In this document: in pieces, positions 1 to 64,000 of the stretch
Layout of the letters: each line of letters begins with the position of its first letter
Numbering within the stretch: position 1 is the stretch's first letter
Source of the DNA: Paenibacillus oceani
GTDB taxonomy: Bacteria; Bacillota; Bacilli; Paenibacillales; NBRC-103111
NCBI RefSeq assembly: GCF_014705615.1
Contig: NZ_JACXJA010000041.1
Coordinates: forward strand, 1 to 64,000
Reading direction: 5' to 3'
DNA: 64,000 nucleotides
Position numbers and translations under genes: made by a program
The notes under the pieces: model-generated
The model's database searches: none
Seen by the model: the letters and a program-made list of their open reading frames with translations, nothing else
Told to the model about the DNA's origin: nothing

Positions 1-1
1 A

Positions 2-334
2 TGCCACTCCGAATCCGAGGCGCATCACCATGCCCATTTCGAGCTATTGTTTGTCGCAGAAACCTTATTAGCGGTCGCGCTCTTTGAACTGAACAAAGAA
101 AAAACGAGTGATGAAGGCTACACCCACGGCGAAATGGTTCGTGGCCTCTTCCACACTCGTTGTCAGGTCCGCGTGAACAACCGCAAGGGTATTCAGCGAA
201 TCTCTATTGATTGTGACACACAAGTGCAGCAATTTGCAAGACTTATTGAACTTTTTTGGCCGGAGCAATATTTGGTGCTTCTTTGGGTTACGCCTAAACC
301 GGAAATTTACCAGGGATTACCTCCAAGTGCATAG
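2..334 (+). other. open frame of unknown meaning at window edge
   Basis: A reading frame is open from base 2 to a stop at 334. Its first residues, rich in His (EAHHHAHFELLFVAE), loosely recall the cupin arm of AraC-type regulators, but the rest does not match any family I recognise and there is no ribosome site. The reverse strand also has a short open frame (268-68) without support. I see no convincing gene in the first 350 bases; this is most likely degraded sequence continuous with the rearranged pseudogene that follows. Confidence 0.15.
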
Positions 335-357
335 GTCATGTCAGTATAATTGTACCG

Positions 358-684
358 TTAACACACATTTAAACACTTCCGAAGAGTGTGCGGTTTTGAT
401 TTTAGAAAATATACTGAACGATGAATCGGCTCCTTAAAATGGCCTTTGAACCAATCGCTAGCCGTACCGATCGGCTGCCAGTTGCTATAGGCTGATAAAT
501 CAATGGCTGATAAATCAATGTCTGCCTGAAGTTTGTAGCTTGCCGTCAAGTTATCCCGTGCATGGTCCAAATCTTCTGCTGTTGTAAGGATATAAGGATT
601 TCCAGGGATACCGCCTCCCCCGCCGCTGAACGTATTTGCCTGAGCCTTCGACGGCCACAGTCCCGTCAAAGGCCCTAGTATAAG
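358..684 (-). pseudogene. inverted N-terminal fragment of a GLUG/SLH surface protein
   Basis: Read on the minus strand, the segment gives the end of a signal peptide (LILGPLTGLWPSKAQA, cleavage after AQA) and then the start of a GLUG-type surface protein: a Gly-rich linker, GNPYILTTAEDL, ADIDLSA, and NWQPIGTASDWFKGHF. Homology stops at about base 437, exactly where such proteins continue with DGNG-hTI. That continuation, GTISGMKINSS, is found on the opposite strand starting at 684. The piece has no start codon of its own beyond a TTG inside the signal peptide, so it is a displaced fragment and not a gene. Its family is clear; the exact breakpoints are not. Confidence 0.65.
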
Positions 685-1463
685 GTACCATTAGCGGAAT
701 GAAAATCAATTCGTCAGCCAACAATATCGGTTTATTTGGTGTGATGAGACAGCCTGCAACGATTACACATGTACGACTGGAGAATGTGGATATTACATCT
801 AATACTTCCGGTGCCAACGTTGGGGGACTTGTTGGACTTATTTCTTCTTCTACTCCTTACTCAGCCTTAGACCGTATTTCAGTGACCGGTGAAATACGCG
901 CCGATATTGGTTACTCAGCTGGCGGCATAGTCGGTAATTTATCAATTGCCAATTTGACAAACAACGATGCGCATGTTCGGATCGACGCAGGTTATACTTA
1001 TGCCGGGGGAGCAGCCAGTATTAACTCCAATGGCAATATCGAACAAAGCTATGCGACAAGCGATATGTACGGCCGCAGGGATGCAGGCGGATTGGTTGTG
1101 GTGACCCTGGGTGAAGCTCATCTTACGGATCTGGATACGGTCCCTGCGTGGGCACTTGAGACGGTAAGAGATGCAGGGGGCTCGGCGTGCTTGGAAGGCT
1201 ACCTGGACGGTACAATCCGGCCGAACCAGACGGTGAGCCGATCAGAGATGGCTGTCATGATGGCCAGGCTCATGAAGTGGGACATGGACCGTACGCAGAC
1301 AACCGCATTTGCCGATGATGCCGATATTCCGGATTGGGCGAAAGTACAGATTCATGTCGCTTATCAGCGCGGATTGGTGGAAGGACGAGAAGGGAATCGG
1401 TATATGCCTGAATTTCAGACCGACCCTCCCAATCATAAAATAGCAGTTGGATTGAACCTTTAG
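684..1463 (+). pseudogene. GLUG-repeat/SLH surface protein, collapsed remnant
   Basis: The frame opens at GTISGMKINSS and runs through GLUG-type repeats (NNIGLFGVM, GANVGGLVGLIS, YSAGGIVGNLS, YTYAGGAASI, RRDAGGLVVV), then jumps directly into S-layer-homology modules (VPAWALETVRDAGG, YLDGTIRPNQTVSRSEMAVMMARL, then FADDADIPDWAKVQIHVAYQRGLVEG). The junction between GLUG repeats and SLH has no linker, pointing to an internal deletion. The frame ends in the middle of the second SLH module, where the usual TRAE motif should come. An intact ancestor would be a secreted cell-wall-bound protein, held to secondary wall polymer by three SLH modules. The first ATG in frame (699) has no ribosome site. Confidence 0.7.
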
Positions 1464-1787
1464 GAGACAATGGGCTAACCATTGCTTCTATTTTTTTTAT
1501 AGTCACTTCAACTTCTTCACTATATAATCAACAAAACGGCTGGGAATGGATCAAGTTCTTGTCCACCGACATTCGCCTGTTCGTTCGTGTCGAATGACAA
1601 GAACTTGTACCTTTTGCCGAGTGAAGAGGGAATTCATCAAACAAAGCATTGCCTCCAAAGCAAAGGAAGGGATTCCATTCCTATAATAAAGGAAATCACA
1701 TGTGATTTATTGTGCAGAACCGAGAGTACGAAGCGGCGTCCAGATGTCATGACGCCATGGCAGCAGGTTGCACTAGGGAGACCGATA

Positions 1788-2636
1788 ATGAAAGCGAGGA
1801 GCGCTATGTTTTCGTTTACCCGTTATAGTTACCGTCAAGACAGCTGCAATGAATCCCCTGTCATTCATGCCCACCCGCAATATGAGATCGGTTACATCCA
1901 CTCCGGATCATTCAGCTACATGATGGGTGGACGCAAAATAGATATAGAAAGCGGCGATTTGATTTTATTGAGCGGCTTGACCATACATGGCGTACATGCC
2001 AGGGTGCACGACATGATCGGCAGCAAGTTCGTGTTCGACGCACAGCTGGCGCAAATTTTTAGTTCATCCCTGCTGAGCTATAGCCCGCTGGAGCCTTTCA
2101 AAACCGTCAACAACGCCCGGATTCGGCTCGGTGCTGAGGACCGGGAAGAGTTTGAACGGATTTTGGCGCAAATCGACCGGTTTCACCGGCTGCATCGTCA
2201 AGATCAGACGCAGTTCAACCGGATGCTGGTCGCTTTTTTTGATCTGCTGCTGTTTATCGGGGCGCAGTGCGGAGTAGCGGAGCTGGAACGGTCGTCCCCC
2301 TCGAAGGAGAAGGAGCGTCTGGTCCGGGAAGTGATTGAATTTATCGAGCGGCATTTTGCCGATGATTTGCGTCTGGAAAATATGGAGGCCGAATTTTATA
2401 CGAGCAAATATCATTTAAGCCGTATTTTCCGGGAAGTGACGGGCTTAAGCATATTCGAATATTTGTGCCATAAACGCATCGAACAAGCGAAGTGGCTGCT
2501 GCACGAGCATGCCTGCGAGCATGCGGTAAGCGATATTTGCTACCGTGTGGGCTATAATCATCCTGCGCATTTCAGCCGCGTATTTAAAAAGCTCGTAGGC
2601 ATGTCCCCGAATCAGTACCGGAAAATGAAGCAATAA
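1788..2636 (+). CDS. AraC-family transcriptional regulator
   Basis: One-component regulator of 282 residues. The N-terminal half is a cupin-like ligand arm (HAHPQYEIGYIHSGSF, then GDLILLSG, around residues 25-75). The C-terminal 100 residues form the double helix-turn-helix of AraC proteins, with the signature YHLSRIFREVTGLSIFEYL and, near the end, VGYNHPAHFSRVFKKLVGMS. The open frame reaches further upstream, but I chose the ATG at 1788 because AGGGAG lies seven bases before it, while upstream starts have no ribosome site. It stands alone before the Gfo/Idh-binding protein-hydrolase cluster on the same strand, with 232 bases between, and is the obvious candidate to control that cluster in response to a sugar. 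Confidence 0.9.
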   Translation: MKARSAMFSFTRYSYRQDSCNESPVIHAHPQYEIGYIHSGSFSYMMGGRKIDIESGDLILLSGLTIHGVHARVHDMIGSKFVFDAQLAQIFSSSLLSYSPLEPFKTVNNARIRLGAEDREEFERILAQIDRFHRLHRQDQTQFNRMLVAFFDLLLFIGAQCGVAELERSSPSKEKERLVREVIEFIERHFADDLRLENMEAEFYTSKYHLSRIFREVTGLSIFEYLCHKRIEQAKWLLHEHACEHAVSDICYRVGYNHPAHFSRVFKKLVGMSPNQYRKMKQ

Positions 2637-2868
2637 TCGAGTGAGCGGATAGGGTTGGTACAAAACATGCAAGAAAGATCAAATCGGGCAAAAATCCAAG
2701 CAAGATGTGTTAATTGCCGGAACAACGCGCATGGTAATATGAAGGTGAAGTTCGTATAGTAAACCATATTCAATATCCTGAACGAGAGCGGGGCGAATCT
2801 GACGGCAAATCGACATGATTAGACAGACTCGCAATGTTTAGGAAGAGAAACGGGGAGGGGTAGTACAA

Positions 2869-4089
2869 ATGGCTAGCTATAAGCCCATTCGTCTGGCGGT
2901 AGTCGGTGGGCGCAGAGGCAAACATTTCAATCGGGCGTTGGCGGTGTTGGCCGACAAGGTGCAGTTGACGGCGGTGTGCGAGTTAAACGAACGGATGCTG
3001 GCCGATTGGAAACAATCCAATCCAGAATTAAAAGCGTTTTCAAATTTCGATGCGCTGTTGGCCGATCCCGAGGTCGATGCCGTGCTGCTGGCGACTCCGC
3101 TCGTCATTCACGCCGAGCAAGCGATACGCGCCTTGCGTGCCGGCAAGCATGTGCTCAGCGAAGTGATCGCCGCTCACACGCTCGACGATTGCTGGCGCTT
3201 GATCGAAGCGGTGGAGCAAACCGGCCTTACGTACATGATGGCGGAAAATTATTGCTACATGCGTCCGAACATGATGGTGGGCGAGATGGTGAGGCAAGGC
3301 GCGTTCGGACAAATTACCCATGTGGAGGGCGCTTACTTGCACGATTGCCGCAAATTGACGCATCATCCGGATGGCGAGCTGACTTGGAGAGGCGAACTGC
3401 AGCGTGTTTACAACGGCATGAACTATCCGACTCATTCGCTCGGTCCACTGGCGCAATGGCTGGGAATTGGCAGGGAAGGCGGAGACGCGTTCGATTATAT
3501 GACGACATTTACGTCGGGCACTGCGGCCATGCGCCACTATTACGATGAGCATCTGGGCGAGCGGCATCCCGGAGCCTCAGACGGTTCGTACTGGAAACAA
3601 GGCGATTCGGCGACCACGCTGATCCGCACGAAGAAAGGCGTCGTCATTACTCTGCGTCTCGATTGGGTGTCGGCGCGTCCGCATAATATGACGCATTACG
3701 GGCTGCAAGGAACGAAAGGCGCCTATTTGTCGGCGCGGCACGACGGCGAAGAACCGTTAGTATGGCTGGAAGGCCGATCTCCAGGTAAATCCGAAGGGCT
3801 GGAAGGCCAGCCGGCAGCCGAATGGCAGCCGCTATGGACGCATGCAGCCGATTACGAGCATCCGTTATGGCGCAAATGGAACGAAGAGGCGAACAAGGCC
3901 GGACACGGCGGCGGCGACTTCTTCATTATTGATGAGTTTGTCGGGGCGATATTGGAGCGTCGCCGGCCCGCGATCGATGTATATGACGCGGTGCTGTGGA
4001 GCAGCGTATTTCCGTTATCCGTACAATCGGTAGCGGAACAAGGCAAGCCGGTACGCTTTCCCGATTTCCGGAAAAATGCGCCGGTATGA
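2869..4089 (+). CDS. Gfo/Idh/MocA family oxidoreductase
   Basis: NAD(P)-dependent sugar dehydrogenase family, 406 residues. The Rossmann fold opens with RLAVVGGRRGKHF, followed by LLATPLVIHAEQAIRALRAGKHV. The usual catalytic EKP motif is replaced by SEVIA, a variant seen in a subfamily that also carries AENYCYMRPN, present here at about residues 125-134. The C-terminal alpha/beta domain is complete. A GGGGAGGGG ribosome site precedes the ATG. It heads a run of closely spaced genes (binding protein, propeller hydrolase, ceramidase-like, SDR), so it probably oxidises or isomerises a sugar released by that set. The loss of the canonical Lys makes the exact reaction uncertain. Confidence 0.9.
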   Translation: MASYKPIRLAVVGGRRGKHFNRALAVLADKVQLTAVCELNERMLADWKQSNPELKAFSNFDALLADPEVDAVLLATPLVIHAEQAIRALRAGKHVLSEVIAAHTLDDCWRLIEAVEQTGLTYMMAENYCYMRPNMMVGEMVRQGAFGQITHVEGAYLHDCRKLTHHPDGELTWRGELQRVYNGMNYPTHSLGPLAQWLGIGREGGDAFDYMTTFTSGTAAMRHYYDEHLGERHPGASDGSYWKQGDSATTLIRTKKGVVITLRLDWVSARPHNMTHYGLQGTKGAYLSARHDGEEPLVWLEGRSPGKSEGLEGQPAAEWQPLWTHAADYEHPLWRKWNEEANKAGHGGGDFFIIDEFVGAILERRRPAIDVYDAVLWSSVFPLSVQSVAEQGKPVRFPDFRKNAPV

Positions 4090-4129
4090 AGTTGAAACCT
4101 GTTTCAAGAAAATGATCTGGGGGTTCAAA

Positions 4130-5428
4130 ATGGCAAAACAATTGGCGTCTGCATGGACGGTCGTGCTTCTGGTATCTGCGCTTACGGCTTGCAGTGGAAC
4201 GAAGGAAGAGGAGAACTCGCAGACTGCGCTGAAACCGCAGGAAGACAATAAACCGGTCGAATTGACGGCCTACTTGTCCGGTTATACGCAAGAGCGGTTC
4301 ATGACGACGTTCGGTGATTTCATTCAAAAGAAATATCCGAATGTTACGTTTAAGGTGCTTGGAGGCAACAAAGAGAAAGTACCCGACCTCGTTGCGGCCG
4401 GCGTCAAGCTCGATTTGATTCAATCGACCGCGCCTGAGCTGATTATCGACAACGGGCTGCAGGACGATTTGACCGATCTGATCCAAAAGTACAACTACGA
4501 TCTGAACAAGCTGGAACCAGCGGTGCTCGACCTGATCAAGCTAATCGGCGACGGTAACATTTACGGCTTCCCGAACGGGGTAGCTACGGTAGCACTGTTT
4601 TACAATAAAACGCTGTTTAATAAATTCGGCGTCTCCTATCCGACGAGCGGCATGACGTGGGATCAAGTGTTTGAGCTGGCCAATCGGCTGACCCGCAACG
4701 AGGGCGGCGTTCAGTACCAAGGCTTTGTCGACTACACCTCCTATATCGCCAACGCGAACCAGATGTCGCAAGGTTACGTCGATCCGAAGACGGGCAAGGC
4801 GACGTTAAACAACGACAACTGGCGGAAATTCATGGATAACTTTATCCGGTTTTACACCATTCCCGGCAATTCGTATATTCCTGCCGCCGGAGACATCAAC
4901 AACGCGTTCCAGAAGGAGCAGCGCATCGTGATGTACGCCGGTCAATTCGGCGCGGCGGCGATGACGGGGCTAACGAACGCGGGCGTCGACTGGGGCGTTG
5001 TCTCGCTGCCCGAATTTGCCGGATATCCCGGTGTCGGCCCCGGCGCACAAGTGCCTTTGTTCTACGTCGGGAAAACGTCGGCTAACCGCGATTGGGCGTT
5101 TAAGGCGGCTGCGTATCTCGGCTCGGAGGAATTCCAGAAGGAGTCGGCGACCAAGGTCGGCGCTGTACCGGCCATGCGCAACCGCGCCGAAGTAATGGCG
5201 ACTTACGCCAAGGAAGTGCCGACGATTCCGGTCGACAAAAAAGCGCAGGATGCGGTGCCGAAGACGTTTGCCAAGCCGTACGCGATAACGCCTTACGATT
5301 CGCTTGCCAGAAATGCTTTTTTGGCCGCTTACACCGCCGCTGCCAAAGGCGAGAAGGATGTCAATACGGCGCTGCGGGAAGCGGAAGAAAAAGCCAATAC
5401 AGCCATTGAAGCGGCTAAGAAAAAATAA
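4130..5428 (+). CDS. extracellular sugar-binding lipoprotein (orphan)
   Basis: ABC-transporter solute-binding protein, family 1 (cluster B, sugar type), 432 residues. The signal peptide ends in a lipobox, SALTAC, with the lipid-modified Cys near residue 20, followed by a charged linker. The body shows NKTLFNKFGVSYPTSGMTWD and a C-terminus of Lys-rich helices (ALREAEEKANTAIEAAKKK). I prefer the ATG at 4130 (GGGGG upstream) to the earlier in-frame ATG at 4076, which overlaps the previous gene and would put extra charged residues before the signal. No permease genes flank it, so it must share permeases encoded elsewhere. It is clearly related to the proteins at 38835 and 61866 and to the remnants at 33480-33702. 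Confidence 0.9.
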   Translation: MAKQLASAWTVVLLVSALTACSGTKEEENSQTALKPQEDNKPVELTAYLSGYTQERFMTTFGDFIQKKYPNVTFKVLGGNKEKVPDLVAAGVKLDLIQSTAPELIIDNGLQDDLTDLIQKYNYDLNKLEPAVLDLIKLIGDGNIYGFPNGVATVALFYNKTLFNKFGVSYPTSGMTWDQVFELANRLTRNEGGVQYQGFVDYTSYIANANQMSQGYVDPKTGKATLNNDNWRKFMDNFIRFYTIPGNSYIPAAGDINNAFQKEQRIVMYAGQFGAAAMTGLTNAGVDWGVVSLPEFAGYPGVGPGAQVPLFYVGKTSANRDWAFKAAAYLGSEEFQKESATKVGAVPAMRNRAEVMATYAKEVPTIPVDKKAQDAVPKTFAKPYAITPYDSLARNAFLAAYTAAAKGEKDVNTALREAEEKANTAIEAAKKK

Positions 5429-5461
5429 ATGCTTCGACTCGAAAGGAGCTCTGAGAGCCAG

Positions 5462-6928
5462 ATGAGCAAGCTGAAGCGCAATACGACTTGGGTGCGAGAT
5501 GCGCGCAATCCGATTTTGCCGCAGCAGCCGGGCAGCGATTACGACTGCGGGGGCTGCATGAATCCATGGATCATGCAGGAAGGCGATCAGTATTATTTAT
5601 ACTACGCCGGTTGGGGGGCGGACCGGCATCGCCGGGTTTGCCTCGCGACCGCCCCTGTGGGTCAAGCGGGTGAGTGGGAACGGCAAGGGCCGGTGCTCCA
5701 GCTGGGCGAACACGGCGAGTTTGACGGCAATTGGTGCGTCCTGCCGCATGTGGTTAAGCTGGACGACCGTGAATGGCGGCTGTACTACACCGGCAACAGC
5801 GGCATCGGAACTGGTCTGGACATGTTTCCCGGCCTTGGCATGGCATTTTCCGAAGACGGAAAGCATTTCATCAAGCACGACCGCAACCCGATTATCGCCC
5901 GTACCGGCCAAGAAGGCGATCCGGATCAGCAGGGCATCGCCGGGGGCTCGGTCATCCAAGCGAGACTGCCCGACGGCACCGTGCAGTGGCGGTTTTATTA
6001 CACCGGCTGTCCGACGCTTGGCAAAGACGTCTTTCTGAACCAGCAAAAACAAATTTGTCTTGCGGTTTCTCAGGACGGTATCGAATGGGAGAAGCAAGGG
6101 GCGATCATGCAGCGCAATCCGCTTCACGATTATGAGAATGTGGCGGTCGCCGGACCGATTGTGCAGCAGCTAGCCGACGACAGCTACCGGATGTGGTATT
6201 CGGCGATCGGCACGCGCTGGGGCTATTATTCGATTTGTTATGCGGAATCCGACGATGGCCTCTCATGGAATCGCGGCACGCATTACGGCGATAACTTGCA
6301 GCTGGGTCCGCGTCACGGCACGGCCGGCAATTGGGAGAGCATGATGGTCGAATACCCGAGCGTCATAGAAGAGGACGGTCATTTGCGGTTGTTTTATACG
6401 GCCAACAATTACGGGTTGACCGGGATCGGCACGGCCGTATCGACCCGGCTGCGGGCTACCGCCGATCATGACGGCGCCCATATCGCTTCGAGCGGCAGCG
6501 GCTCGGCATGCAGTCTTCGCTTGCCGGAATATGTCGCATGGGGCAGCGCTGTAAGACGGCTGTCATCTCCCCTGGCTTGGCAAGGACCGGATGCAAACGG
6601 GATGATCTGGTACGAACAGACGATTGTTCCGGGCCTGCGGCTGCGCGCGATCGTTACGCACGGCGAACAGAGCCTCGGGCTGCAAATGACGCTTATTAAC
6701 CAAAGCGGAGAAGCGCTGCGCGGCTTGAAGGCGTGCGTGCGTCTCATAGCGCTGGACGAAGCTGCGCTGCCGGCGATCGAATGGGCCGGACCGATCCGTG
6801 TATCGGCCGAGTCGCGGGCTTCGTCGGCCTTAGCCGCAACGGGATTGGCCGGCGAGATGGCGTTCGCCCTTGAGCTGGACGATTTGCCGGACGGCGGCAC
6901 GGCTACGATTACCGGAACGTTAGGTTAG
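5462..6928 (+). CDS. GH43-like five-bladed beta-propeller glycosidase
   Basis: About 488 residues. Residues 1-330 contain repeated propeller blades typical of the GH43/GH117/GH130-like superfamily: NPWIMQEGDQYYLYYAGW, WRLYYTGNSG, MAFSEDGKHF, WRFYYTGCPT, YRMWYSAIG and LRLFYTANN. No signal peptide is present, so it should act in the cytoplasm on imported oligosaccharides. Residues about 335-488 form an extra domain of unknown type (GLRLRAIVTHGEQSLGLQMT) that I cannot place. Start: an ATG at 5429 overlaps the previous stop; I chose 5462 because AAAGGAG sits 13 bases upstream and homology begins soon after, but the choice is not firm. Which glycosidase family it belongs to, and its substrate, cannot be read from the sequence alone. 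Confidence 0.75.
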   Translation: MSKLKRNTTWVRDARNPILPQQPGSDYDCGGCMNPWIMQEGDQYYLYYAGWGADRHRRVCLATAPVGQAGEWERQGPVLQLGEHGEFDGNWCVLPHVVKLDDREWRLYYTGNSGIGTGLDMFPGLGMAFSEDGKHFIKHDRNPIIARTGQEGDPDQQGIAGGSVIQARLPDGTVQWRFYYTGCPTLGKDVFLNQQKQICLAVSQDGIEWEKQGAIMQRNPLHDYENVAVAGPIVQQLADDSYRMWYSAIGTRWGYYSICYAESDDGLSWNRGTHYGDNLQLGPRHGTAGNWESMMVEYPSVIEEDGHLRLFYTANNYGLTGIGTAVSTRLRATADHDGAHIASSGSGSACSLRLPEYVAWGSAVRRLSSPLAWQGPDANGMIWYEQTIVPGLRLRAIVTHGEQSLGLQMTLINQSGEALRGLKACVRLIALDEAALPAIEWAGPIRVSAESRASSALAATGLAGEMAFALELDDLPDGGTATITGTLG

Positions 6929-6955
6929 CGTGAGATGAAGAAGAGAGGTGCGGAG

Positions 6956-8371
6956 ATGTTAAACGCCGGTGTGGCAAGAGTGGTCATCAATCCGCCTTTG
7001 ACGGTTCCTCACGCCGGATGGGGAGCGCAAGCGCATGTGTTTCCGGATGGCATAGAAAGCGATTTATGGGCAACGGTGCTGTACGTGGCCGACGGAACGA
7101 TTTGCGGCTTGCTTGTCGATCTTGATTTCAGCCATTTTTCCATCGAGCAAGCGAATGCGATGCGCAGCCGTCTTGAACGGGAGCTTGGATTCGACCCATC
7201 GGTCATCCGGATATCGACGACGCATACGCACGCGGGGCCGCTGATTCATTTCAACTATTACCGCGAGCTGGAGCCGGTTATCGACGACTATCTCGCATTT
7301 GTGCAGGACAGTGTGGTCGAAGCGGCCCGGCAGGCGCGGGAGCGGGCTGTGCCGGTACGGATTGCCGCCGAATACGGCCATTGTGCAGCGGGCTATAACC
7401 GGCGGCAGCGTCTCGCGGACGGCAAGGTCGTGACAGGCTACAGTCCCGACGGGGATACCGATCCTGTACTCGGCGCTGTCCGCATCGTCGACGAAGCGGG
7501 GAAGCCGCTGGCGCAGCTAGTCCATTACGCTTGTCATCCGACGACACTCGGGCCGGACAATCGTCTGGTCAGCCCCGACTATCCGGGGGTGACCAAACGG
7601 ACGGTGGAACAGCTCGTCGGCGGGTACTGTTTATTTTTGCAAGGCGCAGCGGGCGATATCGGTCCGGGGCCGGAAGGCTTTCTCGCCGATTATGAGGCGG
7701 TGTCGCGGATTGGACGCACGATCGCTTGCGAAGCGGCCAAAACGCTGATGACGCTGGAAGCGGGTCAACGTGATTTCCATTACGAGCGGGTCGTCGAGTC
7801 AGGGGCTTCGCTTGCGATATGGCGCGGCGAGCCGCGTATGGCTCAGACTGGCAAGCTGCGCTTTTTTACCCGGACTGTGATGCTGCCGATCAAGCGATTA
7901 ATGGCAGCGGCCGAGGGTCGGCAGATGTTCGAAGGCTACCAGCAAAAGCTGTACGAGCAGCTTCGGAGCGGCGCGTCCGAGGAACGGATCAAAGAAGCGA
8001 CTTTCATGGTAAAGCGATCGTACAAAGTGTGGGAACAAGCCGAGCGGTACGCCGGACAGACGGCGATTCCCGTCGAGACGCAGTTTATGACGTACGGCGA
8101 TATCGCATTCGTCAGCGCGCCGCTTGAGCCGTTCTCGAGCACGGGCCGATGGATCAGAGAACAATCGCCGTTTCGTTTTACGTTCTTAAGCGGCTGCTCG
8201 AACGGTCTGATCAGCTACTTGCCTCCTCAGGGCGAGTATGCCTTTGGCGGCTATGAAGTGGACACGTCGATTTTTACCGAAGGCGCTGCTGAGCAGTTTG
8301 CCGAATCGGTTGTGAACGTTTTGCGGGAGGTTGCCGCGGAAAGGAGCGAAGCCGATGCGGCTGCGCCATAA
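6956..8371 (+). CDS. neutral/alkaline ceramidase-like hydrolase
   Basis: About 471 residues, matching the N-terminal domain family of neutral (non-lysosomal) ceramidases, zinc amidases. Visible hallmarks are the THTHAGPLIHF zinc-site motif near residue 87, HYACHPTTLGPDNRLVSPDYPG, and FLQGAAGDIGPG. Unlike secreted ceramidases it has no signal peptide, and it lies between a propeller glycosidase and an SDR in a sugar gene cluster, so a role in removing an acyl or amide decoration from a sugar is more plausible than sphingolipid breakdown; that is inference. ATG at 6935 and 6956 are both possible; AGAGAGGTG precedes 6956. The gene overlaps the next one by 17 bases, which suggests translational coupling. 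Confidence 0.8.
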   Translation: MLNAGVARVVINPPLTVPHAGWGAQAHVFPDGIESDLWATVLYVADGTICGLLVDLDFSHFSIEQANAMRSRLERELGFDPSVIRISTTHTHAGPLIHFNYYRELEPVIDDYLAFVQDSVVEAARQARERAVPVRIAAEYGHCAAGYNRRQRLADGKVVTGYSPDGDTDPVLGAVRIVDEAGKPLAQLVHYACHPTTLGPDNRLVSPDYPGVTKRTVEQLVGGYCLFLQGAAGDIGPGPEGFLADYEAVSRIGRTIACEAAKTLMTLEAGQRDFHYERVVESGASLAIWRGEPRMAQTGKLRFFTRTVMLPIKRLMAAAEGRQMFEGYQQKLYEQLRSGASEERIKEATFMVKRSYKVWEQAERYAGQTAIPVETQFMTYGDIAFVSAPLEPFSSTGRWIREQSPFRFTFLSGCSNGLISYLPPQGEYAFGGYEVDTSIFTEGAAEQFAESVVNVLREVAAERSEADAAAP

Positions 8372-9107
8372 AGTAGCGATAGTGACAGGTGGGGCTTCGG
8401 GCATCGGCAAAGCCGGCTGCCTGACCTTCGCCAAGGAAGGCGCACAAGTTGCGGTTGTCGATTTGCGCGCGGAGTATGGGCAGGAAACGGCGGAGCAGAT
8501 CCGCCAAGCCGGCGGGGAAGCGATATTTCTCGAAGCCGACGTATCGGATGAGCAAGCGGTGCGTACCGTCGTAGAGCGGACGTTGGCCGCTTATGGGAAG
8601 ATTGATATTTTGTACAACAATGCGACGTGGTATAACGTCGTTCCGGCCGACCGGATGGATTTGGCCGACTGGCAGCGGACGCTGGACGTGACGCTGACCG
8701 GCCCGTTTTTGTTAAGCAAGCATGTCATTCCGGCGATGATTGAGCTTGGCGGGGGTTCCATCATCCATACATCGTCCGTCGGCGGCACCGTCGCTTTTCC
8801 GGAACATCCGGCGTATAACGCGGCCAAAGGCGGGCTGAATTTGCTGGTGAAAAATTTGGCGCTCGACTATGGCCGATATCAAATTCGCGTCAATGCGATC
8901 AGCCCCGGTATCATCGAAACGCCGCTGACGCAAAAAGCGGTAAACGACCCGGACCAATACCGCGATTATGTAGAAAATTGGTGCTTTACCGGCCGGATCG
9001 GCACGCCGCAGGATATTACCAATGCCGCATTGTTCCTTGCTTCGGACGAGTCTGCCTTTATAACGGGCAGCGTTATGTTTGTCGATAACGGCTGGACGGC
9101 CCGCTGA
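8355..9107 (+). CDS. short-chain dehydrogenase/reductase (SDR)
   Basis: Classical SDR of 250 residues using NAD(P). The cofactor motif is VTGGASGIGKAG (TGxxxGIG), an NNA-type motif follows (LYNNATWYN), then the catalytic Ser (HTSSVGG), Tyr and Lys (AYNAAKGG), and the C-terminal IRVNAISPGIIETPL. The acidic residue after the second strand (VVDLRAE) suggests NAD. I chose the ATG at 8355, within the end of the ceramidase-like gene, because GGAAAGGAG lies eight bases before it; the earlier ATG at 8331 lacks a site. It probably oxidises or reduces a sugar or polyol produced by the neighbouring enzymes. Confidence 0.92.
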   Translation: MRLRHKVAIVTGGASGIGKAGCLTFAKEGAQVAVVDLRAEYGQETAEQIRQAGGEAIFLEADVSDEQAVRTVVERTLAAYGKIDILYNNATWYNVVPADRMDLADWQRTLDVTLTGPFLLSKHVIPAMIELGGGSIIHTSSVGGTVAFPEHPAYNAAKGGLNLLVKNLALDYGRYQIRVNAISPGIIETPLTQKAVNDPDQYRDYVENWCFTGRIGTPQDITNAALFLASDESAFITGSVMFVDNGWTAR

Positions 9108-9159
9108 GAATGAGCGAGAAAACAGGAGAAAACATTACCCTTAGTGGGAGGTTCGGACG

Positions 9160-11673
9160 ATGAACAAATGGTGGACCGGAATTGGATCGGCAGCTGTGGT
9201 GTTGCTTGCTGCATGTGCGATCGGAGCAGAGGCGGCAAGCCGAGGACCGACGCTGGACATTGTGACCAACGGACAGGCAAAAGCAGTTGTTGTCGTAGGA
9301 GACGAGACCAATACGGAGCTGCGCCAGAACGCTCATCTAATCGTGGAATATGTAGAGAAATCGACAGGAGTCACACTGCCGTTCGTGCAGGAGAGCGATC
9401 TGTCCTCTAGCGGCTACAACGGCCTGACGCAGATTCACATTGAGACGGCGACTGCGGCCGCTGATCCGCATCTGGCGTCATTGTTGGCGGGCAAGCCGGC
9501 CGATGCCCTCGTGATTCATGGACACGGGAAGGATGTCATCATTGCAGGACCATCAGAGTGGGGGGTACGCCACGGGATTTTCGAGTTTCTCGAAAGGTAT
9601 GTCGATATACGTTGGCTGTTTCCCGGAGAAGACGGAGAAGACGTACCGCAGCGGACGGAGCTTATTATCCCGAAAGAGACGGTCGTGCAGCAGCCGGCAT
9701 TTCTGGCGCGTGAGGTCAGTCCCATCAATGCGGCGCCGATTTATGTGAACGAGCGGCAGCCGCTCCAAATCTGGGCGCAACGCAATCGTTTGCAGAGCGG
9801 TTCCAATCGGCAGCTGCAATTTATGCACAACATGTACGTACTGTTCGATCCGCAAAAGTATGGCGCGACGCATCCGGAGTACTATCCGAACGGCGTCGTA
9901 CCGGCAGCGGGAGTGAAAAACGGATGGCAGCCCTGCTACTCCAATCCGGCTACGATCGCTGTGGCCGCTAGTGAGATCATTGCCTATTTCAACGCGAATC
10001 CATCGAAGCCGTCAATTGCGCTGTCCCCGAACGATTCTGGCGGTTACTGCGAAGCCGACCCATCCCATCCGGCCTATCCGGGGGTACGGAATTCGATTGG
10101 TCTGCTGAACATGTCGGAACTGTATTATAACTGGGTTAATCAAGTAGTCGATCAGGTCGTTCTGGTGCATCCGGATAAAAAAATCGGTGTTTTGGCCTAT
10201 CTGGAAACGATGGATCCGCCATCGTTCCCGGTTCGTCCGCAAGTCGTGCCTTATTTGACCAAGGATCGTCTCTCATGGGAAGATACCGGCGTAGAGGCAG
10301 ACGGGCATGCGCTTGTAGCGGCATGGCAGGCAAAGGCGAGTCAAATCGGTTTTTATGATTACCAGTACGGTAATTTCTACCTGCTGCCGCGCATCTTTCC
10401 GCACCGCATGGCGGAAAATATGCAGTTTGCGGCCGATAACGACGTGATCGGCCATTATATCGAAATGTACGGCTCACTGATCGACGGACCGAAAGCGTGG
10501 TTGTCCGCCAAGCTGCAATGGGACCCGGACCAGGATGTAGATGACCTGCTGGAGGAGTGGTATACACGTGCGGTTGGGGAGGCGGCTGCGCCGTCACTTG
10601 CGGCATACTTCGCCCATTGGGAGCATTTCTGGACCGATCGGATTCAAGCCTCCGACTGGTTTCAAAACAGCAAATATGCGACATATTTGCCGTTTGAGAC
10701 GGCGGACTATATGACACTGGTCACGCCTGCCGACTTAACGACGAGCAAGACCCTGCTGGCAGATGTCGAGGCAAAGGCGGTTACACCGGAACAGCAGAAG
10801 CGGGCAGAGCTTTTTACGCGAGCATTTTCTTATATTGAAGATACGATTGTCAGTTACCCGGTTGAACGGGAAACGCCAAATGGCGAGACTGCGGCGCTTG
10901 CACGATGGAACGAGATGGCCGAAGGGATTGATATGCGGCTGCTGCGGGCGGCTTCGCGCCACGACAAAATGGAGCAGTTCCGGAATGAGCCGTCGTTGCT
11001 GATGGTTGCGGTGCCCCGGATGGATTGGACCGGTTGGCCTGGACCCGACTTTTGGCAAATGACTGATTACGTCAAGCAGAACGAGCCGTCTGGAGGCACA
11101 GTGAGCGCCGCCGTGTACGGAGCTGCGAACGCGACGGCAGCCAGCAACAAACGCAGCCTGGCGCGCTTGTTGCAGAAAGCGGCTTCGGGAACCTCAGCCA
11201 AAAATCCGAATCCCTCGTTTGAAGCGGGCGCTGCGAGTCCGACCGGATGGAGCTCGTGGATCACGTCAGTTGGAACGATCGAACGCTCCACAGCTATCGC
11301 CCATACGGGAGCAGCGAGCGTCAAAGTGTCAAACATGGCGCGCGGCGGACCGATCCAAACGTTTGCTGTCGGGGCAGGAGTGACTGCTGCGCAAGTCCAT
11401 TACTACACGCCGCCGGGGACGGCAACGGAGGGAACATTCCAACTGATCATGAACTTGATCGGAACAAATGGGAAAACGCTGAGCGCACTCCGCACGGAAG
11501 CGATTCCGCTGGCAAACACAGCGGGGCAGTGGGCCTCCCTGCAGCTGCTAGAGTCCGTACCGGCGCAAATCGGAGGAACGGGCGTCAACCGCATCCAAAT
11601 GATTTTGCTGGTCAACGGAGCGGGATACGGTACGGACATATATCTCGACGATGCCGTGCTGTACCAGCTGTAA
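9160..11673 (+). CDS. secreted DUF4838 protein with C-terminal carbohydrate-binding module
   Basis: Secreted protein of 837 residues. The signal peptide runs to about residue 25 (cleavage after AEA). The body is a DUF4838-type glycosidase-like protein: an N-terminal alpha-glucuronidase-like fold with IIAGPSEWGVRHGIFEFLER and RWLFPGEDGEDVP, then a central (beta/alpha)8-like region with SPNDSGGYCEADPSHP, followed by helices. From about residue 685 a beta-sandwich begins (NPNPSFEAGAASPTGWSSW to the end), typical of CBM-like modules. The family often sits in polysaccharide loci, but activity is poorly defined. It has its own GGGAGG ribosome site and is the last gene of the first cluster. Confidence 0.85.
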   Translation: MNKWWTGIGSAAVVLLAACAIGAEAASRGPTLDIVTNGQAKAVVVVGDETNTELRQNAHLIVEYVEKSTGVTLPFVQESDLSSSGYNGLTQIHIETATAAADPHLASLLAGKPADALVIHGHGKDVIIAGPSEWGVRHGIFEFLERYVDIRWLFPGEDGEDVPQRTELIIPKETVVQQPAFLAREVSPINAAPIYVNERQPLQIWAQRNRLQSGSNRQLQFMHNMYVLFDPQKYGATHPEYYPNGVVPAAGVKNGWQPCYSNPATIAVAASEIIAYFNANPSKPSIALSPNDSGGYCEADPSHPAYPGVRNSIGLLNMSELYYNWVNQVVDQVVLVHPDKKIGVLAYLETMDPPSFPVRPQVVPYLTKDRLSWEDTGVEADGHALVAAWQAKASQIGFYDYQYGNFYLLPRIFPHRMAENMQFAADNDVIGHYIEMYGSLIDGPKAWLSAKLQWDPDQDVDDLLEEWYTRAVGEAAAPSLAAYFAHWEHFWTDRIQASDWFQNSKYATYLPFETADYMTLVTPADLTTSKTLLADVEAKAVTPEQQKRAELFTRAFSYIEDTIVSYPVERETPNGETAALARWNEMAEGIDMRLLRAASRHDKMEQFRNEPSLLMVAVPRMDWTGWPGPDFWQMTDYVKQNEPSGGTVSAAVYGAANATAASNKRSLARLLQKAASGTSAKNPNPSFEAGAASPTGWSSWITSVGTIERSTAIAHTGAASVKVSNMARGGPIQTFAVGAGVTAAQVHYYTPPGTATEGTFQLIMNLIGTNGKTLSALRTEAIPLANTAGQWASLQLLESVPAQIGGTGVNRIQMILLVNGAGYGTDIYLDDAVLYQL

Positions 11674-11710
11674 ACACTCCTGTTCGCCCTAAGAAATGGA
11701 CTTTGTCATA

Positions 11711-11780
11711 ATAGGAGCGCCTCGTTCTGATGGGTTTGTCGAAGGGTATGATACCGGAGCACCATCAAGGAGGCGCTCTT
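11711..11780. repeat. long nested inverted repeat after the DUF4838 gene
   Basis: Outer arms GAGCGCCTC (11715-11723) and GAGGCGCTC (11770-11778) are perfectly complementary. Inside are shorter arms GATGG (11729-11733) and CCATC (11762-11766), and an apical hairpin GGTAT/ATACC (11745-11755). Together they could fold into one long stem-loop in RNA. There is no U-run immediately after it, so it is not a standard terminator. It may be a structured RNA, a transcript-end stabiliser or the fossil of a small palindromic mobile element. Confidence 0.4.
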
Positions 11781-11913
11781 ACTGGGATTTACCGACTTTT
11801 TTTGTCGGGAGTCACAATCATTGTTACCTTACAAGCCGCTTAAATAGCTGTACGCGGGCTGTTTTGACCACATGTCAATAGAGCTTTTCAAAATAACGGA
11901 AAGGAATGATATC

Positions 11914-12936
11914 ATGGAACCCCCTATCATAATCCCCAGGCCGCGCCATTCGACCATTACCGGATATGCCGCAATTCCCGAATATCGTCCGATCGCGATC
12001 GTCTTTCAAGGAGCTCCGCTGCATCGAATGACCGAGATCGCAATCGCCCAGCTAAATGAAGAACTAAACGAAATGCGGGGCGGAGGGTCGACGAAGCTGC
12101 ATACGGCCGAAAGTCTGGAAGCCGTACCCGTCGGCGCCTATCGGATTCATGTTGGGAGAAATCGGAGATCTGGTCAAGAACGGAATGGAGAAGGTCATTA
12201 TATGGCACGATTGCGCCGAGCATCTCGGCCTTTTTGACGAGGAATTCGAGACGTTATTAGAGCGTTACGGCTTGACAGGGAAATTGTCGTTCATTGGTGG
12301 ACATTGCGTCGCAATATCGCCTATTTGTCCGAAAAAAGCTGGCATACGAACGCCGCAGCCGATGACTTTATCCCCGCTTATACAGCTGCCCTTGTGAAGG
12401 ACCATCGCGAACAATGGGCCGAAGGGTTCCGCTGCATGCGCTCGATTTTCGGAAACGAGCCGACCATGTGGCTGCTTAAGGAGCTAACTGTAGGTTTTGG
12501 CACGAAAGATCCGAAGCGCCCGTATCCGGCTCGAATTATCGAGAGCTTGCGGGCCGCCAAAGGAACGACTTACGCCTATAAAGCGATCGTCATCACGCTA
12601 GAGAAAGCGCTGCAGTCGTTTCAAGCCGGCATGCCCATGCCTCGCAGGGAATCGGAACTGGCCGTGTATCGTTGGTATTGCCGGCAAATAATCGTGGTCA
12701 TCCGATGCCTACTGCAATTTGCGGATGCGGTCGATAGACCGGAGCAAGCCGGACGGAATGAGGAGGAAGTTTTGAGGAGGTTGCAAGGTGTTTGCGAAAC
12801 GTTCGCGCAGGCAGTCGGGGAACTTGATTCTGTGATGCAAGAGATGCAAACGGTGTTGCCCTTTTACCTGATTCCGAGCGGGCTGCGGGAATATACATTT
12901 CTGCGTGAAGCTCTGATCGAGTATACACAGGAATAG
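11914..12936 (+). pseudogene. GH20-like glycosidase gene, broken by deletions and shifts
   Basis: Three frames carry successive parts of one protein. Frame one (ATG 11914, ribosome site AAGGA) gives the GH20 domain-2-like start, ending about 12148. Frame two starts there without the catalytic middle: GDLVKNGMEKVIIWHDCAEHLG, to about 12300. Frame three continues with RRNIAYLSEKSWHT and a helical C-terminal region to the stop at 12936. An intact family member would be over 600 residues, so a large central part is missing and at least two frame changes are present. The protein cannot be functional. Assignment to a GH20-like (beta-N-acetylhexosaminidase-type) family rests on the pattern of the start and the WHD region and is moderately sure. 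Confidence 0.6.
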
Positions 12937-13038
12937 TTTCATTCCGGAGTGGCGGTCATGTCGTGATGCCGTTATCCAAAACTCCTTGGTCTTCGTGTTT
13001 TGGAGGATATAGAGAAGCGTATTTTTCAAAAAATGGTA

Positions 13039-13067
13039 TTGACTTTGTGTGCCGCTATATTTTATAT
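13039..13067 (+). promoter_or_regulatory. sigma-A-type promoter
   Basis: TTGACT at 13039-13044, a spacer of exactly 17 bases, and TTATAT at 13062-13067. It lies 46 bases before the ATG of the sensor-regulator gene and fits the housekeeping consensus well. Confidence 0.5.
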
Positions 13068-13112
13068 TGGCACCAGATGAGAAGAGTCGGTTTATCCAGG
13101 AGGCGCATAGCA

Positions 13113-15416
13113 ATGAAAACCAAAAGGCTGCGCATGCGTTTTCCGAATACGAGCAGTGTTTTTTTCAAGCTGTTAAGTTCATTTATTATTTTGATCCTGG
13201 TTCCAATCCTTATCTTTGGGAGTCTGACATACTTTCTTTTTTCGAAAGCGCTTCAAGAAGAAGTAAAAAAAAACAACGATATCTTGTTGAAGCACGTTTA
13301 TGTCAACATTGAGCAAAAAATGGAGGAAGTCAGGCAAACCTTGTATCAAGTTTCGTTGACCGTCGATGTTGATTCAGGCAATCCAACGAAATTGCTTGAC
13401 GTATCCAAAACGTTAAATCGCATCAAAGGCACGCAAAATTTTATTGATGATGTATACGTTTTCTATAAGGATAGGAATTGGATTATTACGGAATCGGGTT
13501 TATATTACCCGGATTATTTCTTCGACTACGTGTATAAACCAGAATCAAATATGCAGGAACAACTGCTGCAGAAATTGCAAGATCGAAATGTCTTTCAGGA
13601 TCTGGGCACTTACAAGCTGACGGATGGATCTGGGTCAGGCAAGCGGTATATCGTTGTTTTATTGTCGTTCCCCCTCTACAACAATGAGATTAGAGGGACT
13701 AGTGTCGTCTTAATTAACGAGGAAAAATTGCTGTCCATGATGAATTCTGTGAATCCGTCAGACTCTCAAACCGGATTTTACATCTTAAACGATCAGCTTC
13801 AGCCGATCATCGAATCGAATACGAACCATATGGATATACGATTGTCGAATCGGAAATTGCAGCAATTTTTGAACGGGACTGAAGTTGAAAGCTCTGCCCA
13901 TACGGCTCGATTTAACAATTTCTTCGTATCGCAGTTCCACTCTAATGTGATGGATTGGAAATATATCACGTTTTCATCGGCGGCACATATTTTTAAACCG
14001 GTTTTCTTTTTGCGAATTTGGATGGTGATCACCAGTTTATTCCTATTGAGCGTAGGCGTGATGCTGTCCATATTTCTGGCCAAAAACTTATATAAGCCTA
14101 TCGGAGAAATTGTGAGTTCGTTCGAATTCGATAAGTCCGAGGCTGATTTGGACAAGGAGAAAAAAATAAGCGAATTCGAGTTGATCTCGAACCACATTCA
14201 TTACATAACGGAGCGAAATCAACATTTGATGCAAAGCGAAACGGAACATATTACTCTTTTGAAAGATTACTATGCGAAATCGATGATTCTGGGCATTCCG
14301 GAAGAACCGATAAAGGTCAAGCCGGTCTCTGGAGCAGGTTTTGGATATCCGCTTTTTTCGGTTATCGCGGTCAAGATCGAGATGACCGATTCTTCAAATA
14401 CCACCTTCCAACAAATGAATTTCAACAGCCGGATGATTGAAGTGTTTAATCAGATATTGAACAAGGAAGAGAATATTTCTTGCATGGTAACGAATATTGG
14501 CAAAAATCAAATTTCTATTCTTGCGAATTATGAAACCGAAGATAATCTAGTTGTGAACTTGCATGCTGCTATAGAGCAAATAGCCGAATTGCCGGAAAAC
14601 TTCCGATATTCTATCGTATTAGGAATTGGAAGGCCGTGTGAGGATTTAAAGACCGTCAACCGATCTTACGAAGAAGCGTTGGACGCTTTACATTACCGTG
14701 AACTGGACAAAACGATACAGTTGATTCAACATAAAGAAATCATTTTCGTACAGAAATTTGTAGATTATCCGATCGATGTGGAACAGCAAATTATCGGTAA
14801 CGTTCTTTCTGGCGATTACGCCAAACTCGAGCAGTTATTGAATGAAATCATTGACAGAAACAGGCAGGCTATTAACACGTATCTGTTACTGAATGATCTT
14901 TATAACACTCTTATGGCTACGGCAAACAAAATCATCCAAAGGAGCAGCGCGAAAAACGAAGAGGTGTTTGACGAAGCCGTCATCGGTATTTACATGAATA
15001 AAGATATTTCGAGCCTAGAGAGCATGAAGGATTTAGTTTTTGGCATCTACCGGTATATGATCGAAACGTTGTACGGGAAAAAGGAGAGCAAAAACGACGA
15101 TTTAAAGAACCAGATGATTCATTTTATCGGGTCGCATTATAACCGTGATATTTCTTTGACCACGCTTGCCGATCATTTCAAATTGAATCCCAAATATTTG
15201 AGCCGTTACTTTAAAGACCAGACCGGAGTTAATTTTGTCCAATATGTCAATCGGTTGCGTATAGAACATGCCAAACAGCTGTTGCAGCAAGAAAAAAATC
15301 TCCATATTGACGAGATTGGGGAAAAAGTCGGCTATTTGAACAAAAATACGTTTATAACAACCTTCAAAAAACAGGAAGGGATGACACCAGGGAAATTCAG
15401 AGACATATCTTCTTGA
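13113..15416 (+). CDS. membrane-anchored sensor with AraC-type DNA-binding domain
   Basis: Protein of 767 residues typical of Paenibacillus-type sugar regulators. A first membrane helix lies near residues 14-38 (FFKLLSSFIILILVPILIFG), followed by an extracellular dCache-like sensor region, a second helix near 302-324 (MVITSLFLLSVGVML), a cytoplasmic middle region, and a C-terminal double helix-turn-helix (about 666-766; NPKYLSRYFKDQTGVNFVQYV and KVGYLNKNTFITTFKKQEGM). ATG 13113 has a strong AGGAGG site; the open frame upstream lacks one. It lies directly before the permease genes and probably senses an extracellular sugar or binding protein and activates them. Confidence 0.92.
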   Translation: MKTKRLRMRFPNTSSVFFKLLSSFIILILVPILIFGSLTYFLFSKALQEEVKKNNDILLKHVYVNIEQKMEEVRQTLYQVSLTVDVDSGNPTKLLDVSKTLNRIKGTQNFIDDVYVFYKDRNWIITESGLYYPDYFFDYVYKPESNMQEQLLQKLQDRNVFQDLGTYKLTDGSGSGKRYIVVLLSFPLYNNEIRGTSVVLINEEKLLSMMNSVNPSDSQTGFYILNDQLQPIIESNTNHMDIRLSNRKLQQFLNGTEVESSAHTARFNNFFVSQFHSNVMDWKYITFSSAAHIFKPVFFLRIWMVITSLFLLSVGVMLSIFLAKNLYKPIGEIVSSFEFDKSEADLDKEKKISEFELISNHIHYITERNQHLMQSETEHITLLKDYYAKSMILGIPEEPIKVKPVSGAGFGYPLFSVIAVKIEMTDSSNTTFQQMNFNSRMIEVFNQILNKEENISCMVTNIGKNQISILANYETEDNLVVNLHAAIEQIAELPENFRYSIVLGIGRPCEDLKTVNRSYEEALDALHYRELDKTIQLIQHKEIIFVQKFVDYPIDVEQQIIGNVLSGDYAKLEQLLNEIIDRNRQAINTYLLLNDLYNTLMATANKIIQRSSAKNEEVFDEAVIGIYMNKDISSLESMKDLVFGIYRYMIETLYGKKESKNDDLKNQMIHFIGSHYNRDISLTTLADHFKLNPKYLSRYFKDQTGVNFVQYVNRLRIEHAKQLLQQEKNLHIDEIGEKVGYLNKNTFITTFKKQEGMTPGKFRDISS

Positions 15417-15421
15417 TAAAC

Positions 15422-15445
15422 AGCCCCGCGTAGCGGGGCTGTTTT
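15422..15445 (+). terminator. intrinsic terminator
   Basis: AGCCCCGC (15422-15429) and GCGGGGCT (15433-15440) form an eight-pair GC-rich stem with a three-base loop, followed by GTTTTAG. It sits five bases after the stop of the sensor-regulator gene. Confidence 0.8.
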
Positions 15446-15450
15446 AGTTG

Positions 15451-15487
15451 TAGTCATACCCACCGGCTTAGCCGGTGGGTATGACTA
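15451..15487. repeat. perfect 17-bp palindromic hairpin
   Basis: TAGTCATACCCACCGGC (15451-15467) and its exact reverse complement (15471-15487) are separated by only TTA. It directly follows an independent terminator and lacks a T-run, so termination is not its obvious role. Such strong short-loop palindromes resemble the ends of IS200/IS605-type elements or REP-like sequences; no transposase is nearby. The rest of 15488-15720 holds no gene; a partial cre-like match TGAAACCGCTTTTA (15621-15634) lies there. Confidence 0.6.
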
Positions 15488-15720
15488 TGTTGGGGGTTAT
15501 TGTGATGCAAATGTAGAACAAGGAGTATCGCGGGAAAAATAAGACCGGCTTTGTAAGGAGACCGTTCACCCGCAATGTAGAATTTGGATTCCCATTAGAA
15601 ATTGAATGCTTGAATCGAAATGAAACCGCTTTTATGATCGATTTAACAAAGAGTTGACAGATCCGACACGATTCGAAAAAAAGGTATGCGAATGGTTGCG
15701 ATCAGGAAGAGGGTGATGAG

Positions 15721-16626
15721 TTGAAACAAACATTTCGTTTAATCAAAAGAGACCGCTTGCTTTTGTTGATGCTGCTTCCCGGAATTCTTTATTTTCTTGT
15801 TTTTAAGTATGCTCCCATGTACGGAGTCGTTATCGCTTTTCAGAAATACAATCTGTATAAGGGCATTTTTCAGAGCGAGTGGGTGGGGTTCAAGTACTTT
15901 ATTGAGTTTTTTCAAGGGCCGGATATGTGGCGGCTGATCCGAAATACGCTTCTCATCAATATTTATCAACTCCTATTCGCCTTCCCGGCCCCGATTATTT
16001 TAGCGCTTGCTTTCAATGAATTGAGAAAGGCCATGTTCAAAAAGGTTAGTCAGACGATCAGTTTTTTGCCGCATTTTATTTCTACCGTTGTCATTGCCGG
16101 ACTTGTGGTCAACTTTCTTTCACCGTCCTCCGGGATCGCCAACAAATTTCTGGGTTTCTTCGACATAAGTCCGATTTCGTTTTTGCTGATTCCGGATTAT
16201 TTCAGAACGATATTCATCAGCATGGGCATTTGGAAATCGGTCGGATGGGGTACGATCATTTACTTGGCGGCAATCGCAGGGATTAACCCGGAACTTTACG
16301 AAGCCGCTTCCATAGATGGAGCTAGCAAGCTTAAAAAAGTTTGGTATGTTACGCTTCCGGGGATTATGCCGGTCATCATCATCCTATTCATTTTGCAATT
16401 GGGCGATATCCTAAGCGTCGGCGCAGAATCCATTATTTTGTTATACAATCCGGTCACCTATGAAACGGCCGATGTGCTGTCGACATACGTTTACCGCAGA
16501 GGATTGATTTCCGGCGAATTCAGCTTTGCTGCAGCGGTCGACTTGTTTAATTCCGTAGTGGGCCTCATTCTCGTATTCACGGCGAACAAAATCAGTAAAA
16601 AAGTAACGGAAACCAGTATATGGTAA
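15721..16626 (+). CDS. sugar ABC transporter permease (LplB/UgpA type)
   Basis: Inner-membrane permease of 301 residues with six predicted helices. The start resembles LplB proteins (LLMLLPGILYFLVFKYAPMYG), and the EAA loop that docks on the ATPase reads ELYEAASIDGASKLKKVWYVTLPGI. The start is TTG at 15721, with GGAAGAGGGTGATGAG before it. It is followed after 21 bases by the second permease and then the binding protein, forming a complete importer except for the ATPase; in Gram-positive bacteria an MsmX-type shared ATPase encoded elsewhere usually serves these systems. The substrate is presumably the oligosaccharide used by the downstream lyase-glycosidase-sulfatase operon. Confidence 0.92.
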   Translation: MKQTFRLIKRDRLLLLMLLPGILYFLVFKYAPMYGVVIAFQKYNLYKGIFQSEWVGFKYFIEFFQGPDMWRLIRNTLLINIYQLLFAFPAPIILALAFNELRKAMFKKVSQTISFLPHFISTVVIAGLVVNFLSPSSGIANKFLGFFDISPISFLLIPDYFRTIFISMGIWKSVGWGTIIYLAAIAGINPELYEAASIDGASKLKKVWYVTLPGIMPVIIILFILQLGDILSVGAESIILLYNPVTYETADVLSTYVYRRGLISGEFSFAAAVDLFNSVVGLILVFTANKISKKVTETSIW

Positions 16627-16647
16627 GCCGAGTGGGGAGCACGTCCA

Positions 16648-17529
16648 ATGAAAATCGCCGATAGCTGGGGAGATCGAATCTTTGCTAATCTTTCGTTGAT
16701 CCTGGTTTGGTTTGTCGTGATCGTTACCTTGTATCCTTTTGTATACGTTTTTTCGTCCTCAATCAGCGATCCGGCAGCGGTACTGAAAAATCAAATCTTT
16801 TTATGGCCGATCGGTTTCAGCTTGAAGGCTTATAAAACCATTTTAAGTTACCCGGAACTAAGAATTGGTTACGTAAACACCCTCTTCTATACGGTGGTCG
16901 GTACGGCAATCAACATGCTGCTCACTTGCTTGATGGCTTATCCACTCTCCAGGAAAAATCTCGTATTCCGTAAACCATTCATGATCATGATTACGTTCAC
17001 ACTTGTGTTTTCCGGCGGCTTGATCCCTACGTTCCTGATCGTGAAGTCGCTTGGCATGTTGGATACTTATTGGGCGCTCTTGATTCCAGGCGCCGTAAGT
17101 ACGTGGAACTTGATACTGATGAAGACCTTCTTTGAAAACTTGCCCAAAGAGTTGGAAGAAGCGGCCACGATTGACGGCGCTTCATCGATGCATATTTTGC
17201 TTCGAATCCTATTGCCGTTATCGAAACCCGCTTTAGTAACGATTGCCTTATTTTATGCCGTAGGTCACTGGAACAGCTATTTTCCGGCGATGATCTATTT
17301 GCAAAGCGAGCACCTGTATCCTGTGCAATTATTTTTGCGAAAGATCGTATTGCTTGGTCAAACGGCTGATATCACGGGGGAGCAAGGGATGAGCACGGAG
17401 ACGATCTTGATGGCGGAATCGCTCAAATATGCAACCATCATGATTGTTGCTTTGCCGATCATCCTCGTATATCCGTTTATACAGAAGTACTTTGTCAAAG
17501 GAGCCATGATCGGATCTCTGAAAGGGTGA
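16648..17529 (+). CDS. sugar ABC transporter permease (LplC/YtcP type)
   Basis: Partner permease of 293 residues. It carries the long N-terminal helix followed by LYPFVYVFSSSISDP, the EAA loop ELEEAATIDGASSMHILLRILLPL, and the C-terminal VYPFIQKYFVKGAMIGSLKG typical of the LplC/YtcP group. ATG 16648 is preceded by GGGGAG. It forms the second half of the membrane channel with the previous gene. Confidence 0.92.
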   Translation: MKIADSWGDRIFANLSLILVWFVVIVTLYPFVYVFSSSISDPAAVLKNQIFLWPIGFSLKAYKTILSYPELRIGYVNTLFYTVVGTAINMLLTCLMAYPLSRKNLVFRKPFMIMITFTLVFSGGLIPTFLIVKSLGMLDTYWALLIPGAVSTWNLILMKTFFENLPKELEEAATIDGASSMHILLRILLPLSKPALVTIALFYAVGHWNSYFPAMIYLQSEHLYPVQLFLRKIVLLGQTADITGEQGMSTETILMAESLKYATIMIVALPIILVYPFIQKYFVKGAMIGSLKG

Positions 17530-17598
17530 AAGAGTGGAAAATGCTTCAATTAGAAGCTTTTCTATATAAATCTCATTTTTTTAGGAGGGGTTCGGGAG

Positions 17599-19161
17599 AT
17601 GAAGGAATTAAAGAAAGGCCTATGGTTAATGGCGGTTGGTTCCGCTATCATGATCGGCGCGGCAGGATGCAGCGGCTCGGAATCAGACTCGGGCAAGCAG
17701 TCAAGCTCGGCGCCGACAGAAGTGTCATCGTCAACAGCCGTATTTCCGCTTAAGGAAAAGGCTTCGTTCGAAATTTTCTCCGCCGCTCACGATACGAAAC
17801 CACAATCGGGCAATGAACCTATTTTTGCCGAAATTGAAAAGAGAACGAATGTACAACTGAAATTGATCAATATTCCCAATGCAAGCTACGCCGATAAATT
17901 CAAGGTGACCCTGGCTTCCGGAAATTTGCCGGATGTCATGGATTCGGACGTCGCCTCGGCGAAAAGGTACGGCATGGATGGAGCTTTCCTGGCGCTGGAC
18001 GAATTGCTCAAAAAGTTCGGTCCTAACATTTTAAACTCGATCAAGGATGAGGGAGTGGATGCTTCTTTGCGGGCCTCTGACGGGAAAATCTACGGCATTC
18101 CCTATTTTACGATGCCGGGAGTCACCGCTACCGTCCCGCAATACAGGCAGGATTGGTTGGATCAAGTAAATTTGAAAGCCCCTACAACGCCGGATGAATT
18201 TTATAAAGTACTCAAGGCTTTCAAAGATGCCCAATTGGGCGGTAAGGACACGATTCCGTTCGCTCCGCAAGGATTTAACAACTTTCCGGTCTTCAGGTCG
18301 TTTGGAACGGATCCGCGCATGTATCTGAATAGCGATGGCGAGTACCAATATGGTCCTGCACTCCCCGGGATGAAAGAAGCGCTGACCTTCTTGAACAATC
18401 TATACAATGAAAAATTAATTGATCCTGAATTTGCGATCATATCCAAGCAGCAATGGGAAGCCAAAGTTAGCAAAGGCCATGTGGGAGCCATCTACTTTAA
18501 CCCGGCCCGTACCGATTTCTTCACGGATGTACTTAAGAAGGAAAATCCGAAAGCCAAGATGGTGGGCGGCGGAGCGATCAAAAATAAAAATGGAAAAGGA
18601 GAGCTGCTGCCCGATTATAGCCTGAAAGGCGTTATGGCGATTTCGTCCAAGTCCAAAAACGCGGAATTGATCGTAAAATACTATAATTTCTTGTACAGCC
18701 CCGAGGGCAAGCTTCTGACGCAATATGGCATTGAAGGAACGAGCTACACCATGAAAGACAGAAAACCGCAATATACAGATGAATTCAAGAAAAATATCCA
18801 GAATAGTCTCACCAATATAGGCTTAGGTACAACCAAATATTTCTTTACCGCTCCCATGGAGAACCTGTTCAAAGATCGCAATGAAGGCACGTTAATGGCG
18901 GATGCCGTAGAGACTTCAAGGCGAGATTGGACCAAGCAGGAGCCGCAACTGAGCTTTACTCAAGCAGAGCAGGAACTTGTATCCAAAAACCTGCAGCCGA
19001 TTCAGGACAAAACAAGCGAGTACATGATCAAGTTCATCATTGGCCAGGAACCGTTGTCTAACTTCGATAAATTCGTCGGAGAATTGAAACAGCGCGGCTT
19101 GGATGAGTTGGTCAAGACTTATAATGCAGCGTATCAACGTGCTTTGAAAGCCGCCCAATAA
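17599..19161 (+). CDS. sugar ABC transporter binding lipoprotein (LipO/YtcQ type)
   Basis: Solute-binding lipoprotein of 520 residues, the long form that accompanies LplB/LplC permeases. The signal peptide ends with a lipobox (IGAAGC, Cys near residue 24), then a Ser-rich linker and the mature domain with ASGNLPDVMDSD, DGKIYGIPYF and YSPEGKLLTQYGIEG. The ribosome site GGAGGGG precedes ATG 17599. It belongs to a different subfamily from the three orphan binding proteins elsewhere in this window. It should deliver the oligosaccharide to the two permeases just upstream. Confidence 0.93.
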   Translation: MKELKKGLWLMAVGSAIMIGAAGCSGSESDSGKQSSSAPTEVSSSTAVFPLKEKASFEIFSAAHDTKPQSGNEPIFAEIEKRTNVQLKLINIPNASYADKFKVTLASGNLPDVMDSDVASAKRYGMDGAFLALDELLKKFGPNILNSIKDEGVDASLRASDGKIYGIPYFTMPGVTATVPQYRQDWLDQVNLKAPTTPDEFYKVLKAFKDAQLGGKDTIPFAPQGFNNFPVFRSFGTDPRMYLNSDGEYQYGPALPGMKEALTFLNNLYNEKLIDPEFAIISKQQWEAKVSKGHVGAIYFNPARTDFFTDVLKKENPKAKMVGGGAIKNKNGKGELLPDYSLKGVMAISSKSKNAELIVKYYNFLYSPEGKLLTQYGIEGTSYTMKDRKPQYTDEFKKNIQNSLTNIGLGTTKYFFTAPMENLFKDRNEGTLMADAVETSRRDWTKQEPQLSFTQAEQELVSKNLQPIQDKTSEYMIKFIIGQEPLSNFDKFVGELKQRGLDELVKTYNAAYQRALKAAQ

Positions 19162-19190
19162 TCCAAGAAGGCAATAAAACATTTAAATCG

Positions 19191-19213
19191 GAGGGCAGTT
19201 GCTGCCCTCTTAT
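19191..19213 (+). terminator. intrinsic terminator, leaky position
   Basis: GAGGGCAG (19191-19198) and CTGCCCTC (19202-19209) form a perfect stem followed by TTATTT. It lies between the binding-protein gene and the lyase gene, so it may reduce transcription of the enzymes relative to the importer. Confidence 0.75.
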
Positions 19214-19271
19214 TTAGAATCTCATTGTCCGGTCTAATAGTTCAAAGCTTGTTTATGAAGGAGATGCGCTC

Positions 19272-21500
19272 ATGATATCGCTCCAATTTGAGAAGATTTC
19301 CATGTATCCCAGGTACGAGGAACCGAGCATCATTTCGGTGCCTTTCGCGAAAGGGGTACTGACCGATTCAACAAGAGTATCCGTTCTTGACGGCAAAATG
19401 GCGGTACCTACGCAAACAAGAGTTACCGCCAAGTGGCCCGATGGTTCCATAAAGTGGCTGCTGCTGCATTTCCTTGCCGATCTTCCGGCCAATCTGGGCA
19501 AACGTTTCAACATATCGACGGATGATGTTACGACGACGCCTAAGGAACCTGTAATGATCGAGCCGGTTAATGGCGCACTTGTGATTCGCACGGGAGCAAT
19601 TGAAGCGGAGTTGACGGCCCCAGGAGGAACGGGTTTATTTCAAGCGTTGAAACCAATAGGAGGAGTACCTACTCATGATGTGGTTGGGCCGTCGCTTCGA
19701 GATGCTTCCAATCAGGAGTACGAATGCGAGATTTCCGCGGAAGGCTGGCGCATCATCGAACCGGGTCCGGTCCGCTGCGCGGTCGAGGCGAATGGAAAGC
19801 ACCGCAGTCGTGCAGATGAGAGCCGCTGGCTGGATTTTGTAGTCCGGGTTTATGCGTATGCCGGAAAACCTTGGCTGATGATCGATTATCAGATCGTCAA
19901 CAAGGAGCCTGAGAGCGAACAAGTGATTCATGCCGCCCAGCTGCATGTTCGTTCTTCGCATAATAGGCTGACATCCGATCAGCTTCGATTGGGGATTAGC
20001 CGCGCCGGAGTCGACCGCAGGATGAAGAGCGGATCGGCGGGAGACCGGTTGTCGTGTCAATTAACAGCCGAGATTCTCGAAAAAGAATTTATCGAAGACC
20101 AGCCGGAAACGTTTGCAGGAACGTTCTGGGCAGATTTGTCCGACGAGAAGCTGGGCGGAATTAGCGTTACGTTGTTTCAGGCTTTGCAAAACTGCCCCAA
20201 ATCGCTGGATGTTACAGGTGAAGAAATAACGGTTGGCATCATTCCATCCGGACATCCGATCCCTATGATGCAGGGTATGGCCAAAACACATCGATTGTTT
20301 CTGCACGTTCATGGCGGGGACAAAACGCTGGAAGAGGTTCATGTGCGCAGTCTGCAATTCCAGCTTCCGGATCATCCTGTTCTGGAGTCCGCTGCGTTCG
20401 AGCGCGCCGGTATATTCGAATCGATTCCCGGCGATCGGACGATCGATTGGGTGGAACGCGGATTTTATCGGATGGCTGATGGCCGTACGAGAACGTACGG
20501 CATGCTGTATTGGGGCGATGCCCCGGATAAAGACTATACGTCCCAAGGCAGAGGCGGCGGAGATTGGGTTTGGGTGAATAACGAGTATGATCTGCCTCAT
20601 GCGATGATGCATTTGTATGCGAGAACCGGGAAAAGAAGGTTTTACGACTATTTGCTGAGAGCGGCGGAACATTGGAAGGATGTGGATATCGTTCATTACA
20701 GCCCCGATCCGCTGCGTAATCAAGGTCAAGTGATGCATTCAGCGGGCCATGTAACGGGCGAAGTGAAAGTTTGTCATGAGTGGGTGGAAGGGCTGCTTGA
20801 TTATTACCACCTGACGGGAGAACAATCCGCACTCGAGGCGGCAATCGGCATTGGAGAAAATGTGAGGCGGCTGTTGACTACTCCCCGTTACGAAGGCGAG
20901 GGGGGGATTTCCGCAAGAGAAAGCGGCTGGGCGCTTCGCAGTCTGGGAGCCTTGTATATCGAGACCCATGACGAGAAGTGGCTGCAATCCGCAGATCGAA
21001 TCGTCGATCATTTCGAAGCCTGGAAAAAGAAATACGGAGCATGGCTGGCTCCAGCTGCGGGCCATGTGGTCTATCGTTCAGGCTTCATGATCTGTATCGC
21101 TGTCAACAGCTTGATGCGGTATTATCGAATCCGCCCGGAAGAGCGGATCAAGCAAATGATCGTGGATGCAGTAGAGGATTATGTCGAGCATTGCTACGTG
21201 AAAGAAGCGGGCATGTTCTATTATAAAGAGCTGCCGAGCACTCAGCATCTGCACAGTAATCCGATCTGTCTCGAGTCGCTCTCGTATGCCTACGAATTTA
21301 CAGGCGACACCAACTATCTGGAAGCAGGCCGAGTCACATTCGAGGAGGCCATCCGAGTTGCTCCGGCTGGAGAGAAAAAAAGGGAACGATCAGGCGATGC
21401 GCTCATTTTTTGGGGAGACAGTCCGAAAAAGTTCGCCCAATACTATTATCCGATCTTTTATTACTATCAGACGATCCTTAAAGCCGGGATCAAGTTATAA
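19272..21500 (+). CDS. PcRGLX/YetA-like exo-rhamnogalacturonan lyase family protein
   Basis: Protein of 742 residues without a signal peptide, so probably cytoplasmic. The N-terminal part has the RIFT-barrel-like domain typical of PcRGLX/YetA proteins (VSVPFAKGVL, RVTAKWPDGSIKWLLLHF). A beta-sandwich follows, and the C-terminal half is an alpha/alpha toroid with WVNNEYDLPHAMMHLYARTG, VMHSAGHVTGEV and RSGFMICIAVNSLMRYYRI. Members cleave acidic polysaccharide oligomers by elimination, the founding example acting on rhamnogalacturonan; other acidic substrates are possible. AAGGAG precedes the ATG at 19272. It opens the catabolic operon that runs to about 27588, so it probably makes the first cut on imported oligosaccharides. 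Confidence 0.85.
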   Translation: MISLQFEKISMYPRYEEPSIISVPFAKGVLTDSTRVSVLDGKMAVPTQTRVTAKWPDGSIKWLLLHFLADLPANLGKRFNISTDDVTTTPKEPVMIEPVNGALVIRTGAIEAELTAPGGTGLFQALKPIGGVPTHDVVGPSLRDASNQEYECEISAEGWRIIEPGPVRCAVEANGKHRSRADESRWLDFVVRVYAYAGKPWLMIDYQIVNKEPESEQVIHAAQLHVRSSHNRLTSDQLRLGISRAGVDRRMKSGSAGDRLSCQLTAEILEKEFIEDQPETFAGTFWADLSDEKLGGISVTLFQALQNCPKSLDVTGEEITVGIIPSGHPIPMMQGMAKTHRLFLHVHGGDKTLEEVHVRSLQFQLPDHPVLESAAFERAGIFESIPGDRTIDWVERGFYRMADGRTRTYGMLYWGDAPDKDYTSQGRGGGDWVWVNNEYDLPHAMMHLYARTGKRRFYDYLLRAAEHWKDVDIVHYSPDPLRNQGQVMHSAGHVTGEVKVCHEWVEGLLDYYHLTGEQSALEAAIGIGENVRRLLTTPRYEGEGGISARESGWALRSLGALYIETHDEKWLQSADRIVDHFEAWKKKYGAWLAPAAGHVVYRSGFMICIAVNSLMRYYRIRPEERIKQMIVDAVEDYVEHCYVKEAGMFYYKELPSTQHLHSNPICLESLSYAYEFTGDTNYLEAGRVTFEEAIRVAPAGEKKRERSGDALIFWGDSPKKFAQYYYPIFYYYQTILKAGIKL

Positions 21501-21575
21501 AAGGAATATTATGGTGTGTTTCGATCCGGACGGAACATTAGTCAATGAGCATCTCATGAAGGAGGAGACGATCCT

Positions 21576-22979
21576 GTGATTGTAATAAACAAGTTCGATT
21601 TTGCAAGAGAATCCGATGCTTGGGTGATCCCGGAATCGGATCGGGTTGTACGACAGGAGAACGGATTGTCCGTACGGGCTTCGGGCGGACCGTCGATTGA
21701 GATTGAAGGTCCGGGTGTTCATACGCGCAACGGCGACGCCATTCGCTTCGTTTTCAAAGATCAGGGCAGCGGCTCCGGTTATGTGCGATTCGGCTTTGAC
21801 GGCGGTTTCGAATTCGCCTATGTGGAATGCAACCTCGCCCGTCGCGAGGCTGCGCTTTTCACCAGCGAGTGGAATCGCCCACAGCCCGTCGTTCGGGTCG
21901 AGTTGCCGCCTGCTGTGCATGGAGAGAACGAAGTTACTTTGGTCAAAACAGAAGGAGCCGGCAATCGGATCAAGCTGGCCGATCTGGCAATCTATTGGAA
22001 CGGCGAATGCGTGATTCGCAGCGGCAATCATGATATCATCCCTCAGCTGGGGGTAAGGATTAGTGTCGAGGATGCGGATGTGGAGCTGCTGCGATTCACG
22101 CATGAGGGTCCGACAGCGCTGATGAAAGAGTATTTGAAGACGGGTGCTTGGCAAATGATGAATTCCCGCGACGTGAATGACAATGTTCGATCCATTTGCA
22201 AAGGGATACGAAGCGCGGCGGAGCTTGGTATTGAATTATTAGTAGCGCCGGAATACTGTATTTTCGGTTTTTTTGGCACCAAGCCGACGCTCGATCAGGT
22301 GGAACTGATGCAAGAGGCCGAAGCAATCATTCGAGCCTGTTTGCGGGAAACCGCAAACTCGCCCTACCTGATTGTCGGGAGACCGAATTGGGATCAGATG
22401 AGATCCGGTTCGTCCGAACCTGTCTTCAATTCTTGCAGATTGTACGATCCGGACGGCAATACCGTGCGCGACAATCTAAAATTCAGGACTTGCGAAAGGC
22501 ACTATTACCATGGGCACATGCTGAACGAATTTGACATTTACGGCGTCCCGGTCAGCCTGCATGTATGCCATGACCGAAGATATCCCGATCTGAGAACGCT
22601 GCCTGTCATGTTCGGCTCACGTCTGATCATTCATCCGGTTAATGGAGGACTCGTTACAGGTGCCCGTGTAGCTGTACAGGCAGTGGCCAAAGATGAAACA
22701 GCGACCACGCACGCATTTTACCTGAGAGCCTCTACGGATGGGGGCAGTTATATAATCGGACCGAAAAAATTCGACAACCTGCTCGCCATCAGCTCGGAAT
22801 GCAAGTTGACGGATTTTCCCGGCGAGCTTGCAGGCGCTCCCGCCGAAGAATTAGTCGTAGCCACGATTCGAACGCAAGACGCTTTTGGATATTGGCCTGT
22901 CCGCTCCTACCGGGCTTCGGAAGCGATCGCAGAAGCCTACGAGCAGCTGTACCAAACGATGGGAGGGCGGAATATTTGA
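21576..22979 (+). CDS. carbon-nitrogen hydrolase (nitrilase superfamily) with N-terminal extension
   Basis: Protein of 467 residues. Residues about 165-450 form a nitrilase fold with the catalytic triad visible in order: Glu226 (LLVAPEYCIFGFFG), Lys302 (NLKFRTCERHYYHG) and Cys331 (LHVCHDRRYPD). Residues 1-155 are an unrelated beta-rich domain, perhaps a carbohydrate-binding type, that I cannot name. No signal peptide. The start is GTG 21576, with AAGGAGGAG before it. Enzymes of this fold cleave amides, carbamates or nitriles with the Cys nucleophile. In a lyase-sulfatase operon it may remove an amide-linked substituent from the sugar, which is inference. The next reading frame overlaps its stop codon. 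Confidence 0.85.
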   Translation: MIVINKFDFARESDAWVIPESDRVVRQENGLSVRASGGPSIEIEGPGVHTRNGDAIRFVFKDQGSGSGYVRFGFDGGFEFAYVECNLARREAALFTSEWNRPQPVVRVELPPAVHGENEVTLVKTEGAGNRIKLADLAIYWNGECVIRSGNHDIIPQLGVRISVEDADVELLRFTHEGPTALMKEYLKTGAWQMMNSRDVNDNVRSICKGIRSAAELGIELLVAPEYCIFGFFGTKPTLDQVELMQEAEAIIRACLRETANSPYLIVGRPNWDQMRSGSSEPVFNSCRLYDPDGNTVRDNLKFRTCERHYYHGHMLNEFDIYGVPVSLHVCHDRRYPDLRTLPVMFGSRLIIHPVNGGLVTGARVAVQAVAKDETATTHAFYLRASTDGGSYIIGPKKFDNLLAISSECKLTDFPGELAGAPAEELVVATIRTQDAFGYWPVRSYRASEAIAEAYEQLYQTMGGRNI

Positions 22980-23074
22980 ATCGATCCTCCGGACCGGAAA
23001 TCATTCGCCAGTTTCCAAATTTGCTTGATCCATTTCAATTGAAGAGGAGCGAAACTGCTTATGTCAAAAAATAA
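22976..23074 (+). CDS. possible 32-residue small protein
   Basis: TTG at 22976 overlaps the stop codon of the nitrilase gene (TTGA), and GGGAGGG lies eight bases upstream. The frame encodes 32 residues, basic at the C-terminus, and ends 12 bases before the next gene. The layout fits a translationally coupled small protein, but the sequence matches nothing I know and may be a chance frame or relic of a longer gene. Confidence 0.3.
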   Translation: MNRSSGPEIIRQFPNLLDPFQLKRSETAYVKK

Positions 23075-23086
23075 GGAGACACGTTC

Positions 23087-24286
23087 ATGCGAAGCTTGAA
23101 ACATCACGTAGTTGACATGGGCAAGCCCGAGTGGAAATCGATGCTGGAATATACGGTAGAGCTTCATAAAAAGTGCACTCGAGAACCGGAGCCTCCCTTT
23201 CATTATCCATGGGAAGAAATCGGAACCGGGTATTGCTACGGTCCGGCATTCGGTCACATTGATCTAACTCATGCGACTTTGGACACCCTCCGTTATCAGC
23301 CGGATCATGCCAAACATCAAATCTTAAACTACTTAAACCTGCAGACTTCCGACGGATTGATCCCCGGCTGCATTTGGTTCCGCGGCGGCGAGGTGAAATG
23401 GAGTACGGTGAAGGGGCATCCTCCGTTTTGGCCGGTGCCCGTGCAGGATTATTATGACTTATACGAAGATATCGATTTGTTGAAAACAGCCTACCTTGCC
23501 CTGGTTCGTCAAATCGGTTGGTTTGAAACCAAACGGAAGGCTGAAAATGAAGGTTATTATTATCTCGATCTGTGGAAAAAGGTATGGGAAAGCGGTGTCG
23601 ATGACGGCATTCGTTATGACTCGATCACACCGGGGCCTTATGCGTGCGTCGATGCGACTGCGCATGTGTATCAAATGCATGTCTATGCTGCACAATGGGC
23701 GAGTCTTCTTGATTTGACTGCTGAATCCGTGAAATGGCAAATTAGAGCCGGATATCTTGCTGAATTTATAAGCAGTGCCTTGTTCGATGAAGAAACGGCT
23801 CTATTCCACGATATTTGGTCGGTCGATCGTCCCGAGAGCCGCCGCCTTACTTTCGAGGGCATGTGGCCAATGATGGTAGGCGCGGCAACTGTGGAGCAAG
23901 CGAATCGCGTGATCGATGAAAATGTATTGAATCCGAACCGTTTTTTCACCAAGCATCCGACTCCGACTATCGCTCTGGAGGATCCGGCATTTGAACTTCG
24001 CATGTGGCGGGGGCCTTCCTGGAACAGTATCTCCTATTGGGTCGCCCGGGGTTGTACCCTGTACGGGAGAAACGATGCGGCCAAAGTGATTCTGGAACGC
24101 GCCTTGGACCATACAGCCGAGAAATTTTCCGAGACCGGGACATTATGGGAGTTTTATCATCCTCTTGGAGGACAACAGACCGAACTCCAAAGAAAACCAT
24201 ATACCGAGTATAATCAGCCGTGTCGCGACTATATGGGCCATAACCCTTTGATCGCCATGACCGATTTATGGGCTTCCCTGAACTAA
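23087..24286 (+). CDS. GH63/MGH1-like (alpha/alpha)6 glycosidase
   Basis: Protein of 399 residues, no signal peptide, consisting of an alpha/alpha six-barrel like those of mannosylglycerate hydrolase/GH63-type inverting glycosidases. The family pattern ESGxD appears at residues 168-172 (ESGVD; D172 as likely general acid) and the base region appears near the C-terminus as LWEFYHPLGG (E355). RMWRGPSWNSISYWVARG is the other family hallmark. Both catalytic positions are present, so it should be active. It presumably trims the sugar released by the lyase. The ribosome site is AAGGAG before the ATG at 23087. Confidence 0.85.
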   Translation: MRSLKHHVVDMGKPEWKSMLEYTVELHKKCTREPEPPFHYPWEEIGTGYCYGPAFGHIDLTHATLDTLRYQPDHAKHQILNYLNLQTSDGLIPGCIWFRGGEVKWSTVKGHPPFWPVPVQDYYDLYEDIDLLKTAYLALVRQIGWFETKRKAENEGYYYLDLWKKVWESGVDDGIRYDSITPGPYACVDATAHVYQMHVYAAQWASLLDLTAESVKWQIRAGYLAEFISSALFDEETALFHDIWSVDRPESRRLTFEGMWPMMVGAATVEQANRVIDENVLNPNRFFTKHPTPTIALEDPAFELRMWRGPSWNSISYWVARGCTLYGRNDAAKVILERALDHTAEKFSETGTLWEFYHPLGGQQTELQRKPYTEYNQPCRDYMGHNPLIAMTDLWASLN

Positions 24287-24310
24287 ATCGAATAGATGAG
24301 GTGTAAGCCG

Positions 24311-25780
24311 TTGAAAAACCAGCCCCGTCCAAACCTATTGATATTTATGCCCGATCAAATGCAGGCACAAGTCACATTTCCCGGTCACCCCTGCAAAACC
24401 CCAAACATGGATAAAATCAAAGAAACAGGCGTCAGTTTTCACTTCGCATATCCGCCTATGGCACATTGCTGTCCGGCAAGGGCTTCATTCATGACAAGTC
24501 TTTATCCTTCGCAGCATGGGATCTACAATAACGTTTCCAATGATCAGGCGATTCATAGGCAATTAAACCCCGGTATCGAAACCTTTTCCGAGAAACTGGC
24601 GGAGAACGGTTATCAAATGTATTATGCCGGAAAGTGGCACGTCTCGGCGACAGAAACTCCGAAATCCAGAGGTTGGACGGAACTATACCTGAAAGAACAG
24701 GAATTGGATAACGGAAATCGCAGAAAAGCATACCGGGAAATGAGCTGCGAAAGAGGCAAAAGAAGCCGAAAACGCGGGGAAATCTTACGCCCCGGATGGG
24801 GAGGCTATACCCTATACGGAAGTTCGGACAAATCCTACACCGAGTTAAACGACTATATATGCGTGCATAAAGCCATATCGCAATTGGATAGGCTGCAGGA
24901 CAGCGAAGCTCCCTGGTGCATGTACATCGGACCGAACGGTCCGCATGATCCTTTTGTTATTCCGGAAAAGTATGCCACTATGTATGATCCCGATCAAATC
25001 GAATTGCCGCCCAATTACTATGACGATCTGCAGGATAAACCCCGAATCTATCAACGCATGCGGAAGGTGTTCAGCCAATTAAGCGAACAAGAAGTGAAAG
25101 AATCCATTGCGCATTATTGGGGCTACTGCACGCTGATTGACGATTTATTCGGGGAAGTCCTGGATGCTTTGGTGCGGAACCGTCAGATGGACAATACGCT
25201 GATTGTCGTCGTTTCCGATCATGGAGAACATGCGGGGGCACACGGGTTATACTGCAAAGGAATCAGTATGTTCGATGAAGGGTATCGCGTTCCCCTTATT
25301 TTGAGTTCTCCCAAGCTTGTCAAAAACCCGGGGAGAGTCGTCGAACAATTTGTGACCCTCATGGATATAGCTCCTACATTGATCGAACTTGCCGAAGCGG
25401 AACCGCTGGGCAAAACGAGCGGGCGCAGCCTGGTTCCGTTTCTGTCCGGTGAAACTCCGGATAACTGGCGGGACAGCATATACGCTCAATGTAACGGTAC
25501 GGAATTGTACTATACCAGCCGGATGGTCAAGACGAAGAAAGTTAAGTTCGTCTATAATCCTACCGATTTTGACGAGCTGTATGACCTGGAATCGGATCCG
25601 TATGAAATGCGCAATATGGCGGACCTGCCGGAATCGGAAGCTCTTTTGAAGGAAATGTACGTCAAGATGTGGGAGCATGCCTTTCAATCCGAGGATATGA
25701 ATATGGTGAAATATATTCCGGTTACGACAGGAGAATATGGTCCGGCTATAGTCAACGGAAAGGAGAGCACGACGAGATGA
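24311..25780 (+). CDS. sulfatase (formylglycine type)
   Basis: Alkaline-phosphatase-superfamily sulfatase of 489 residues. The active-site motif CCPAR (Cys53 to Arg57, pattern CxPxR) followed by ASFMTSLYPSQHG marks a Cys-type enzyme whose Cys must be converted to formylglycine. Metal ligands include LLIFMPDQMQ near the start, where the usual first Asp of the DD pair is Pro, as in some subfamilies, and VVSDHGEHAGAHGLYCKG. There is no signal peptide, so it acts inside the cell. I chose TTG 24311 because GAGGTG is eight to nine bases upstream; the ATG at 24296 has none. It removes sulfate from a sugar, so the operon substrate is probably sulfated. Stop and next start overlap (ATGA). Confidence 0.92.
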   Translation: MKNQPRPNLLIFMPDQMQAQVTFPGHPCKTPNMDKIKETGVSFHFAYPPMAHCCPARASFMTSLYPSQHGIYNNVSNDQAIHRQLNPGIETFSEKLAENGYQMYYAGKWHVSATETPKSRGWTELYLKEQELDNGNRRKAYREMSCERGKRSRKRGEILRPGWGGYTLYGSSDKSYTELNDYICVHKAISQLDRLQDSEAPWCMYIGPNGPHDPFVIPEKYATMYDPDQIELPPNYYDDLQDKPRIYQRMRKVFSQLSEQEVKESIAHYWGYCTLIDDLFGEVLDALVRNRQMDNTLIVVVSDHGEHAGAHGLYCKGISMFDEGYRVPLILSSPKLVKNPGRVVEQFVTLMDIAPTLIELAEAEPLGKTSGRSLVPFLSGETPDNWRDSIYAQCNGTELYYTSRMVKTKKVKFVYNPTDFDELYDLESDPYEMRNMADLPESEALLKEMYVKMWEHAFQSEDMNMVKYIPVTTGEYGPAIVNGKESTTR

Positions 25781-26745
25781 CCAAGTATACAGTAGCGGTG
25801 ACCGACTATGGCTTCCCTGATTTGCATCAGGAAGAAGAGGTTTTACTCCCGATGGGCTTTGAATTTGTAACCGGACAATGCAAAACACCGGATGAAGTGA
25901 TGCAGTTAACCCGATATGCGGATGCGATTTTAATTGAAAGAGCACCGATAACCAAAGAAGTCATCGATAACTTGCAGCGCTGCAAAATTATCGTAAGGTA
26001 TGGCGTCGGTGTCGATAGCGTCGATATTGTTGCGGCGAAACAAAAAAATATTCCGGTTGTCAACGTACCGGACTATGGGACCGGGGAAGTCGCGGACCAT
26101 GCGATATTGCTCTTGCTCTCGAGCGTTCGGAAAATCCCCCGAATTGTTGCTCAGGTGCGCGAAGGGGTTTGGCAAACGACTCCGTGCCGGCCGATTATGG
26201 GTCTGCAAGGGAAAACGCTCGGAATAGCAGGCTTCGGCAATATCGGAAAAGATGTAGCAAGGAGAGCCCAAAGCTTTGGCATCGATACGATCGCCTACGA
26301 TCCTTATATACCGGAAAACGCTTGTAACGAGTGGAGAACGCAGAAGGTCGATTGGCATTCCTTGCTGGAGCGAAGCGACATGATATCCGTTCATCTTCCC
26401 TTAACGCCAGAGACCATACATCTATTTAATGATGAAGCCTTTGAGCGAATGAAATCAACCGCCTACCTTGTGAACACTTCCAGAGGCGGAGTTATCAATA
26501 CCGAAAGTTTAATTGACGCATTGCAAAACAATAAAATCGCGGGCGCGGCGTTGGATGTATTGGAAGAGCAGCCGATTCCGATAAGCAGCCCGCTTCTCCG
26601 ATTCGAAAACTGTCTCATAACCAGCCACTGTGCCTGGTATTCGGAAAGTTCGTTAAACCGATTGCAGCGACACGCAGCTCTAGAAATTAAACGTATATTC
26701 AGCGGTGAGCGTCCCAAGCATATCGTGAATGGCGTAGAGGTGTAG
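25777..26745 (+). CDS. D-2-hydroxyacid dehydrogenase
   Basis: NAD-dependent dehydrogenase of 322 residues related to phosphoglycerate dehydrogenase. The nucleotide motif is GIAGFGNIGKDV. The catalytic residues are visible as Arg in VNTSRGGVI, Glu in LDVLEEQP, and His in ITSHCAWYSES. The start at 25777 overlaps the sulfatase stop by four bases and has AAAGGAGAG upstream. It could reduce or oxidise a 2-keto or 2-hydroxy acid arising when the unsaturated uronic acid released by a lyase is processed; the exact substrate is unknown. Confidence 0.9.
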   Translation: MTKYTVAVTDYGFPDLHQEEEVLLPMGFEFVTGQCKTPDEVMQLTRYADAILIERAPITKEVIDNLQRCKIIVRYGVGVDSVDIVAAKQKNIPVVNVPDYGTGEVADHAILLLLSSVRKIPRIVAQVREGVWQTTPCRPIMGLQGKTLGIAGFGNIGKDVARRAQSFGIDTIAYDPYIPENACNEWRTQKVDWHSLLERSDMISVHLPLTPETIHLFNDEAFERMKSTAYLVNTSRGGVINTESLIDALQNNKIAGAALDVLEEQPIPISSPLLRFENCLITSHCAWYSESSLNRLQRHAALEIKRIFSGERPKHIVNGVEV

Positions 26746-26751
26746 GAAACG

Positions 26752-27588
26752 ATGAAAACTCTGGTTTATTACGGACCTCGGCAAATAAGTATCGAAGAAC
26801 ATGAAATGCCGAAGGCGGGCCCTGGCGAAGCCCTGATCAAAGTGGAATCTGTAGGCATTTGCGGGAGCGAATTGGAAGGGTATCTGGGTCATAGCAGCGT
26901 GAGGATTCCTCCGCTCATCATGGGACATGAATTTTGCGGAACAATAGTCGAAGTCGTCGGACAATCCGGCCACAAATCCGAATGGTCCGTAGGGGACAAG
27001 GTCGTTGTGAATCCGCTTATCTCCTGCGGGAGCAGCGATCGCTGTATACAAGGCAAACAAAATCTTTGTCGCAGGCGCGAGTTGATCGGCATTCATCGGC
27101 CCGGTGCCTTTGCCGAGTATGTAGCGGTACCTTTGAGCAATTTGTACTCCGTTCCCAAGGAGATGAACGCTTCGATAGCCTCTTTGGCTGAGCCTCTCGC
27201 GGTTTGCATCCATGCCGTCAAGTTGGGTCTCCAGCCGTTTGAGGATGTCCTTATATTCGGCGCCGGAGCCATCGGGCTGCTCACCGTGCAAGCAGCGATG
27301 AGGATGGGAGCTAATCGAGTTCTGGTCGTGGAGAGGCAAGAGGCGCGCATGCACCATGCCAAGGCGCTGGGGGCGGACGTTGTCACGCCGGAACGATTGG
27401 GCAACGGAGCGAATGACTGCTTGCCGCAAGGAATCGATACGATCATTGATTGTGTGGGCGTGACGGCCACTCGCAGGCAAGCTTTGCAATGGATTCAATC
27501 CGGTGGAAAAATTATTATGGTCGGCTTGGGGCATGAGGAATCTCCGGTCCTGATGAGCCGCCTCGTGCGGCAAGAGGTGTCGATCTAA
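26752..27588 (+). pseudogene. zinc-dependent alcohol dehydrogenase, C-terminally truncated
   Basis: The first 278 residues of a medium-chain sorbitol/threonine-dehydrogenase-like enzyme. Catalytic zinc ligands (GICGSE, GHEFCG), the structural-zinc cysteines (CGSSDRCIQGKQNLC) and the cofactor motif GAGAIGLLTVQAA are present. It stops abruptly after SRLVRQEVSI, where family members continue for some 60 more residues (KGSY...). The downstream bases instead encode an SDR fragment, so the end has been lost by deletion. Part of the cofactor domain and the C-terminal helix are missing; activity is doubtful. It lies six bases after the hydroxyacid dehydrogenase gene. Confidence 0.75.
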
Positions 27589-27706
27589 AGAAGGATGCGA
27601 TGCTATGAGATATGCGAAGCAGGTGATCCGCGTGAATGCCGTCCTTCCGGGTCGTATGAAGTCCGCGAGTGGGTTATCGTCGAAAAAAGGGCGAGAGTAC
27701 GAATGA
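27580..27706 (+). pseudogene. short SDR fragment joined to the broken alcohol dehydrogenase
   Basis: Shifted one base from the preceding frame, the bases read SKEGCDAMRYAKQVIRVNAV then LPGRMKS, which is the helix-F to C-terminal core of a short-chain dehydrogenase (compare YAKQxIRVNAVxPG). About 200 residues before and 40 after this motif are absent. It shows that the operon once ended with at least one more dehydrogenase and that a deletion fused the two genes. A further 36-codon frame to 27813 is not recognisable. Confidence 0.6.
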
Positions 27707-28001
27707 ATGAGTGCTTTTGTAGCCTCGACGTGGAATCTGACGAATTTGTAGAATTTGCGTGCCAAGTGAGAATAGAAGACCGTCCTGGAATCGGGAGAAA
27801 CGTAGAATTATAAATCCGCTTGGAAAATGATTAATTGAAAAGAAGTAAGCGGTTAATTATGATTTTCTTAACTCGATGGGATCCTAACCCAATGCGACAC
27901 AATACTTACGAATTTAGTGGAGAGGGGAGGGGAATCGAAACAATCGCTTAGACGGTTTTTAGGTGAGCAGGCTCAAGATCAAAAGGGAGGATTGTATTCG
28001 T

Positions 28002-31000
28002 ATGGTGAACAAAGTGAGACCAAACATGAGATTATGTTTTGTTGTTGCATTGTTAATTTCGCTTGTATTTCCAAGTACAATATTTGCGGCCTATACGCAC
28101 GAGCCTGTTGAGGTTCAAAATCCGGCATCGCCGATCAAGATATCGGTGAACGGAAAAATCGTGAAATCGGATGTACCGCCTAAGTTTATCGACGGTAAAA
28201 TATGGGTGTCTGCCGAGGCGATGGCTCATTATTTATATTCAGTCTTTTATGAGTCTATCGATCGCAAACAATTTGTGATGAGAAACGATTATTATGAAAT
28301 GACCGCCATTTACGGAAGCAACCAAGTCACCTTAAAAAACGGCTCCACGATTACTACAATTCCTACCGAAATGCCCTTTAAAGAAGGCATTAGAAGCTTT
28401 ATCCCACTGGATACGCTCATGTACGCGTTCGAAGCCACATACACATGGAATGCCTCTAGCAATACGGCAGAAGTGCTATATGATGAAAACCGGCATATTA
28501 CCGACGAAGCCGCTGTACCGGTAGCTGTACCGGGTGTGGATATAACAGCTGTGGGCAAATCGAGAGACGTCTACTATAGCATTCCAGTGAGCGATCTGAG
28601 CGCCCAAGTCACGGTATGGCGGAAGTCGTCGGATCCGCAAAACTATGTTATCCCCCTTCGACCCAGAAATACGGGATACGCTTGGGTTGAAGCACCAAAG
28701 CCTCGATATAATGCGGCAACCGGCGCCTTCGAAGGAGGTCTTAGTTACGCAGCCGGCGTTGGCGGCAGTAACGAAGTCATTCGAGTGAAAATTAAATACT
28801 CGGACGGTATTACGCCGGATAAGGTGTTTAAAACCATCGTTTCCACTACCAGCCAAGGTTATAATCATATACCAGATTACGCGTTTCATTTAAGGAGTAC
28901 GTTCAATAATATAAGCGTGTATGTGGATTATTTCGGATATACTTCCGAGGATAAGATTACGTATACACTTCCGATCGCAGCTCCTAACACCATGCAAGTG
29001 GTCCTGGACCCTGTCAATGAGGTGAAGTTCAGGAAAGTAGGAACGGTTCCATGGGAAGAGGGCCTTCCACTGGCCTTTGATTCGATTAACCAGCATTTCA
29101 GAGGCTCTATCGTCGGTCTTGACCCCGATACGGAATATGAAGTGCAAGTGAAAATCCTCAATGACAATTCCACATACACCGGAACCATAAGAACATGGAA
29201 AGAAAACGTCCCCATTGCTGCGACGATCCCGATCGCATCCATCTATGAGCCGGGAAAACCGCTGTCCGTTCAAGGGCTGCATGGAACTGAAAACGGGTAT
29301 ATCCGCATTATAGGAGACGGAAGCACCGTAATCGAAGTAACCGATGAATATTTGGAAGCGGTCCTGATCGCGCAGTCCGAATATGTGATTTTGGAAAACT
29401 TAATCATCCGGGGAGGCAAGAAAAGCGGGATATCGGTTCTCAGTTCCAGCCACCACATCCGAATTATCAATAGCGATATATCCAATTTCGGAAGAGAAGC
29501 GACCCTATACTTAGGTAAGCAAACGATTGCCAATCATGCGGATCCGAATCTGGCTGTTGACTTGCGCACAGGGCAAATGTACGCTGCCAACGCCATGCCC
29601 GTCAACAATGACTCCGGTATTCATGTAAGCGATGCAAGCTATCTCGTCATCGAAAAAAACTATATTCATGATGCCAAAACCAAATCCAATGCATGGAACG
29701 CTGGCGGAGGCAGAGGATGGTACGAAAATGTGCCAGGGTTCTTCGAATGGAACGAAAAACATCCGCAAGGTGTAAGCGGCATGTATGCTAGAGGAGGCGT
29801 CGGCGTCGTCATTCGATACAACGATATTATTGGTAGCGACGACCACCGTTTTAACGCTCTTATTGAAACGTATGGAAATCACGATACAACCGGCGGTATT
29901 GGAGTCGATTCCGACGTGTACGGAAACTACTTGGCGTATGGTCAAGCCGACAGCATGGAATTGGAAGGCTCGAATATGAACGTAAGGTTTTACAACAACA
30001 AAATTGAGGGTGTCTCTGGCGGCTTAGGCATGGATTCGGTTTATATAGGTCCCGTGTATGTGTATAGAAATCTGATTCAAAACCTGGGCGACGAATGGGG
30101 ATTGATTCAAGGAGTTACCAAGCACGGAACAGCTCCTAATGAATGGACTAAGGGGTTGGGTGTGAACTATTTGTTTAACAACACCATTCTCAGTTCAATG
30201 GGTCATATCACCCGGAAAGACGGTCAACTGTACAGACCGTTTTATAGGAATAATATTATAGAGTCCATCGATAGTCCTGTTGGCGGCCAAAACGTCATTA
30301 CACTTAAACACATTTACAATTATCCTGGTGTCAGCTACGATTATGACTTGATTAACGGAGCTTCGACATCCACGAACGCCACTGGTACCGGCGGACCTGC
30401 GCCTATTGTGGAGCCCAATGGAGTCACCGGGGTCAAAACCGGTACCGCCTTTGCTCCTGATTCAAGCAAAAAGGCAACATTCATCAACAGAAACGAAGGA
30501 AACTATGTCCAAACAAGCGGGAGTCTAGGTTTTGATGCGGGTACAACCATTCCCAATTTTGTAACTTCGACCGACTACACCGGAGCCGCCCCTGATATTG
30601 GAGCATTCGAAAGCGGCAAGGACGTGATCGTTCCTACCAGACCAACCGCTTTAAGATCAGATGGAGGTAAGTATCAGGTTAATGTTACTGGGAATACGAC
30701 TCAGCAAGTCATTATAAAAACAGCTGGTGTTCCGACCGGAACCCAGTATGATTTGTTGAAGAACCGAGACTACGATTGGTTTACCGTAACAGATTCATTA
30801 GGGAATACGAAAGGCACGATAACGTCTGGTGTCGACTTGGTACTCACTGTAACAGGATATCCTAAGAAAATCGGTAAAAATTTCTTGGGTGAACAATTCG
30901 GAAAAACGATAACAAAAGGTCTTGCTGACCTTGCTAATTCACCTGCTAATGTATTAACGGGGCAACCGGCAGTAGGTAAAGGTGCCTTCCTTGTTAAATT

Positions 31001-31838
31001 GGACGATGGCCTTTCTCTGCCGATTTCGGTTTATGTTACGGAAGGCAGCTATAATGCGAGTCATACCCTTACCTATATTAATGGAGCCATTGTTCAAAAT
31101 GTGACGGTTCTTGCAAACGGAATGTCGCTCGGCCAAACGGTTACACCACCGACCCCTACAAAAGAACTATTTGCCTTCTTAGGCTGGTATGACGAAACGT
31201 ACGCGCACAAGTTTGATTTCAGCAAACCCGTCGAAGCAGATACCGTCCTGTATGCCAAATGGATGCCGGACACCACTCCACCTGTTACCACTGCAGCCGT
31301 AACCGGAACGGCCGGATCGGGCGGTTGGCATACGTCGGACGCCACGGTTTCGCTCTCTGCCGCATATGATATTGCCGGTATACATGCAACCAACTATAAG
31401 TTAAACGTCGTACAGAGCGTTTACGGCGTCCTGCCGACGAGCGGGTTTGTGCCCTACACTACTCCGATTGTGCTTGGTGACGGCATTTACGAAGTGCAGT
31501 ATCGCTCCGTAGATAAGGCAGGCAATCTCGAAACCGTCAAATCGATAACGTTGAAGTCCGATAAGATTGCACCGACGTTTACGGTATCGGCGAACGGAAA
31601 TCCGCTGCATGACGGCGCGGTGTTTGACGACAGCCAGCCCGTTACGCTGAATGTGCTAAGCGGAGATAGCTTATCCGGTGTGGCATCTCAGGTGGTAACT
31701 GTCGATGGATTGCCGCACGTGCCGGGAACACCACTGAATTGGGCAGGTCAGCTAGGAACGCATGTCATTCAAGTAACAGTAACAGATCAAGCAGGGAACA
31801 CAAGTCAAAGGACGACGATTGTTACCGTTATCGATTAA
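28002..31838 (+). CDS. secreted right-handed beta-helix protein with Ig-like and InlB-type repeats
   Basis: Extracellular protein of 1278 residues. The signal peptide ends near residue 29 (STIFA). Residues about 40-155 resemble the copper-amine-oxidase N-terminal-like (stalk) domain, followed by beta-sandwich and fibronectin-like regions. Residues about 425-865 are a parallel beta-helix of the pectate-lyase/chondroitinase B type (YVILENLIIRGGKKSGISV, HHIRIINSDISNFGREA, YLVIEKNYIHDAKTKS). Next comes an InlB B/Flg_new repeat (LGWYDETYAHKFDFSKPVEA) and two C-terminal Ig-like domains with SVDKAGNLE and TVTDQAGNTS. ATG 28002 has AAAAGGGAGG upstream. It likely degrades or binds a polysaccharide outside the cell; no SLH or sortase signal is seen. 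Confidence 0.85.
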   Translation: MVNKVRPNMRLCFVVALLISLVFPSTIFAAYTHEPVEVQNPASPIKISVNGKIVKSDVPPKFIDGKIWVSAEAMAHYLYSVFYESIDRKQFVMRNDYYEMTAIYGSNQVTLKNGSTITTIPTEMPFKEGIRSFIPLDTLMYAFEATYTWNASSNTAEVLYDENRHITDEAAVPVAVPGVDITAVGKSRDVYYSIPVSDLSAQVTVWRKSSDPQNYVIPLRPRNTGYAWVEAPKPRYNAATGAFEGGLSYAAGVGGSNEVIRVKIKYSDGITPDKVFKTIVSTTSQGYNHIPDYAFHLRSTFNNISVYVDYFGYTSEDKITYTLPIAAPNTMQVVLDPVNEVKFRKVGTVPWEEGLPLAFDSINQHFRGSIVGLDPDTEYEVQVKILNDNSTYTGTIRTWKENVPIAATIPIASIYEPGKPLSVQGLHGTENGYIRIIGDGSTVIEVTDEYLEAVLIAQSEYVILENLIIRGGKKSGISVLSSSHHIRIINSDISNFGREATLYLGKQTIANHADPNLAVDLRTGQMYAANAMPVNNDSGIHVSDASYLVIEKNYIHDAKTKSNAWNAGGGRGWYENVPGFFEWNEKHPQGVSGMYARGGVGVVIRYNDIIGSDDHRFNALIETYGNHDTTGGIGVDSDVYGNYLAYGQADSMELEGSNMNVRFYNNKIEGVSGGLGMDSVYIGPVYVYRNLIQNLGDEWGLIQGVTKHGTAPNEWTKGLGVNYLFNNTILSSMGHITRKDGQLYRPFYRNNIIESIDSPVGGQNVITLKHIYNYPGVSYDYDLINGASTSTNATGTGGPAPIVEPNGVTGVKTGTAFAPDSSKKATFINRNEGNYVQTSGSLGFDAGTTIPNFVTSTDYTGAAPDIGAFESGKDVIVPTRPTALRSDGGKYQVNVTGNTTQQVIIKTAGVPTGTQYDLLKNRDYDWFTVTDSLGNTKGTITSGVDLVLTVTGYPKKIGKNFLGEQFGKTITKGLADLANSPANVLTGQPAVGKGAFLVKLDDGLSLPISVYVTEGSYNASHTLTYINGAIVQNVTVLANGMSLGQTVTPPTPTKELFAFLGWYDETYAHKFDFSKPVEADTVLYAKWMPDTTPPVTTAAVTGTAGSGGWHTSDATVSLSAAYDIAGIHATNYKLNVVQSVYGVLPTSGFVPYTTPIVLGDGIYEVQYRSVDKAGNLETVKSITLKSDKIAPTFTVSANGNPLHDGAVFDDSQPVTLNVLSGDSLSGVASQVVTVDGLPHVPGTPLNWAGQLGTHVIQVTVTDQAGNTSQRTTIVTVID

Positions 31839-31872
31839 TCGATTCGGGTAAAGTCGATTGTCAAAAAGGTTC

Positions 31873-31904
31873 AACCCTGTTCTCGGTAAGAGAGCAGGGT
31901 TTTC
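31873..31904 (+). terminator. intrinsic terminator
   Basis: AACCCTGTTCTC (31873-31884) pairs with GAGAGCAGGGTT (31890-31901) with a single G-U pair and a five-base loop, followed by TTT. It lies about 35 bases after the stop of the beta-helix gene. Confidence 0.75.
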
Positions 31905-31984
31905 CCTGTACCCGAGGCATGAGGAATGAGCGAGGAGAAACTTTAAAAAGTATTCCATTATATTTAAAGGAGCTGAATAATCTT

Positions 31985-33445
31985 ATGAAACTTAATGAGT
32001 TGTTTACGCTGTCATCCTCGCCCGAACGATTAGGGATCTCTTCCTCGGCGGTCCTTCAATTTATTGAAACCATACAAGGGGAACAAATCTGCATGCATGG
32101 ATTTTTACTGTTGCGACATGGGCAAATTGCCGCTGAAGGCTACTGGGCGCCTTATTCAGAGACCAGCATGCATCGAATGTATTCAGTGAGCAAAAGCTTC
32201 GTGTCGTTAGCTATAGGGTTGTTGATCGATGAAGGTAAAATTACTTCAAGTGACCGGGTTGTTACCTTTTTCAACGATAAATCGCCTCAACCTATAGATC
32301 CTTATCTGGCTAAAGCAACCGTAAGAGACCTTCTGATGATGGCTAGTCCTCATATCAAAACCGCGTATACTCGCTACGATCCGGACTGGGCTGCCGCTTT
32401 TTTTAACAGCAAGCCTTCGCATATCCCGGGAACCCTTTTTGCCTATGACACCTCGGCGACAGTGATCCTGTCCACGATTGTGGAACGGATAAGCGGGATT
32501 CCTTTTCTGTCGTATATGCGTGAGCGGCTGCTTGATCCGATCGGCTTTTCCAAGGATGCCCGGTGTATTAAAACTCCAGAAGGCACATCGTGGGGAGGGT
32601 CCGGCGTTATTTGCAGCTTAAGGGATATGGCCAAACTGGCCTATGTCTGCATGAACAAAGGTCGGTGGAACGACCATCAGCTTATTTCAGAATCGTATAT
32701 TCGTGAAGCAACGTCGAAACAAATTGATAACTCCCTCACAGGTAATCATGGGTACGGCTATCAAATATGGATGGAGAAGAACAACGGATTCTCTTTCAGA
32801 GGGATGGGGTCCCAGCTTGCCTATTGTTTTCCCGATATAGATCTAATATTTGCTTGTATTGCTGATACGCAAGGCTCCCCCCATGCAGAGGTTAACATTG
32901 TTCATGCGTTTCGTGAAAAAATTGTTAGCGCCACTCAAGAGTCTCCGTTGCCTAATGATAATGCGACCAATACGATCCTGAACGAAACCATAAAAACTCT
33001 TAAGATATTGCCTCAACAAGGTAATCACACCTCTTCATTTGAACGGAAGGTTAATGGCAAATGGTATTCATTAAATGAGAATCCGATGGGGATAAAGCGG
33101 CTGCGGTTCAGCTTTTTAGGGGACGAAGGCATATGGGAATATGAGAATGCCTCGGGCGAACACCAGCTAAGATTTGGTATCGGAAAAACGATTCAAGGGC
33201 CGTTTCCTCAAAAGAACTATTTCGGTGAAAAAATCGGGACGCCATCCGGCAAAAGCTATGATTGCCTTTCATCGGCTGCATGGGTAGAAGATCATAAACT
33301 TAATATGTTAGTCTATATAACGGATATATATCTTGGCTCGATTAAGATGACCTTTTCATTCAAGGATAATGAAGTAACCGTCTATATGGCCAAAGCCGCC
33401 GAATGGTTTTTAGACGAGTATGAGGGAGTTGCAACCGGCCACTAA
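31985..33445 (+). CDS. serine hydrolase, beta-lactamase (class C-like) fold
   Basis: Protein of 486 residues. Residues about 40-330 match the beta-lactamase/transpeptidase-like fold: Ser67-Val-Ser-Lys70 (MYSVSKSFVSL) is the catalytic SxxK motif, FAYDTSATVILSTI contains the Tyr of the second motif, and GYGYQIWMEKNNGFSFRGMG lies near the third. A C-terminal domain of about 130 residues follows. There is no signal peptide, so a cytoplasmic esterase/amidase rather than a secreted antibiotic-resistance enzyme is likely. AAAGGAG is 12 bases before ATG 31985, a long spacing; the longer upstream frame is not supported. It may remove acyl groups from polysaccharide fragments; this is inference from position only. 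Confidence 0.8.
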   Translation: MKLNELFTLSSSPERLGISSSAVLQFIETIQGEQICMHGFLLLRHGQIAAEGYWAPYSETSMHRMYSVSKSFVSLAIGLLIDEGKITSSDRVVTFFNDKSPQPIDPYLAKATVRDLLMMASPHIKTAYTRYDPDWAAAFFNSKPSHIPGTLFAYDTSATVILSTIVERISGIPFLSYMRERLLDPIGFSKDARCIKTPEGTSWGGSGVICSLRDMAKLAYVCMNKGRWNDHQLISESYIREATSKQIDNSLTGNHGYGYQIWMEKNNGFSFRGMGSQLAYCFPDIDLIFACIADTQGSPHAEVNIVHAFREKIVSATQESPLPNDNATNTILNETIKTLKILPQQGNHTSSFERKVNGKWYSLNENPMGIKRLRFSFLGDEGIWEYENASGEHQLRFGIGKTIQGPFPQKNYFGEKIGTPSGKSYDCLSSAAWVEDHKLNMLVYITDIYLGSIKMTFSFKDNEVTVYMAKAAEWFLDEYEGVATGH

Positions 33446-33479
33446 GTCAGTTGGTGTTTGAGAACCTTAAACCCGACGC

Positions 33480-33702
33480 TTAGCTCGGCTGACAAGTTGT
33501 CTAGGGGAGAAACTTTGTCGCGTTCGTATCCAGCACCCCGGCGCCGATGGCCAATTCGGTCACGAAATATGACGCCATCGGGATTACTGAGATGACCTGA
33601 GCGTTCAGTGAATGTACACAAAATAAAAAGGACATTAACACGATTTTGAGGGAAGTCGAAGAGAATATGAACAAAGCTGTCGAAGCACAGAAGAAAAAAT
33701 AG
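33480..33702 (+). pseudogene. C-terminal remnant of a sugar-binding lipoprotein
   Basis: The end reads KDINTILREVEENMNKAVEA then QKKK and a stop, nearly the same as the C-terminus of the intact binding protein at 4130-5428 (KDVNTALREAEEKANTAIEA). About 20-40 residues before it are weakly similar but interrupted by a stop. The rest of the gene is gone. Confidence 0.65.
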
Positions 33703-33726
33703 CATATGGATTAGTATCTGATAAAA

Positions 33727-33755
33727 AACCGTCAGGGCTTTCCTGGCGGTTTCGC
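33727..33755 (+). terminator. intrinsic terminator
   Basis: AACCGTCAGG (33727-33736) pairs with CCTGGCGGTT (33742-33751) with one G-U pair, then TTCGCTT. It is the original terminator of the dead binding-protein gene. Confidence 0.7.
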
Positions 33756-33880
33756 TTCGGCAAATAATGAACCTCCAATAAGCAAGATGCCGGCTTCGCA
33801 CATGTAGGGTTGACAGTTCTTGGTTTCGCCCTAAAAATGGGAGTATACAGCTGCATCTATCGGCTTCTAAGGGGAGGTTT

Positions 33881-34191
33881 CATTTAAGAGAAGTCCGCTC
33901 CTGCTGCGGGAGCAGCGGGAGACGATCTCGTCCGCCGTGACCTTCGGAACCGTCCAAGTGCATCCTGACGGCAATCCGATCATGGTGATGGCGGATCATC
34001 AGACGACAGGCAGCTATTCGAAAATAGCGCAAGTCATCTCGGCGGATTTACCGCTGCTGGCGCAGACGAATTTGGGCGGGAAAGTCAGCTTCCGGCTCGT
34101 GTCGCTGCGGACAGCAAAGCAAAAACACGTGCAGCAGCAGCTTGCTGTGCACAAGCTCCGCCGCGGAATGGAGCAAATGGCCCGTTCATGA
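33881..34191 (+). pseudogene. C-terminal remnant of 5-oxoprolinase subunit PxpC (KipA family)
   Basis: The frame contains LLREQRETISSAVTFGTVQV followed by HPDGNPIMVMADHQTTGSYSKI and ISADLPLLAQTNLGGKVSF, the conserved end of biotin-dependent carboxyltransferase/KipA-PxpC proteins. An intact gene has about 320-350 codons; only about 100 remain and there is no start. It directly precedes an intact pxpA gene, its usual operon partner; pxpB is absent. Confidence 0.75.
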
Positions 34192-34224
34192 CGAGGCGAT
34201 CCTATCGATCGGGAAAGGGAGAGA

Positions 34225-35004
34225 ATGATGCACATTGTAGATTTGAACTGCGATATGGGAGAAAGCTTTGGAGCTTATTCGATGGGCAGAGACGCCGAGG
34301 TGCTGCGGCATGTCACTTCCGCCAACATTGCTTGCGGCTTCCATGCCGGCGATCCGGCCACGATGCGCCGTACCGTCAAGCTTGCCCTGGAGCACGGCGT
34401 CGCGCTGGGCGCGCATCCCGGGCTGCAGGATCTGATCGGCTTCGGCCGCCGGGATATGGATATATCGCCTGAGGAAGCTTACGATATCGTCGTCTATCAA
34501 ATCGGCGCGTTATCGGGCTTTGTGCGGGCGGAAGGCGCAAAGCTCCAGCATGTGAAAGCGCACGGCTCGCTGTACAATATGGCGGCCCGCAATAGGGGGC
34601 TGGCCGAAGCGATTGCGGAAGCGGTGTACCGTTTCGATCCCGAGCTGATTTTATTCGGTCTCGCGAACAGCGAGCTGATCCAGGCGGGCCGGAAGGCCGG
34701 TCTACGGACGGCAAGCGAAGTGTTCTCCGACCGGACCTATCAGGAGGACGGGTCGCTGACTTCCCGCAGGCTGCCGAATGCGCTCATAACCGACGATCAG
34801 CAATCGGTCGACCAGGTCGTCCGGATGGTCAAGGAAGGCAAAGTTATGTCCCAGCAGCAAATCGACGTTCCGATTCAAGCCGATACGATTTGCATTCACG
34901 GCGACGGGGCGCACGCGATCGCATTTGCCGAACGCATACGCCGTTCCTTGGAGCAGGCCGGGGTGCTTGTACAAGCGGCCGGTGCCGGGAAACGGAAGTT
35001 ATAA
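34225..35004 (+). CDS. pxpA: 5-oxoprolinase subunit A (LamB/YcsF family)
   Basis: Full-length LamB/YcsF protein of 259 residues (family usually about 250). Signature motifs include [60 protein letters not shown] and [14 protein letters not shown]. With PxpB and PxpC it forms the ATP-dependent enzyme that opens 5-oxoproline (pyroglutamate) to glutamate. Here PxpC is only a fragment and PxpB is missing, so the complex cannot form from this locus; the protein may be a survivor of a decayed operon or work with partners elsewhere. GGGAGAG precedes the ATG. Confidence 0.93.
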
Positions 35005-35139
35005 ACGGCTATGATCTATAACGGAATTACCGCTCCAGCTGACGACGGAGACTCATGGATTCTAGACTCCTGCTCTTCAGCGGACAAGGTACGTTATTCC
35101 GTTTAAGCTCCGAAGTGGAAGGAGAAGGAGAAGGATGGC

Positions 35140-35902
35140 ATGGAACCTTTACAACTGCAGGCGGATGTACATATCGTAGGTTCCGGCACGGCCGGCATGA
35201 TGGCGGCCAGAGCTGCGGCGGATGAAGGAGCCCGGGTGCTGCTTATAGACAAAAGCTTGATCGGCCGCAGAGGCGCGACGATTTTTGCCCAGATGAACGT
35301 TGCCGTTGCGCTCGGCGAGGCCGACGATGACAATACGAGATTCAATTTGAAGATGCGATAAAGGGCAACTGCGGACTTGCGGACCTGGTTATCGTAAGGG
35401 CCATCGTCGGACGAGGCCCCGAAGTGATTATAGAAACCGAGAAGTACGGCGTCAACTGTCGAGAATAACCGAAGGGAAACGGTCGAAAGCTTTTGCCCCC
35501 GGTCATTCCAAATCCCGCCGCGTACACGTCGATTATTGAATACCGGCGGGCTGCGACCAGTCGTCCCTGCAAGCGTTCAAACGCAAGTTCCAGCATGTTA
35601 TGTGGAAAGGGGCGGGACCGCTTCTGACCGAAGCCGGCTTGATACAAGCGCTGGGTGAGATCCGCGTTTTACAGTAAGAATTAGAGCAAATCGCGCTTGC
35701 CCGGCAATCGACGTACGTGCTGCCTCTTGTCGAAAAGGTGGAAGCGGACCGTATACTTCAGGCGGGAGAGGCGATCATCCTTGGCGCCCTGGAGCGTAAA
35801 GAATCCCGAGGGGCGCATGTCCGGCTCGATTATGAAGATACAAACGAACGGCAGGTCAGCTATACGTTTCGCTGGAACGATCGCCGGCAGTGGGAGATTT
35901 AG
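35140..35902 (+). pseudogene. fumarate reductase/succinate dehydrogenase-type flavoprotein, collapsed
   Basis: ATG 35140 (GGAGAAGGAGAAGG upstream) starts a clear FAD-binding domain: DVHIVGSGTAGMMAARAAAD, then VLLIDKSLIGRRGATIFAQM. The frame fails at 35361, continues in others as GLADLVIVRAIVGRGPEVII and AFAPGHSKSRRVHVDY, then jumps to the C-terminal domain (WKGAGPLLTEAGLIQAL, then LGALERKESRGAHVRLDYED) ending at 35902. The whole central part, several hundred residues with the active site, is missing and several shifts are present. It would have worked with the iron-sulfur subunit remnant that follows. Confidence 0.75.
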
Positions 35903-35931
35903 CCGAATGTGCAACAAGGCGAATCCATAAA

Positions 35932-35942
35932 GGGGGGGGGGG
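35932..35942 (+). repeat. run of eleven G
   Basis: Eleven consecutive G bases lie eight bases before the ATG of the iron-sulfur subunit remnant, replacing or extending its ribosome site. Such runs slip during replication and sequencing. Confidence 0.8.
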
Positions 35943-35949
35943 ATGGACG

Positions 35950-36232
35950 ATGTCCATCGTCACGCTGCAAGTCATACGGGGCGATCAGCAGAGCGGTTCC
36001 GTGGTTAAACGCTTTGAAGTGCCCTTCCGGGGAGGAATGAGTTTGCTGGACGCGATTTTTTGGATTCGCGAGCACCGCGATTCTTCTTTGCCCGTCCGTT
36101 ACTCTTGCCGCTCCGCCAATGCCTGCAAGGAATGCTCGGCCCTTGTAAACGGCAAGGCGGGATATTTGTGCACCGTTCGCGCCGTTCCCGGCCAGGGGTT
36201 CCTGGTCGAGCCGCTAAAAGCGCTGCCTTGGG
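35950..36232 (+). pseudogene. iron-sulfur subunit of a fumarate reductase-like enzyme, truncated
   Basis: The frame starts MSIVTLQVIRGDQQSGSVVK and shows the N-terminal 2Fe-2S ferredoxin domain: SLLDAIFWIREHRDSSLPVR then CRSANACKECSALVNGKAGY and LCT, with cysteines in the usual arrangement, up to LVEPLKALPW. A complete subunit would go on with two 4Fe-4S clusters (about 230-250 residues). The sequence changes abruptly to a repeat element at about 36240. A partner of the preceding flavoprotein remnant. Confidence 0.75.
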
Positions 36233-36297
36233 GCTGCATTCGAATCCGATACATCGTGGGCGTTCGGCTCTCTGTCCTGCTATTAGCGGGGGTGGAG

Positions 36298-36445
36298 AGA
36301 ATAGGAGTGGTTTGCAGCCTTTATTTGGTCCGAAAACCGGCTTGGACGCGGAATAAGAGTGGTTTGAAGCTGCTATATCCGCGAAAATGGCGCCGCCCCC
36401 TTCAAGTGGTGGAAATAAGGGATACAAACCGCTTCTATTAGTCTC
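36298..36445. repeat. interspersed repeat, two direct units and one inverted
   Basis: AATAGGAGTGGTTTGCAGC (36300-36318) recurs as AATAAGAGTGGTTTGAAGC (36352-36370), 52 bases apart, with CGAAAAnnGGC at related positions within each unit. The block ends with CAAACCGCTTCTATT (36425-36439), the inverted form of the same motif. This is the layout of a small non-coding interspersed repeat. The stretch 36446-36897 after it contains no gene I can support, apart from the terminator at 36679. Confidence 0.6.
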
Positions 36446-36678
36446 ATTTCTCCCAATATGCCGAAAATAGAGGTTGCCAGAGACTCTTATCTGGTCAGGG
36501 TAACCTGCATGCATTTCGTCTCAGCGAAGCGCAGCGCGACCGGTTCTGAGAAAACGGGTTTACGGGCTCCATTCGGAGCCGAGTTGTTCCCGTACAACCT
36601 CATCAACGACCGGCTGGGGCGAAGGCACAGGTTCCCTTCCATGCGTCAACGTATCGTATGGGTTTACAGATCAAAGTT

Positions 36679-36710
36679 CCGTCCGGAACGGGCTTTACCG
36701 GACGGTTTTT
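36679..36710 (+). terminator. intrinsic terminator
   Basis: CCGTCCGG (36679-36686) and CCGGACGG (36698-36705) form a perfect stem, followed by TTTTT. It probably ended the now-decayed operon that carried the flavoprotein and iron-sulfur genes. Confidence 0.8.
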
Positions 36711-36897
36711 CTTGTTTACCTGGCCTTGACCTCGCCCTATTTTCATGTTGACGGCCTCCTCCGGCATCGAGAAGCGCCTTGTTGAAGTCTTTCTTGCCTT
36801 CGTTGTATTCAGAAACCATCCGGTGAATAGCTCGAGCGGTTATCACAAGAAACTCCAAATGTTCTTCTCGCCGCAGAACGCTGCACCGGACGCTTCG

Positions 36898-38316
36898 TTA
36901 TTCGCCAGTCGTACCGCCGACCAGGGCGCTCAATCGTTCGTCCAGCGTTTCCTCGTCCATCAGCTCCGACCAGAACAGCTTCAGCAGATGCGGCAGCTGC
37001 TTGAAGACACGAACCGGTATATTCAGCTCCGCGTGCACCCTGTAGGATGGAATGATTTCGCGGAACAGCGCGTAGTGTTTGGGCCGATTCAAGCCGCTAT
37101 CCGAGAAGTCGGTTTCCTCGGCAATCGCCTTGATCGCCGGAATGCTCAGCGATTCCCGGCGGATGATCTCCTGAGCTCTCGCCGAGGCTAAATAATCGAC
37201 GAACGTCTGTGCTGCGGCCTTACGCCCCGACTGCCGATTCACCATTACGCCGACCGTAAACATCAGTGTAGCCGGCCGATCCAGAAACGGCACGGGCGAA
37301 ATGTCATAATCGAGATCGGTGTGCTTGAAATCGTTCAGGCTGTTATACGGCGCCAGGAGCATCGAGATTTTGCCCTCCAAAAACAGTCGGCTCTCGTCCG
37401 TACTGCTCTCGGACACATAATTCGGGAAAATATCCCGATTGCGCGTCAGCTCTCCGCATAGCCGCACACCCTCCATCAGCTTCGTTCCCCGGATGCTGCG
37501 CAGCCGGTCCCCGTCCCACTCAAACGATTCCCCGCTTTGCAGCAAAAACAGCGGCCAGCGATTTTCCGAAACCTGAAAAAAGTAAAAGCCGTGTTTCTGG
37601 TTCGGCGTCGTCAGGCGGGCGGCCGCCCGCACCAGGTCGCTCCACCTCCAGCTCGAATCCGGCTCGGGCAGCCCCGCCTCGCGAAAATGCGTCCGGTTGT
37701 AGCACAGGACGACAGGCGAGAAGATGAGCGGCTGGGCGTACAGCACGTCGTCGATCGAATAAGCCGCGTTCAGGAACGGATACATATCCCCGCTTGCCTT
37801 CTGCGGCTCCAGCAGCCCCGTGTACCCGCTTTCCGCCAATTCGTTGAAACTCATCGTGTTGATAGTGAATACGTCGATTTCGTCCGCCTCCATATGTGCG
37901 CGGATCGCTTCAATGTACGTGCTGTTGGCGAAAGGGCGTTCGGCCGTGCCGGTTACCGGCTTAACCCGAATCGACGGGTGCAAGCTTTGAAAATCATCGA
38001 TAAGCCGTTCGAATACCAAATCCCTGGAGATCGAGGGCGTGCAGCCGACCGATACGACCGTCTGCTTGCGCTTCACCCCTTTGACAACCCGGCTGCCGAC
38101 TTTATCCACCTTTACAATGAAACCTTCCCCGACGAGAACATCCAACCCTTTGCGCACGGAATTATTGCTTAGCATGTACTGTTCGGCAAGCGCGCTCTCC
38201 GCCGGCAAATAGTCGCCCAGCTCATAGTGACCTTCGGTGATCTGAGTCCGCAATTGATCAATCATGCCTTGCAGACGGCTGCGAAATGTTTTGCGGCTCG
38301 CTTTTTCCTTCGCCAT
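36898..38316 (-). CDS. GntR-type DNA-binding domain fused to a sugar-binding-protein domain
   Basis: Protein of 472 residues with two parts. Residues about 8-75 are a GntR winged helix (GHYELGDYLPAESALAEQYM then LSNNSVRKGLDVLVGEGFIV). Residues about 82-455 are a type-2 periplasmic-binding fold like ABC sugar-binding lipoproteins: VSVGCTPSISRDLVFERLID at the start, DVFTINTMSFNELAESGYTG, and VVLCYNRTHFREAGLPEPDS before WRWSDLVRAAARLT, which lines up with LLYNRDIFDKFGVAYP and MTWDDIYELAKKMT of the neighbouring lipoprotein. No signal peptide or lipobox, so it is cytoplasmic and should use the binding domain to sense an imported ligand. ATG 38316 has AGAGGAG seven bases upstream. It is divergent from the binding-protein/lyase pair that it probably controls. 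Confidence 0.9.
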   Translation of the reverse strand: MAKEKASRKTFRSRLQGMIDQLRTQITEGHYELGDYLPAESALAEQYMLSNNSVRKGLDVLVGEGFIVKVDKVGSRVVKGVKRKQTVVSVGCTPSISRDLVFERLIDDFQSLHPSIRVKPVTGTAERPFANSTYIEAIRAHMEADEIDVFTINTMSFNELAESGYTGLLEPQKASGDMYPFLNAAYSIDDVLYAQPLIFSPVVLCYNRTHFREAGLPEPDSSWRWSDLVRAAARLTTPNQKHGFYFFQVSENRWPLFLLQSGESFEWDGDRLRSIRGTKLMEGVRLCGELTRNRDIFPNYVSESSTDESRLFLEGKISMLLAPYNSLNDFKHTDLDYDISPVPFLDRPATLMFTVGVMVNRQSGRKAAAQTFVDYLASARAQEIIRRESLSIPAIKAIAEETDFSDSGLNRPKHYALFREIIPSYRVHAELNIPVRVFKQLPHLLKLFWSELMDEETLDERLSALVGGTTGE

Positions 38317-38346
38317 AGAACTCCTCTTTTCTAATTCGGTTTCTAA

Positions 38347-38361
38347 ATTATATACCAATTA
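38347..38361. promoter_or_regulatory. candidate operator copy 1, overlapping the regulator promoter
   Basis: ATTATATACCAATTA recurs with a single mismatch at 38568-38582. On the minus strand it includes TATAAT, a likely -10 element of the GntR-fusion gene 31 bases upstream of its start, so binding here would repress the regulator itself. Confidence 0.4.
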
Positions 38362-38487
38362 CATTTGAATTAAAATAGTTGAACTCAAGGCGGAAAGGGA
38401 CTAATTAGCAGATGGGGATCGACAAAATCAATTACAATAAATAAGTTTTGCAGTAATCCTAATGCATATCTGATTATTATTTTGTGG

Positions 38488-38516
38488 TTGACAGCGCTTC
38501 CTCCTGTAAATAAAAT
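38488..38516 (+). promoter_or_regulatory. sigma-A promoter of the binding-protein/lyase pair
   Basis: TTGACA (38488-38493), 17-base spacer and TAAAAT (38511-38516). This near-consensus promoter faces the lipoprotein gene at 38835 and leaves a leader of about 310 bases. Confidence 0.65.
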
Positions 38517-38567
38517 GATGATATGAATTATATCGGAGGTGGAATGAATTATTTTTTGTAAAATTGC

Positions 38568-38582
38568 ATTATATATCAATTA
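38568..38582. promoter_or_regulatory. candidate operator copy 2, in the leader
   Basis: ATTATATATCAATTA differs from the copy at 38347 by one base. It lies about 50 bases downstream of the -10 box, where a bound repressor could block elongation. A strong AAGGAGG (38595-38601) follows, in front of a TTG-started frame (38606-38896) that resembles nothing known and overlaps the next gene; that frame is probably not a real protein. Confidence 0.4.
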
Positions 38583-38834
38583 AAACTACTTCAAAAGGAG
38601 GCGGTTTGACGCGGACAATGATTCGCGTCTATACGTCCCAAGCAGTTTTGGACGAGCGGGTTCGCCCCATGGCCGCAGTACCAGGCCGCAAGGATTGGAA
38701 CGTACAGGGTAACAGATTGTCCAGGAATCTATTAAAAAATGCGTCTGACTGGTTTCGAGGCGAACAGCGATTTTCAATAATGCGTCTGCAGCCGACATGC
38801 CGGAAGACGGCATATAAAAGGGGTCCATTTAACG

Positions 38835-40169
38835 ATGCTGAAACGATCATTTACGGTTATGACTGCAGGTATGATGCTGCTCGCCGCCTGCTCTAACGGA
38901 GGCACGCCGGCGGCGAACGAAGCCAATCCTCTCGCCGGAGGAGCAACGCCGGCACCGGTGCCGGAAGAGAAGCAGGAGCCGATCGAGCTGATGTTTTGGA
39001 ACTCGTCCTCGGGCGGAACGGAGCAAGGCTTCATGGACACCGTCGGGAATGCGGTCAAACAGAAGTTTCCGCACATTACGCCGAAGTACATCCCGACCGG
39101 CAAAGGAACGTTGATGCCCGACTTGATTGCGGCCGGCACGACGCCCGATATTGTGATGAGCTCGCTTCCCGGCATTTTTTCCGGCTATTTGGCCAACGGC
39201 ATGCAATATGACATGACCGAGCAGCTAAACAAATACAAATTAGATCTGAACCAGTTCGAACCGACGACGATCGCCCTTATCAAACAAATCTCGAATGGCG
39301 CCATGTTCGGTCTGCCTTACGGAAGCAATACGACGCACCTGCTGTACAACAGGGATATCTTCGATAAATTCGGCGTAGCGTATCCGACCGACGGCATGAC
39401 CTGGGACGACATTTACGAATTGGCCAAAAAGATGACCCGCACGGAAGGCGGCGTCCACTACAGGGGCTTCGCTTCGTCGCTGGAGCATCTGGAGATGACA
39501 AATCAGCTGTCGTTCAGTTTGGTCGATCCGAAAACGAAAAAGTCGACCTACGCGTCCGATGAAAAGTGGCGGACGTTTGTCGACAATCTCGTCCGTTTTT
39601 ATCAGATTCCGGGCAACGGGGTGGACGACAAGACGGTCTCCCAGGCGGCGCAGCTGGACGCCTTCCAGAAGGAAGGCACGGTGGCGATGTATGCGGGAAT
39701 CGTCGTTCCGGCGGAGTCGGTCACGGTGAATTGGGATATTGTGCGGCTTCCCGAATTTTCTTCAGCGCGCGGCATCGGCTCGCAGCCATACCCGAGCTAT
39801 ATGATGATTACCGGCACGAGCAAGCATAAGGACAATGCGTTCAAGGTCATCCAATACTTGACAACCGACGAGGAGTACTTGACCTCCAGAGCAAAGCGCG
39901 GGGCGATGTCGGCGGTGAAAAATCCGAAGGTGATTCAGGCATTCGGGCACGATTTGCCGCATTGGCAGGGCCGCAATATATTGAAAGCACGGTTCCCGGA
40001 GAAGCTCGCCAATCCGAGCGTATACACCGAATTCAACTCGGTCGCGCTGACCAAATATACGGCGAACATGAATGCGTTCCTGACCGGGAAAATTCCCGAT
40101 ACGAACACCGCTCTGCGGATGATGTCGGAGCAGGCCGATCAAGCGATCGCCGATGCGATGAAAAAGTAG
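38835..40169 (+). CDS. extracellular sugar-binding lipoprotein (orphan)
   Basis: Solute-binding lipoprotein of 444 residues. The signal peptide ends with a lipobox (LLAAC, Cys near residue 19) and a Pro/Ala-rich linker. The mature domain contains NRDIFDKFGVAYPTDGMTWD, RTEGGVHYRGFASSLEH and a C-terminal helical tail. It resembles the proteins at 4130 and 61866 throughout. No permease genes lie nearby; instead the next gene is a large secreted lyase. Together they look like a capture unit: the lyase releases oligosaccharides and the lipoprotein binds them for permeases encoded elsewhere. Control by the divergent GntR fusion is likely from the layout. Confidence 0.9.
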   Translation: MLKRSFTVMTAGMMLLAACSNGGTPAANEANPLAGGATPAPVPEEKQEPIELMFWNSSSGGTEQGFMDTVGNAVKQKFPHITPKYIPTGKGTLMPDLIAAGTTPDIVMSSLPGIFSGYLANGMQYDMTEQLNKYKLDLNQFEPTTIALIKQISNGAMFGLPYGSNTTHLLYNRDIFDKFGVAYPTDGMTWDDIYELAKKMTRTEGGVHYRGFASSLEHLEMTNQLSFSLVDPKTKKSTYASDEKWRTFVDNLVRFYQIPGNGVDDKTVSQAAQLDAFQKEGTVAMYAGIVVPAESVTVNWDIVRLPEFSSARGIGSQPYPSYMMITGTSKHKDNAFKVIQYLTTDEEYLTSRAKRGAMSAVKNPKVIQAFGHDLPHWQGRNILKARFPEKLANPSVYTEFNSVALTKYTANMNAFLTGKIPDTNTALRMMSEQADQAIADAMKK

Positions 40170-40273
40170 AATCATGATTAGGATCGACGGGAGAGGCGGA
40201 TCGGCTATCCGGCGGCAATCGCCGTGCGGTAATCCGCTTCCCCTCGGTATATGATGAAGGAAGGTGCAAGCGC

Positions 40274-43200
40274 GTGATTTTCGCCAATCGGTTCAGAAAG
40301 CCGCTTTTCGTCGCTGCAGTCATGCTGCTCGTCTCGTCTTCGTTCGGAGGCGTACTTCCGGGCCCGTCTCCCGCTCTGGCGGCGGACGAGGACGGTTCTC
40401 CGTCCAATGTAACCGTATACGATTTCCAAAACCTGGACTTTGACGGGAAATCGACGACAGCGCCGTGGAACACGAGACCGAGTCAACCGGGCTGGACCCT
40501 CGCCCACGAACTGCCGAGCAAAGCTCCTGTCGTCAGCTTTCAATCCGGCTACGGCGTGAACATCGGAACGACCCAGATCGGACAGTTTCGTTCTTTTACG
40601 TTCGACGTGAGTGAAACCGGCATTTATCGCATTTCATTTAAGGCAAGGAATTACAGCATGGGCGGCATCGGAGAGCTGTCAATCGACGACCGCGTAATCG
40701 GCACCCGCGATTTTTATTCGCCGTCCAACGCGCACCTCGTCGAGTCGGTCCGCACCCTGGAGCTCGCGCAAGGCTCGCATATGTTCACGCTGCGCGTGAT
40801 CGGCAAAAACGCGGCGGCGCCGGAGACGTATCGGCTGACGGCGAGCGAGCTGATTCTGGAGAAGCTCGACGCTCCGCCGGTATTATCCGGGGTGACGCTC
40901 GCGATCGACAACCCGGATCTGTACGTCGGCTCCGTCGCGCAGTTGAGCGTGGACGGAACGGAGCCGGACGGAACCGCGGCGGATATCATCGGGGCGCAGT
41001 TGAATTTTGCCAGCGCGAATCCAGGCGTCGCTGCGGTTAATACCGCTACGGGGAAGCTGACGGCGGTCGGGCAAGGGGGAACGACCGTCTCCGTTTCGGT
41101 GGCGACGTACGGGCAAACGTTGACCGCCGATCTGTCGGTACAGGTTGTCCCGGTGACGAACGCCAAGACGCGCAGCACGATTTATACGCCGGCCAAGGTG
41201 CAGGCCGCCCGCGACAATATCGCACAGTACGATTGGGCGGAGAAGCAGAAGAACGCCGCCTTGGCGAAGGCTGATCCATTTGTAGCGCTCGGGCCCGACT
41301 TCCTTTGGGAATCGGTTGCACCGCAAAGCTTGCCGCGCAGCTACGCCGTCAACGAGCAGATGGGCAGTCCGCTATCCGGCAAGGCGATCGACAGCTACGG
41401 CGCTTATCCGTACAAGTACGATCCGATCCGCGAACCGTGGAAAATCGTCGATCCGACGGACGGGCGCAAATACCCGACAAACGACTTCGGAGTCTATTAC
41501 CGAAGCGGCTTGGACGAGCATGGCGTATTCGACCGTTCCCTGGCGGACGGCTCGCTGCTGTACAATACGGAGCATCCCGATCCGAACGACCCGCTGCACA
41601 AATGGGGAGTCGACGACGGGCTCGGCTGGGTGGACGATCAGGGCAACCGGTATACGTTTATCGCCTATTACGTCCATTGGGCGCTCTGGGGCGGAAACGG
41701 CACCGGCCTGTATCGGGACGCGCTCCGCTCGCTCGGCGACGCTTACCTGTATACCGGCGAAGCCAAGTACGCACGGGCGGGAGGCGCGCTGCTGGACCGG
41801 ATCGCGGACATTTACCCGTCGCTCGACATCTCGGCTTACCCGCCGCTCACGTATATCAACTCGCATGGCGGCACGAGGGTCGGCAAATCGGTCGGCTCGA
41901 TTTGGGAGACGTTTGTCATTAAAGATTTGCTGTATGCTTATGACGCATTGTTTCCCGGTTTGGACGATCCGGGGCTGATTAATTTTTTAACCGCGAAATC
42001 CGACCAATACGAGTTGGGCCCGCTGAAATATTCGGCGGCCGGCATCCGCAAAAACATCGAGGACGGCATCGTGAAGATGGTGTTCCCCGGTGTCAAAAAC
42101 GCGCATATTCGCGGCAACAACGGCTTCCACCAACGGGCGCTGGCGCTCGCCGCGGTCGTCTACGACACGCTGCCAGAGACGCAGATGTGGATCGATTTCA
42201 ACTTCCAATCCGGCGGGCTCATCAGCAATCCGTACCGTGTGACCGGCGGCAACATGGGCGCGACGTTCGTCAACGACGTCGACCGCGACGGCAGCGGGAA
42301 CGAGGCGGCCCCGGGCTATAACCGACTGTGGCTCGACTTCTATCTGGAGACGGCGGATATATTAAGCGGTTACGATTTGTACCCCGCCGCCGACCTGTAC
42401 GCCAATCCGAAGTTCCGCAAAATGTTCCATGCGCTGTACCCGTTGACGCTCAGTGAGCGATATACGGCGCAAATTGGCGACACGGGCAACACCGGCAACC
42501 CGAGTATGTATTTGACAAAGGGCCAGATGATCAAGGCGTTCCAGCGTTACGGCGATCCGATCTTCGCCCAGATCGTGTACTTCCTGAACAACGGCAGCGT
42601 GGCGGGCATTCACGGCGACATCTTCGATGAAGAGCCGGAGCAGGTGGCCGCGGGTATTCAACAAGCTATCGCGCAGTCCGGTCCGCTCGATCTGAAAAGC
42701 GTCAACCTGACCGGCTATGGCTTTACCGCCCTGCGCGACGGACGCAATGAAATCGGCGGCGCAGACGGCAAGTTCGGCACGCTGCGCGATTTGTGGATGT
42801 ATTACGGCCGCACCGACTGGCATGGACACCGCGATACGCTGAATATCGGCCTTCATGCATTCGGCCTGGATATAGCGCCGGATCTCGGCTATCCCGAATA
42901 CGCCGTGTCCACCGACACGCACCGGACGGAATGGATGAACAATACGGTTTCCCATAATACCGTTGTCGTCGACCGTTCGAAGCAGAAGGCGCAACTTGTG
43001 GCACAGCCGCGGCATTTCGCCGACGCCGGGCAGGTCAAGCTGATCGACGTGGAGGCGCCGGACGTCTACCCGCAGACCGACCTGTACAAGCGGACGACGG
43101 CGATGATCCGCGTGGACGATGCCAACTCGTACGCAGTCGACTTCTTCCGCGTGCAAGGCGGCGACGATCATGTGTTCAGCTTCCACGGTGGAGAGGGACC

Positions 43201-44761
43201 GGTGACGGTCGAAGGGTTGAACCTCGTTCCGCAGGCGGACGCAAGCGGCGACTATGTCGGCTCGTACGCCGGACCGGACGTCCCCTTCGGGATGCGCCCG
43301 GCGGATGACAGCGTGGCCGGCAGCAATTACATGGGTCCGGGCTTTCATTATCTGCTGAACGTGGACTGCGACAACGCGCCGGGCAGTCAGTTCAGCGTTG
43401 ATTGGCAGGTGGCCGATACGTGGAAGGTGCTGGAGCAGCCGGCGGACGTCCACCTGCGCCTGACGATGATAGGCGAGCTGGACGATGTGGCGATTGCCGA
43501 CGGCATTCCTCCGAGAAACAAGCCAGGCAACCCGGAGAGCTTGTCCTACATGCTCGCGCACCGCAGCGGTACGGACCTCGATTCGCTGTTCACTTCAGTG
43601 ATCGAGCCTTACAAGGACGAGTGGTACATCGAATCGATCGCGCCGCTCGAAGTGAAAGCGGGGGGACAGGTCATAACCGACGGTTCCGTCCAAGCGGTCC
43701 GAGTTGCGCTGACAAACGGCCGGACGGATACCGTCATCAGCGCGCTTGATCCGAACGTTGTCTATACGGTGGACGGGCGCATCCGATTTTCGGGAGCGTT
43801 CGGCGTTTACTCCGAGCGGGACGGACAGCCGGTGTACGCGTTTTCGAATGAAGGCAGCGAGCTCGGTGCGACAGGGCAGCTCCTGATTACGGGAGAGACG
43901 GCTCGCGTCACCGGTACCGTGGAGAGCTTCACGGAGATGTTGTCCGTCGAGAACGAGTTGACGGTGCAGATGAACTTGGGGAGCGTCGACCCGTCCCGGC
44001 TGGTCGGCATGACGATCATCGTCGACAATGACGGCGAGCGCAACGCCGCTTACCTGATCCAGGGCGTCGAACCGCTTGGAACGAACCGCTACAAGCTGGA
44101 TATCGGCGATACGACCTTAATTCGCCGCTACGTCGACGCCAACGATTTCAGCCAAGGGTTTGTCTACGATGTGGCGCCGGGAGCGGGATTCGTGATTCCG
44201 CTCTCCTCGACCCGGGCGGACACCACCGCTCCGGTGATACAGGTGATGGTTAACGGCGCGGCGCTGACTGCCGGTCAGACGTTCGTCGACACCGATGCGC
44301 TTGTCATCAATGCGACGGCGGTGGACGATTGGTCGGCGGTGGTGGAGACGAGCATGACGGTGAACGGTGTCACCTACACGCCGGGTGCGGTGCTCGACAT
44401 GACCGGACGTCCGGGGACGCACCAGATCGTCGTCACCGCTACCGACGCCGCCGGGAACACGGCGATGACCGCCATCGAATTTATCGTCACGGTGACCCCG
44501 CAGTCGCTCGCGCAGCTGCTGGATGGGTTCAAGGCATCGGGCGATTTGTCCCTACAGACGTTCATCCAGCTCGACGTTCATCTGAAGCTGGCCGTCCAAT
44601 TCGCCGCCAACCGGGTGCTTCGCGCCCAGGCGCTCCAGCAGATGGAGCAGTTCGTCGCCCGGGTCGGCCAAGCGGCCGCCCACGGGTGGGCTTCGTCTGC
44701 TGCGGTTGACGTGCTGAAGGCGGATGCAGCGGAGTTGAGTCGGGTTTGGGCGGAAGATTAG
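40274..44761 (+). CDS. secreted heparinase II/III-type polysaccharide lyase with FIMAH domain
   Basis: Secreted protein of 1495 residues starting with GTG (GGAAGGTG upstream). Signal peptide to about residue 36 (SPALA). Then a beta-sandwich carbohydrate-binding-like domain (about 45-195), a Big_2-like Ig domain (about 200-295), an alpha/alpha toroid (about 300-720; YVHWALWGGNGTGLYRDALR) and a heparinase II/III beta-domain with YYGRTDWHGHRDTLNIGLHA and MNNTVSHNTVVVDRSKQ. The C-terminus has an Ig-like domain (TVNGVTYTPGAVLDMTG) and a helical FIMAH module (LAQLLDGFKASGDLSLQTFI). Conserved His/Tyr of the lyase family appear present, so it is probably active on an acidic polysaccharide (heparinoid, alginate or similar). 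It is longer than usual because of the extra binding modules. Confidence 0.88.
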   Translation: MIFANRFRKPLFVAAVMLLVSSSFGGVLPGPSPALAADEDGSPSNVTVYDFQNLDFDGKSTTAPWNTRPSQPGWTLAHELPSKAPVVSFQSGYGVNIGTTQIGQFRSFTFDVSETGIYRISFKARNYSMGGIGELSIDDRVIGTRDFYSPSNAHLVESVRTLELAQGSHMFTLRVIGKNAAAPETYRLTASELILEKLDAPPVLSGVTLAIDNPDLYVGSVAQLSVDGTEPDGTAADIIGAQLNFASANPGVAAVNTATGKLTAVGQGGTTVSVSVATYGQTLTADLSVQVVPVTNAKTRSTIYTPAKVQAARDNIAQYDWAEKQKNAALAKADPFVALGPDFLWESVAPQSLPRSYAVNEQMGSPLSGKAIDSYGAYPYKYDPIREPWKIVDPTDGRKYPTNDFGVYYRSGLDEHGVFDRSLADGSLLYNTEHPDPNDPLHKWGVDDGLGWVDDQGNRYTFIAYYVHWALWGGNGTGLYRDALRSLGDAYLYTGEAKYARAGGALLDRIADIYPSLDISAYPPLTYINSHGGTRVGKSVGSIWETFVIKDLLYAYDALFPGLDDPGLINFLTAKSDQYELGPLKYSAAGIRKNIEDGIVKMVFPGVKNAHIRGNNGFHQRALALAAVVYDTLPETQMWIDFNFQSGGLISNPYRVTGGNMGATFVNDVDRDGSGNEAAPGYNRLWLDFYLETADILSGYDLYPAADLYANPKFRKMFHALYPLTLSERYTAQIGDTGNTGNPSMYLTKGQMIKAFQRYGDPIFAQIVYFLNNGSVAGIHGDIFDEEPEQVAAGIQQAIAQSGPLDLKSVNLTGYGFTALRDGRNEIGGADGKFGTLRDLWMYYGRTDWHGHRDTLNIGLHAFGLDIAPDLGYPEYAVSTDTHRTEWMNNTVSHNTVVVDRSKQKAQLVAQPRHFADAGQVKLIDVEAPDVYPQTDLYKRTTAMIRVDDANSYAVDFFRVQGGDDHVFSFHGGEGPVTVEGLNLVPQADASGDYVGSYAGPDVPFGMRPADDSVAGSNYMGPGFHYLLNVDCDNAPGSQFSVDWQVADTWKVLEQPADVHLRLTMIGELDDVAIADGIPPRNKPGNPESLSYMLAHRSGTDLDSLFTSVIEPYKDEWYIESIAPLEVKAGGQVITDGSVQAVRVALTNGRTDTVISALDPNVVYTVDGRIRFSGAFGVYSERDGQPVYAFSNEGSELGATGQLLITGETARVTGTVESFTEMLSVENELTVQMNLGSVDPSRLVGMTIIVDNDGERNAAYLIQGVEPLGTNRYKLDIGDTTLIRRYVDANDFSQGFVYDVAPGAGFVIPLSSTRADTTAPVIQVMVNGAALTAGQTFVDTDALVINATAVDDWSAVVETSMTVNGVTYTPGAVLDMTGRPGTHQIVVTATDAAGNTAMTAIEFIVTVTPQSLAQLLDGFKASGDLSLQTFIQLDVHLKLAVQFAANRVLRAQALQQMEQFVARVGQAAAHGWASSAAVDVLKADAAELSRVWAED

Positions 44762-44767
44762 ATGAAG

Positions 44768-44797
44768 GCCTCTACATAATGTAGGGGCTTTTCTTTT
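44768..44797 (+). terminator. intrinsic terminator
   Basis: GCCTCTACA (44768-44776) pairs with TGTAGGGGC (44780-44788), nine pairs with one G-U, then TTTTCTTTT. It ends the binding-protein/lyase transcript. Confidence 0.85.
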
Positions 44798-44844
44798 GGT
44801 TCTGTCAAATCCATGCTCTGAGAAACGGCTGGATAAAGACGGGG

Positions 44845-45235
44845 ATTTTGCTGAGTGTGCCCATGTTGGCGAGTGCTTGAGGAAAAACCGCAGTGGAGAC
44901 GGAAAAGACGGTGTTGCGGCAGGAGGAACGAAAACCGACCGTGATCCGCCTGCTTCAGGACGGAGCAACGATGACCGAAGAGGAAATTCAGACCTTGGTG
45001 CAGGCTCCGGTCAAAGCCAAATATCCTCATCTGACCGTGGAGTTGCAGATCAATACGAAAAGCGACGAAGGGTTATAGCAGCTCGTTACGGGAGGGGATT
45101 TCCCTGAACTGATCCTGACTTCGTTTTCCCGGATCCTTCGAATCCGTTTATGAGGCATGTGTATCGTTGTGGGACGGCATGAGATACCGGAGGAGCAGTG
45201 GAGCGAGCCGTTCTATTCGCATCCGGACATTGATT
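44845..45235 (+). pseudogene. solute-binding lipoprotein gene, dead by nonsense changes and deletion
   Basis: In one frame the bases encode the end of a signal peptide, ILLSVPMLASA, then TGA exactly where the lipobox Cys is expected, then GKTAVETEKTVLRQEERKPT and VTVELQ-like binding-protein start sequence up to SDEGL, a TAG stop (45076-45078), and QLVTGGDFPELILTSF. After about 45130 the match ends; a later open stretch with EEQWSEPFYSHPDIDL cannot be placed. The rest of the gene (about 400 residues) is missing. The stretch from 45240 to the next gene shows no feature except an AT-rich promoter-like region. Confidence 0.6.
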
Positions 45236-45449
45236 TGTAATGGATCGCGGATCAAAAATCGAACCGATCCCATGTGTGTTTAAAGTAGCTGCCGCACTCC
45301 CTGTGATTCAATTCTTAAAATTTCGGTTTTTTGCAAAATTGACATTGAGAAATGACCTATAATCCAGAAGAAATATCCTGTATAATAAGGTATCCGGAAG
45401 TGAAAAAAATGTACGATCTTTTCAACAAAACATAGAAGGCGGGAGCAGG

Positions 45450-46169
45450 ATGGGCCGTAAGTGGAACAATATTAAAGAAAAGAAAGCTTCGAAGGACGTG
45501 AATACAAGCCGAATTTACTCCAAGTTCGGTCTAGAAATTTATGTAGCCGCAAGGAAGGGCGAGCCTGATCCGGAATCGAACCGGGATTTGAAAGTCGTTC
45601 TGGAACGCGCCAAAACGTACAATGTGCCGAGAGCAATCATCGACCGCGCCATCGAAAAGGCGAAGGGCGGCTCGGACGAAAATTACGAGGTGCTGCGGTA
45701 TGAAGGGTTCGGCCCAAGCGGTTCGATGATTATCGTAGATGCTTTGACCAACAACGTGAACCGGACGGCTTCGACGGTACGTTCCGCCTTCAACAAAAAC
45801 GGCGGGAGTATGGGTGTGAGCGGCTCGGTCGCTTATATGTTCGATGCGACGGCGGTTTTCGGCTTAACAAGCAAAACGCTTGATGAAGTTTTTGAGATCA
45901 TGCTGGAAGCGGACGTAAACGTGCGGGACATTTTTGACGAAGACGAAGGCGTAATCGTCTATGCAGAGCCCGACCAATACCACGCCGTTCAAGAGGCGTT
46001 GAAAAATGCGGGCGTTACGGAATTTAGCGTCGCGGAGCTGATCATGCTTCCACAGAGCTACGTCACGATTCCGGAAGACGTCCAAGCTCAATTTGAAAAG
46101 CTGATCGATGCGCTGGAGGATCTGGAAGACGTCCAGCAAGTGTACCACAACGTAGATTTCGGAGAATAA
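45450..46169 (+). CDS. yeeI: YebC/PmpR-family protein, YeeI type
   Basis: Protein of 239 residues, full length for the family. It begins [20 protein letters not shown], the form typical of YeeI/YeeN, distinct from the YrbC branch that starts with AGHSKW. Further motifs are [66 protein letters not shown] and SVAYMFD. YebC proteins have been described as DNA-binding regulators and more recently linked to translation of difficult peptide sequences. The gene is a housekeeping-like, stand-alone unit with GGCGGGAG upstream and its own terminator, an island of core genome among accessory genes. Confidence 0.93.
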
Positions 46170-46187
46170 ATGTATGCTTTTATTGCA

Positions 46188-46213
46188 GGCTGCCGGTTAC
46201 GGCGGCCTTTTTT
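46188..46213 (+). terminator. intrinsic terminator
   Basis: GGCTGCCG (46188-46195) pairs with CGGCGGCC (46200-46207) over a GTTA loop, followed by six T. It ends yeeI. Confidence 0.85.
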
Positions 46214-46269
46214 GAGTATGAGATGATCCTGAAGCAGGAGCTTCTCGAGCAATTCGGCGGGGTCTTTCG

Positions 46270-46380
46270 TTACTCATCATAAGGTCCAAAGACCTTGGCT
46301 TGTACGCAAAATCTAGCAGAATTTGTAGGTCTAACGTCACTATGGGCAGCATTGGTGTCTTCGTTATACTGATACAGTAT
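46270..46380 (+). ncRNA. possible riboswitch-like leader (c-di-GMP-I-like features)
   Basis: The leader of the giant SLH gene has a hairpin AAGGTC-CAAA-GACCTT (46281-46296), then ACGCAAA (46304-46310), GGTCTAA (46328-46334) and ACTATGGGCAGC (46339-46350), in the same order as the conserved joining segments of class I c-di-GMP (GEMM) riboswitches. A hairpin ATACTG-ATA-CAGTAT follows (46366-46380). I cannot find a convincing closing P1 stem, so this remains a guess that needs a covariance-model search. Confidence 0.3.
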
Positions 46381-46428
46381 GTATCTGTTGAATACATGAT
46401 GTATCTGGTGATGAGGAGCTGCGAGTCG

Positions 46429-49400
46429 ATGAATCGAATCGGAAGACGTTTTTGGAGAAAGATGACCGTATTATTGCTGGCCGTTGCGTTAATGGTGCCG
46501 GAGCTAGGTGTTGTATCGGCGGCAGCGGTGCCGGCGGACCGAGATCCGCTCGGTAAACTGGTCGCCAATGCGGTGATGAATGCGGTTTACGGCATTCAAC
46601 CGGTTAAGCCAAAAGCGGCGGCAGTCCCAGCACCGCCGCTCACATGGAACGTGCTGACTAAGCTGAACCGGGGGATGATTCCCTTGATTTATCAGCCTGA
46701 CTTTCAGCAGTTCAAACTAAGCAGCAAAGGACAGTTTATCGGTTTCAAACGAATGCTGCTGCTAAATAATCCGGTGTCGGTCAAACCGGTTATTACCGTC
46801 TACGATCGGGTAACGGGCATCATGGACGATATCCAAGTTCCAGCCGCTTCCCTAGGCGATGAAATGCTTTATTTTGACATGAGCGCAGATGCCCGTTACG
46901 TGGCTTTTACGTATGCTGCCGAACGTTACTCCATGAATCCAAAGATGCATGTTTATGTATTCGATCGGGAAGAACGAAGGCTGATCCCGATAACGGTACC
47001 ATTTGAAACTTCGGATTTCTCTGGAGAAAACAACCGGGTCAGCATCAGCGATAACGGCAATTATGTCGTCTTCGATTCCGATGCCAAAGGATTAGTGCCG
47101 GAGGATAACGACGAGTATCGCGACGTGTTCCTCTATAACCGAGCAGTCAATTCGCTTACAAGAATAAGCTCGCGTGCCGGCATGCAGGATTTCGATAACG
47201 GCAACAGCGAAGCGCCGTCAATTAGCGGTGATGGGCGTTATATCGCATTTCATTCGGAGGCCAACCTGACGGGACAAAGTCCGCATATCGGCCAGAGCGA
47301 CATTTATGTATTTGATCGTCTGGGAGGAGGCGGTTCTCCTTTTGAACGGATCAGTGTCGGCACAAACGGCGAAGAGGCTGACGGTCCGAGCACGCAGCCT
47401 TCGATCAGCGCGGACGGTTCATCGATTGCGTTCGAATCCTATGCGACGAATTTGGTGGACGGCACTACGAGTGGGGAAGATACGAAACATATTTTCGTCT
47501 ACAATCGGCCGGCCGGCTCCATCGTTCGCGTCTCGCTTGGTTCAGGCGGCGTACCTTTTACCCGCGACAGCTTACAACCGTCGATCAGCGATGATGGGCG
47601 TTATGTCGGTTTTCATCTGGACTCTGTATACATAGATGGAGACAATGATATTCCATACGAGGCTTATGCCGCCGACGTTGCGGCTCAGGTTGCATATAAG
47701 ATCACGGTGCAAAACGCGCCTTACCGTCTGGTTGGTCCGAGCATGTCTCCGGTGATTGGCAGTGGTGGAAAGCTCATTGTATACAGCTCGGATTATTTAG
47801 AATCGTTTGGCGGTTCGACGGAAGAAGACCCGCTTCCCGGCATCTTCATCGCCTCGCTCGGGTCAGCCCCGTCATGGCCGGCCGGCAGCAAGCTGGAAGC
47901 GACGATCCGGACGGACACGACGGTCACGCTGAGCTGGCAAAACGCATCGGATGCGGCAGGCATCCTAGGCTACCACGTCTATAAAGACGGCGAAAATATA
48001 GGTTATGTTCCGTTTGCGGGCGGCGGCTACGCGTTCACGGCAACGGGCCTAATGCCCATGACAGAGCATGTTTTTCAAGTCGAGGCCGTAAATGCGGAGT
48101 ACATCGAAAGTTTCGGCGGTCCGACTTACAAGCTTGGCCAGGGCGGAGAAAATCCGGGCAGCGTCTTGCGCGTTTCGTGGGATGTCGATAACATGCGCTT
48201 CGGATTGGTTATGCCGGACGGCAAGCTGAACATTACAGCAAACGACGAGCCAGGGAAGCAGGCTGCAGCAGAGCTGGTGTATACAGTATGGAAGGATGAG
48301 ACCTCCCAGGAGACGCGAAAAGCGGAGCTGACACTTGACGAACGAGTTGCTTCACCCGGCACTTACGGGGCGGACTGGGCGCTCCCGGACGGAGTCAGCC
48401 AGCTTACTTCCTTAACCGTGAAGCTGACCGACCCGGCTAGGCCGGCTGAGGCGAAGGAGAAGCAAGCCGACGGACTGCCGATTCAAGTTGCGGGGACGAT
48501 CGAGCTTCAGTTTGCTAACCGGGGAGACTCCAGTCTCGCAGGCAGTGTGCTGTCTGTCATGAACGGACAATTTGGGGAGCAGGTTTATCAACTGACCAAA
48601 TCGGATCCTTTTGCCATAAACGGGTTGTATCCGGGCAGAGACTATTCGTTCATTCTTCGTTCGCCGGATTACCGCCACATATGGGGAAAGCTGGAGCAGG
48701 TACGGACAGAGGCGGGAAAACGCAAGAAGGTTGACATGTTCATCGAGCAGCCGGCTAAGATCCGGTTCCAGGTCGTCGATCCGAAGGGAATGCCTGTATC
48801 CGGCGTCCGTCTGGAGTTATCCGGCCCGCAACAGCAATATCCCTTTTCCGACAACAGCGGCAGCGATGGCTGGAGCGGATGGATGGAAAACTTGAAAGCC
48901 GGAGACAAGGTTGTCGCCAAGTTCGATATCGGGGAAATGCTGATGGAGCCGGTGCCGAATCAAGAAGTCGTGCTAAAGCCGGGAGCGAATGAGCAAACGA
49001 TACGGTTAAAGGCGCCGGACGAAGGGATCGTGCGCGGCCACGTCAAATCGCCGAACGGGAAGGGGGTTAGCAACGCGCTTGTTACGTCGACCCAGACATA
49101 CCGGGGGCAGCAAATCGTACGCAAGGCGAGAACGAATCTGGACGGCGAGTATGTGCTATCTTTGCTGAAAGGCGAGACTAGGCTCGAAGCATACGAATCG
49201 TCCTATGAGTACAGCACGGACCGTTCAATTACCGCGCAGGTGACGGAAGGCCAGACGACAGTGGTGGATATTCCCGTTTTTCAGCCAAGCCGGGGCGTCA
49301 TCAATCTGGAGGTACGGCTGAAATATCTCGAGGATACCGATTACGGCGAACCCGTCAACATGGAACAGATGGGGATGTTGACCAAGCTGGAAACGAAGTC

Positions 49401-52400
49401 CGGGTGGATGACGGGATATTTTCATAATGCCTATCATTTCCAAGGGTCGCCCGGCGATCAAGTTTCCGTCTGCGTGACCGGAACCGTGCCGGCGCACATG
49501 ACCACCTGCACGCAAGTGACGCTCGATTCGAACGCTAACGCAACGGCTAAATTGTACTTGGAGGAAAAAGGCGCGCGCGTTCAAGGGCAGCTCGCTTCGG
49601 CCGGACTAGGCTTCGTATCCGGGTGGCTGTACAAAATGGAAAACGGGAGACGCATATCGCAATCGACGTACTTTGGAGAAGACAACGTTCATTCGGATGG
49701 GAAATTTAACATCAACGTGCCCGAAGCCGGCACCTACGTTATGGAGCTGTCTAGACGTACGGAGGAGCGCCCGATCCAATACCACTATGCGAATGTTCAG
49801 TTTACGGTGGCGGACAAACAAATATTATCGATCGGGACGGTCAACTTTAGCGAAAGGAACGTTTTTGCAAACTACAGCGGCAATACGTACGACGTATTGA
49901 ATAGCCGGATTGCAGCGGGAGAAACGGTGACGTTTAAAGCCGGATATAAGAACAGTGACGCTTCCGAAGTGGAGAACGTGACGCTGCTTTTCGATATACC
50001 GGAAGGTACGGCAGTAGTTAAAGACGGAACTGGCCGCCTGGTCGTGAACGGACTTCCGCAGGACGGAGAGGCGGTACTCGACGGCCAGACGCTTTCGGTC
50101 AAGATCGGTTCGCTGGCAAAGAAACAGTCCGGAACGGTTGGCTTCCAAATCAAAGCCAATCCGACGTTTAACCAAAGCTCGGCGAAATCTTCCGCCCGCA
50201 TTCGGGCTACAATCGGCGGGAAGCAGGTGGAGGAGACAATCGGTACCGTCTTGCTGGATGCCCCGTTGGTAACGCTCGAGGCGCCCGAACGCGTATATCA
50301 GCCGAAGTTCGCGGTCAGCGGAGTGGCGCCGAAGCAAAGCGTAGTGAAGGTATATGACGGCGGGCAGCTGCTGGGCAGTACGACGGCGGCGAACAACGGA
50401 TATTGGATACTCCAGGTGGAGCTGCCGGATTTAGGTGATCCCGGCATGCACGCCCTGCGCGCCGAAGTGGAAGCAAACGGCCTCAAGCTGCAGTCTTTGG
50501 TTTCCTATGTCAATTATGATACGAAGAAGCCGAGGCTGCTGGAGATGGCTATGGCGCAGGCCCCGGATGGCAAATGGATCACGATAGATACCAAGGACGG
50601 CATATCGAATCCTTTTTACACCGTCGTGCCGGGAAATCCGTTCCAGTTCGAGTTGAAGTTCGATGATCCGGACAAAGTCGAGAACGCATACGTCTATATG
50701 GACGGTCAGGCAGGCGAACCGGTCAAGGCCGTTCGGGACGGAGGAGTGTTTCGGGCGTTTGCACCTACGAATAAGGGAGCGCTTGGCAACATTTACGTCG
50801 ATTTCGAGTCGAAGCCGGAGCCGCTCCAATTGGACGGCAAATCTCCAACGATGGATGAAGTGCGGGCGTCGCTGCCGCTCACGATGCGCGATTTTACGGC
50901 AGAAGTAACGTCTCCCTTCGAGCTGAAGGACGGCAAATATTCAGGTACGGTGAAGCTGACCTTCCCGCAGCTCGACAACATGACGATGACCGTAACCCTT
51001 CGCTTGGAGCCGAATGCGAACTATTCGGCGACGAGCGAGGAGATTGCATTAGCGGAACGTTCCGGGGTACCCATGTATAACAGCTCCTTCACGCTTACGG
51101 AAACGGAGGACGGGTTCAAAACCGTCTCGAAAGGTTACATGCCCATGAACGTGTTGTTTCAGCAAGGTTTGCCTGCGGAAATGAAAGCTTCGCTTGGTGG
51201 CGTAAAGGTGCTTGACGCGGATCCCGTTTTTGCCGCCGTAGTAACGGAGAACTATGTGCAGTTTGGGCCGGATGGCGATAAGTTCGGCACATTCAATTCG
51301 GTCAAAAGCCAGTACGACGGCATGAAGGGATTCGCCGAAAAAGTCAATAAAATTACTTACAAAGTTCAAGCGAGCGGTCTCGATTGCCTCGCCGAGCTGC
51401 CGCGCACGGCCAAGCAGGCAGGCAAAGCGTTAGTTTCGCTTGTCGGCGGGGAGGTAGCCAAGTTCGGACTCGGCGCATGGACCGCGGCAATGGGACTTTC
51501 AGGTCCGGGAGCGATAGCCGCGGCTGGCACCTCGGCTGCAATCGGAGCGAAAATCGACGGTTACGTCGACAAGCAGATCGACGCGATCGGAACCGGCTAT
51601 AACCAATGTCTTAAAGAAGATGTCGACCCCAGCAAGCGGAAACGGTATAAAATCGCGCGTCCGCGCTGGATTTACGACCCGAGTGGATATATTTATGAAG
51701 CTGTGCCGGAAAACCGTCTGAGCGGCGTAAAAGCGACCGTTCTCTACCAAGATCCGGACAGTAAACAATGGACCGTATGGGATGCGAGACCGTACGAGCA
51801 AGTGAATCCGCATCAAACGGATGACCACGGCAAGTACGGCTGGGATGTGCCGCAAGGCAAATGGAAGGTCGTTTGGGAGAAGGACGGGTACGTGACGCAA
51901 ACGAGCGCGGAACTGGACGTTCCACCGCCTCATACCGAGGTGAACGCCGGACTTGTATCGTGGGAGGCACCCAAGGTGCTGACGGTTACCGGTGTGACCT
52001 ATGCCGGAGGCAGCAATGTGGATATCGAGTTTTCGAAATATGTAAAGGTGCATGAATCGGCTATCCCTTCGCAAGCAGTAACCGTAACGGGAACGGATGG
52101 CAGGGCGATAGAAGGCACTGTTGCCTTTGTTAGTCCGGTCAACAATCCAGCCGATCCTGACGGAGCCGATTTGTCGCGAGTCGCAAGATTTACGCCGAAG
52201 GCGGCGGTTTTCGTCGGTGATGGGTATACAGTGAAAGTGAATCCGAACTATTTCCAAAGCTACTCGGGCGTTTGGATGAATGGAGGGTTTACCGGCGCGT
52301 TTGCGGTCCAGTTGCGCGACGAACGCGGACCGGAGGCCATAAGCGCAAGCGTCGAGGCGGAAGGCCGGATCGTTCGTCTTACGTTCGATGAGAACTTGGA

Positions 52401-54435
52401 TGCCGCGGTTGATTCGGCGAAGTTTACTTGGAACGGCAGCGGCGAACTTATTGCATCCGCAGTGAAAAGCGCTTATGGAGACGACTTCAGGACAATCTTG
52501 ATCACCTTGACCGAACCGATGGGCATCGGCGGGTCATTGACCGTATTGCCGGGAGCGGTATACGATGCTGCAGGCAATGGGGCGGTGGAAAAGTCTCTGC
52601 AAGCGGCAAGAAACGTATTGTCGGAAGAAGCGCGGCTGAACTCGCTTCGTGTGGAGGAGGGCATGCTGTCGCTGGCCTTCGATCCCGAGAAGCTGAGCTA
52701 TTCAACATCGGTACCGTTGACAGCGGAGCAGGTGAGCATTACCGCAACGACAGCTCATCCGAAAGCGAAGCTCGTTATCGACGGAGTCGAAGCGGTGAGC
52801 GGCGTGTCGAAAACGGTGATCATCCCGGATAATGGCGAAATCGCGGTACGCGTCATCGCCGAAGACGGCGCAACTGTTCGGGAGTACTCGATCGGAATAT
52901 CCCGTGCAAACGAACCGGATCGAGACGCGGCATTGTCTGGACTCGCGGTAACGCCGGGTACTCTTGCACCTGCATTTGACCCAGCCAAGTTGGCATATGA
53001 AATAGAAGTAAGCTCCAGCGTCACGAGACTGCAAGTGACGGCTACTGCCAGCAGTTCGAAGGCACAGGGCTTGACGATTAATGGGGCAGCCGTAGTGAGC
53101 GGAGCGGTCCAAACGGTAACGATTCCGGCAAGCGGTCTAATTGAGGTAGTCGTAACGGCGGCAGACGGAACGACGAAGATGACGTACTCGGTCCGCGTGA
53201 AACGAACACCGGGAAGTTCGAATCAGGTAGGCTACATACCGGCAGAGCCGGCTTTGACCAACGCGGAGCCGTTCACCGCCCGGAACGGCGGATCGGGGCT
53301 GCGCATTACGCTGCAAAGCGATGCGATTGCTAAAGCTTTGCAAACTACTGCTGACGGCAAAAAGCAACTGACCGTCGATGTAACCGGGCAAGCAGACGAG
53401 TACGTGCTCCAGCTGCCGGCAAACGTGTTGGAAAAGCTGAAAAACAGCAAAGCGGAAATCATTTTCAGAACAAAGACGCTGCAAGCCTTGTTACCTTGGG
53501 AAATGATAGAAGCCGCACAAGTTCCATCGGGCGCATCAATCTCGTTCGGCTTCGGAGCAGCGTCTGCCTTGGAGGAGAAGACGGCCTTTGAAGCCGCCGC
53601 AAGTCAGAGCGGGAACGCCTTGAACCCGGTCGGGCATGCGATAGTCGTAATACTTGAAGTGAATCAAGGGCAAGAAACGACCGCCCTTGCGATTACGTCT
53701 GCGCATCCGATTATTTTACAGCTTCCGGTAAACGCGGTTCGCCAGGAAGCGATATACCGTCTGAACGGGGAGAATCTTACCTGGACGTACGTATGGGGCC
53801 AAATAAACGAAAGCGGCAGTTCCGCGACGATAGAGATGCAATCTTCCGGCACTTACGCGGTGATGGCCTATAAGAACCCGTTCGCAGATATCGCAGGTCA
53901 TTGGGGAGCGGCCGACATAGGCTGGATGGGACAGCGGCTTCTCGTTATGGGGGCTGCGCCTGGATCGTTCCTGCCCGATCAGACGATTTCACGAGCCGAA
54001 TTCGCCACTATGCTCGTGAGAGCGCTCGGATTGGAGTCATCGCCCGGCAGAAGCGGCGGCCGCTTTGAAGATATAAGCGATGAAGCTTGGTATAGCGCTA
54101 ATGTCAGAGCGGCAGCCGCGGCCGGATTAATAGACGGCGTCACGCCGGAACGTTTCGAACCTAACGCGCTAATTACGAGGGAGCAGATGGCCGTCATGGT
54201 CTGGCGAGCCTACGCACAAATCTACAAAATCAAGGGAGCGGAAGCCAAGTACAATTTGCTGCAGTCGTTCTCAGATCGCGGAACGATTAGCGAATGGGCT
54301 CGGGAAGCCGTTACTCTGTGCATCGAAACAGGGCTCATTCTCGGAACCGAACCGGATGCGTTTGATCCGCTTGGCCATGCGACAAGAGCGCAAGCAGCCG
54401 CAATTATGAAACGGCTGCTCCACCATGTAAATTAG
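46429..54435 (+). CDS. giant SLH-anchored multidomain surface protein
   Basis: Protein of 2668 residues, exported and wall-bound. Signal peptide to about residue 30 (GVVSAAA). Residues about 90-465: TolB/PD40-like beta-propeller (SISGDGRYIAFHSEANLTGQ and SISDDGRYVGFHLDS). Then a fibronectin III domain (about 483-569), carboxypeptidase-regulatory-like beta-sandwiches (about 867-929 and 1764-1849), a DUF11-like repeat (about 1143-1247), an Ig-like domain (about 1280-1350), a hydrophobic Gly/Ala stretch (about 1660-1720), SbsA-like Ig domains (about 1849-2057), two cadherin-like beta-sandwich domains (about 2067-2259) and three SLH modules (from about 2484: FADIAGHWGAADIGWMGQRL, FEDISDEAWYSANVRAAAAA, FSDRGTISEWAREAVTLCIE). 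ATG 46429 has GAGGAG upstream. Probably adhesion or substrate binding; no catalytic domain recognised. Confidence 0.88.
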   Translation: MNRIGRRFWRKMTVLLLAVALMVPELGVVSAAAVPADRDPLGKLVANAVMNAVYGIQPVKPKAAAVPAPPLTWNVLTKLNRGMIPLIYQPDFQQFKLSSKGQFIGFKRMLLLNNPVSVKPVITVYDRVTGIMDDIQVPAASLGDEMLYFDMSADARYVAFTYAAERYSMNPKMHVYVFDREERRLIPITVPFETSDFSGENNRVSISDNGNYVVFDSDAKGLVPEDNDEYRDVFLYNRAVNSLTRISSRAGMQDFDNGNSEAPSISGDGRYIAFHSEANLTGQSPHIGQSDIYVFDRLGGGGSPFERISVGTNGEEADGPSTQPSISADGSSIAFESYATNLVDGTTSGEDTKHIFVYNRPAGSIVRVSLGSGGVPFTRDSLQPSISDDGRYVGFHLDSVYIDGDNDIPYEAYAADVAAQVAYKITVQNAPYRLVGPSMSPVIGSGGKLIVYSSDYLESFGGSTEEDPLPGIFIASLGSAPSWPAGSKLEATIRTDTTVTLSWQNASDAAGILGYHVYKDGENIGYVPFAGGGYAFTATGLMPMTEHVFQVEAVNAEYIESFGGPTYKLGQGGENPGSVLRVSWDVDNMRFGLVMPDGKLNITANDEPGKQAAAELVYTVWKDETSQETRKAELTLDERVASPGTYGADWALPDGVSQLTSLTVKLTDPARPAEAKEKQADGLPIQVAGTIELQFANRGDSSLAGSVLSVMNGQFGEQVYQLTKSDPFAINGLYPGRDYSFILRSPDYRHIWGKLEQVRTEAGKRKKVDMFIEQPAKIRFQVVDPKGMPVSGVRLELSGPQQQYPFSDNSGSDGWSGWMENLKAGDKVVAKFDIGEMLMEPVPNQEVVLKPGANEQTIRLKAPDEGIVRGHVKSPNGKGVSNALVTSTQTYRGQQIVRKARTNLDGEYVLSLLKGETRLEAYESSYEYSTDRSITAQVTEGQTTVVDIPVFQPSRGVINLEVRLKYLEDTDYGEPVNMEQMGMLTKLETKSGWMTGYFHNAYHFQGSPGDQVSVCVTGTVPAHMTTCTQVTLDSNANATAKLYLEEKGARVQGQLASAGLGFVSGWLYKMENGRRISQSTYFGEDNVHSDGKFNINVPEAGTYVMELSRRTEERPIQYHYANVQFTVADKQILSIGTVNFSERNVFANYSGNTYDVLNSRIAAGETVTFKAGYKNSDASEVENVTLLFDIPEGTAVVKDGTGRLVVNGLPQDGEAVLDGQTLSVKIGSLAKKQSGTVGFQIKANPTFNQSSAKSSARIRATIGGKQVEETIGTVLLDAPLVTLEAPERVYQPKFAVSGVAPKQSVVKVYDGGQLLGSTTAANNGYWILQVELPDLGDPGMHALRAEVEANGLKLQSLVSYVNYDTKKPRLLEMAMAQAPDGKWITIDTKDGISNPFYTVVPGNPFQFELKFDDPDKVENAYVYMDGQAGEPVKAVRDGGVFRAFAPTNKGALGNIYVDFESKPEPLQLDGKSPTMDEVRASLPLTMRDFTAEVTSPFELKDGKYSGTVKLTFPQLDNMTMTVTLRLEPNANYSATSEEIALAERSGVPMYNSSFTLTETEDGFKTVSKGYMPMNVLFQQGLPAEMKASLGGVKVLDADPVFAAVVTENYVQFGPDGDKFGTFNSVKSQYDGMKGFAEKVNKITYKVQASGLDCLAELPRTAKQAGKALVSLVGGEVAKFGLGAWTAAMGLSGPGAIAAAGTSAAIGAKIDGYVDKQIDAIGTGYNQCLKEDVDPSKRKRYKIARPRWIYDPSGYIYEAVPENRLSGVKATVLYQDPDSKQWTVWDARPYEQVNPHQTDDHGKYGWDVPQGKWKVVWEKDGYVTQTSAELDVPPPHTEVNAGLVSWEAPKVLTVTGVTYAGGSNVDIEFSKYVKVHESAIPSQAVTVTGTDGRAIEGTVAFVSPVNNPADPDGADLSRVARFTPKAAVFVGDGYTVKVNPNYFQSYSGVWMNGGFTGAFAVQLRDERGPEAISASVEAEGRIVRLTFDENLDAAVDSAKFTWNGSGELIASAVKSAYGDDFRTILITLTEPMGIGGSLTVLPGAVYDAAGNGAVEKSLQAARNVLSEEARLNSLRVEEGMLSLAFDPEKLSYSTSVPLTAEQVSITATTAHPKAKLVIDGVEAVSGVSKTVIIPDNGEIAVRVIAEDGATVREYSIGISRANEPDRDAALSGLAVTPGTLAPAFDPAKLAYEIEVSSSVTRLQVTATASSSKAQGLTINGAAVVSGAVQTVTIPASGLIEVVVTAADGTTKMTYSVRVKRTPGSSNQVGYIPAEPALTNAEPFTARNGGSGLRITLQSDAIAKALQTTADGKKQLTVDVTGQADEYVLQLPANVLEKLKNSKAEIIFRTKTLQALLPWEMIEAAQVPSGASISFGFGAASALEEKTAFEAAASQSGNALNPVGHAIVVILEVNQGQETTALAITSAHPIILQLPVNAVRQEAIYRLNGENLTWTYVWGQINESGSSATIEMQSSGTYAVMAYKNPFADIAGHWGAADIGWMGQRLLVMGAAPGSFLPDQTISRAEFATMLVRALGLESSPGRSGGRFEDISDEAWYSANVRAAAAAGLIDGVTPERFEPNALITREQMAVMVWRAYAQIYKIKGAEAKYNLLQSFSDRGTISEWAREAVTLCIETGLILGTEPDAFDPLGHATRAQAAAIMKRLLHHVN

Positions 54436-54442
54436 AATGCTA

Positions 54443-54494
54443 GAGCCCGGCGGCAGCCGTCAGATTTCATCGGCTGCAGGCTGGGCTCTTTCTT
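54443..54494. terminator. terminator between convergent genes
   Basis: GAGCCC at 54443-54448 with GGGCTC at 54483-54488, and inside it GCAGCCG with CGGCTGC, form a long stem followed by TTTCTT. It lies between the SLH gene and the oppositely oriented LysR gene and may serve both. Confidence 0.75.
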
Positions 54495-54510
54495 ACTCTT
54501 TTTTACAATC

Positions 54511-55398
54511 TTATCCGCTAGAAACAGAGTCAGATTCGGCAAAGTACCCGATGAGAAATTCGCGAAACTTGCGCGAAGCAAGGGAGAGATACCGTTTTTC
54601 GTGCCAAGCGATTTGGAAATTACGCTGGCAGACTGGGAACTCAATATGCAGTAAGTTCAGCGGTGAGTTCGGGCCGCCGCACTTTCCCACAAGCGCAACG
54701 CCTAGTCCGGCTCGGACAAGACTTGAAATGGCGGCAGGCTCGTCGACCCGGCAGACGAAATTGGGCATTATCCCGGCTTCTTGAAATAACAAATCATTCA
54801 TTCGCTGAAAAGGAAAACCCTCCTTGTACCCGATAAACGGGTCCTCTGCCAGCTCGCTCAAGCGGATGCTCTTTTTCCCGGCAAACCGGTGTCCTTGGGG
54901 AACAGCTAAATAAATATCTTCCTTCAAGACAGATACCGAGCTAATGTCGGGTCGATCGATCGGCAGCGCCGTAAAGCACATGTCGACCTCGCCCGTCTCC
55001 ACCAAATGCGTCATTTCTTCCATCGAAGCCTGCGTAATTCGAAAGTTAACTTCTGGATGCAGCGTGAGAAATTCGCCGAGCGCATCCGTTAACCGATCCA
55101 GTGTCGTTGTCGCGAGGTGAATGCCCCCTTGTTCGAGACCCGCCAACTCTGATACTTCTTTCCTTCCTTCTTCCAACAAGGCAAGCGCCTTCTCGACTTT
55201 GTCCAGGAACGCCTTGCCAAACGTATTCAGGTGAATCCGCCCTCCGTGCCGGTCGAACAACGGAACCCCTACGTCTTCCTCCAGCCTTGAAATCGTCTTG
55301 CTCAGCGCTGGCTGCGCGATTAACAGCTCCTGTGCCGCCTTCGTCATGTGCTCCATCCGGGCCACCGTTCGAAAATACCGCAACTGCAGCAGCTCCAT
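54511..55398 (-). CDS. LysR-family transcriptional regulator
   Basis: Full-length LysR protein of 295 residues. The N-terminal winged helix reads LRYFRTVARMEHMTKAAQEL then QPALSKTISRLEEDVGVPLF, and the rest is the type-2 periplasmic-binding effector domain (GGIHLATTTLDRLTDALGEF, LAVPQGHRFAGKKSI, AAISSLVRAGLGVALVGKCG). The gene is divergent from two collapsed oxidoreductase genes, its usual kind of target. With its targets broken, it is perhaps now without a local role. Confidence 0.92.
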   Translation of the reverse strand: MELLQLRYFRTVARMEHMTKAAQELLIAQPALSKTISRLEEDVGVPLFDRHGGRIHLNTFGKAFLDKVEKALALLEEGRKEVSELAGLEQGGIHLATTTLDRLTDALGEFLTLHPEVNFRITQASMEEMTHLVETGEVDMCFTALPIDRPDISSVSVLKEDIYLAVPQGHRFAGKKSIRLSELAEDPFIGYKEGFPFQRMNDLLFQEAGIMPNFVCRVDEPAAISSLVRAGLGVALVGKCGGPNSPLNLLHIEFPVCQRNFQIAWHEKRYLSLASRKFREFLIGYFAESDSVSSG

Positions 55399-55577
55399 AC
55401 ATGTCGCCCTCCCATATACCTGAGTATATAGACCTTATGGTTTAAGATATATTTTTGTTTATTTATAAGTGATTGTAAAATATAGCATGTAAGGAAAGCA
55501 ATAAGCTTTGCGTAAAAAAACGCACAAAAAAAGGAGTATTTGAAACGAGCGAACATGGATTAATGGGAGGAATCAAA

Positions 55578-55866
55578 ATGAAACAATTAAGCATTGGCAT
55601 TATTTTAGGAAGCACGCGTCAAGGACGCGTAAGTCCACAAGTAGGAAATTGGGTTAAAGGAATTGCCGATGGGCGCGGAGATGCGAATTATGAAATCGTA
55701 GATATAGCTGCTCGTAGCGGACGTTCGCGCGCATCCAACATTTTCGATATTTACGGATTTTGAAAGCTTCAAAACATTTAAGCCTGCCGAACTGCACATT
55801 GGTAAAATAAACGCTATGTTAGATCAACTTATCGCATGGAGCGGCGCATTAAAAACGTTAAGATAA
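55578..55866 (+). pseudogene. NAD(P)H-dependent FMN reductase, middle deleted
   Basis: ATG 55578 with GGGAGG upstream starts a flavodoxin-like protein: LSIGIILGSTRQGRVSPQVG and NWVKGIADGRGDANYEIVDI. The frame then shifts and the C-terminal end of the same family follows: FTDFESFKTFKPAELHIGKI and NAMLDQLIAWSGALKTLR, stop at 55866. About 90 middle residues are missing. Divergent from the LysR gene. Confidence 0.75.
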
Positions 55867-55905
55867 ACGAAGCTGCAATAGGGGGAAACAGGGGAGGATT
55901 GCGTA

Positions 55906-56396
55906 ATGAGAGCAGCAGTATTTCGCTTAGTCGGCGGACCCGAGGTCATGGAGGTCATGTCATTTCCCGATCCGCAGGCCGGTCCGGGGCAAGTCAGGGT
56001 CCGGGTGAAAACGGCCGGGGTACAGCATTATGATTGTGGCGTGCGGAACGGGTGGACTCCGCAGGGCGTCGCCATTCAGCTTCCGCAAATTCCGGGCAAC
56101 GAGTTCGCGGGCATCATCGATCAAGTGGGCGAAGGCGTAACCGGCTTTCAGGTAGGCGGCGAAGTACTCGGCTTCGCGCTATTGAATTGTTACGCTGAAT
56201 ATGTGGTCGTAGGCGCAGACCAAATTGTAAGCAAACCCGGCAGCATGACCTGGGAAGAGGCAGGGGGGCTGACCGGCAACGGCCAGGGCGCACATATCGC
56301 CTTGAAAGCCATTGCCCACTCGAACGGTCTGCGGATGCGCATCGGCTGATCGAAACGGGACACGGCCGCGGCAAGATTGTCCTCACCATGAACTAA
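55906..56396 (+). pseudogene. quinone oxidoreductase (zinc-type MDR), middle deleted
   Basis: ATG 55906 (GGGGAGG upstream) gives the first 140 residues of a medium-chain quinone reductase: MRAAVFRLVGGPEVMEVMSF, QIPGNEFAGIIDQVGEGVTG and VSKPGSMTWEEAGGLTGNGQ. It then jumps, with a shift, to the extreme C-terminus in another frame, RLIETGHGRGKIVLTMN, stop 56394-56396. The whole nucleotide-binding domain is absent. Same end-preserving collapse as in the gene just before. Confidence 0.75.
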
Positions 56397-56425
56397 GTAA
56401 AGACCGTCGAAAAAAGATTCAACTG

Positions 56426-56449
56426 AAAGTCAACGCGAGGTGACTTTTT
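56426..56449 (+). terminator. short terminator-like hairpin
   Basis: AAAGTCA (56426-56432) and TGACTTT (56441-56447), then TT. A weak stem after the two broken oxidoreductase genes. Confidence 0.45.
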
Positions 56450-56591
56450 AGCTTTTATTACAGCTAATTGGGGAACCGTACCCTAAGTAATCCGGAATTT
56501 TCAAGTCGCAAACGGCGCATTTCAAGACTATATAACTATTCAATTAATGTAAAAACTGACATGTCGGTCCACTCCCCTTTTGCTGATGCCT

Positions 56592-57527
56592 TCATAAGTC
56601 ATCTCCCCCCTTGACAGGATGACTGTCCTTCTTTTGTTTGGACAAGCTGCGAAATTGGTTGGCAGTAATCCCTTTCATTTCACGGAATACGCGGGCAAAT
56701 GTACGAAACGATTCGAACCCGACTTCCATAGCAATATCCGTTATGCTGATATTCGTGTGTTGCAGCATAATGTCAGCAGTTTCAATTCGCAGATGATGGA
56801 TATATTTTACAAATGTATGGCCGGTATACTTTTTAAAAGACAAACTGATATAAGAGACACTGAGTTCGAACCGCTGTGCCAGTTCTTCCAAGCTGAGCGG
56901 CTTCCGAAAGTGGAGATGGACATACCGCAGAACGGGCCAGAACAGCTGTGTGCGTGCTGCTGACTTTCTGTCTGTGATGAGCGGGTTCGGATCGGATTGC
57001 CGGCGGCTCGCGCTGCGGATATAGATCAGGATCGCTTCTGTAAGCTTGGTGCGGACCAGATGGCGGTATATGGGAGTATCGGGTTCGCTGGAAATTTCTA
57101 ATAAAAACTCGAAAATCTGTTTCATTTTCTCTTTCTCCGAACCTTCGAAGTCCAGGAAGGAAGGCAATTCGGTGCCGATGGAGTCAAGCAATCTGGAAAA
57201 CTCGCTATCCTCCTGCTGTCCGAATACCAATTGAATGTCAAATAGACAGCAGTACTTGGAAACTTGCTGACCGGGTGCGCTTGAGATGGAATGCATGTGA
57301 TGGGGCAAGAGGAAAGAGACCGTGCCTTGCCGCAGCGGATGACGGACGCCATTGATGGTTTCGTAACCGCTTCCGCTCGTGAAGTACGATAGTTCCGCAT
57401 AGTCGTGATAGTGCAGCTCGGTCCGTGAAACGTTCGTATGAAGGATGCCAAACCGTTCCTGCGTTTCCCGGAATCTCGGAATATCGTCGATGTCGCCCTG
57501 ATACTCCAGATAAAATGTGTTATCCAT
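56592..57527 (-). CDS. AraC-family transcriptional regulator
   Basis: Protein of 311 residues. The N-terminal part is a cupin arm (LHYHDYAELSYFTSGSGYET and FLLPHHMHSISSAPGQQVSK). The C-terminal double helix-turn-helix reads LSLEELAQRFELSVSYISLS with FKKYTGHTFVKYIHHLRIET and then MEVGFESFRTFARVFREMKG. I prefer ATG 57527 (AAGGAT eight bases upstream) to the ATG three codons earlier. It is divergent from the LamG/propeller gene with about 230 bases between, so it likely controls that gene and perhaps the Tat-exported protein further along. Confidence 0.9.
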   Translation of the reverse strand: MDNTFYLEYQGDIDDIPRFRETQERFGILHTNVSRTELHYHDYAELSYFTSGSGYETINGVRHPLRQGTVSFLLPHHMHSISSAPGQQVSKYCCLFDIQLVFGQQEDSEFSRLLDSIGTELPSFLDFEGSEKEKMKQIFEFLLEISSEPDTPIYRHLVRTKLTEAILIYIRSASRRQSDPNPLITDRKSAARTQLFWPVLRYVHLHFRKPLSLEELAQRFELSVSYISLSFKKYTGHTFVKYIHHLRIETADIMLQHTNISITDIAMEVGFESFRTFARVFREMKGITANQFRSLSKQKKDSHPVKGGDDL

Positions 57528-57754
57528 AAGGATCATCCTTATTCGTCAATTTCACAGCGAGGATTTCCTTCATTAAACCTCACATCCGCCGGACTGTAAA
57601 CCTGAAATCAGGACCCGTTGAAACGAAAAATGGCAGCTGGTATCAAATTTTCGGCATGTGTCGCCGGTTTTCATGATTTAGTATAGAGGCAGGAGCGGAT
57701 GAAAGGATCATGTTCTCCGGCATACATCCAAATATAGAAGAAGGAATGATCGGG

Positions 57755-59350
57755 ATGGAACAAGAAGCAACGAAAACAAACAGAGCGCGTATCGGGTATT
57801 GGCCGTTGCGCGAGGACTGCCGGGATGCCTCGACGGATCAGCGTCATGGGCAAGCGGTAGCCGTACAATTCCAGGACGGAGCCGTCTTTGACGGGGAGCA
57901 GTCGGCCATTGTGCTGCCGGATTCGGAGTGGACCCATGGCGCCCGTCCCTTCACTCTCTCCGTGGAATTCGAAATTCATGATGAGAAGGGATCGCTTCCC
58001 GGAGGAATATGCAGCCGGTATGCCGAGGAGCAGATGACGGGCTGGCATTTGTCCGTGCTGACGCAGGCAGGGGTAACGTCCACTCAACCGAACTGGCGGA
58101 ACTTGCAGCTTGGCTGGAGCTTGCCCGAATCGGCAGCGGACCAGTGGCAGGATCGCGGCACCCCGGGCAACAGCCGTCTGATCTGTACCTTATGCGTGTA
58201 TGAGGGAGGATTGTATGCCGGAGTGTTCGATGATGCGCGGGACAACAAAGGCAGAGTCTACAAACTGGGTGAGAACGACGAATGGATCGACTGCGGCAAT
58301 CCGGATGACAGTAATTCGGTATGGTCGTTAATCGAGTATAAAGGCAAGCTGTATGCGAGTACGATGCGTTACAAAGCGTCCGGCTCCGCTCTGCCGGAGT
58401 CGCCCAATATGGAGCCGGGCGGAAAAATATACCGATATGAGGGCGGTCGGACGTGGTCGTTGTTCGCTGAGCTTCCCGGCTCGGACAGTGCTGCTTCGAT
58501 GGTGGTTTATCAAGGCAAACTGATCGCGATGTCCTTTTATACTCCGGGCGTGTACGCTTATGATGAAACGGGGGCATGTGAGGATCTGGGCGCGCCAGGG
58601 CCGGAAGGAAAGACGCGGACCATGACTTTGGCGGCTTACCGGGAACGATTGTATATCGGCTGCAACGAGCTCCAGGGTGTGTACAGCCGCACGTTGGATG
58701 AAGACTGGGTGTATGAAGGGAAAGTAGAAAAATGCGATCAAGTTTATTGTTTTGCGGTGTACCATAACGATCTGCTGATGGGGGTCTGGCCGGAAGCGCG
58801 CATGCTGCGTTATGAGGGAGACCGGCAATGGAGCAATTACGGGTTGATGGGATCTGAGCTGGAAGTGATGGGGATCTCCATGTTTGGCGGCAAGCTGTAC
58901 GGCGGTACATTGCCAGGCGGCCATGTATACCGTTATGCCGGCGATGGCGAATGGACGCTGTCCGGCGTCCTTGAACCGGAAAATCCGGACATTCGTTACC
59001 GCCGGGTATGGTCGATGGCTGTATATGGCGGCGAACTGTATGCGGGTACATTGCCGGGCGGCAAAGTGTGGAGTTTGCGAAATGATCCGCTTGTGACTCT
59101 GGATCGTTCTGTACCAGACGGGTGGCATCGTGCCGTGATCACTTATGATCTGGAGCGCCTCACTCTGTACCTGGATGGGGTACTTGTATCTTCCGCGCCG
59201 ATCGACCCGGCGAAACGGGGTGAATTGGGCCGTACGCCGCTTGTGCTGGGCAAAGGGCCGCAAGCTCATTTTTCCGGCAAAATCCGTGAAGTGGAATTGC
59301 TGGATGGCGCTATATCCGAGCAAGAAGCAGCCGAGCTGTACCGCCAATAA
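57755..59350 (+). CDS. LamG domain interrupted by a beta-propeller
   Basis: Protein of 531 residues. Residues about 10-125 look like the first half of a LamG/concanavalin-like jelly roll (RIGYWPLREDCRDASTDQRH, AVFDGEQSAIVLPDSEW, FTLSVEFEIHD, GWHLSVLTQAG). Residues about 140-445 are repeated propeller blades of the form LYAGxxxxGxVYRYxGxxxW (LYGGTLPGGHVYRYAGDGEW). The last 90 residues resume the jelly roll: GWHRAVITYDLERLTLYLDG and IREVELLDGAISEQEAAELY. There is no signal peptide. ATG 57755 has AAGGA nine bases upstream; earlier ATGs at 57710 and 57746 are possible. The function is unknown; it may bind or modify a sugar. Confidence 0.7.
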   Translation: MEQEATKTNRARIGYWPLREDCRDASTDQRHGQAVAVQFQDGAVFDGEQSAIVLPDSEWTHGARPFTLSVEFEIHDEKGSLPGGICSRYAEEQMTGWHLSVLTQAGVTSTQPNWRNLQLGWSLPESAADQWQDRGTPGNSRLICTLCVYEGGLYAGVFDDARDNKGRVYKLGENDEWIDCGNPDDSNSVWSLIEYKGKLYASTMRYKASGSALPESPNMEPGGKIYRYEGGRTWSLFAELPGSDSAASMVVYQGKLIAMSFYTPGVYAYDETGACEDLGAPGPEGKTRTMTLAAYRERLYIGCNELQGVYSRTLDEDWVYEGKVEKCDQVYCFAVYHNDLLMGVWPEARMLRYEGDRQWSNYGLMGSELEVMGISMFGGKLYGGTLPGGHVYRYAGDGEWTLSGVLEPENPDIRYRRVWSMAVYGGELYAGTLPGGKVWSLRNDPLVTLDRSVPDGWHRAVITYDLERLTLYLDGVLVSSAPIDPAKRGELGRTPLVLGKGPQAHFSGKIREVELLDGAISEQEAAELYRQ

Positions 59351-59836
59351 AAACGAACCGATCAAGGAGGAAGCACAGTCGAGACCGTGACTCGGAATCG
59401 CCGTTAACCGCGCGATTCAACCGTCGATTGCACGCATATACAGATGGAAGAACTCGACGCTTCCTGTGACCAAGTCTGCCCGTGCCGTTATGCGGGCAGG
59501 CTTTGCTGCGTTGCGCGGGATTCTACCCTCGACGCACATAACGACATCGTTCGACTGCCCCGGACACGCTTTTGGAAAACATGTCCTGTTTGCTAATTGT
59601 GGGCAAAAATAAGTTTTGTTACGCTTTAGGAGACCGGTCAAGGAGGGGGATATCAATCATACCAGAGGAAAGCCGTTTCCGGACAAGATTCAATTTGAAA
59701 GCGTATTAATGTTCACTGTTTTTCAACAAACCAAATTCGGAGGTGCAGCGATGTAGGGAACGCGCCTGACATAGCCGCGAAAGAAAAGATCATCCATCGT
59801 TCAGTCATATACATGATCCATAATGGAGGAATGAAC
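59351..59836. other. intergenic stretch without a recognised gene
   Basis: No reading frame here resembles a known protein. A frame ending at 59709 with RFRTRFNLKAY could be the tail of a lost gene. TTGAAAGCGTATTAAT (59695-59710) partly matches the catabolite-responsive (cre) consensus but differs at two central positions, so it is weak. GGAGG sites at 59643 and 59739 precede only very short frames. Confidence 0.3.
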
Positions 59837-61672
59837 ATGTCGGAACAAAACCGCAATGAAGATCCAACCGGGGAAGAGCAGCAGCTAAACGGAAGCGGGC
59901 CACAGGTACAGCCGATCATGCAACAATCGGACCGGACGGATGGTACCGAGGGGCAAGCGACGGGAGCTTCCATCAGCAGAAGAAAACTGCTCGCGTCGGT
60001 AGGTCTTGCGAGCGTCGCCATGGCTGCAGGCACCGTAATGAGCAGTATGACTCCAGGATATGCGAGAGACAAGGATGATGATGTAACAGATTCCGTATAC
60101 GTTAACAAAGGCGCTGCCCACTTAGGAAAGGTATGCAGGCATGTGGACAACGTCAGCTCTCTGTCCGGTCTAATCGGCAGTTGCCAAGGCGATTTCGTCG
60201 AGACAACGAGCTACCATCCGGGATGGGCGGGTACGCTGATCGGCCCGGTTGGCGGTGCACAGTTCGTATGGGATTCTACACGTCCACGATCCCAGCACAA
60301 CGGCGGGAATATTGTCAGTCCTACCGTGCCATGGGATGGCACGGAGGCAGCGCTCGCCGCCTATATCGCCGGGACGGGCGAAACTTCCCCAGGCGCTACA
60401 GGCTGCTGGGTGCACAGGAACTACGGTTCCAATACGTTTAATGTGTTGCAGTGGGGCGCCAAGAATGACGCCACTCTGAACGGCGCCAATAACGTGGTGC
60501 TGCAACCGCTGTTCGATTACGCGGAAAAAGCTGTAGGCGGCGGTTATGGCGGCATCATCAAGTTCCCGCGAGGAAATTACGGCATCGGTGTGCCTCTGAA
60601 CGTACGCGATCGCATGACCTTGCAGGGCGAGGGGACGGCCGCAACGATTCTTCACTTCAGAACGCTGGCCAGCGGCCATGCGATCACGCTTGGACCGACC
60701 GGGCCTGATCACCCTACGCGCCCCCCGGGTCAATACGTGTTCGCCGCCCGTCTGGAGAAGCTTACCGTCGCAGGCGGCAATACTTACAAGGGCTTGGATC
60801 GCGCCATGGTGTACACCGACGGCGCACATGAGCATAGCGGCGTATTCGAATGCGTCATACGGGACTTCACCTCGTTCGGCATCCATTACAACACCGGCAA
60901 CGGCGGTCCGGCCTTATTCGAGATCTCCGATGTCGAGATTTATGCAAGCACGGTTCTCCCGAGCGCAGGAATCCGCCGCGGAGTTTACTCCAGCGCCGGC
61001 GGCGCCCTGGTCCTGCTCCGGCACGCCACCATCACCGGCGCCCAGGTAACCGGCGGCAAGCTGGGACAGGGCGTGCTGATGGCTAAAGATAATCTGGTGG
61101 CATCCGGCGTACACCTCGAAGAGAGCACGGTTGGCATAAGCCTAAGTCAGATCGCAGCTTCGGAACCCCGCACGAACACGCTGTCCGGAGTAACTGGTAA
61201 TGCTACAGTTCCAGAGCTGATTGAGGTGGGGTCCACGTTCGAGGGCAGCGTTACGGTCATGGGCGCATCCAGCACCTCGCTGGCAACGACAGGTCTTGGC
61301 GTTCTAAATAACCGTCGCACAGGCGAGATGCTGAAGGACGGCACGATCAGCCTATATTCCTATACCACCATTGGCGGCGAAGGGACGGCGGCTGCGCGCG
61401 GCCGGATCACGGTGTCCGGCGGTACGGCTGCGGTTGTAAAGGCGACTGGGCGTCCGTTCACAGCTGCTCGTACTTCCGTAGGCGTCATAACGGTGACGCT
61501 TGCGAAACCGATGCCCGACATCAACTATGTCGTTATTCCAACGGCGCGCCTCAGTATGGAGATGTCGGCGGAGTTCGTCCCGATCTCTACTACGGTTTTC
61601 GAGATTCGAACCTACAATTCTTCAGGCGTACTAACCGATCCGGGATCGGTATGGTTCGTGCTGTTTTCTTAA
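59837..61672 (+). CDS. Tat-exported pectate-lyase-superfamily (beta-helix) protein
   Basis: Protein of 611 residues. A hydrophilic N-terminal stretch of about 45 residues is followed by a twin-arginine signal (SISRRKLLASVGLASVAMAA), so it is exported folded by the Tat system. After a spacer, NTFNVLQWGAKNDATLNGAN and PLFDYAEKAVGGGYGGIIKF begin a Pectate_lyase_3-type beta-helix (PRGNYGIGVPLNVRDRMTLQ then GEGTAATILHF), running to about residue 480; a C-terminal beta-sandwich finishes the chain. I chose ATG 59837 because GGAGG lies seven bases before it; ATG 59831 is too close. It may cut or bind polysaccharide at the cell surface. Such folds also occur in phage tail spikes, but no phage genes are near. 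Confidence 0.82.
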   Translation: MSEQNRNEDPTGEEQQLNGSGPQVQPIMQQSDRTDGTEGQATGASISRRKLLASVGLASVAMAAGTVMSSMTPGYARDKDDDVTDSVYVNKGAAHLGKVCRHVDNVSSLSGLIGSCQGDFVETTSYHPGWAGTLIGPVGGAQFVWDSTRPRSQHNGGNIVSPTVPWDGTEAALAAYIAGTGETSPGATGCWVHRNYGSNTFNVLQWGAKNDATLNGANNVVLQPLFDYAEKAVGGGYGGIIKFPRGNYGIGVPLNVRDRMTLQGEGTAATILHFRTLASGHAITLGPTGPDHPTRPPGQYVFAARLEKLTVAGGNTYKGLDRAMVYTDGAHEHSGVFECVIRDFTSFGIHYNTGNGGPALFEISDVEIYASTVLPSAGIRRGVYSSAGGALVLLRHATITGAQVTGGKLGQGVLMAKDNLVASGVHLEESTVGISLSQIAASEPRTNTLSGVTGNATVPELIEVGSTFEGSVTVMGASSTSLATTGLGVLNNRRTGEMLKDGTISLYSYTTIGGEGTAAARGRITVSGGTAAVVKATGRPFTAARTSVGVITVTLAKPMPDINYVVIPTARLSMEMSAEFVPISTTVFEIRTYNSSGVLTDPGSVWFVLFS

Positions 61673-61865
61673 ACGATCATAAACGGCACGTTTCCTTATT
61701 AACGGTGATTCGATGAAAGTCAGTTACAACGGAAGTACGGCAATGGGCGATTTTACAATTTGCGTAATCAATAGGGTACACCCGTATTCTATATTGATAA
61801 CCAGCGCGAACAGCTCACTTTGCTTGGAAACCGATTCTAGCCTTATACAAGGGGGAACACTACAA

Positions 61866-63197
61866 ATGAAAACGTTACGACAAATTGGGATAGGCTGTCT
61901 CTCATTCATGCTCGTCCTTTCCGCATGCAGCAAGCCGGAGGAGACGCCGCCAAATGCGCGACAGGAGGAGGTCCCTGCGCCGGCGGAAAAAGTGGAATTG
62001 GTGTTTTACACCGAAGGAGGAGGCTCTCAAGAAGCATTCGATCAACAATTCGGAAATGTTCTGCGTAAAAAGTTTCCGAACTACACGATTAAGTATATCG
62101 AGCAGCATGGCCCGGGAACTTACCTGAAAGATCTTCTGGCAGCCGGTACGCAGATAGACGTCTATTACCACTCCGTCGGCTACTTCTTGACTACCGCTTT
62201 GCCGAACGCCATCCAATACGATATGAGCGAATTAATCAAGACGCACAAAGTGGATTTAAACAGCATCGAGCCTGTCACGATCGAAGGGTTTCGAAACGAT
62301 GCGGACGGCAAGATACTGGCTTTGCCGATCGTCACGGACAGCATGGTCACCTATTACAACAAAGATTTGTTTGACAAATTCGGAGTGAAGTATCCTAGCA
62401 ATGGCATGACGTGGGATTCGTTTAACGAGATGGCGAAAAAGCTGAGTCGCATGGAGGGAGACACTCAATATTTCGGATATTTACCGATGATGCAGTATTT
62501 GTTTTATACGAACCCGCTTTCGATCCCGGCCGTCGATCGCAGCACCCTGAAACCGACAATTAATACGGACCGCCGCTGGGAGCTGTTTTTTGACAAACTG
62601 GTTTCCCCTCCGGGCAATGTCGACCCGGCTGCCAAAAAAGTAATGCCGAGGACGGCTATTAAAGTTCTCGAAGAAGGTTTTTTTCAAGGCAGGCAAGGAA
62701 TGATGGTGTACGTATCCGCCCTGATCAGCGGCTGGCAGGACAAGTTCGATAAGCTGAATTTCGACATCGTTTCACCCCCGGCGTTCAGCGAACAGCCCGG
62801 GGTCGGCACTCAGCCGTACGGCGTTTATATGGGCGTAACAAACATGTCCAAAAACAAGGGCGCTGCGATGGAAGCGATCAAACATTTGTTGTCGGAAGAG
62901 GTTCAGACAACCTATGCCCGAAACGGGCGGCTGCCCGTTCTGCGCAGCGAGAAAGTACGATCGAATCTGGGACAAGACACCAAGTTTAAAGATATTAACT
63001 GGCAAGCGGTATTTGCCTCTAAATTGGCGAATGTCCCCTTTAAAGGTCCTTACGCCACTTCAATCGAAAATGTATACATGAAGTATGCCACTGCGGTCAT
63101 GTTCGGTGAAAAGGACAGGAACACGGCGTTTCGCGAAGCCGAGGAAGAGGCGACCAAATTAATGGAAACGTTAAAGGCGACCTTCGCGAAGCCTTAA
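61866..63197 (+). CDS. extracellular sugar-binding lipoprotein (orphan)
   Basis: Solute-binding lipoprotein of 443 residues. ATG 61866 (GGGGGA upstream) starts a signal peptide with lipobox LVLSAC (Cys near residue 20); the longer upstream frame has no ribosome site. The mature part contains NKDLFDKFGVKYPSNGMTWD and YATAVMFGEKDRNTAFREAE, and resembles the proteins at 4130 and 38835. There are no permeases next to it. Following the Tat-exported beta-helix gene, it probably binds the product of that enzyme. Confidence 0.9.
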   Translation: MKTLRQIGIGCLSFMLVLSACSKPEETPPNARQEEVPAPAEKVELVFYTEGGGSQEAFDQQFGNVLRKKFPNYTIKYIEQHGPGTYLKDLLAAGTQIDVYYHSVGYFLTTALPNAIQYDMSELIKTHKVDLNSIEPVTIEGFRNDADGKILALPIVTDSMVTYYNKDLFDKFGVKYPSNGMTWDSFNEMAKKLSRMEGDTQYFGYLPMMQYLFYTNPLSIPAVDRSTLKPTINTDRRWELFFDKLVSPPGNVDPAAKKVMPRTAIKVLEEGFFQGRQGMMVYVSALISGWQDKFDKLNFDIVSPPAFSEQPGVGTQPYGVYMGVTNMSKNKGAAMEAIKHLLSEEVQTTYARNGRLPVLRSEKVRSNLGQDTKFKDINWQAVFASKLANVPFKGPYATSIENVYMKYATAVMFGEKDRNTAFREAEEEATKLMETLKATFAKP

Positions 63198-63333
63198 GCT
63201 GAGGGAGGGCATCATGAAAAGAGGCGCAGCGGAATCAATACCGCTGTTATGCGCGTTGTTGGACCGATGACCGGATCAGGGCCATACACAGCTCGGTATC
63301 GTCCGATTTTCGGCAATGGGGAAGATGATGTAA

Positions 63334-63388
63334 CCAACAAGCGTTATGCTATCGGCTGCTGCGGCGGTCGAAGTATAACGCTTGTTGG
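63334..63388. repeat. 14-bp perfect inverted repeat between convergent genes
   Basis: CCAACAAGCGTTAT (63334-63347) and ATAACGCTTGTTGG (63375-63388) are exact reverse complements separated by 27 bases. There is no T-run on either side. It may be an unusual two-way terminator, a site for a DNA-binding protein, or a small palindromic element. Confidence 0.6.
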
Positions 63389-63430
63389 CCTCTCGCCGAT
63401 TTCCGGCGGTTGACGGGAATCCTTCCAAAG

Positions 63431-64000
63431 TCACAAGGAGCGGGCAACAGATTTGCGTGCTCTGCGCATCATCGTTCTGTACTCCGAGGGAGTCATGCCC
63501 GTTTTGTCCTGAAATATACAGTAAAAGTGGGGAGGGGATTCGCACCCGATTTCACGTGCAATGTGCTCAATGGGAAGGTCGCTCGTCCGCAAAAAATCTT
63601 TCGCGACCTCAATCCGGGTACTAAGCAGCTTCTGCTTGAAAGAAACGTTATAGTGCTGTTTGAGCAACCGATTAACTTGGCGGGTGCTTAGATTCAATTG
63701 CTCGGCCAGCATTTCCAAGGTCAACTGTTGCCGGTAATCTACAAAAAAACGGTCTATGATGCTGGAGCGCTGATTATCCTTGGCTTTGCTCGGCATCGTG
63801 TACGTGGTGTTGGCGTAGCTATCCCGCACGATTTCCCGGACCGTCCGTACAATAACTTGTGCGAACAGACTTTGGGCATTCGCATACGACCCTAATGAAG
63901 GCGTTTTCAATTCATTTCTGATTTCTTGGATCAGGCGGAAAATCGATTCGTTATGGTCTTTGTTGTAAAGTCCGCTGTAACGGAGACGAGACAGCAGAGA
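63431..64000 (-). CDS. AraC-family transcriptional regulator, N-terminus outside window
   Basis: The frame is open to the window edge, so the gene starts beyond 64000. The visible 189 residues include the C-terminal double helix-turn-helix: LTLEMLAEQLNLSTRQVNRL then LKQHYNVSFKQKLLSTRIEV, and LPIEHIAREIGCESPPHFYC then IFQDKTGMTPSEYRTMMRRA. It is convergent with the binding-protein gene; its own target is likely upstream of it, outside this window. Confidence 0.85.
   Translation of the reverse strand, partial: SLLSRLRYSGLYNKDHNESIFRLIQEIRNELKTPSLGSYANAQSLFAQVIVRTVREIVRDSYANTTYTMPSKAKDNQRSSIIDRFFVDYRQQLTLEMLAEQLNLSTRQVNRLLKQHYNVSFKQKLLSTRIEVAKDFLRTSDLPIEHIAREIGCESPPHFYCIFQDKTGMTPSEYRTMMRRARKSVARSL

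Follow-up and report, generated by a model that had tools for sequence, protein, structure and literature searches.

The locus analysed here lies in a window of 64,000 nucleotides, the whole stretch of Paenibacillus oceani DNA that was studied. It raises the question of whether a GntR winged helix fused to a sugar-binding-protein domain acts as an intracellular sugar sensor, and whether this domain was recruited from the binding protein encoded next door. The open reading frame to which the earlier note had assigned the fusion is present, and both sequence blocks quoted there were found. The fusion of a GntR winged helix to a type-2 sugar-binding-protein domain is confirmed by Pfam: the matches to GntR, SBP_bac_8 (PF13416, 3e-18, 67 bits against a cut-off of 27) and SBP_bac_1 (PF01547, 6.5e-18, 66.2 bits against a cut-off of 26) all exceed the curated cut-offs (Table 1). 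The start codon is the ATG at 38316 on the minus strand, with AGGAG just upstream, and the stop codon occupies positions 36898-36900.

Table 1. Features of the fusion locus (positions in the window)
Feature	Position	Strand	Basis or remark
GntR-SBP fusion gene, regulator	36898..38316	-	472 aa and stop; ORF, Pfam domains
GntR winged-helix domain, residues 19-77	38086..38262	-	PF00392, 2.6e-12; same place in genome search
Type-2 solute-binding-protein domain (SBP_bac_1/8), residues ~101-406	37099..38016	-	Pfam and PDB relatives
Divergent intergenic region, 518 bp, with repeated operator-like words	38317..38834	.	Shuffles; three-sequence alignment
Operator-like word TAATTGGTATATAA by the fusion's own start	38348..38361	-	Exact pattern match; overlaps probable -10 box
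Sigma-A-like promoter TTGACA-17-TAAAAT for the lipoprotein gene	38488..38516	+	11/12 matches
cre-like word TGACAGCGCTT	38489..38499	+	Inside lipoprotein promoter
Near-palindrome GATATGAATTATATC, candidate operator	38520..38534	.	Directly after -10 box
Operator-like word TAATTGATATATAA in the leader of the lipoprotein gene	38569..38582	-	Exact pattern match
SBP_bac_1-family lipoprotein, 444 aa, divergent partner	38835..40169	+	PF01547, 4.2e-23; LAAC lipobox by eye
Large heparinase II/III-like protein, 1495 aa	40274..44761	+	PF07940, 6.1e-8; FIMAH, 2.4e-9

The genome of Paenibacillus oceani contains 37 GntR-SBP fusion genes, one of which is broken. The family alignment comprises 34 of them, 23-65% identical to the fusion of the window; it omits the broken gene, a fusion that has a long extension upstream and a fusion that spans two stretches. 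The N-terminal winged helix PF00392, by which the GntR superfamily is recognised, was found in the window fusion and in all 34 members, PF01547 likewise in 34 and PF13416 in 31 (Pfam, E ≤ 0.001). The solved structures nearest to the binding-protein domain in a sequence search of the PDB are Listeria Lmo0181 (5f7v, 1.8e-14) and, second, the arabino-oligosaccharide-binding protein 6rjy (6.2e-10). Neither SBP_bac_5 nor a type-1 (GalR/LacI-like) sugar domain is listed among the Pfam matches of the window fusion or the 34 members, and no effector domain of the FadR, HutC, MocR, YtrA, AraR or PlmA type was matched behind their winged helices.

Several known regulators combine a DNA-binding and a ligand-binding domain. 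SgrR works in the cytoplasm, and the sugar domain of AraR is of the periplasmic-binding-protein type. MBP, Lmo0181 and AbnE have the SBP_bac_1/8 signature and domain in common with the fusion, which differs from them in having no signal peptide or lipobox, in being joined to GntR and in forming a separate branch of the tree. The HutC subfamily (TreR, NagR) has the winged helix closest to that of the fusion by NCBIfam (TreR 2.1e-11, HutC 2.8e-10); both models match each of the 34 members, but the NCBIfam matches of the window fusion span the winged helix only, and UTRA is absent from the Pfam matches of the window fusion and the 34 scanned members. SgrR and its homologue DsvR, the latter according to its predicted structure, join an HTH to an SBP_bac_5 domain (PMC13060122), and SgrR is negatively autoregulated (PMC13060122, PMC7786190). 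The N-terminal HTH joined to a solute-binding domain is a feature common to these proteins and the fusion, but the available parts of the sources name SBP_bac_5 and no PF00392, whereas the fusion combines PF00392 with SBP_bac_1/8; nor is an expansion into many members with lipoprotein/lyase operons described there for SgrR and DsvR (PMC13060122). By analogy, the fusion would work like SgrR but is not a member of the SgrR family. The GntR subfamilies listed in the accessible part of one source are FadR, HutC, MocR, YtrA, AraR and PlmA; AraR, from Firmicutes, joins a GntR winged helix to a sugar domain homologous to GalR/LacI (PMC4494728). It thus resembles the fusion in its GntR helix and sugar-sensing domain, but this domain is of type 1, whereas SBP_bac_1/8 is of type 2. 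LysR-type regulators carry a PBP-II companion domain beside the DNA-binding domain, according to the available part of a survey of companion domains of prokaryotic regulators, the main text of which contains no words beginning with SBP or solute (PMC5882156); the winged helix of the fusion belongs to another family, and LysR_substrate is matched weakly in just three of the 34 members. Judged by its domains, the fusion belongs to GntR but to none of the subfamilies listed.

The fusion protein starts with the GntR domain, so that no export signal, neither signal peptide nor lipobox, precedes the binding-protein domain, in agreement with the claim that the protein is not exported, and this missing signal points to a cytoplasmic location. 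The signal peptide or lipobox and the association with a permease that characterise binding proteins of ABC importers were both absent from the window fusion. A hydrophobicity scan carries little weight here because the threshold was passed by the signals of only 13 of the 26 neighbour proteins; two fusions exceed it internally. Structure predictions from alignments of 2 and 3 sequences gave mean pLDDT values of 40.9, with the winged helix alone confident, and 48.9, too low for a pocket to be inspected.

The exported lipoprotein of the earlier note is present as the divergent neighbour, together with a large lyase-like gene, the former with an SBP_bac_1 domain and a lipobox, the latter with a C-terminal heparinase II/III domain. 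The lyase-like gene starts 104 bp past the lipoprotein gene, and the two genes form a probable operon. No permease was matched beside the lipoprotein of the window, the nearest listed PF00528 match being ~20 kb away. Two permease genes and the gene of a binding protein of 520 aa form an importer set (15721-19161, plus strand, Pfam) that is located ~20 kb from the fusion and could conceivably serve as the transporter of the orphan lipoprotein. Other plus-strand genes of the window encode a protein of 1291 aa (27963-31838) that combines copper-amine-oxidase N-terminal-like, beta-helix and Ig-like domains, followed by a beta-lactamase-family protein (PF00144, 31739-33445), and a protein of 2711 aa (46300-54435) whose domains are S-layer, cadherin-like and carboxypeptidase-regulatory-like.

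The lipoprotein had been called recognisably related to the fusion, which stands at the level of the superfamily and fails for any closer kinship. Pairwise BLASTP aligned 48 residues, 12 of them identical (27 bits, E 0.001). The lipoprotein is not among the 64 own-genome matches of the fusion at E ≤ 0.001, 22 of which cover the binding-protein part only (150 of 253 candidates scored), nor among the 25 of 66 comparison proteins matched by the domain of the fusion with phmmer at E ≤ 10. Because of this weak alignment and the absence from the match lists, relatedness to the lipoprotein is only superfamily-level. The aligned blocks represent a general binding-protein signature, equally clear in Lmo0181 (5f7v) and partly present in MBP.

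Repeated operator-like words were found in the intergenic region: their information-weighted score was reached by none of 40 shuffles (z 2.9). The operator pattern was written from the words TAATTGGTATATAA and TAATTGATATATAA themselves, and across the window it has 3 matches with two mismatches versus 2.03 by chance, a number reached by 30 of 100 shuffles. Operators of the HutC type are palindromes of the GT-N-TA-N-AC kind; the words TGGTATATAA and GATATGAATTATATC are present in the region and may or may not belong to this kind. Promoter-type matches number 4 versus 2.5 in shuffles. The word CGCTGTCAA overlaps the -35 of the lipoprotein promoter and looks like a cre box for CcpA. The region was aligned with those of the sister paralogue C43, 66% identical to the window fusion, and of a locus in Paenibacillus mesophilus (70% identical), the one locus detected by a scan of named genomes with a single-protein query, which finds close relatives only. 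TAATTCA within the word at 38520-38534 and CGCTGTCAA are invariant in all three, as is much of the word near the start of the fusion; at TATATAAT, the -10 box of the fusion could account for part of this conservation.

Repeated upstream 11-mers unequalled by 40 shuffles are present at 10 of the 37 fusions, including that of the window, versus 4 of 53 control regions, taken upstream of long ORFs that are only putative genes (Fisher p 0.018); the remaining 27 fusions have no upstream array at the 0-of-40 level of the information-weighted score. The words differ from copy to copy. By the plain count score, four sites were found at C9, C56:224616, C89:9261, C29:105984, C8:905, C63:14093, C89:71525 and C54, and only two in the window, the same as in its shuffles. 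At C8:905, C63:14093, C89:9261 and C89:71525 the four sites of the plain count score, with different words, are spaced 31, 83-84 and 19-30 bp apart; C63:14093 has another best word by the information-weighted score, at a value that 2 of 40 shuffles reach. Four copies with the same spacing (31, 83-84 bp) and four words suggest that recognition and operator drift together within a fixed geometry, which could also be explained by shared ancestry of the upstream regions. The 31-bp spacing occurs in 4 of the 37 loci (mean 0.29 per spacing), and 21 bp is equally frequent. Another 25 loci were taken from genomes of the genus (24) and from P. mesophilus (one), with L057 and L081 possibly one gene; in these, spacings of 41, 32 and 12 bp lead with three occurrences each, and 31 bp occurs twice (mean 0.23).

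The explanation that we consider probable is that the fusion is a cytoplasmic one-component oligosaccharide-sensing repressor of the lipoprotein/lyase operon and of itself. Without ligand, it would bind the repeated half-sites of the divergent intergenic region and repress both the operon and its own gene. Lyase products would reach the cytoplasm, where an oligosaccharide would bind in the cleft of the binding-protein domain; closure of the cleft would move the winged helices apart and lift repression, and catabolite repression would be added through the cre-like word that overlaps the operon's -35. In this scheme we infer the DNA contact at the repeated words, the sign of regulation, the ligand, the allosteric movement and the role of CcpA; the ligand may or may not be the same as that of the lipoprotein. 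The repeated words flank the lipoprotein promoter on both sides, as would also suit an activator that recruits polymerase to this promoter in its ligand-bound form; but a promoter near consensus, with operator-like words just downstream of its -10 box, suits repression, and activation appears rather improbable.

A sensing role is consistent with the variability of the binding-protein domain. Fusion residues 155, 156 and 251 align to positions Asp65, Arg66 and Tyr155 of the MBP chain, which we take to be ligand contacts, and among the 34 members they lie at the 100th, 90th and 97th percentiles of domain variability. The other pocket-equivalent positions are not extreme: residues 152, 249 and 250 lie at the 38th, 76th and 26th percentiles, and 200 and 324 are conserved. 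D148, P201, Y206 and N207 are fixed in all 34 members, R253 is found in 33, W254 in 32, Y324 in 31 and S200 in 30, and F199 is nearly fixed too (30 to 33 of 34). Such a combination of hypervariable and fixed residues would be expected, as indirect evidence, of a retained sugar pocket with diversified specificity. It also speaks, in the form of fixed scaffold positions beside hypervariable pocket-equivalent ones, against a domain that binds nothing and acts as a mere dimerisation scaffold; with just one of the 37 copies looking broken, such a role is extremely unlikely.

The earlier note had proposed a survey for conserved pairing with binding-protein genes; pairing proved to be above chance and not universal. 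Of the 37 own-genome fusions, 13 have a stand-alone binding-protein gene at a distance of up to 600 bp (1.7 expected), 20 at up to 2.5 kb (6.5 expected) and 26 at up to 5 kb (11.9 expected), where the expectation takes the highest binding-protein density that the data allow and assumes even placement. In the available sequence, part of which is truncated at contig ends, 11 of the 37 fusions of the own genome have no such gene within 5 kb, and the same is true of 11 of the 20 from other genera. Heparinase II/III domains were found near at least seven fusions, including that of the window, in the selection of neighbours scanned. At the P. mesophilus locus, the divergent binding-protein gene is followed by a gene for a pectate-lyase-like protein (PF12708), and the sister paralogue C43 is paired with a binding protein of another branch and a pectate-lyase-like, not heparinase-like, protein.

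In other genera, 5 of the 20 loci consist of the fusion, then a same-strand binding-protein gene within 600 bp, then two permease-like genes, the first permease being PF00528 in all five (Pfam). A binding protein is present within 5 kb in 9 of the 20 loci, 8 of them with permease-like genes, the remaining permease-like calls having been made with a small model built from the permeases of the window. Since the five importer operons are the usual place of a regulator of the local importer, they were counted in favour of the sensor-repressor. The same position at the head of importer operons would suit a domain that senses transport activity or a membrane permease instead of free ligand, and binding proteins of the type-2 fold do dock on permeases. 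But the fusion would face the other side of the permease, no permease match lies near the window locus, and the strongly varying pocket-equivalent positions suit ligands; we regard permease sensing as very improbable. Regulation of a whole local sugar importer by the fusion is likely to be the older arrangement, and the genus of the window would carry many permease-free versions joined to lyase-like genes.

Among listed binding proteins of the own genome, a permease match within 4 kb was found for 0 of 15 located within 4 kb of fusions versus 28 of 117 far ones (Fisher p 0.04; scores cover 150 of the 193 candidates for permeases and 150 of the 348 for binding proteins). Permease-free cassettes as a hallmark of the fusions held only partly, most far binding proteins having no permease either: 89 of the 117 listed stand-alone ones have no listed permease within 4 kb. 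The own genome has at least 149 SBP_bac_1 matches, 10 of them in fusions, among the 150 of 348 candidates scored.

The origin of the domain was addressed with two trees. In the first, where the 37 fusion domains were combined with the 26 nearest binding proteins and 28 further ones, all 37 fusions lie on one branch without stand-alone proteins (label 0.926). The second adds 20 other-genus fusions together with 12 nearest 'partners'. Of the latter, L118:11989-13347 was rejected as a stand-alone partner, being itself a GntR-SBP fusion; all 58 fusions lie on one branch (label 0.98), and the smallest split with the 57 listed fusions also took in this 'partner' (label 0.618). It is encoded on the plus strand, 3.3 kb from another GntR-SBP fusion, L118:7155-8657, on the minus strand. 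Among the 26 own-genome pairs, there is none in which the fusion has its neighbour as the closest stand-alone protein; neighbours take ranks between 2 and 56 of 65, and the lipoprotein of the window has rank 17 of 54 and rank 10 of 65 in the two trees. For the 11 pairs from other genera that are left when L118:11989-13347 is set aside, including two with a distance of 6 kb between partner and fusion, the neighbours rank 19 to 64 of 66. The nearest case to recruitment is the broken fusion C89:71525. Its neighbour L050:14198-15313, second in closeness among the 65 stand-alone proteins, is a 371-aa binding-protein domain that has neither a signal peptide nor GntR; it could represent a remnant or else a binding protein in soluble form.

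The single branch of fusions, together with the absence of any own-genome pair in which the neighbour is closest, argues for one origin followed by copying and not for local recruitment: most likely, as far as these trees indicate, the fusion was made once and then duplicated as a unit. The earlier proposal that a local transporter binding protein had been recruited as the sensor was therefore rejected, the remote BLASTP kinship of the neighbour adding to the tree and rank results.

The trees of fusions and neighbours are uncorrelated (r -0.01, n 24, p 0.42; r 0.06, n 19, p 0.25; r 0.15, n 12, p 0.13 for pairs within 600 bp), where each pair is formed with the nearest binding protein, not necessarily the true partner, and n 24 results from 26 pairs after removal of one shared-neighbour pair and one neighbour of ≤400 aa. 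Identity-based distances give the same outcome. The trees not being congruent, a matched inside/outside pair for one ligand is unproven. In its full form, such a pair would consist of a lipoprotein and a fusion binding the same oligosaccharide, with the fusion domain derived from that transporter binding protein. The divergent adjacency in the window, in the sister paralogue and in P. mesophilus and the pairing above chance favour this arrangement, but the single fusion branch of both trees, the neighbour ranks in the own and other genera and the uncorrelated trees make it unlikely as a whole. The tree and rank tests speak against derivation and leave the shared ligand unaffected, which the sensor-repressor explanation does not exclude.

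The fusions account for 37 of the 73 PF00392 matches over the cut-off in the own genome (150 of 185 candidates scored). The family was found in all five genomes of the genus, with 6 to 34 matches each (E ≤ 1e-100), and relatives were found in 66 of 104 genomes of the window's family (E ≤ 1e-40) and, for the order Paenibacillales, in 97 of the 296 genomes sampled (E ≤ 1e-20). In a sample of the phylum, 5 of 398 genomes have matches at E ≤ 1e-20: besides the own genome, two belong to the window's order and two to other families; in the latter two the matches do not cover the GntR part, and matches spanning both domains are confined to that order. A full-text search of the literature, the reach of which included few subscription papers, returned no description of a GntR-SBP_bac_1/8 fusion. 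On the basis of these comparisons, the fusion is a GntR subfamily found here in the window's order only, a real one and, as far as the literature search reaches, undescribed. The 37 fusions have the look of an extended series of related sensors, responding to different complex sugars.

A wider reading, held tentatively and somewhat short of even confidence, is that of a lineage-specific library of one-component glycan sensors, in which the 37 genes, which make up half of those found for GntR regulators in the own genome, descend from one ancestral fusion, with a fixed scaffold, with pocket and operator words diverging copy by copy, and with partners swapped among mostly permease-free binding-protein/lyase cassettes. 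If this is right, the fusions would represent a new GntR subfamily beyond those of the cited papers and a second, larger case of the idea known from SgrR, a binding protein turned inwards as a regulator. Rules linking pocket to ligand and recognition helix to operator would then be readable by comparison of 37 natural copies beside candidate operators and enzymes, and fusion copies could become sugar biosensors. The fusions could also help to assign a polysaccharide to anonymous binding-protein/lyase cassettes.
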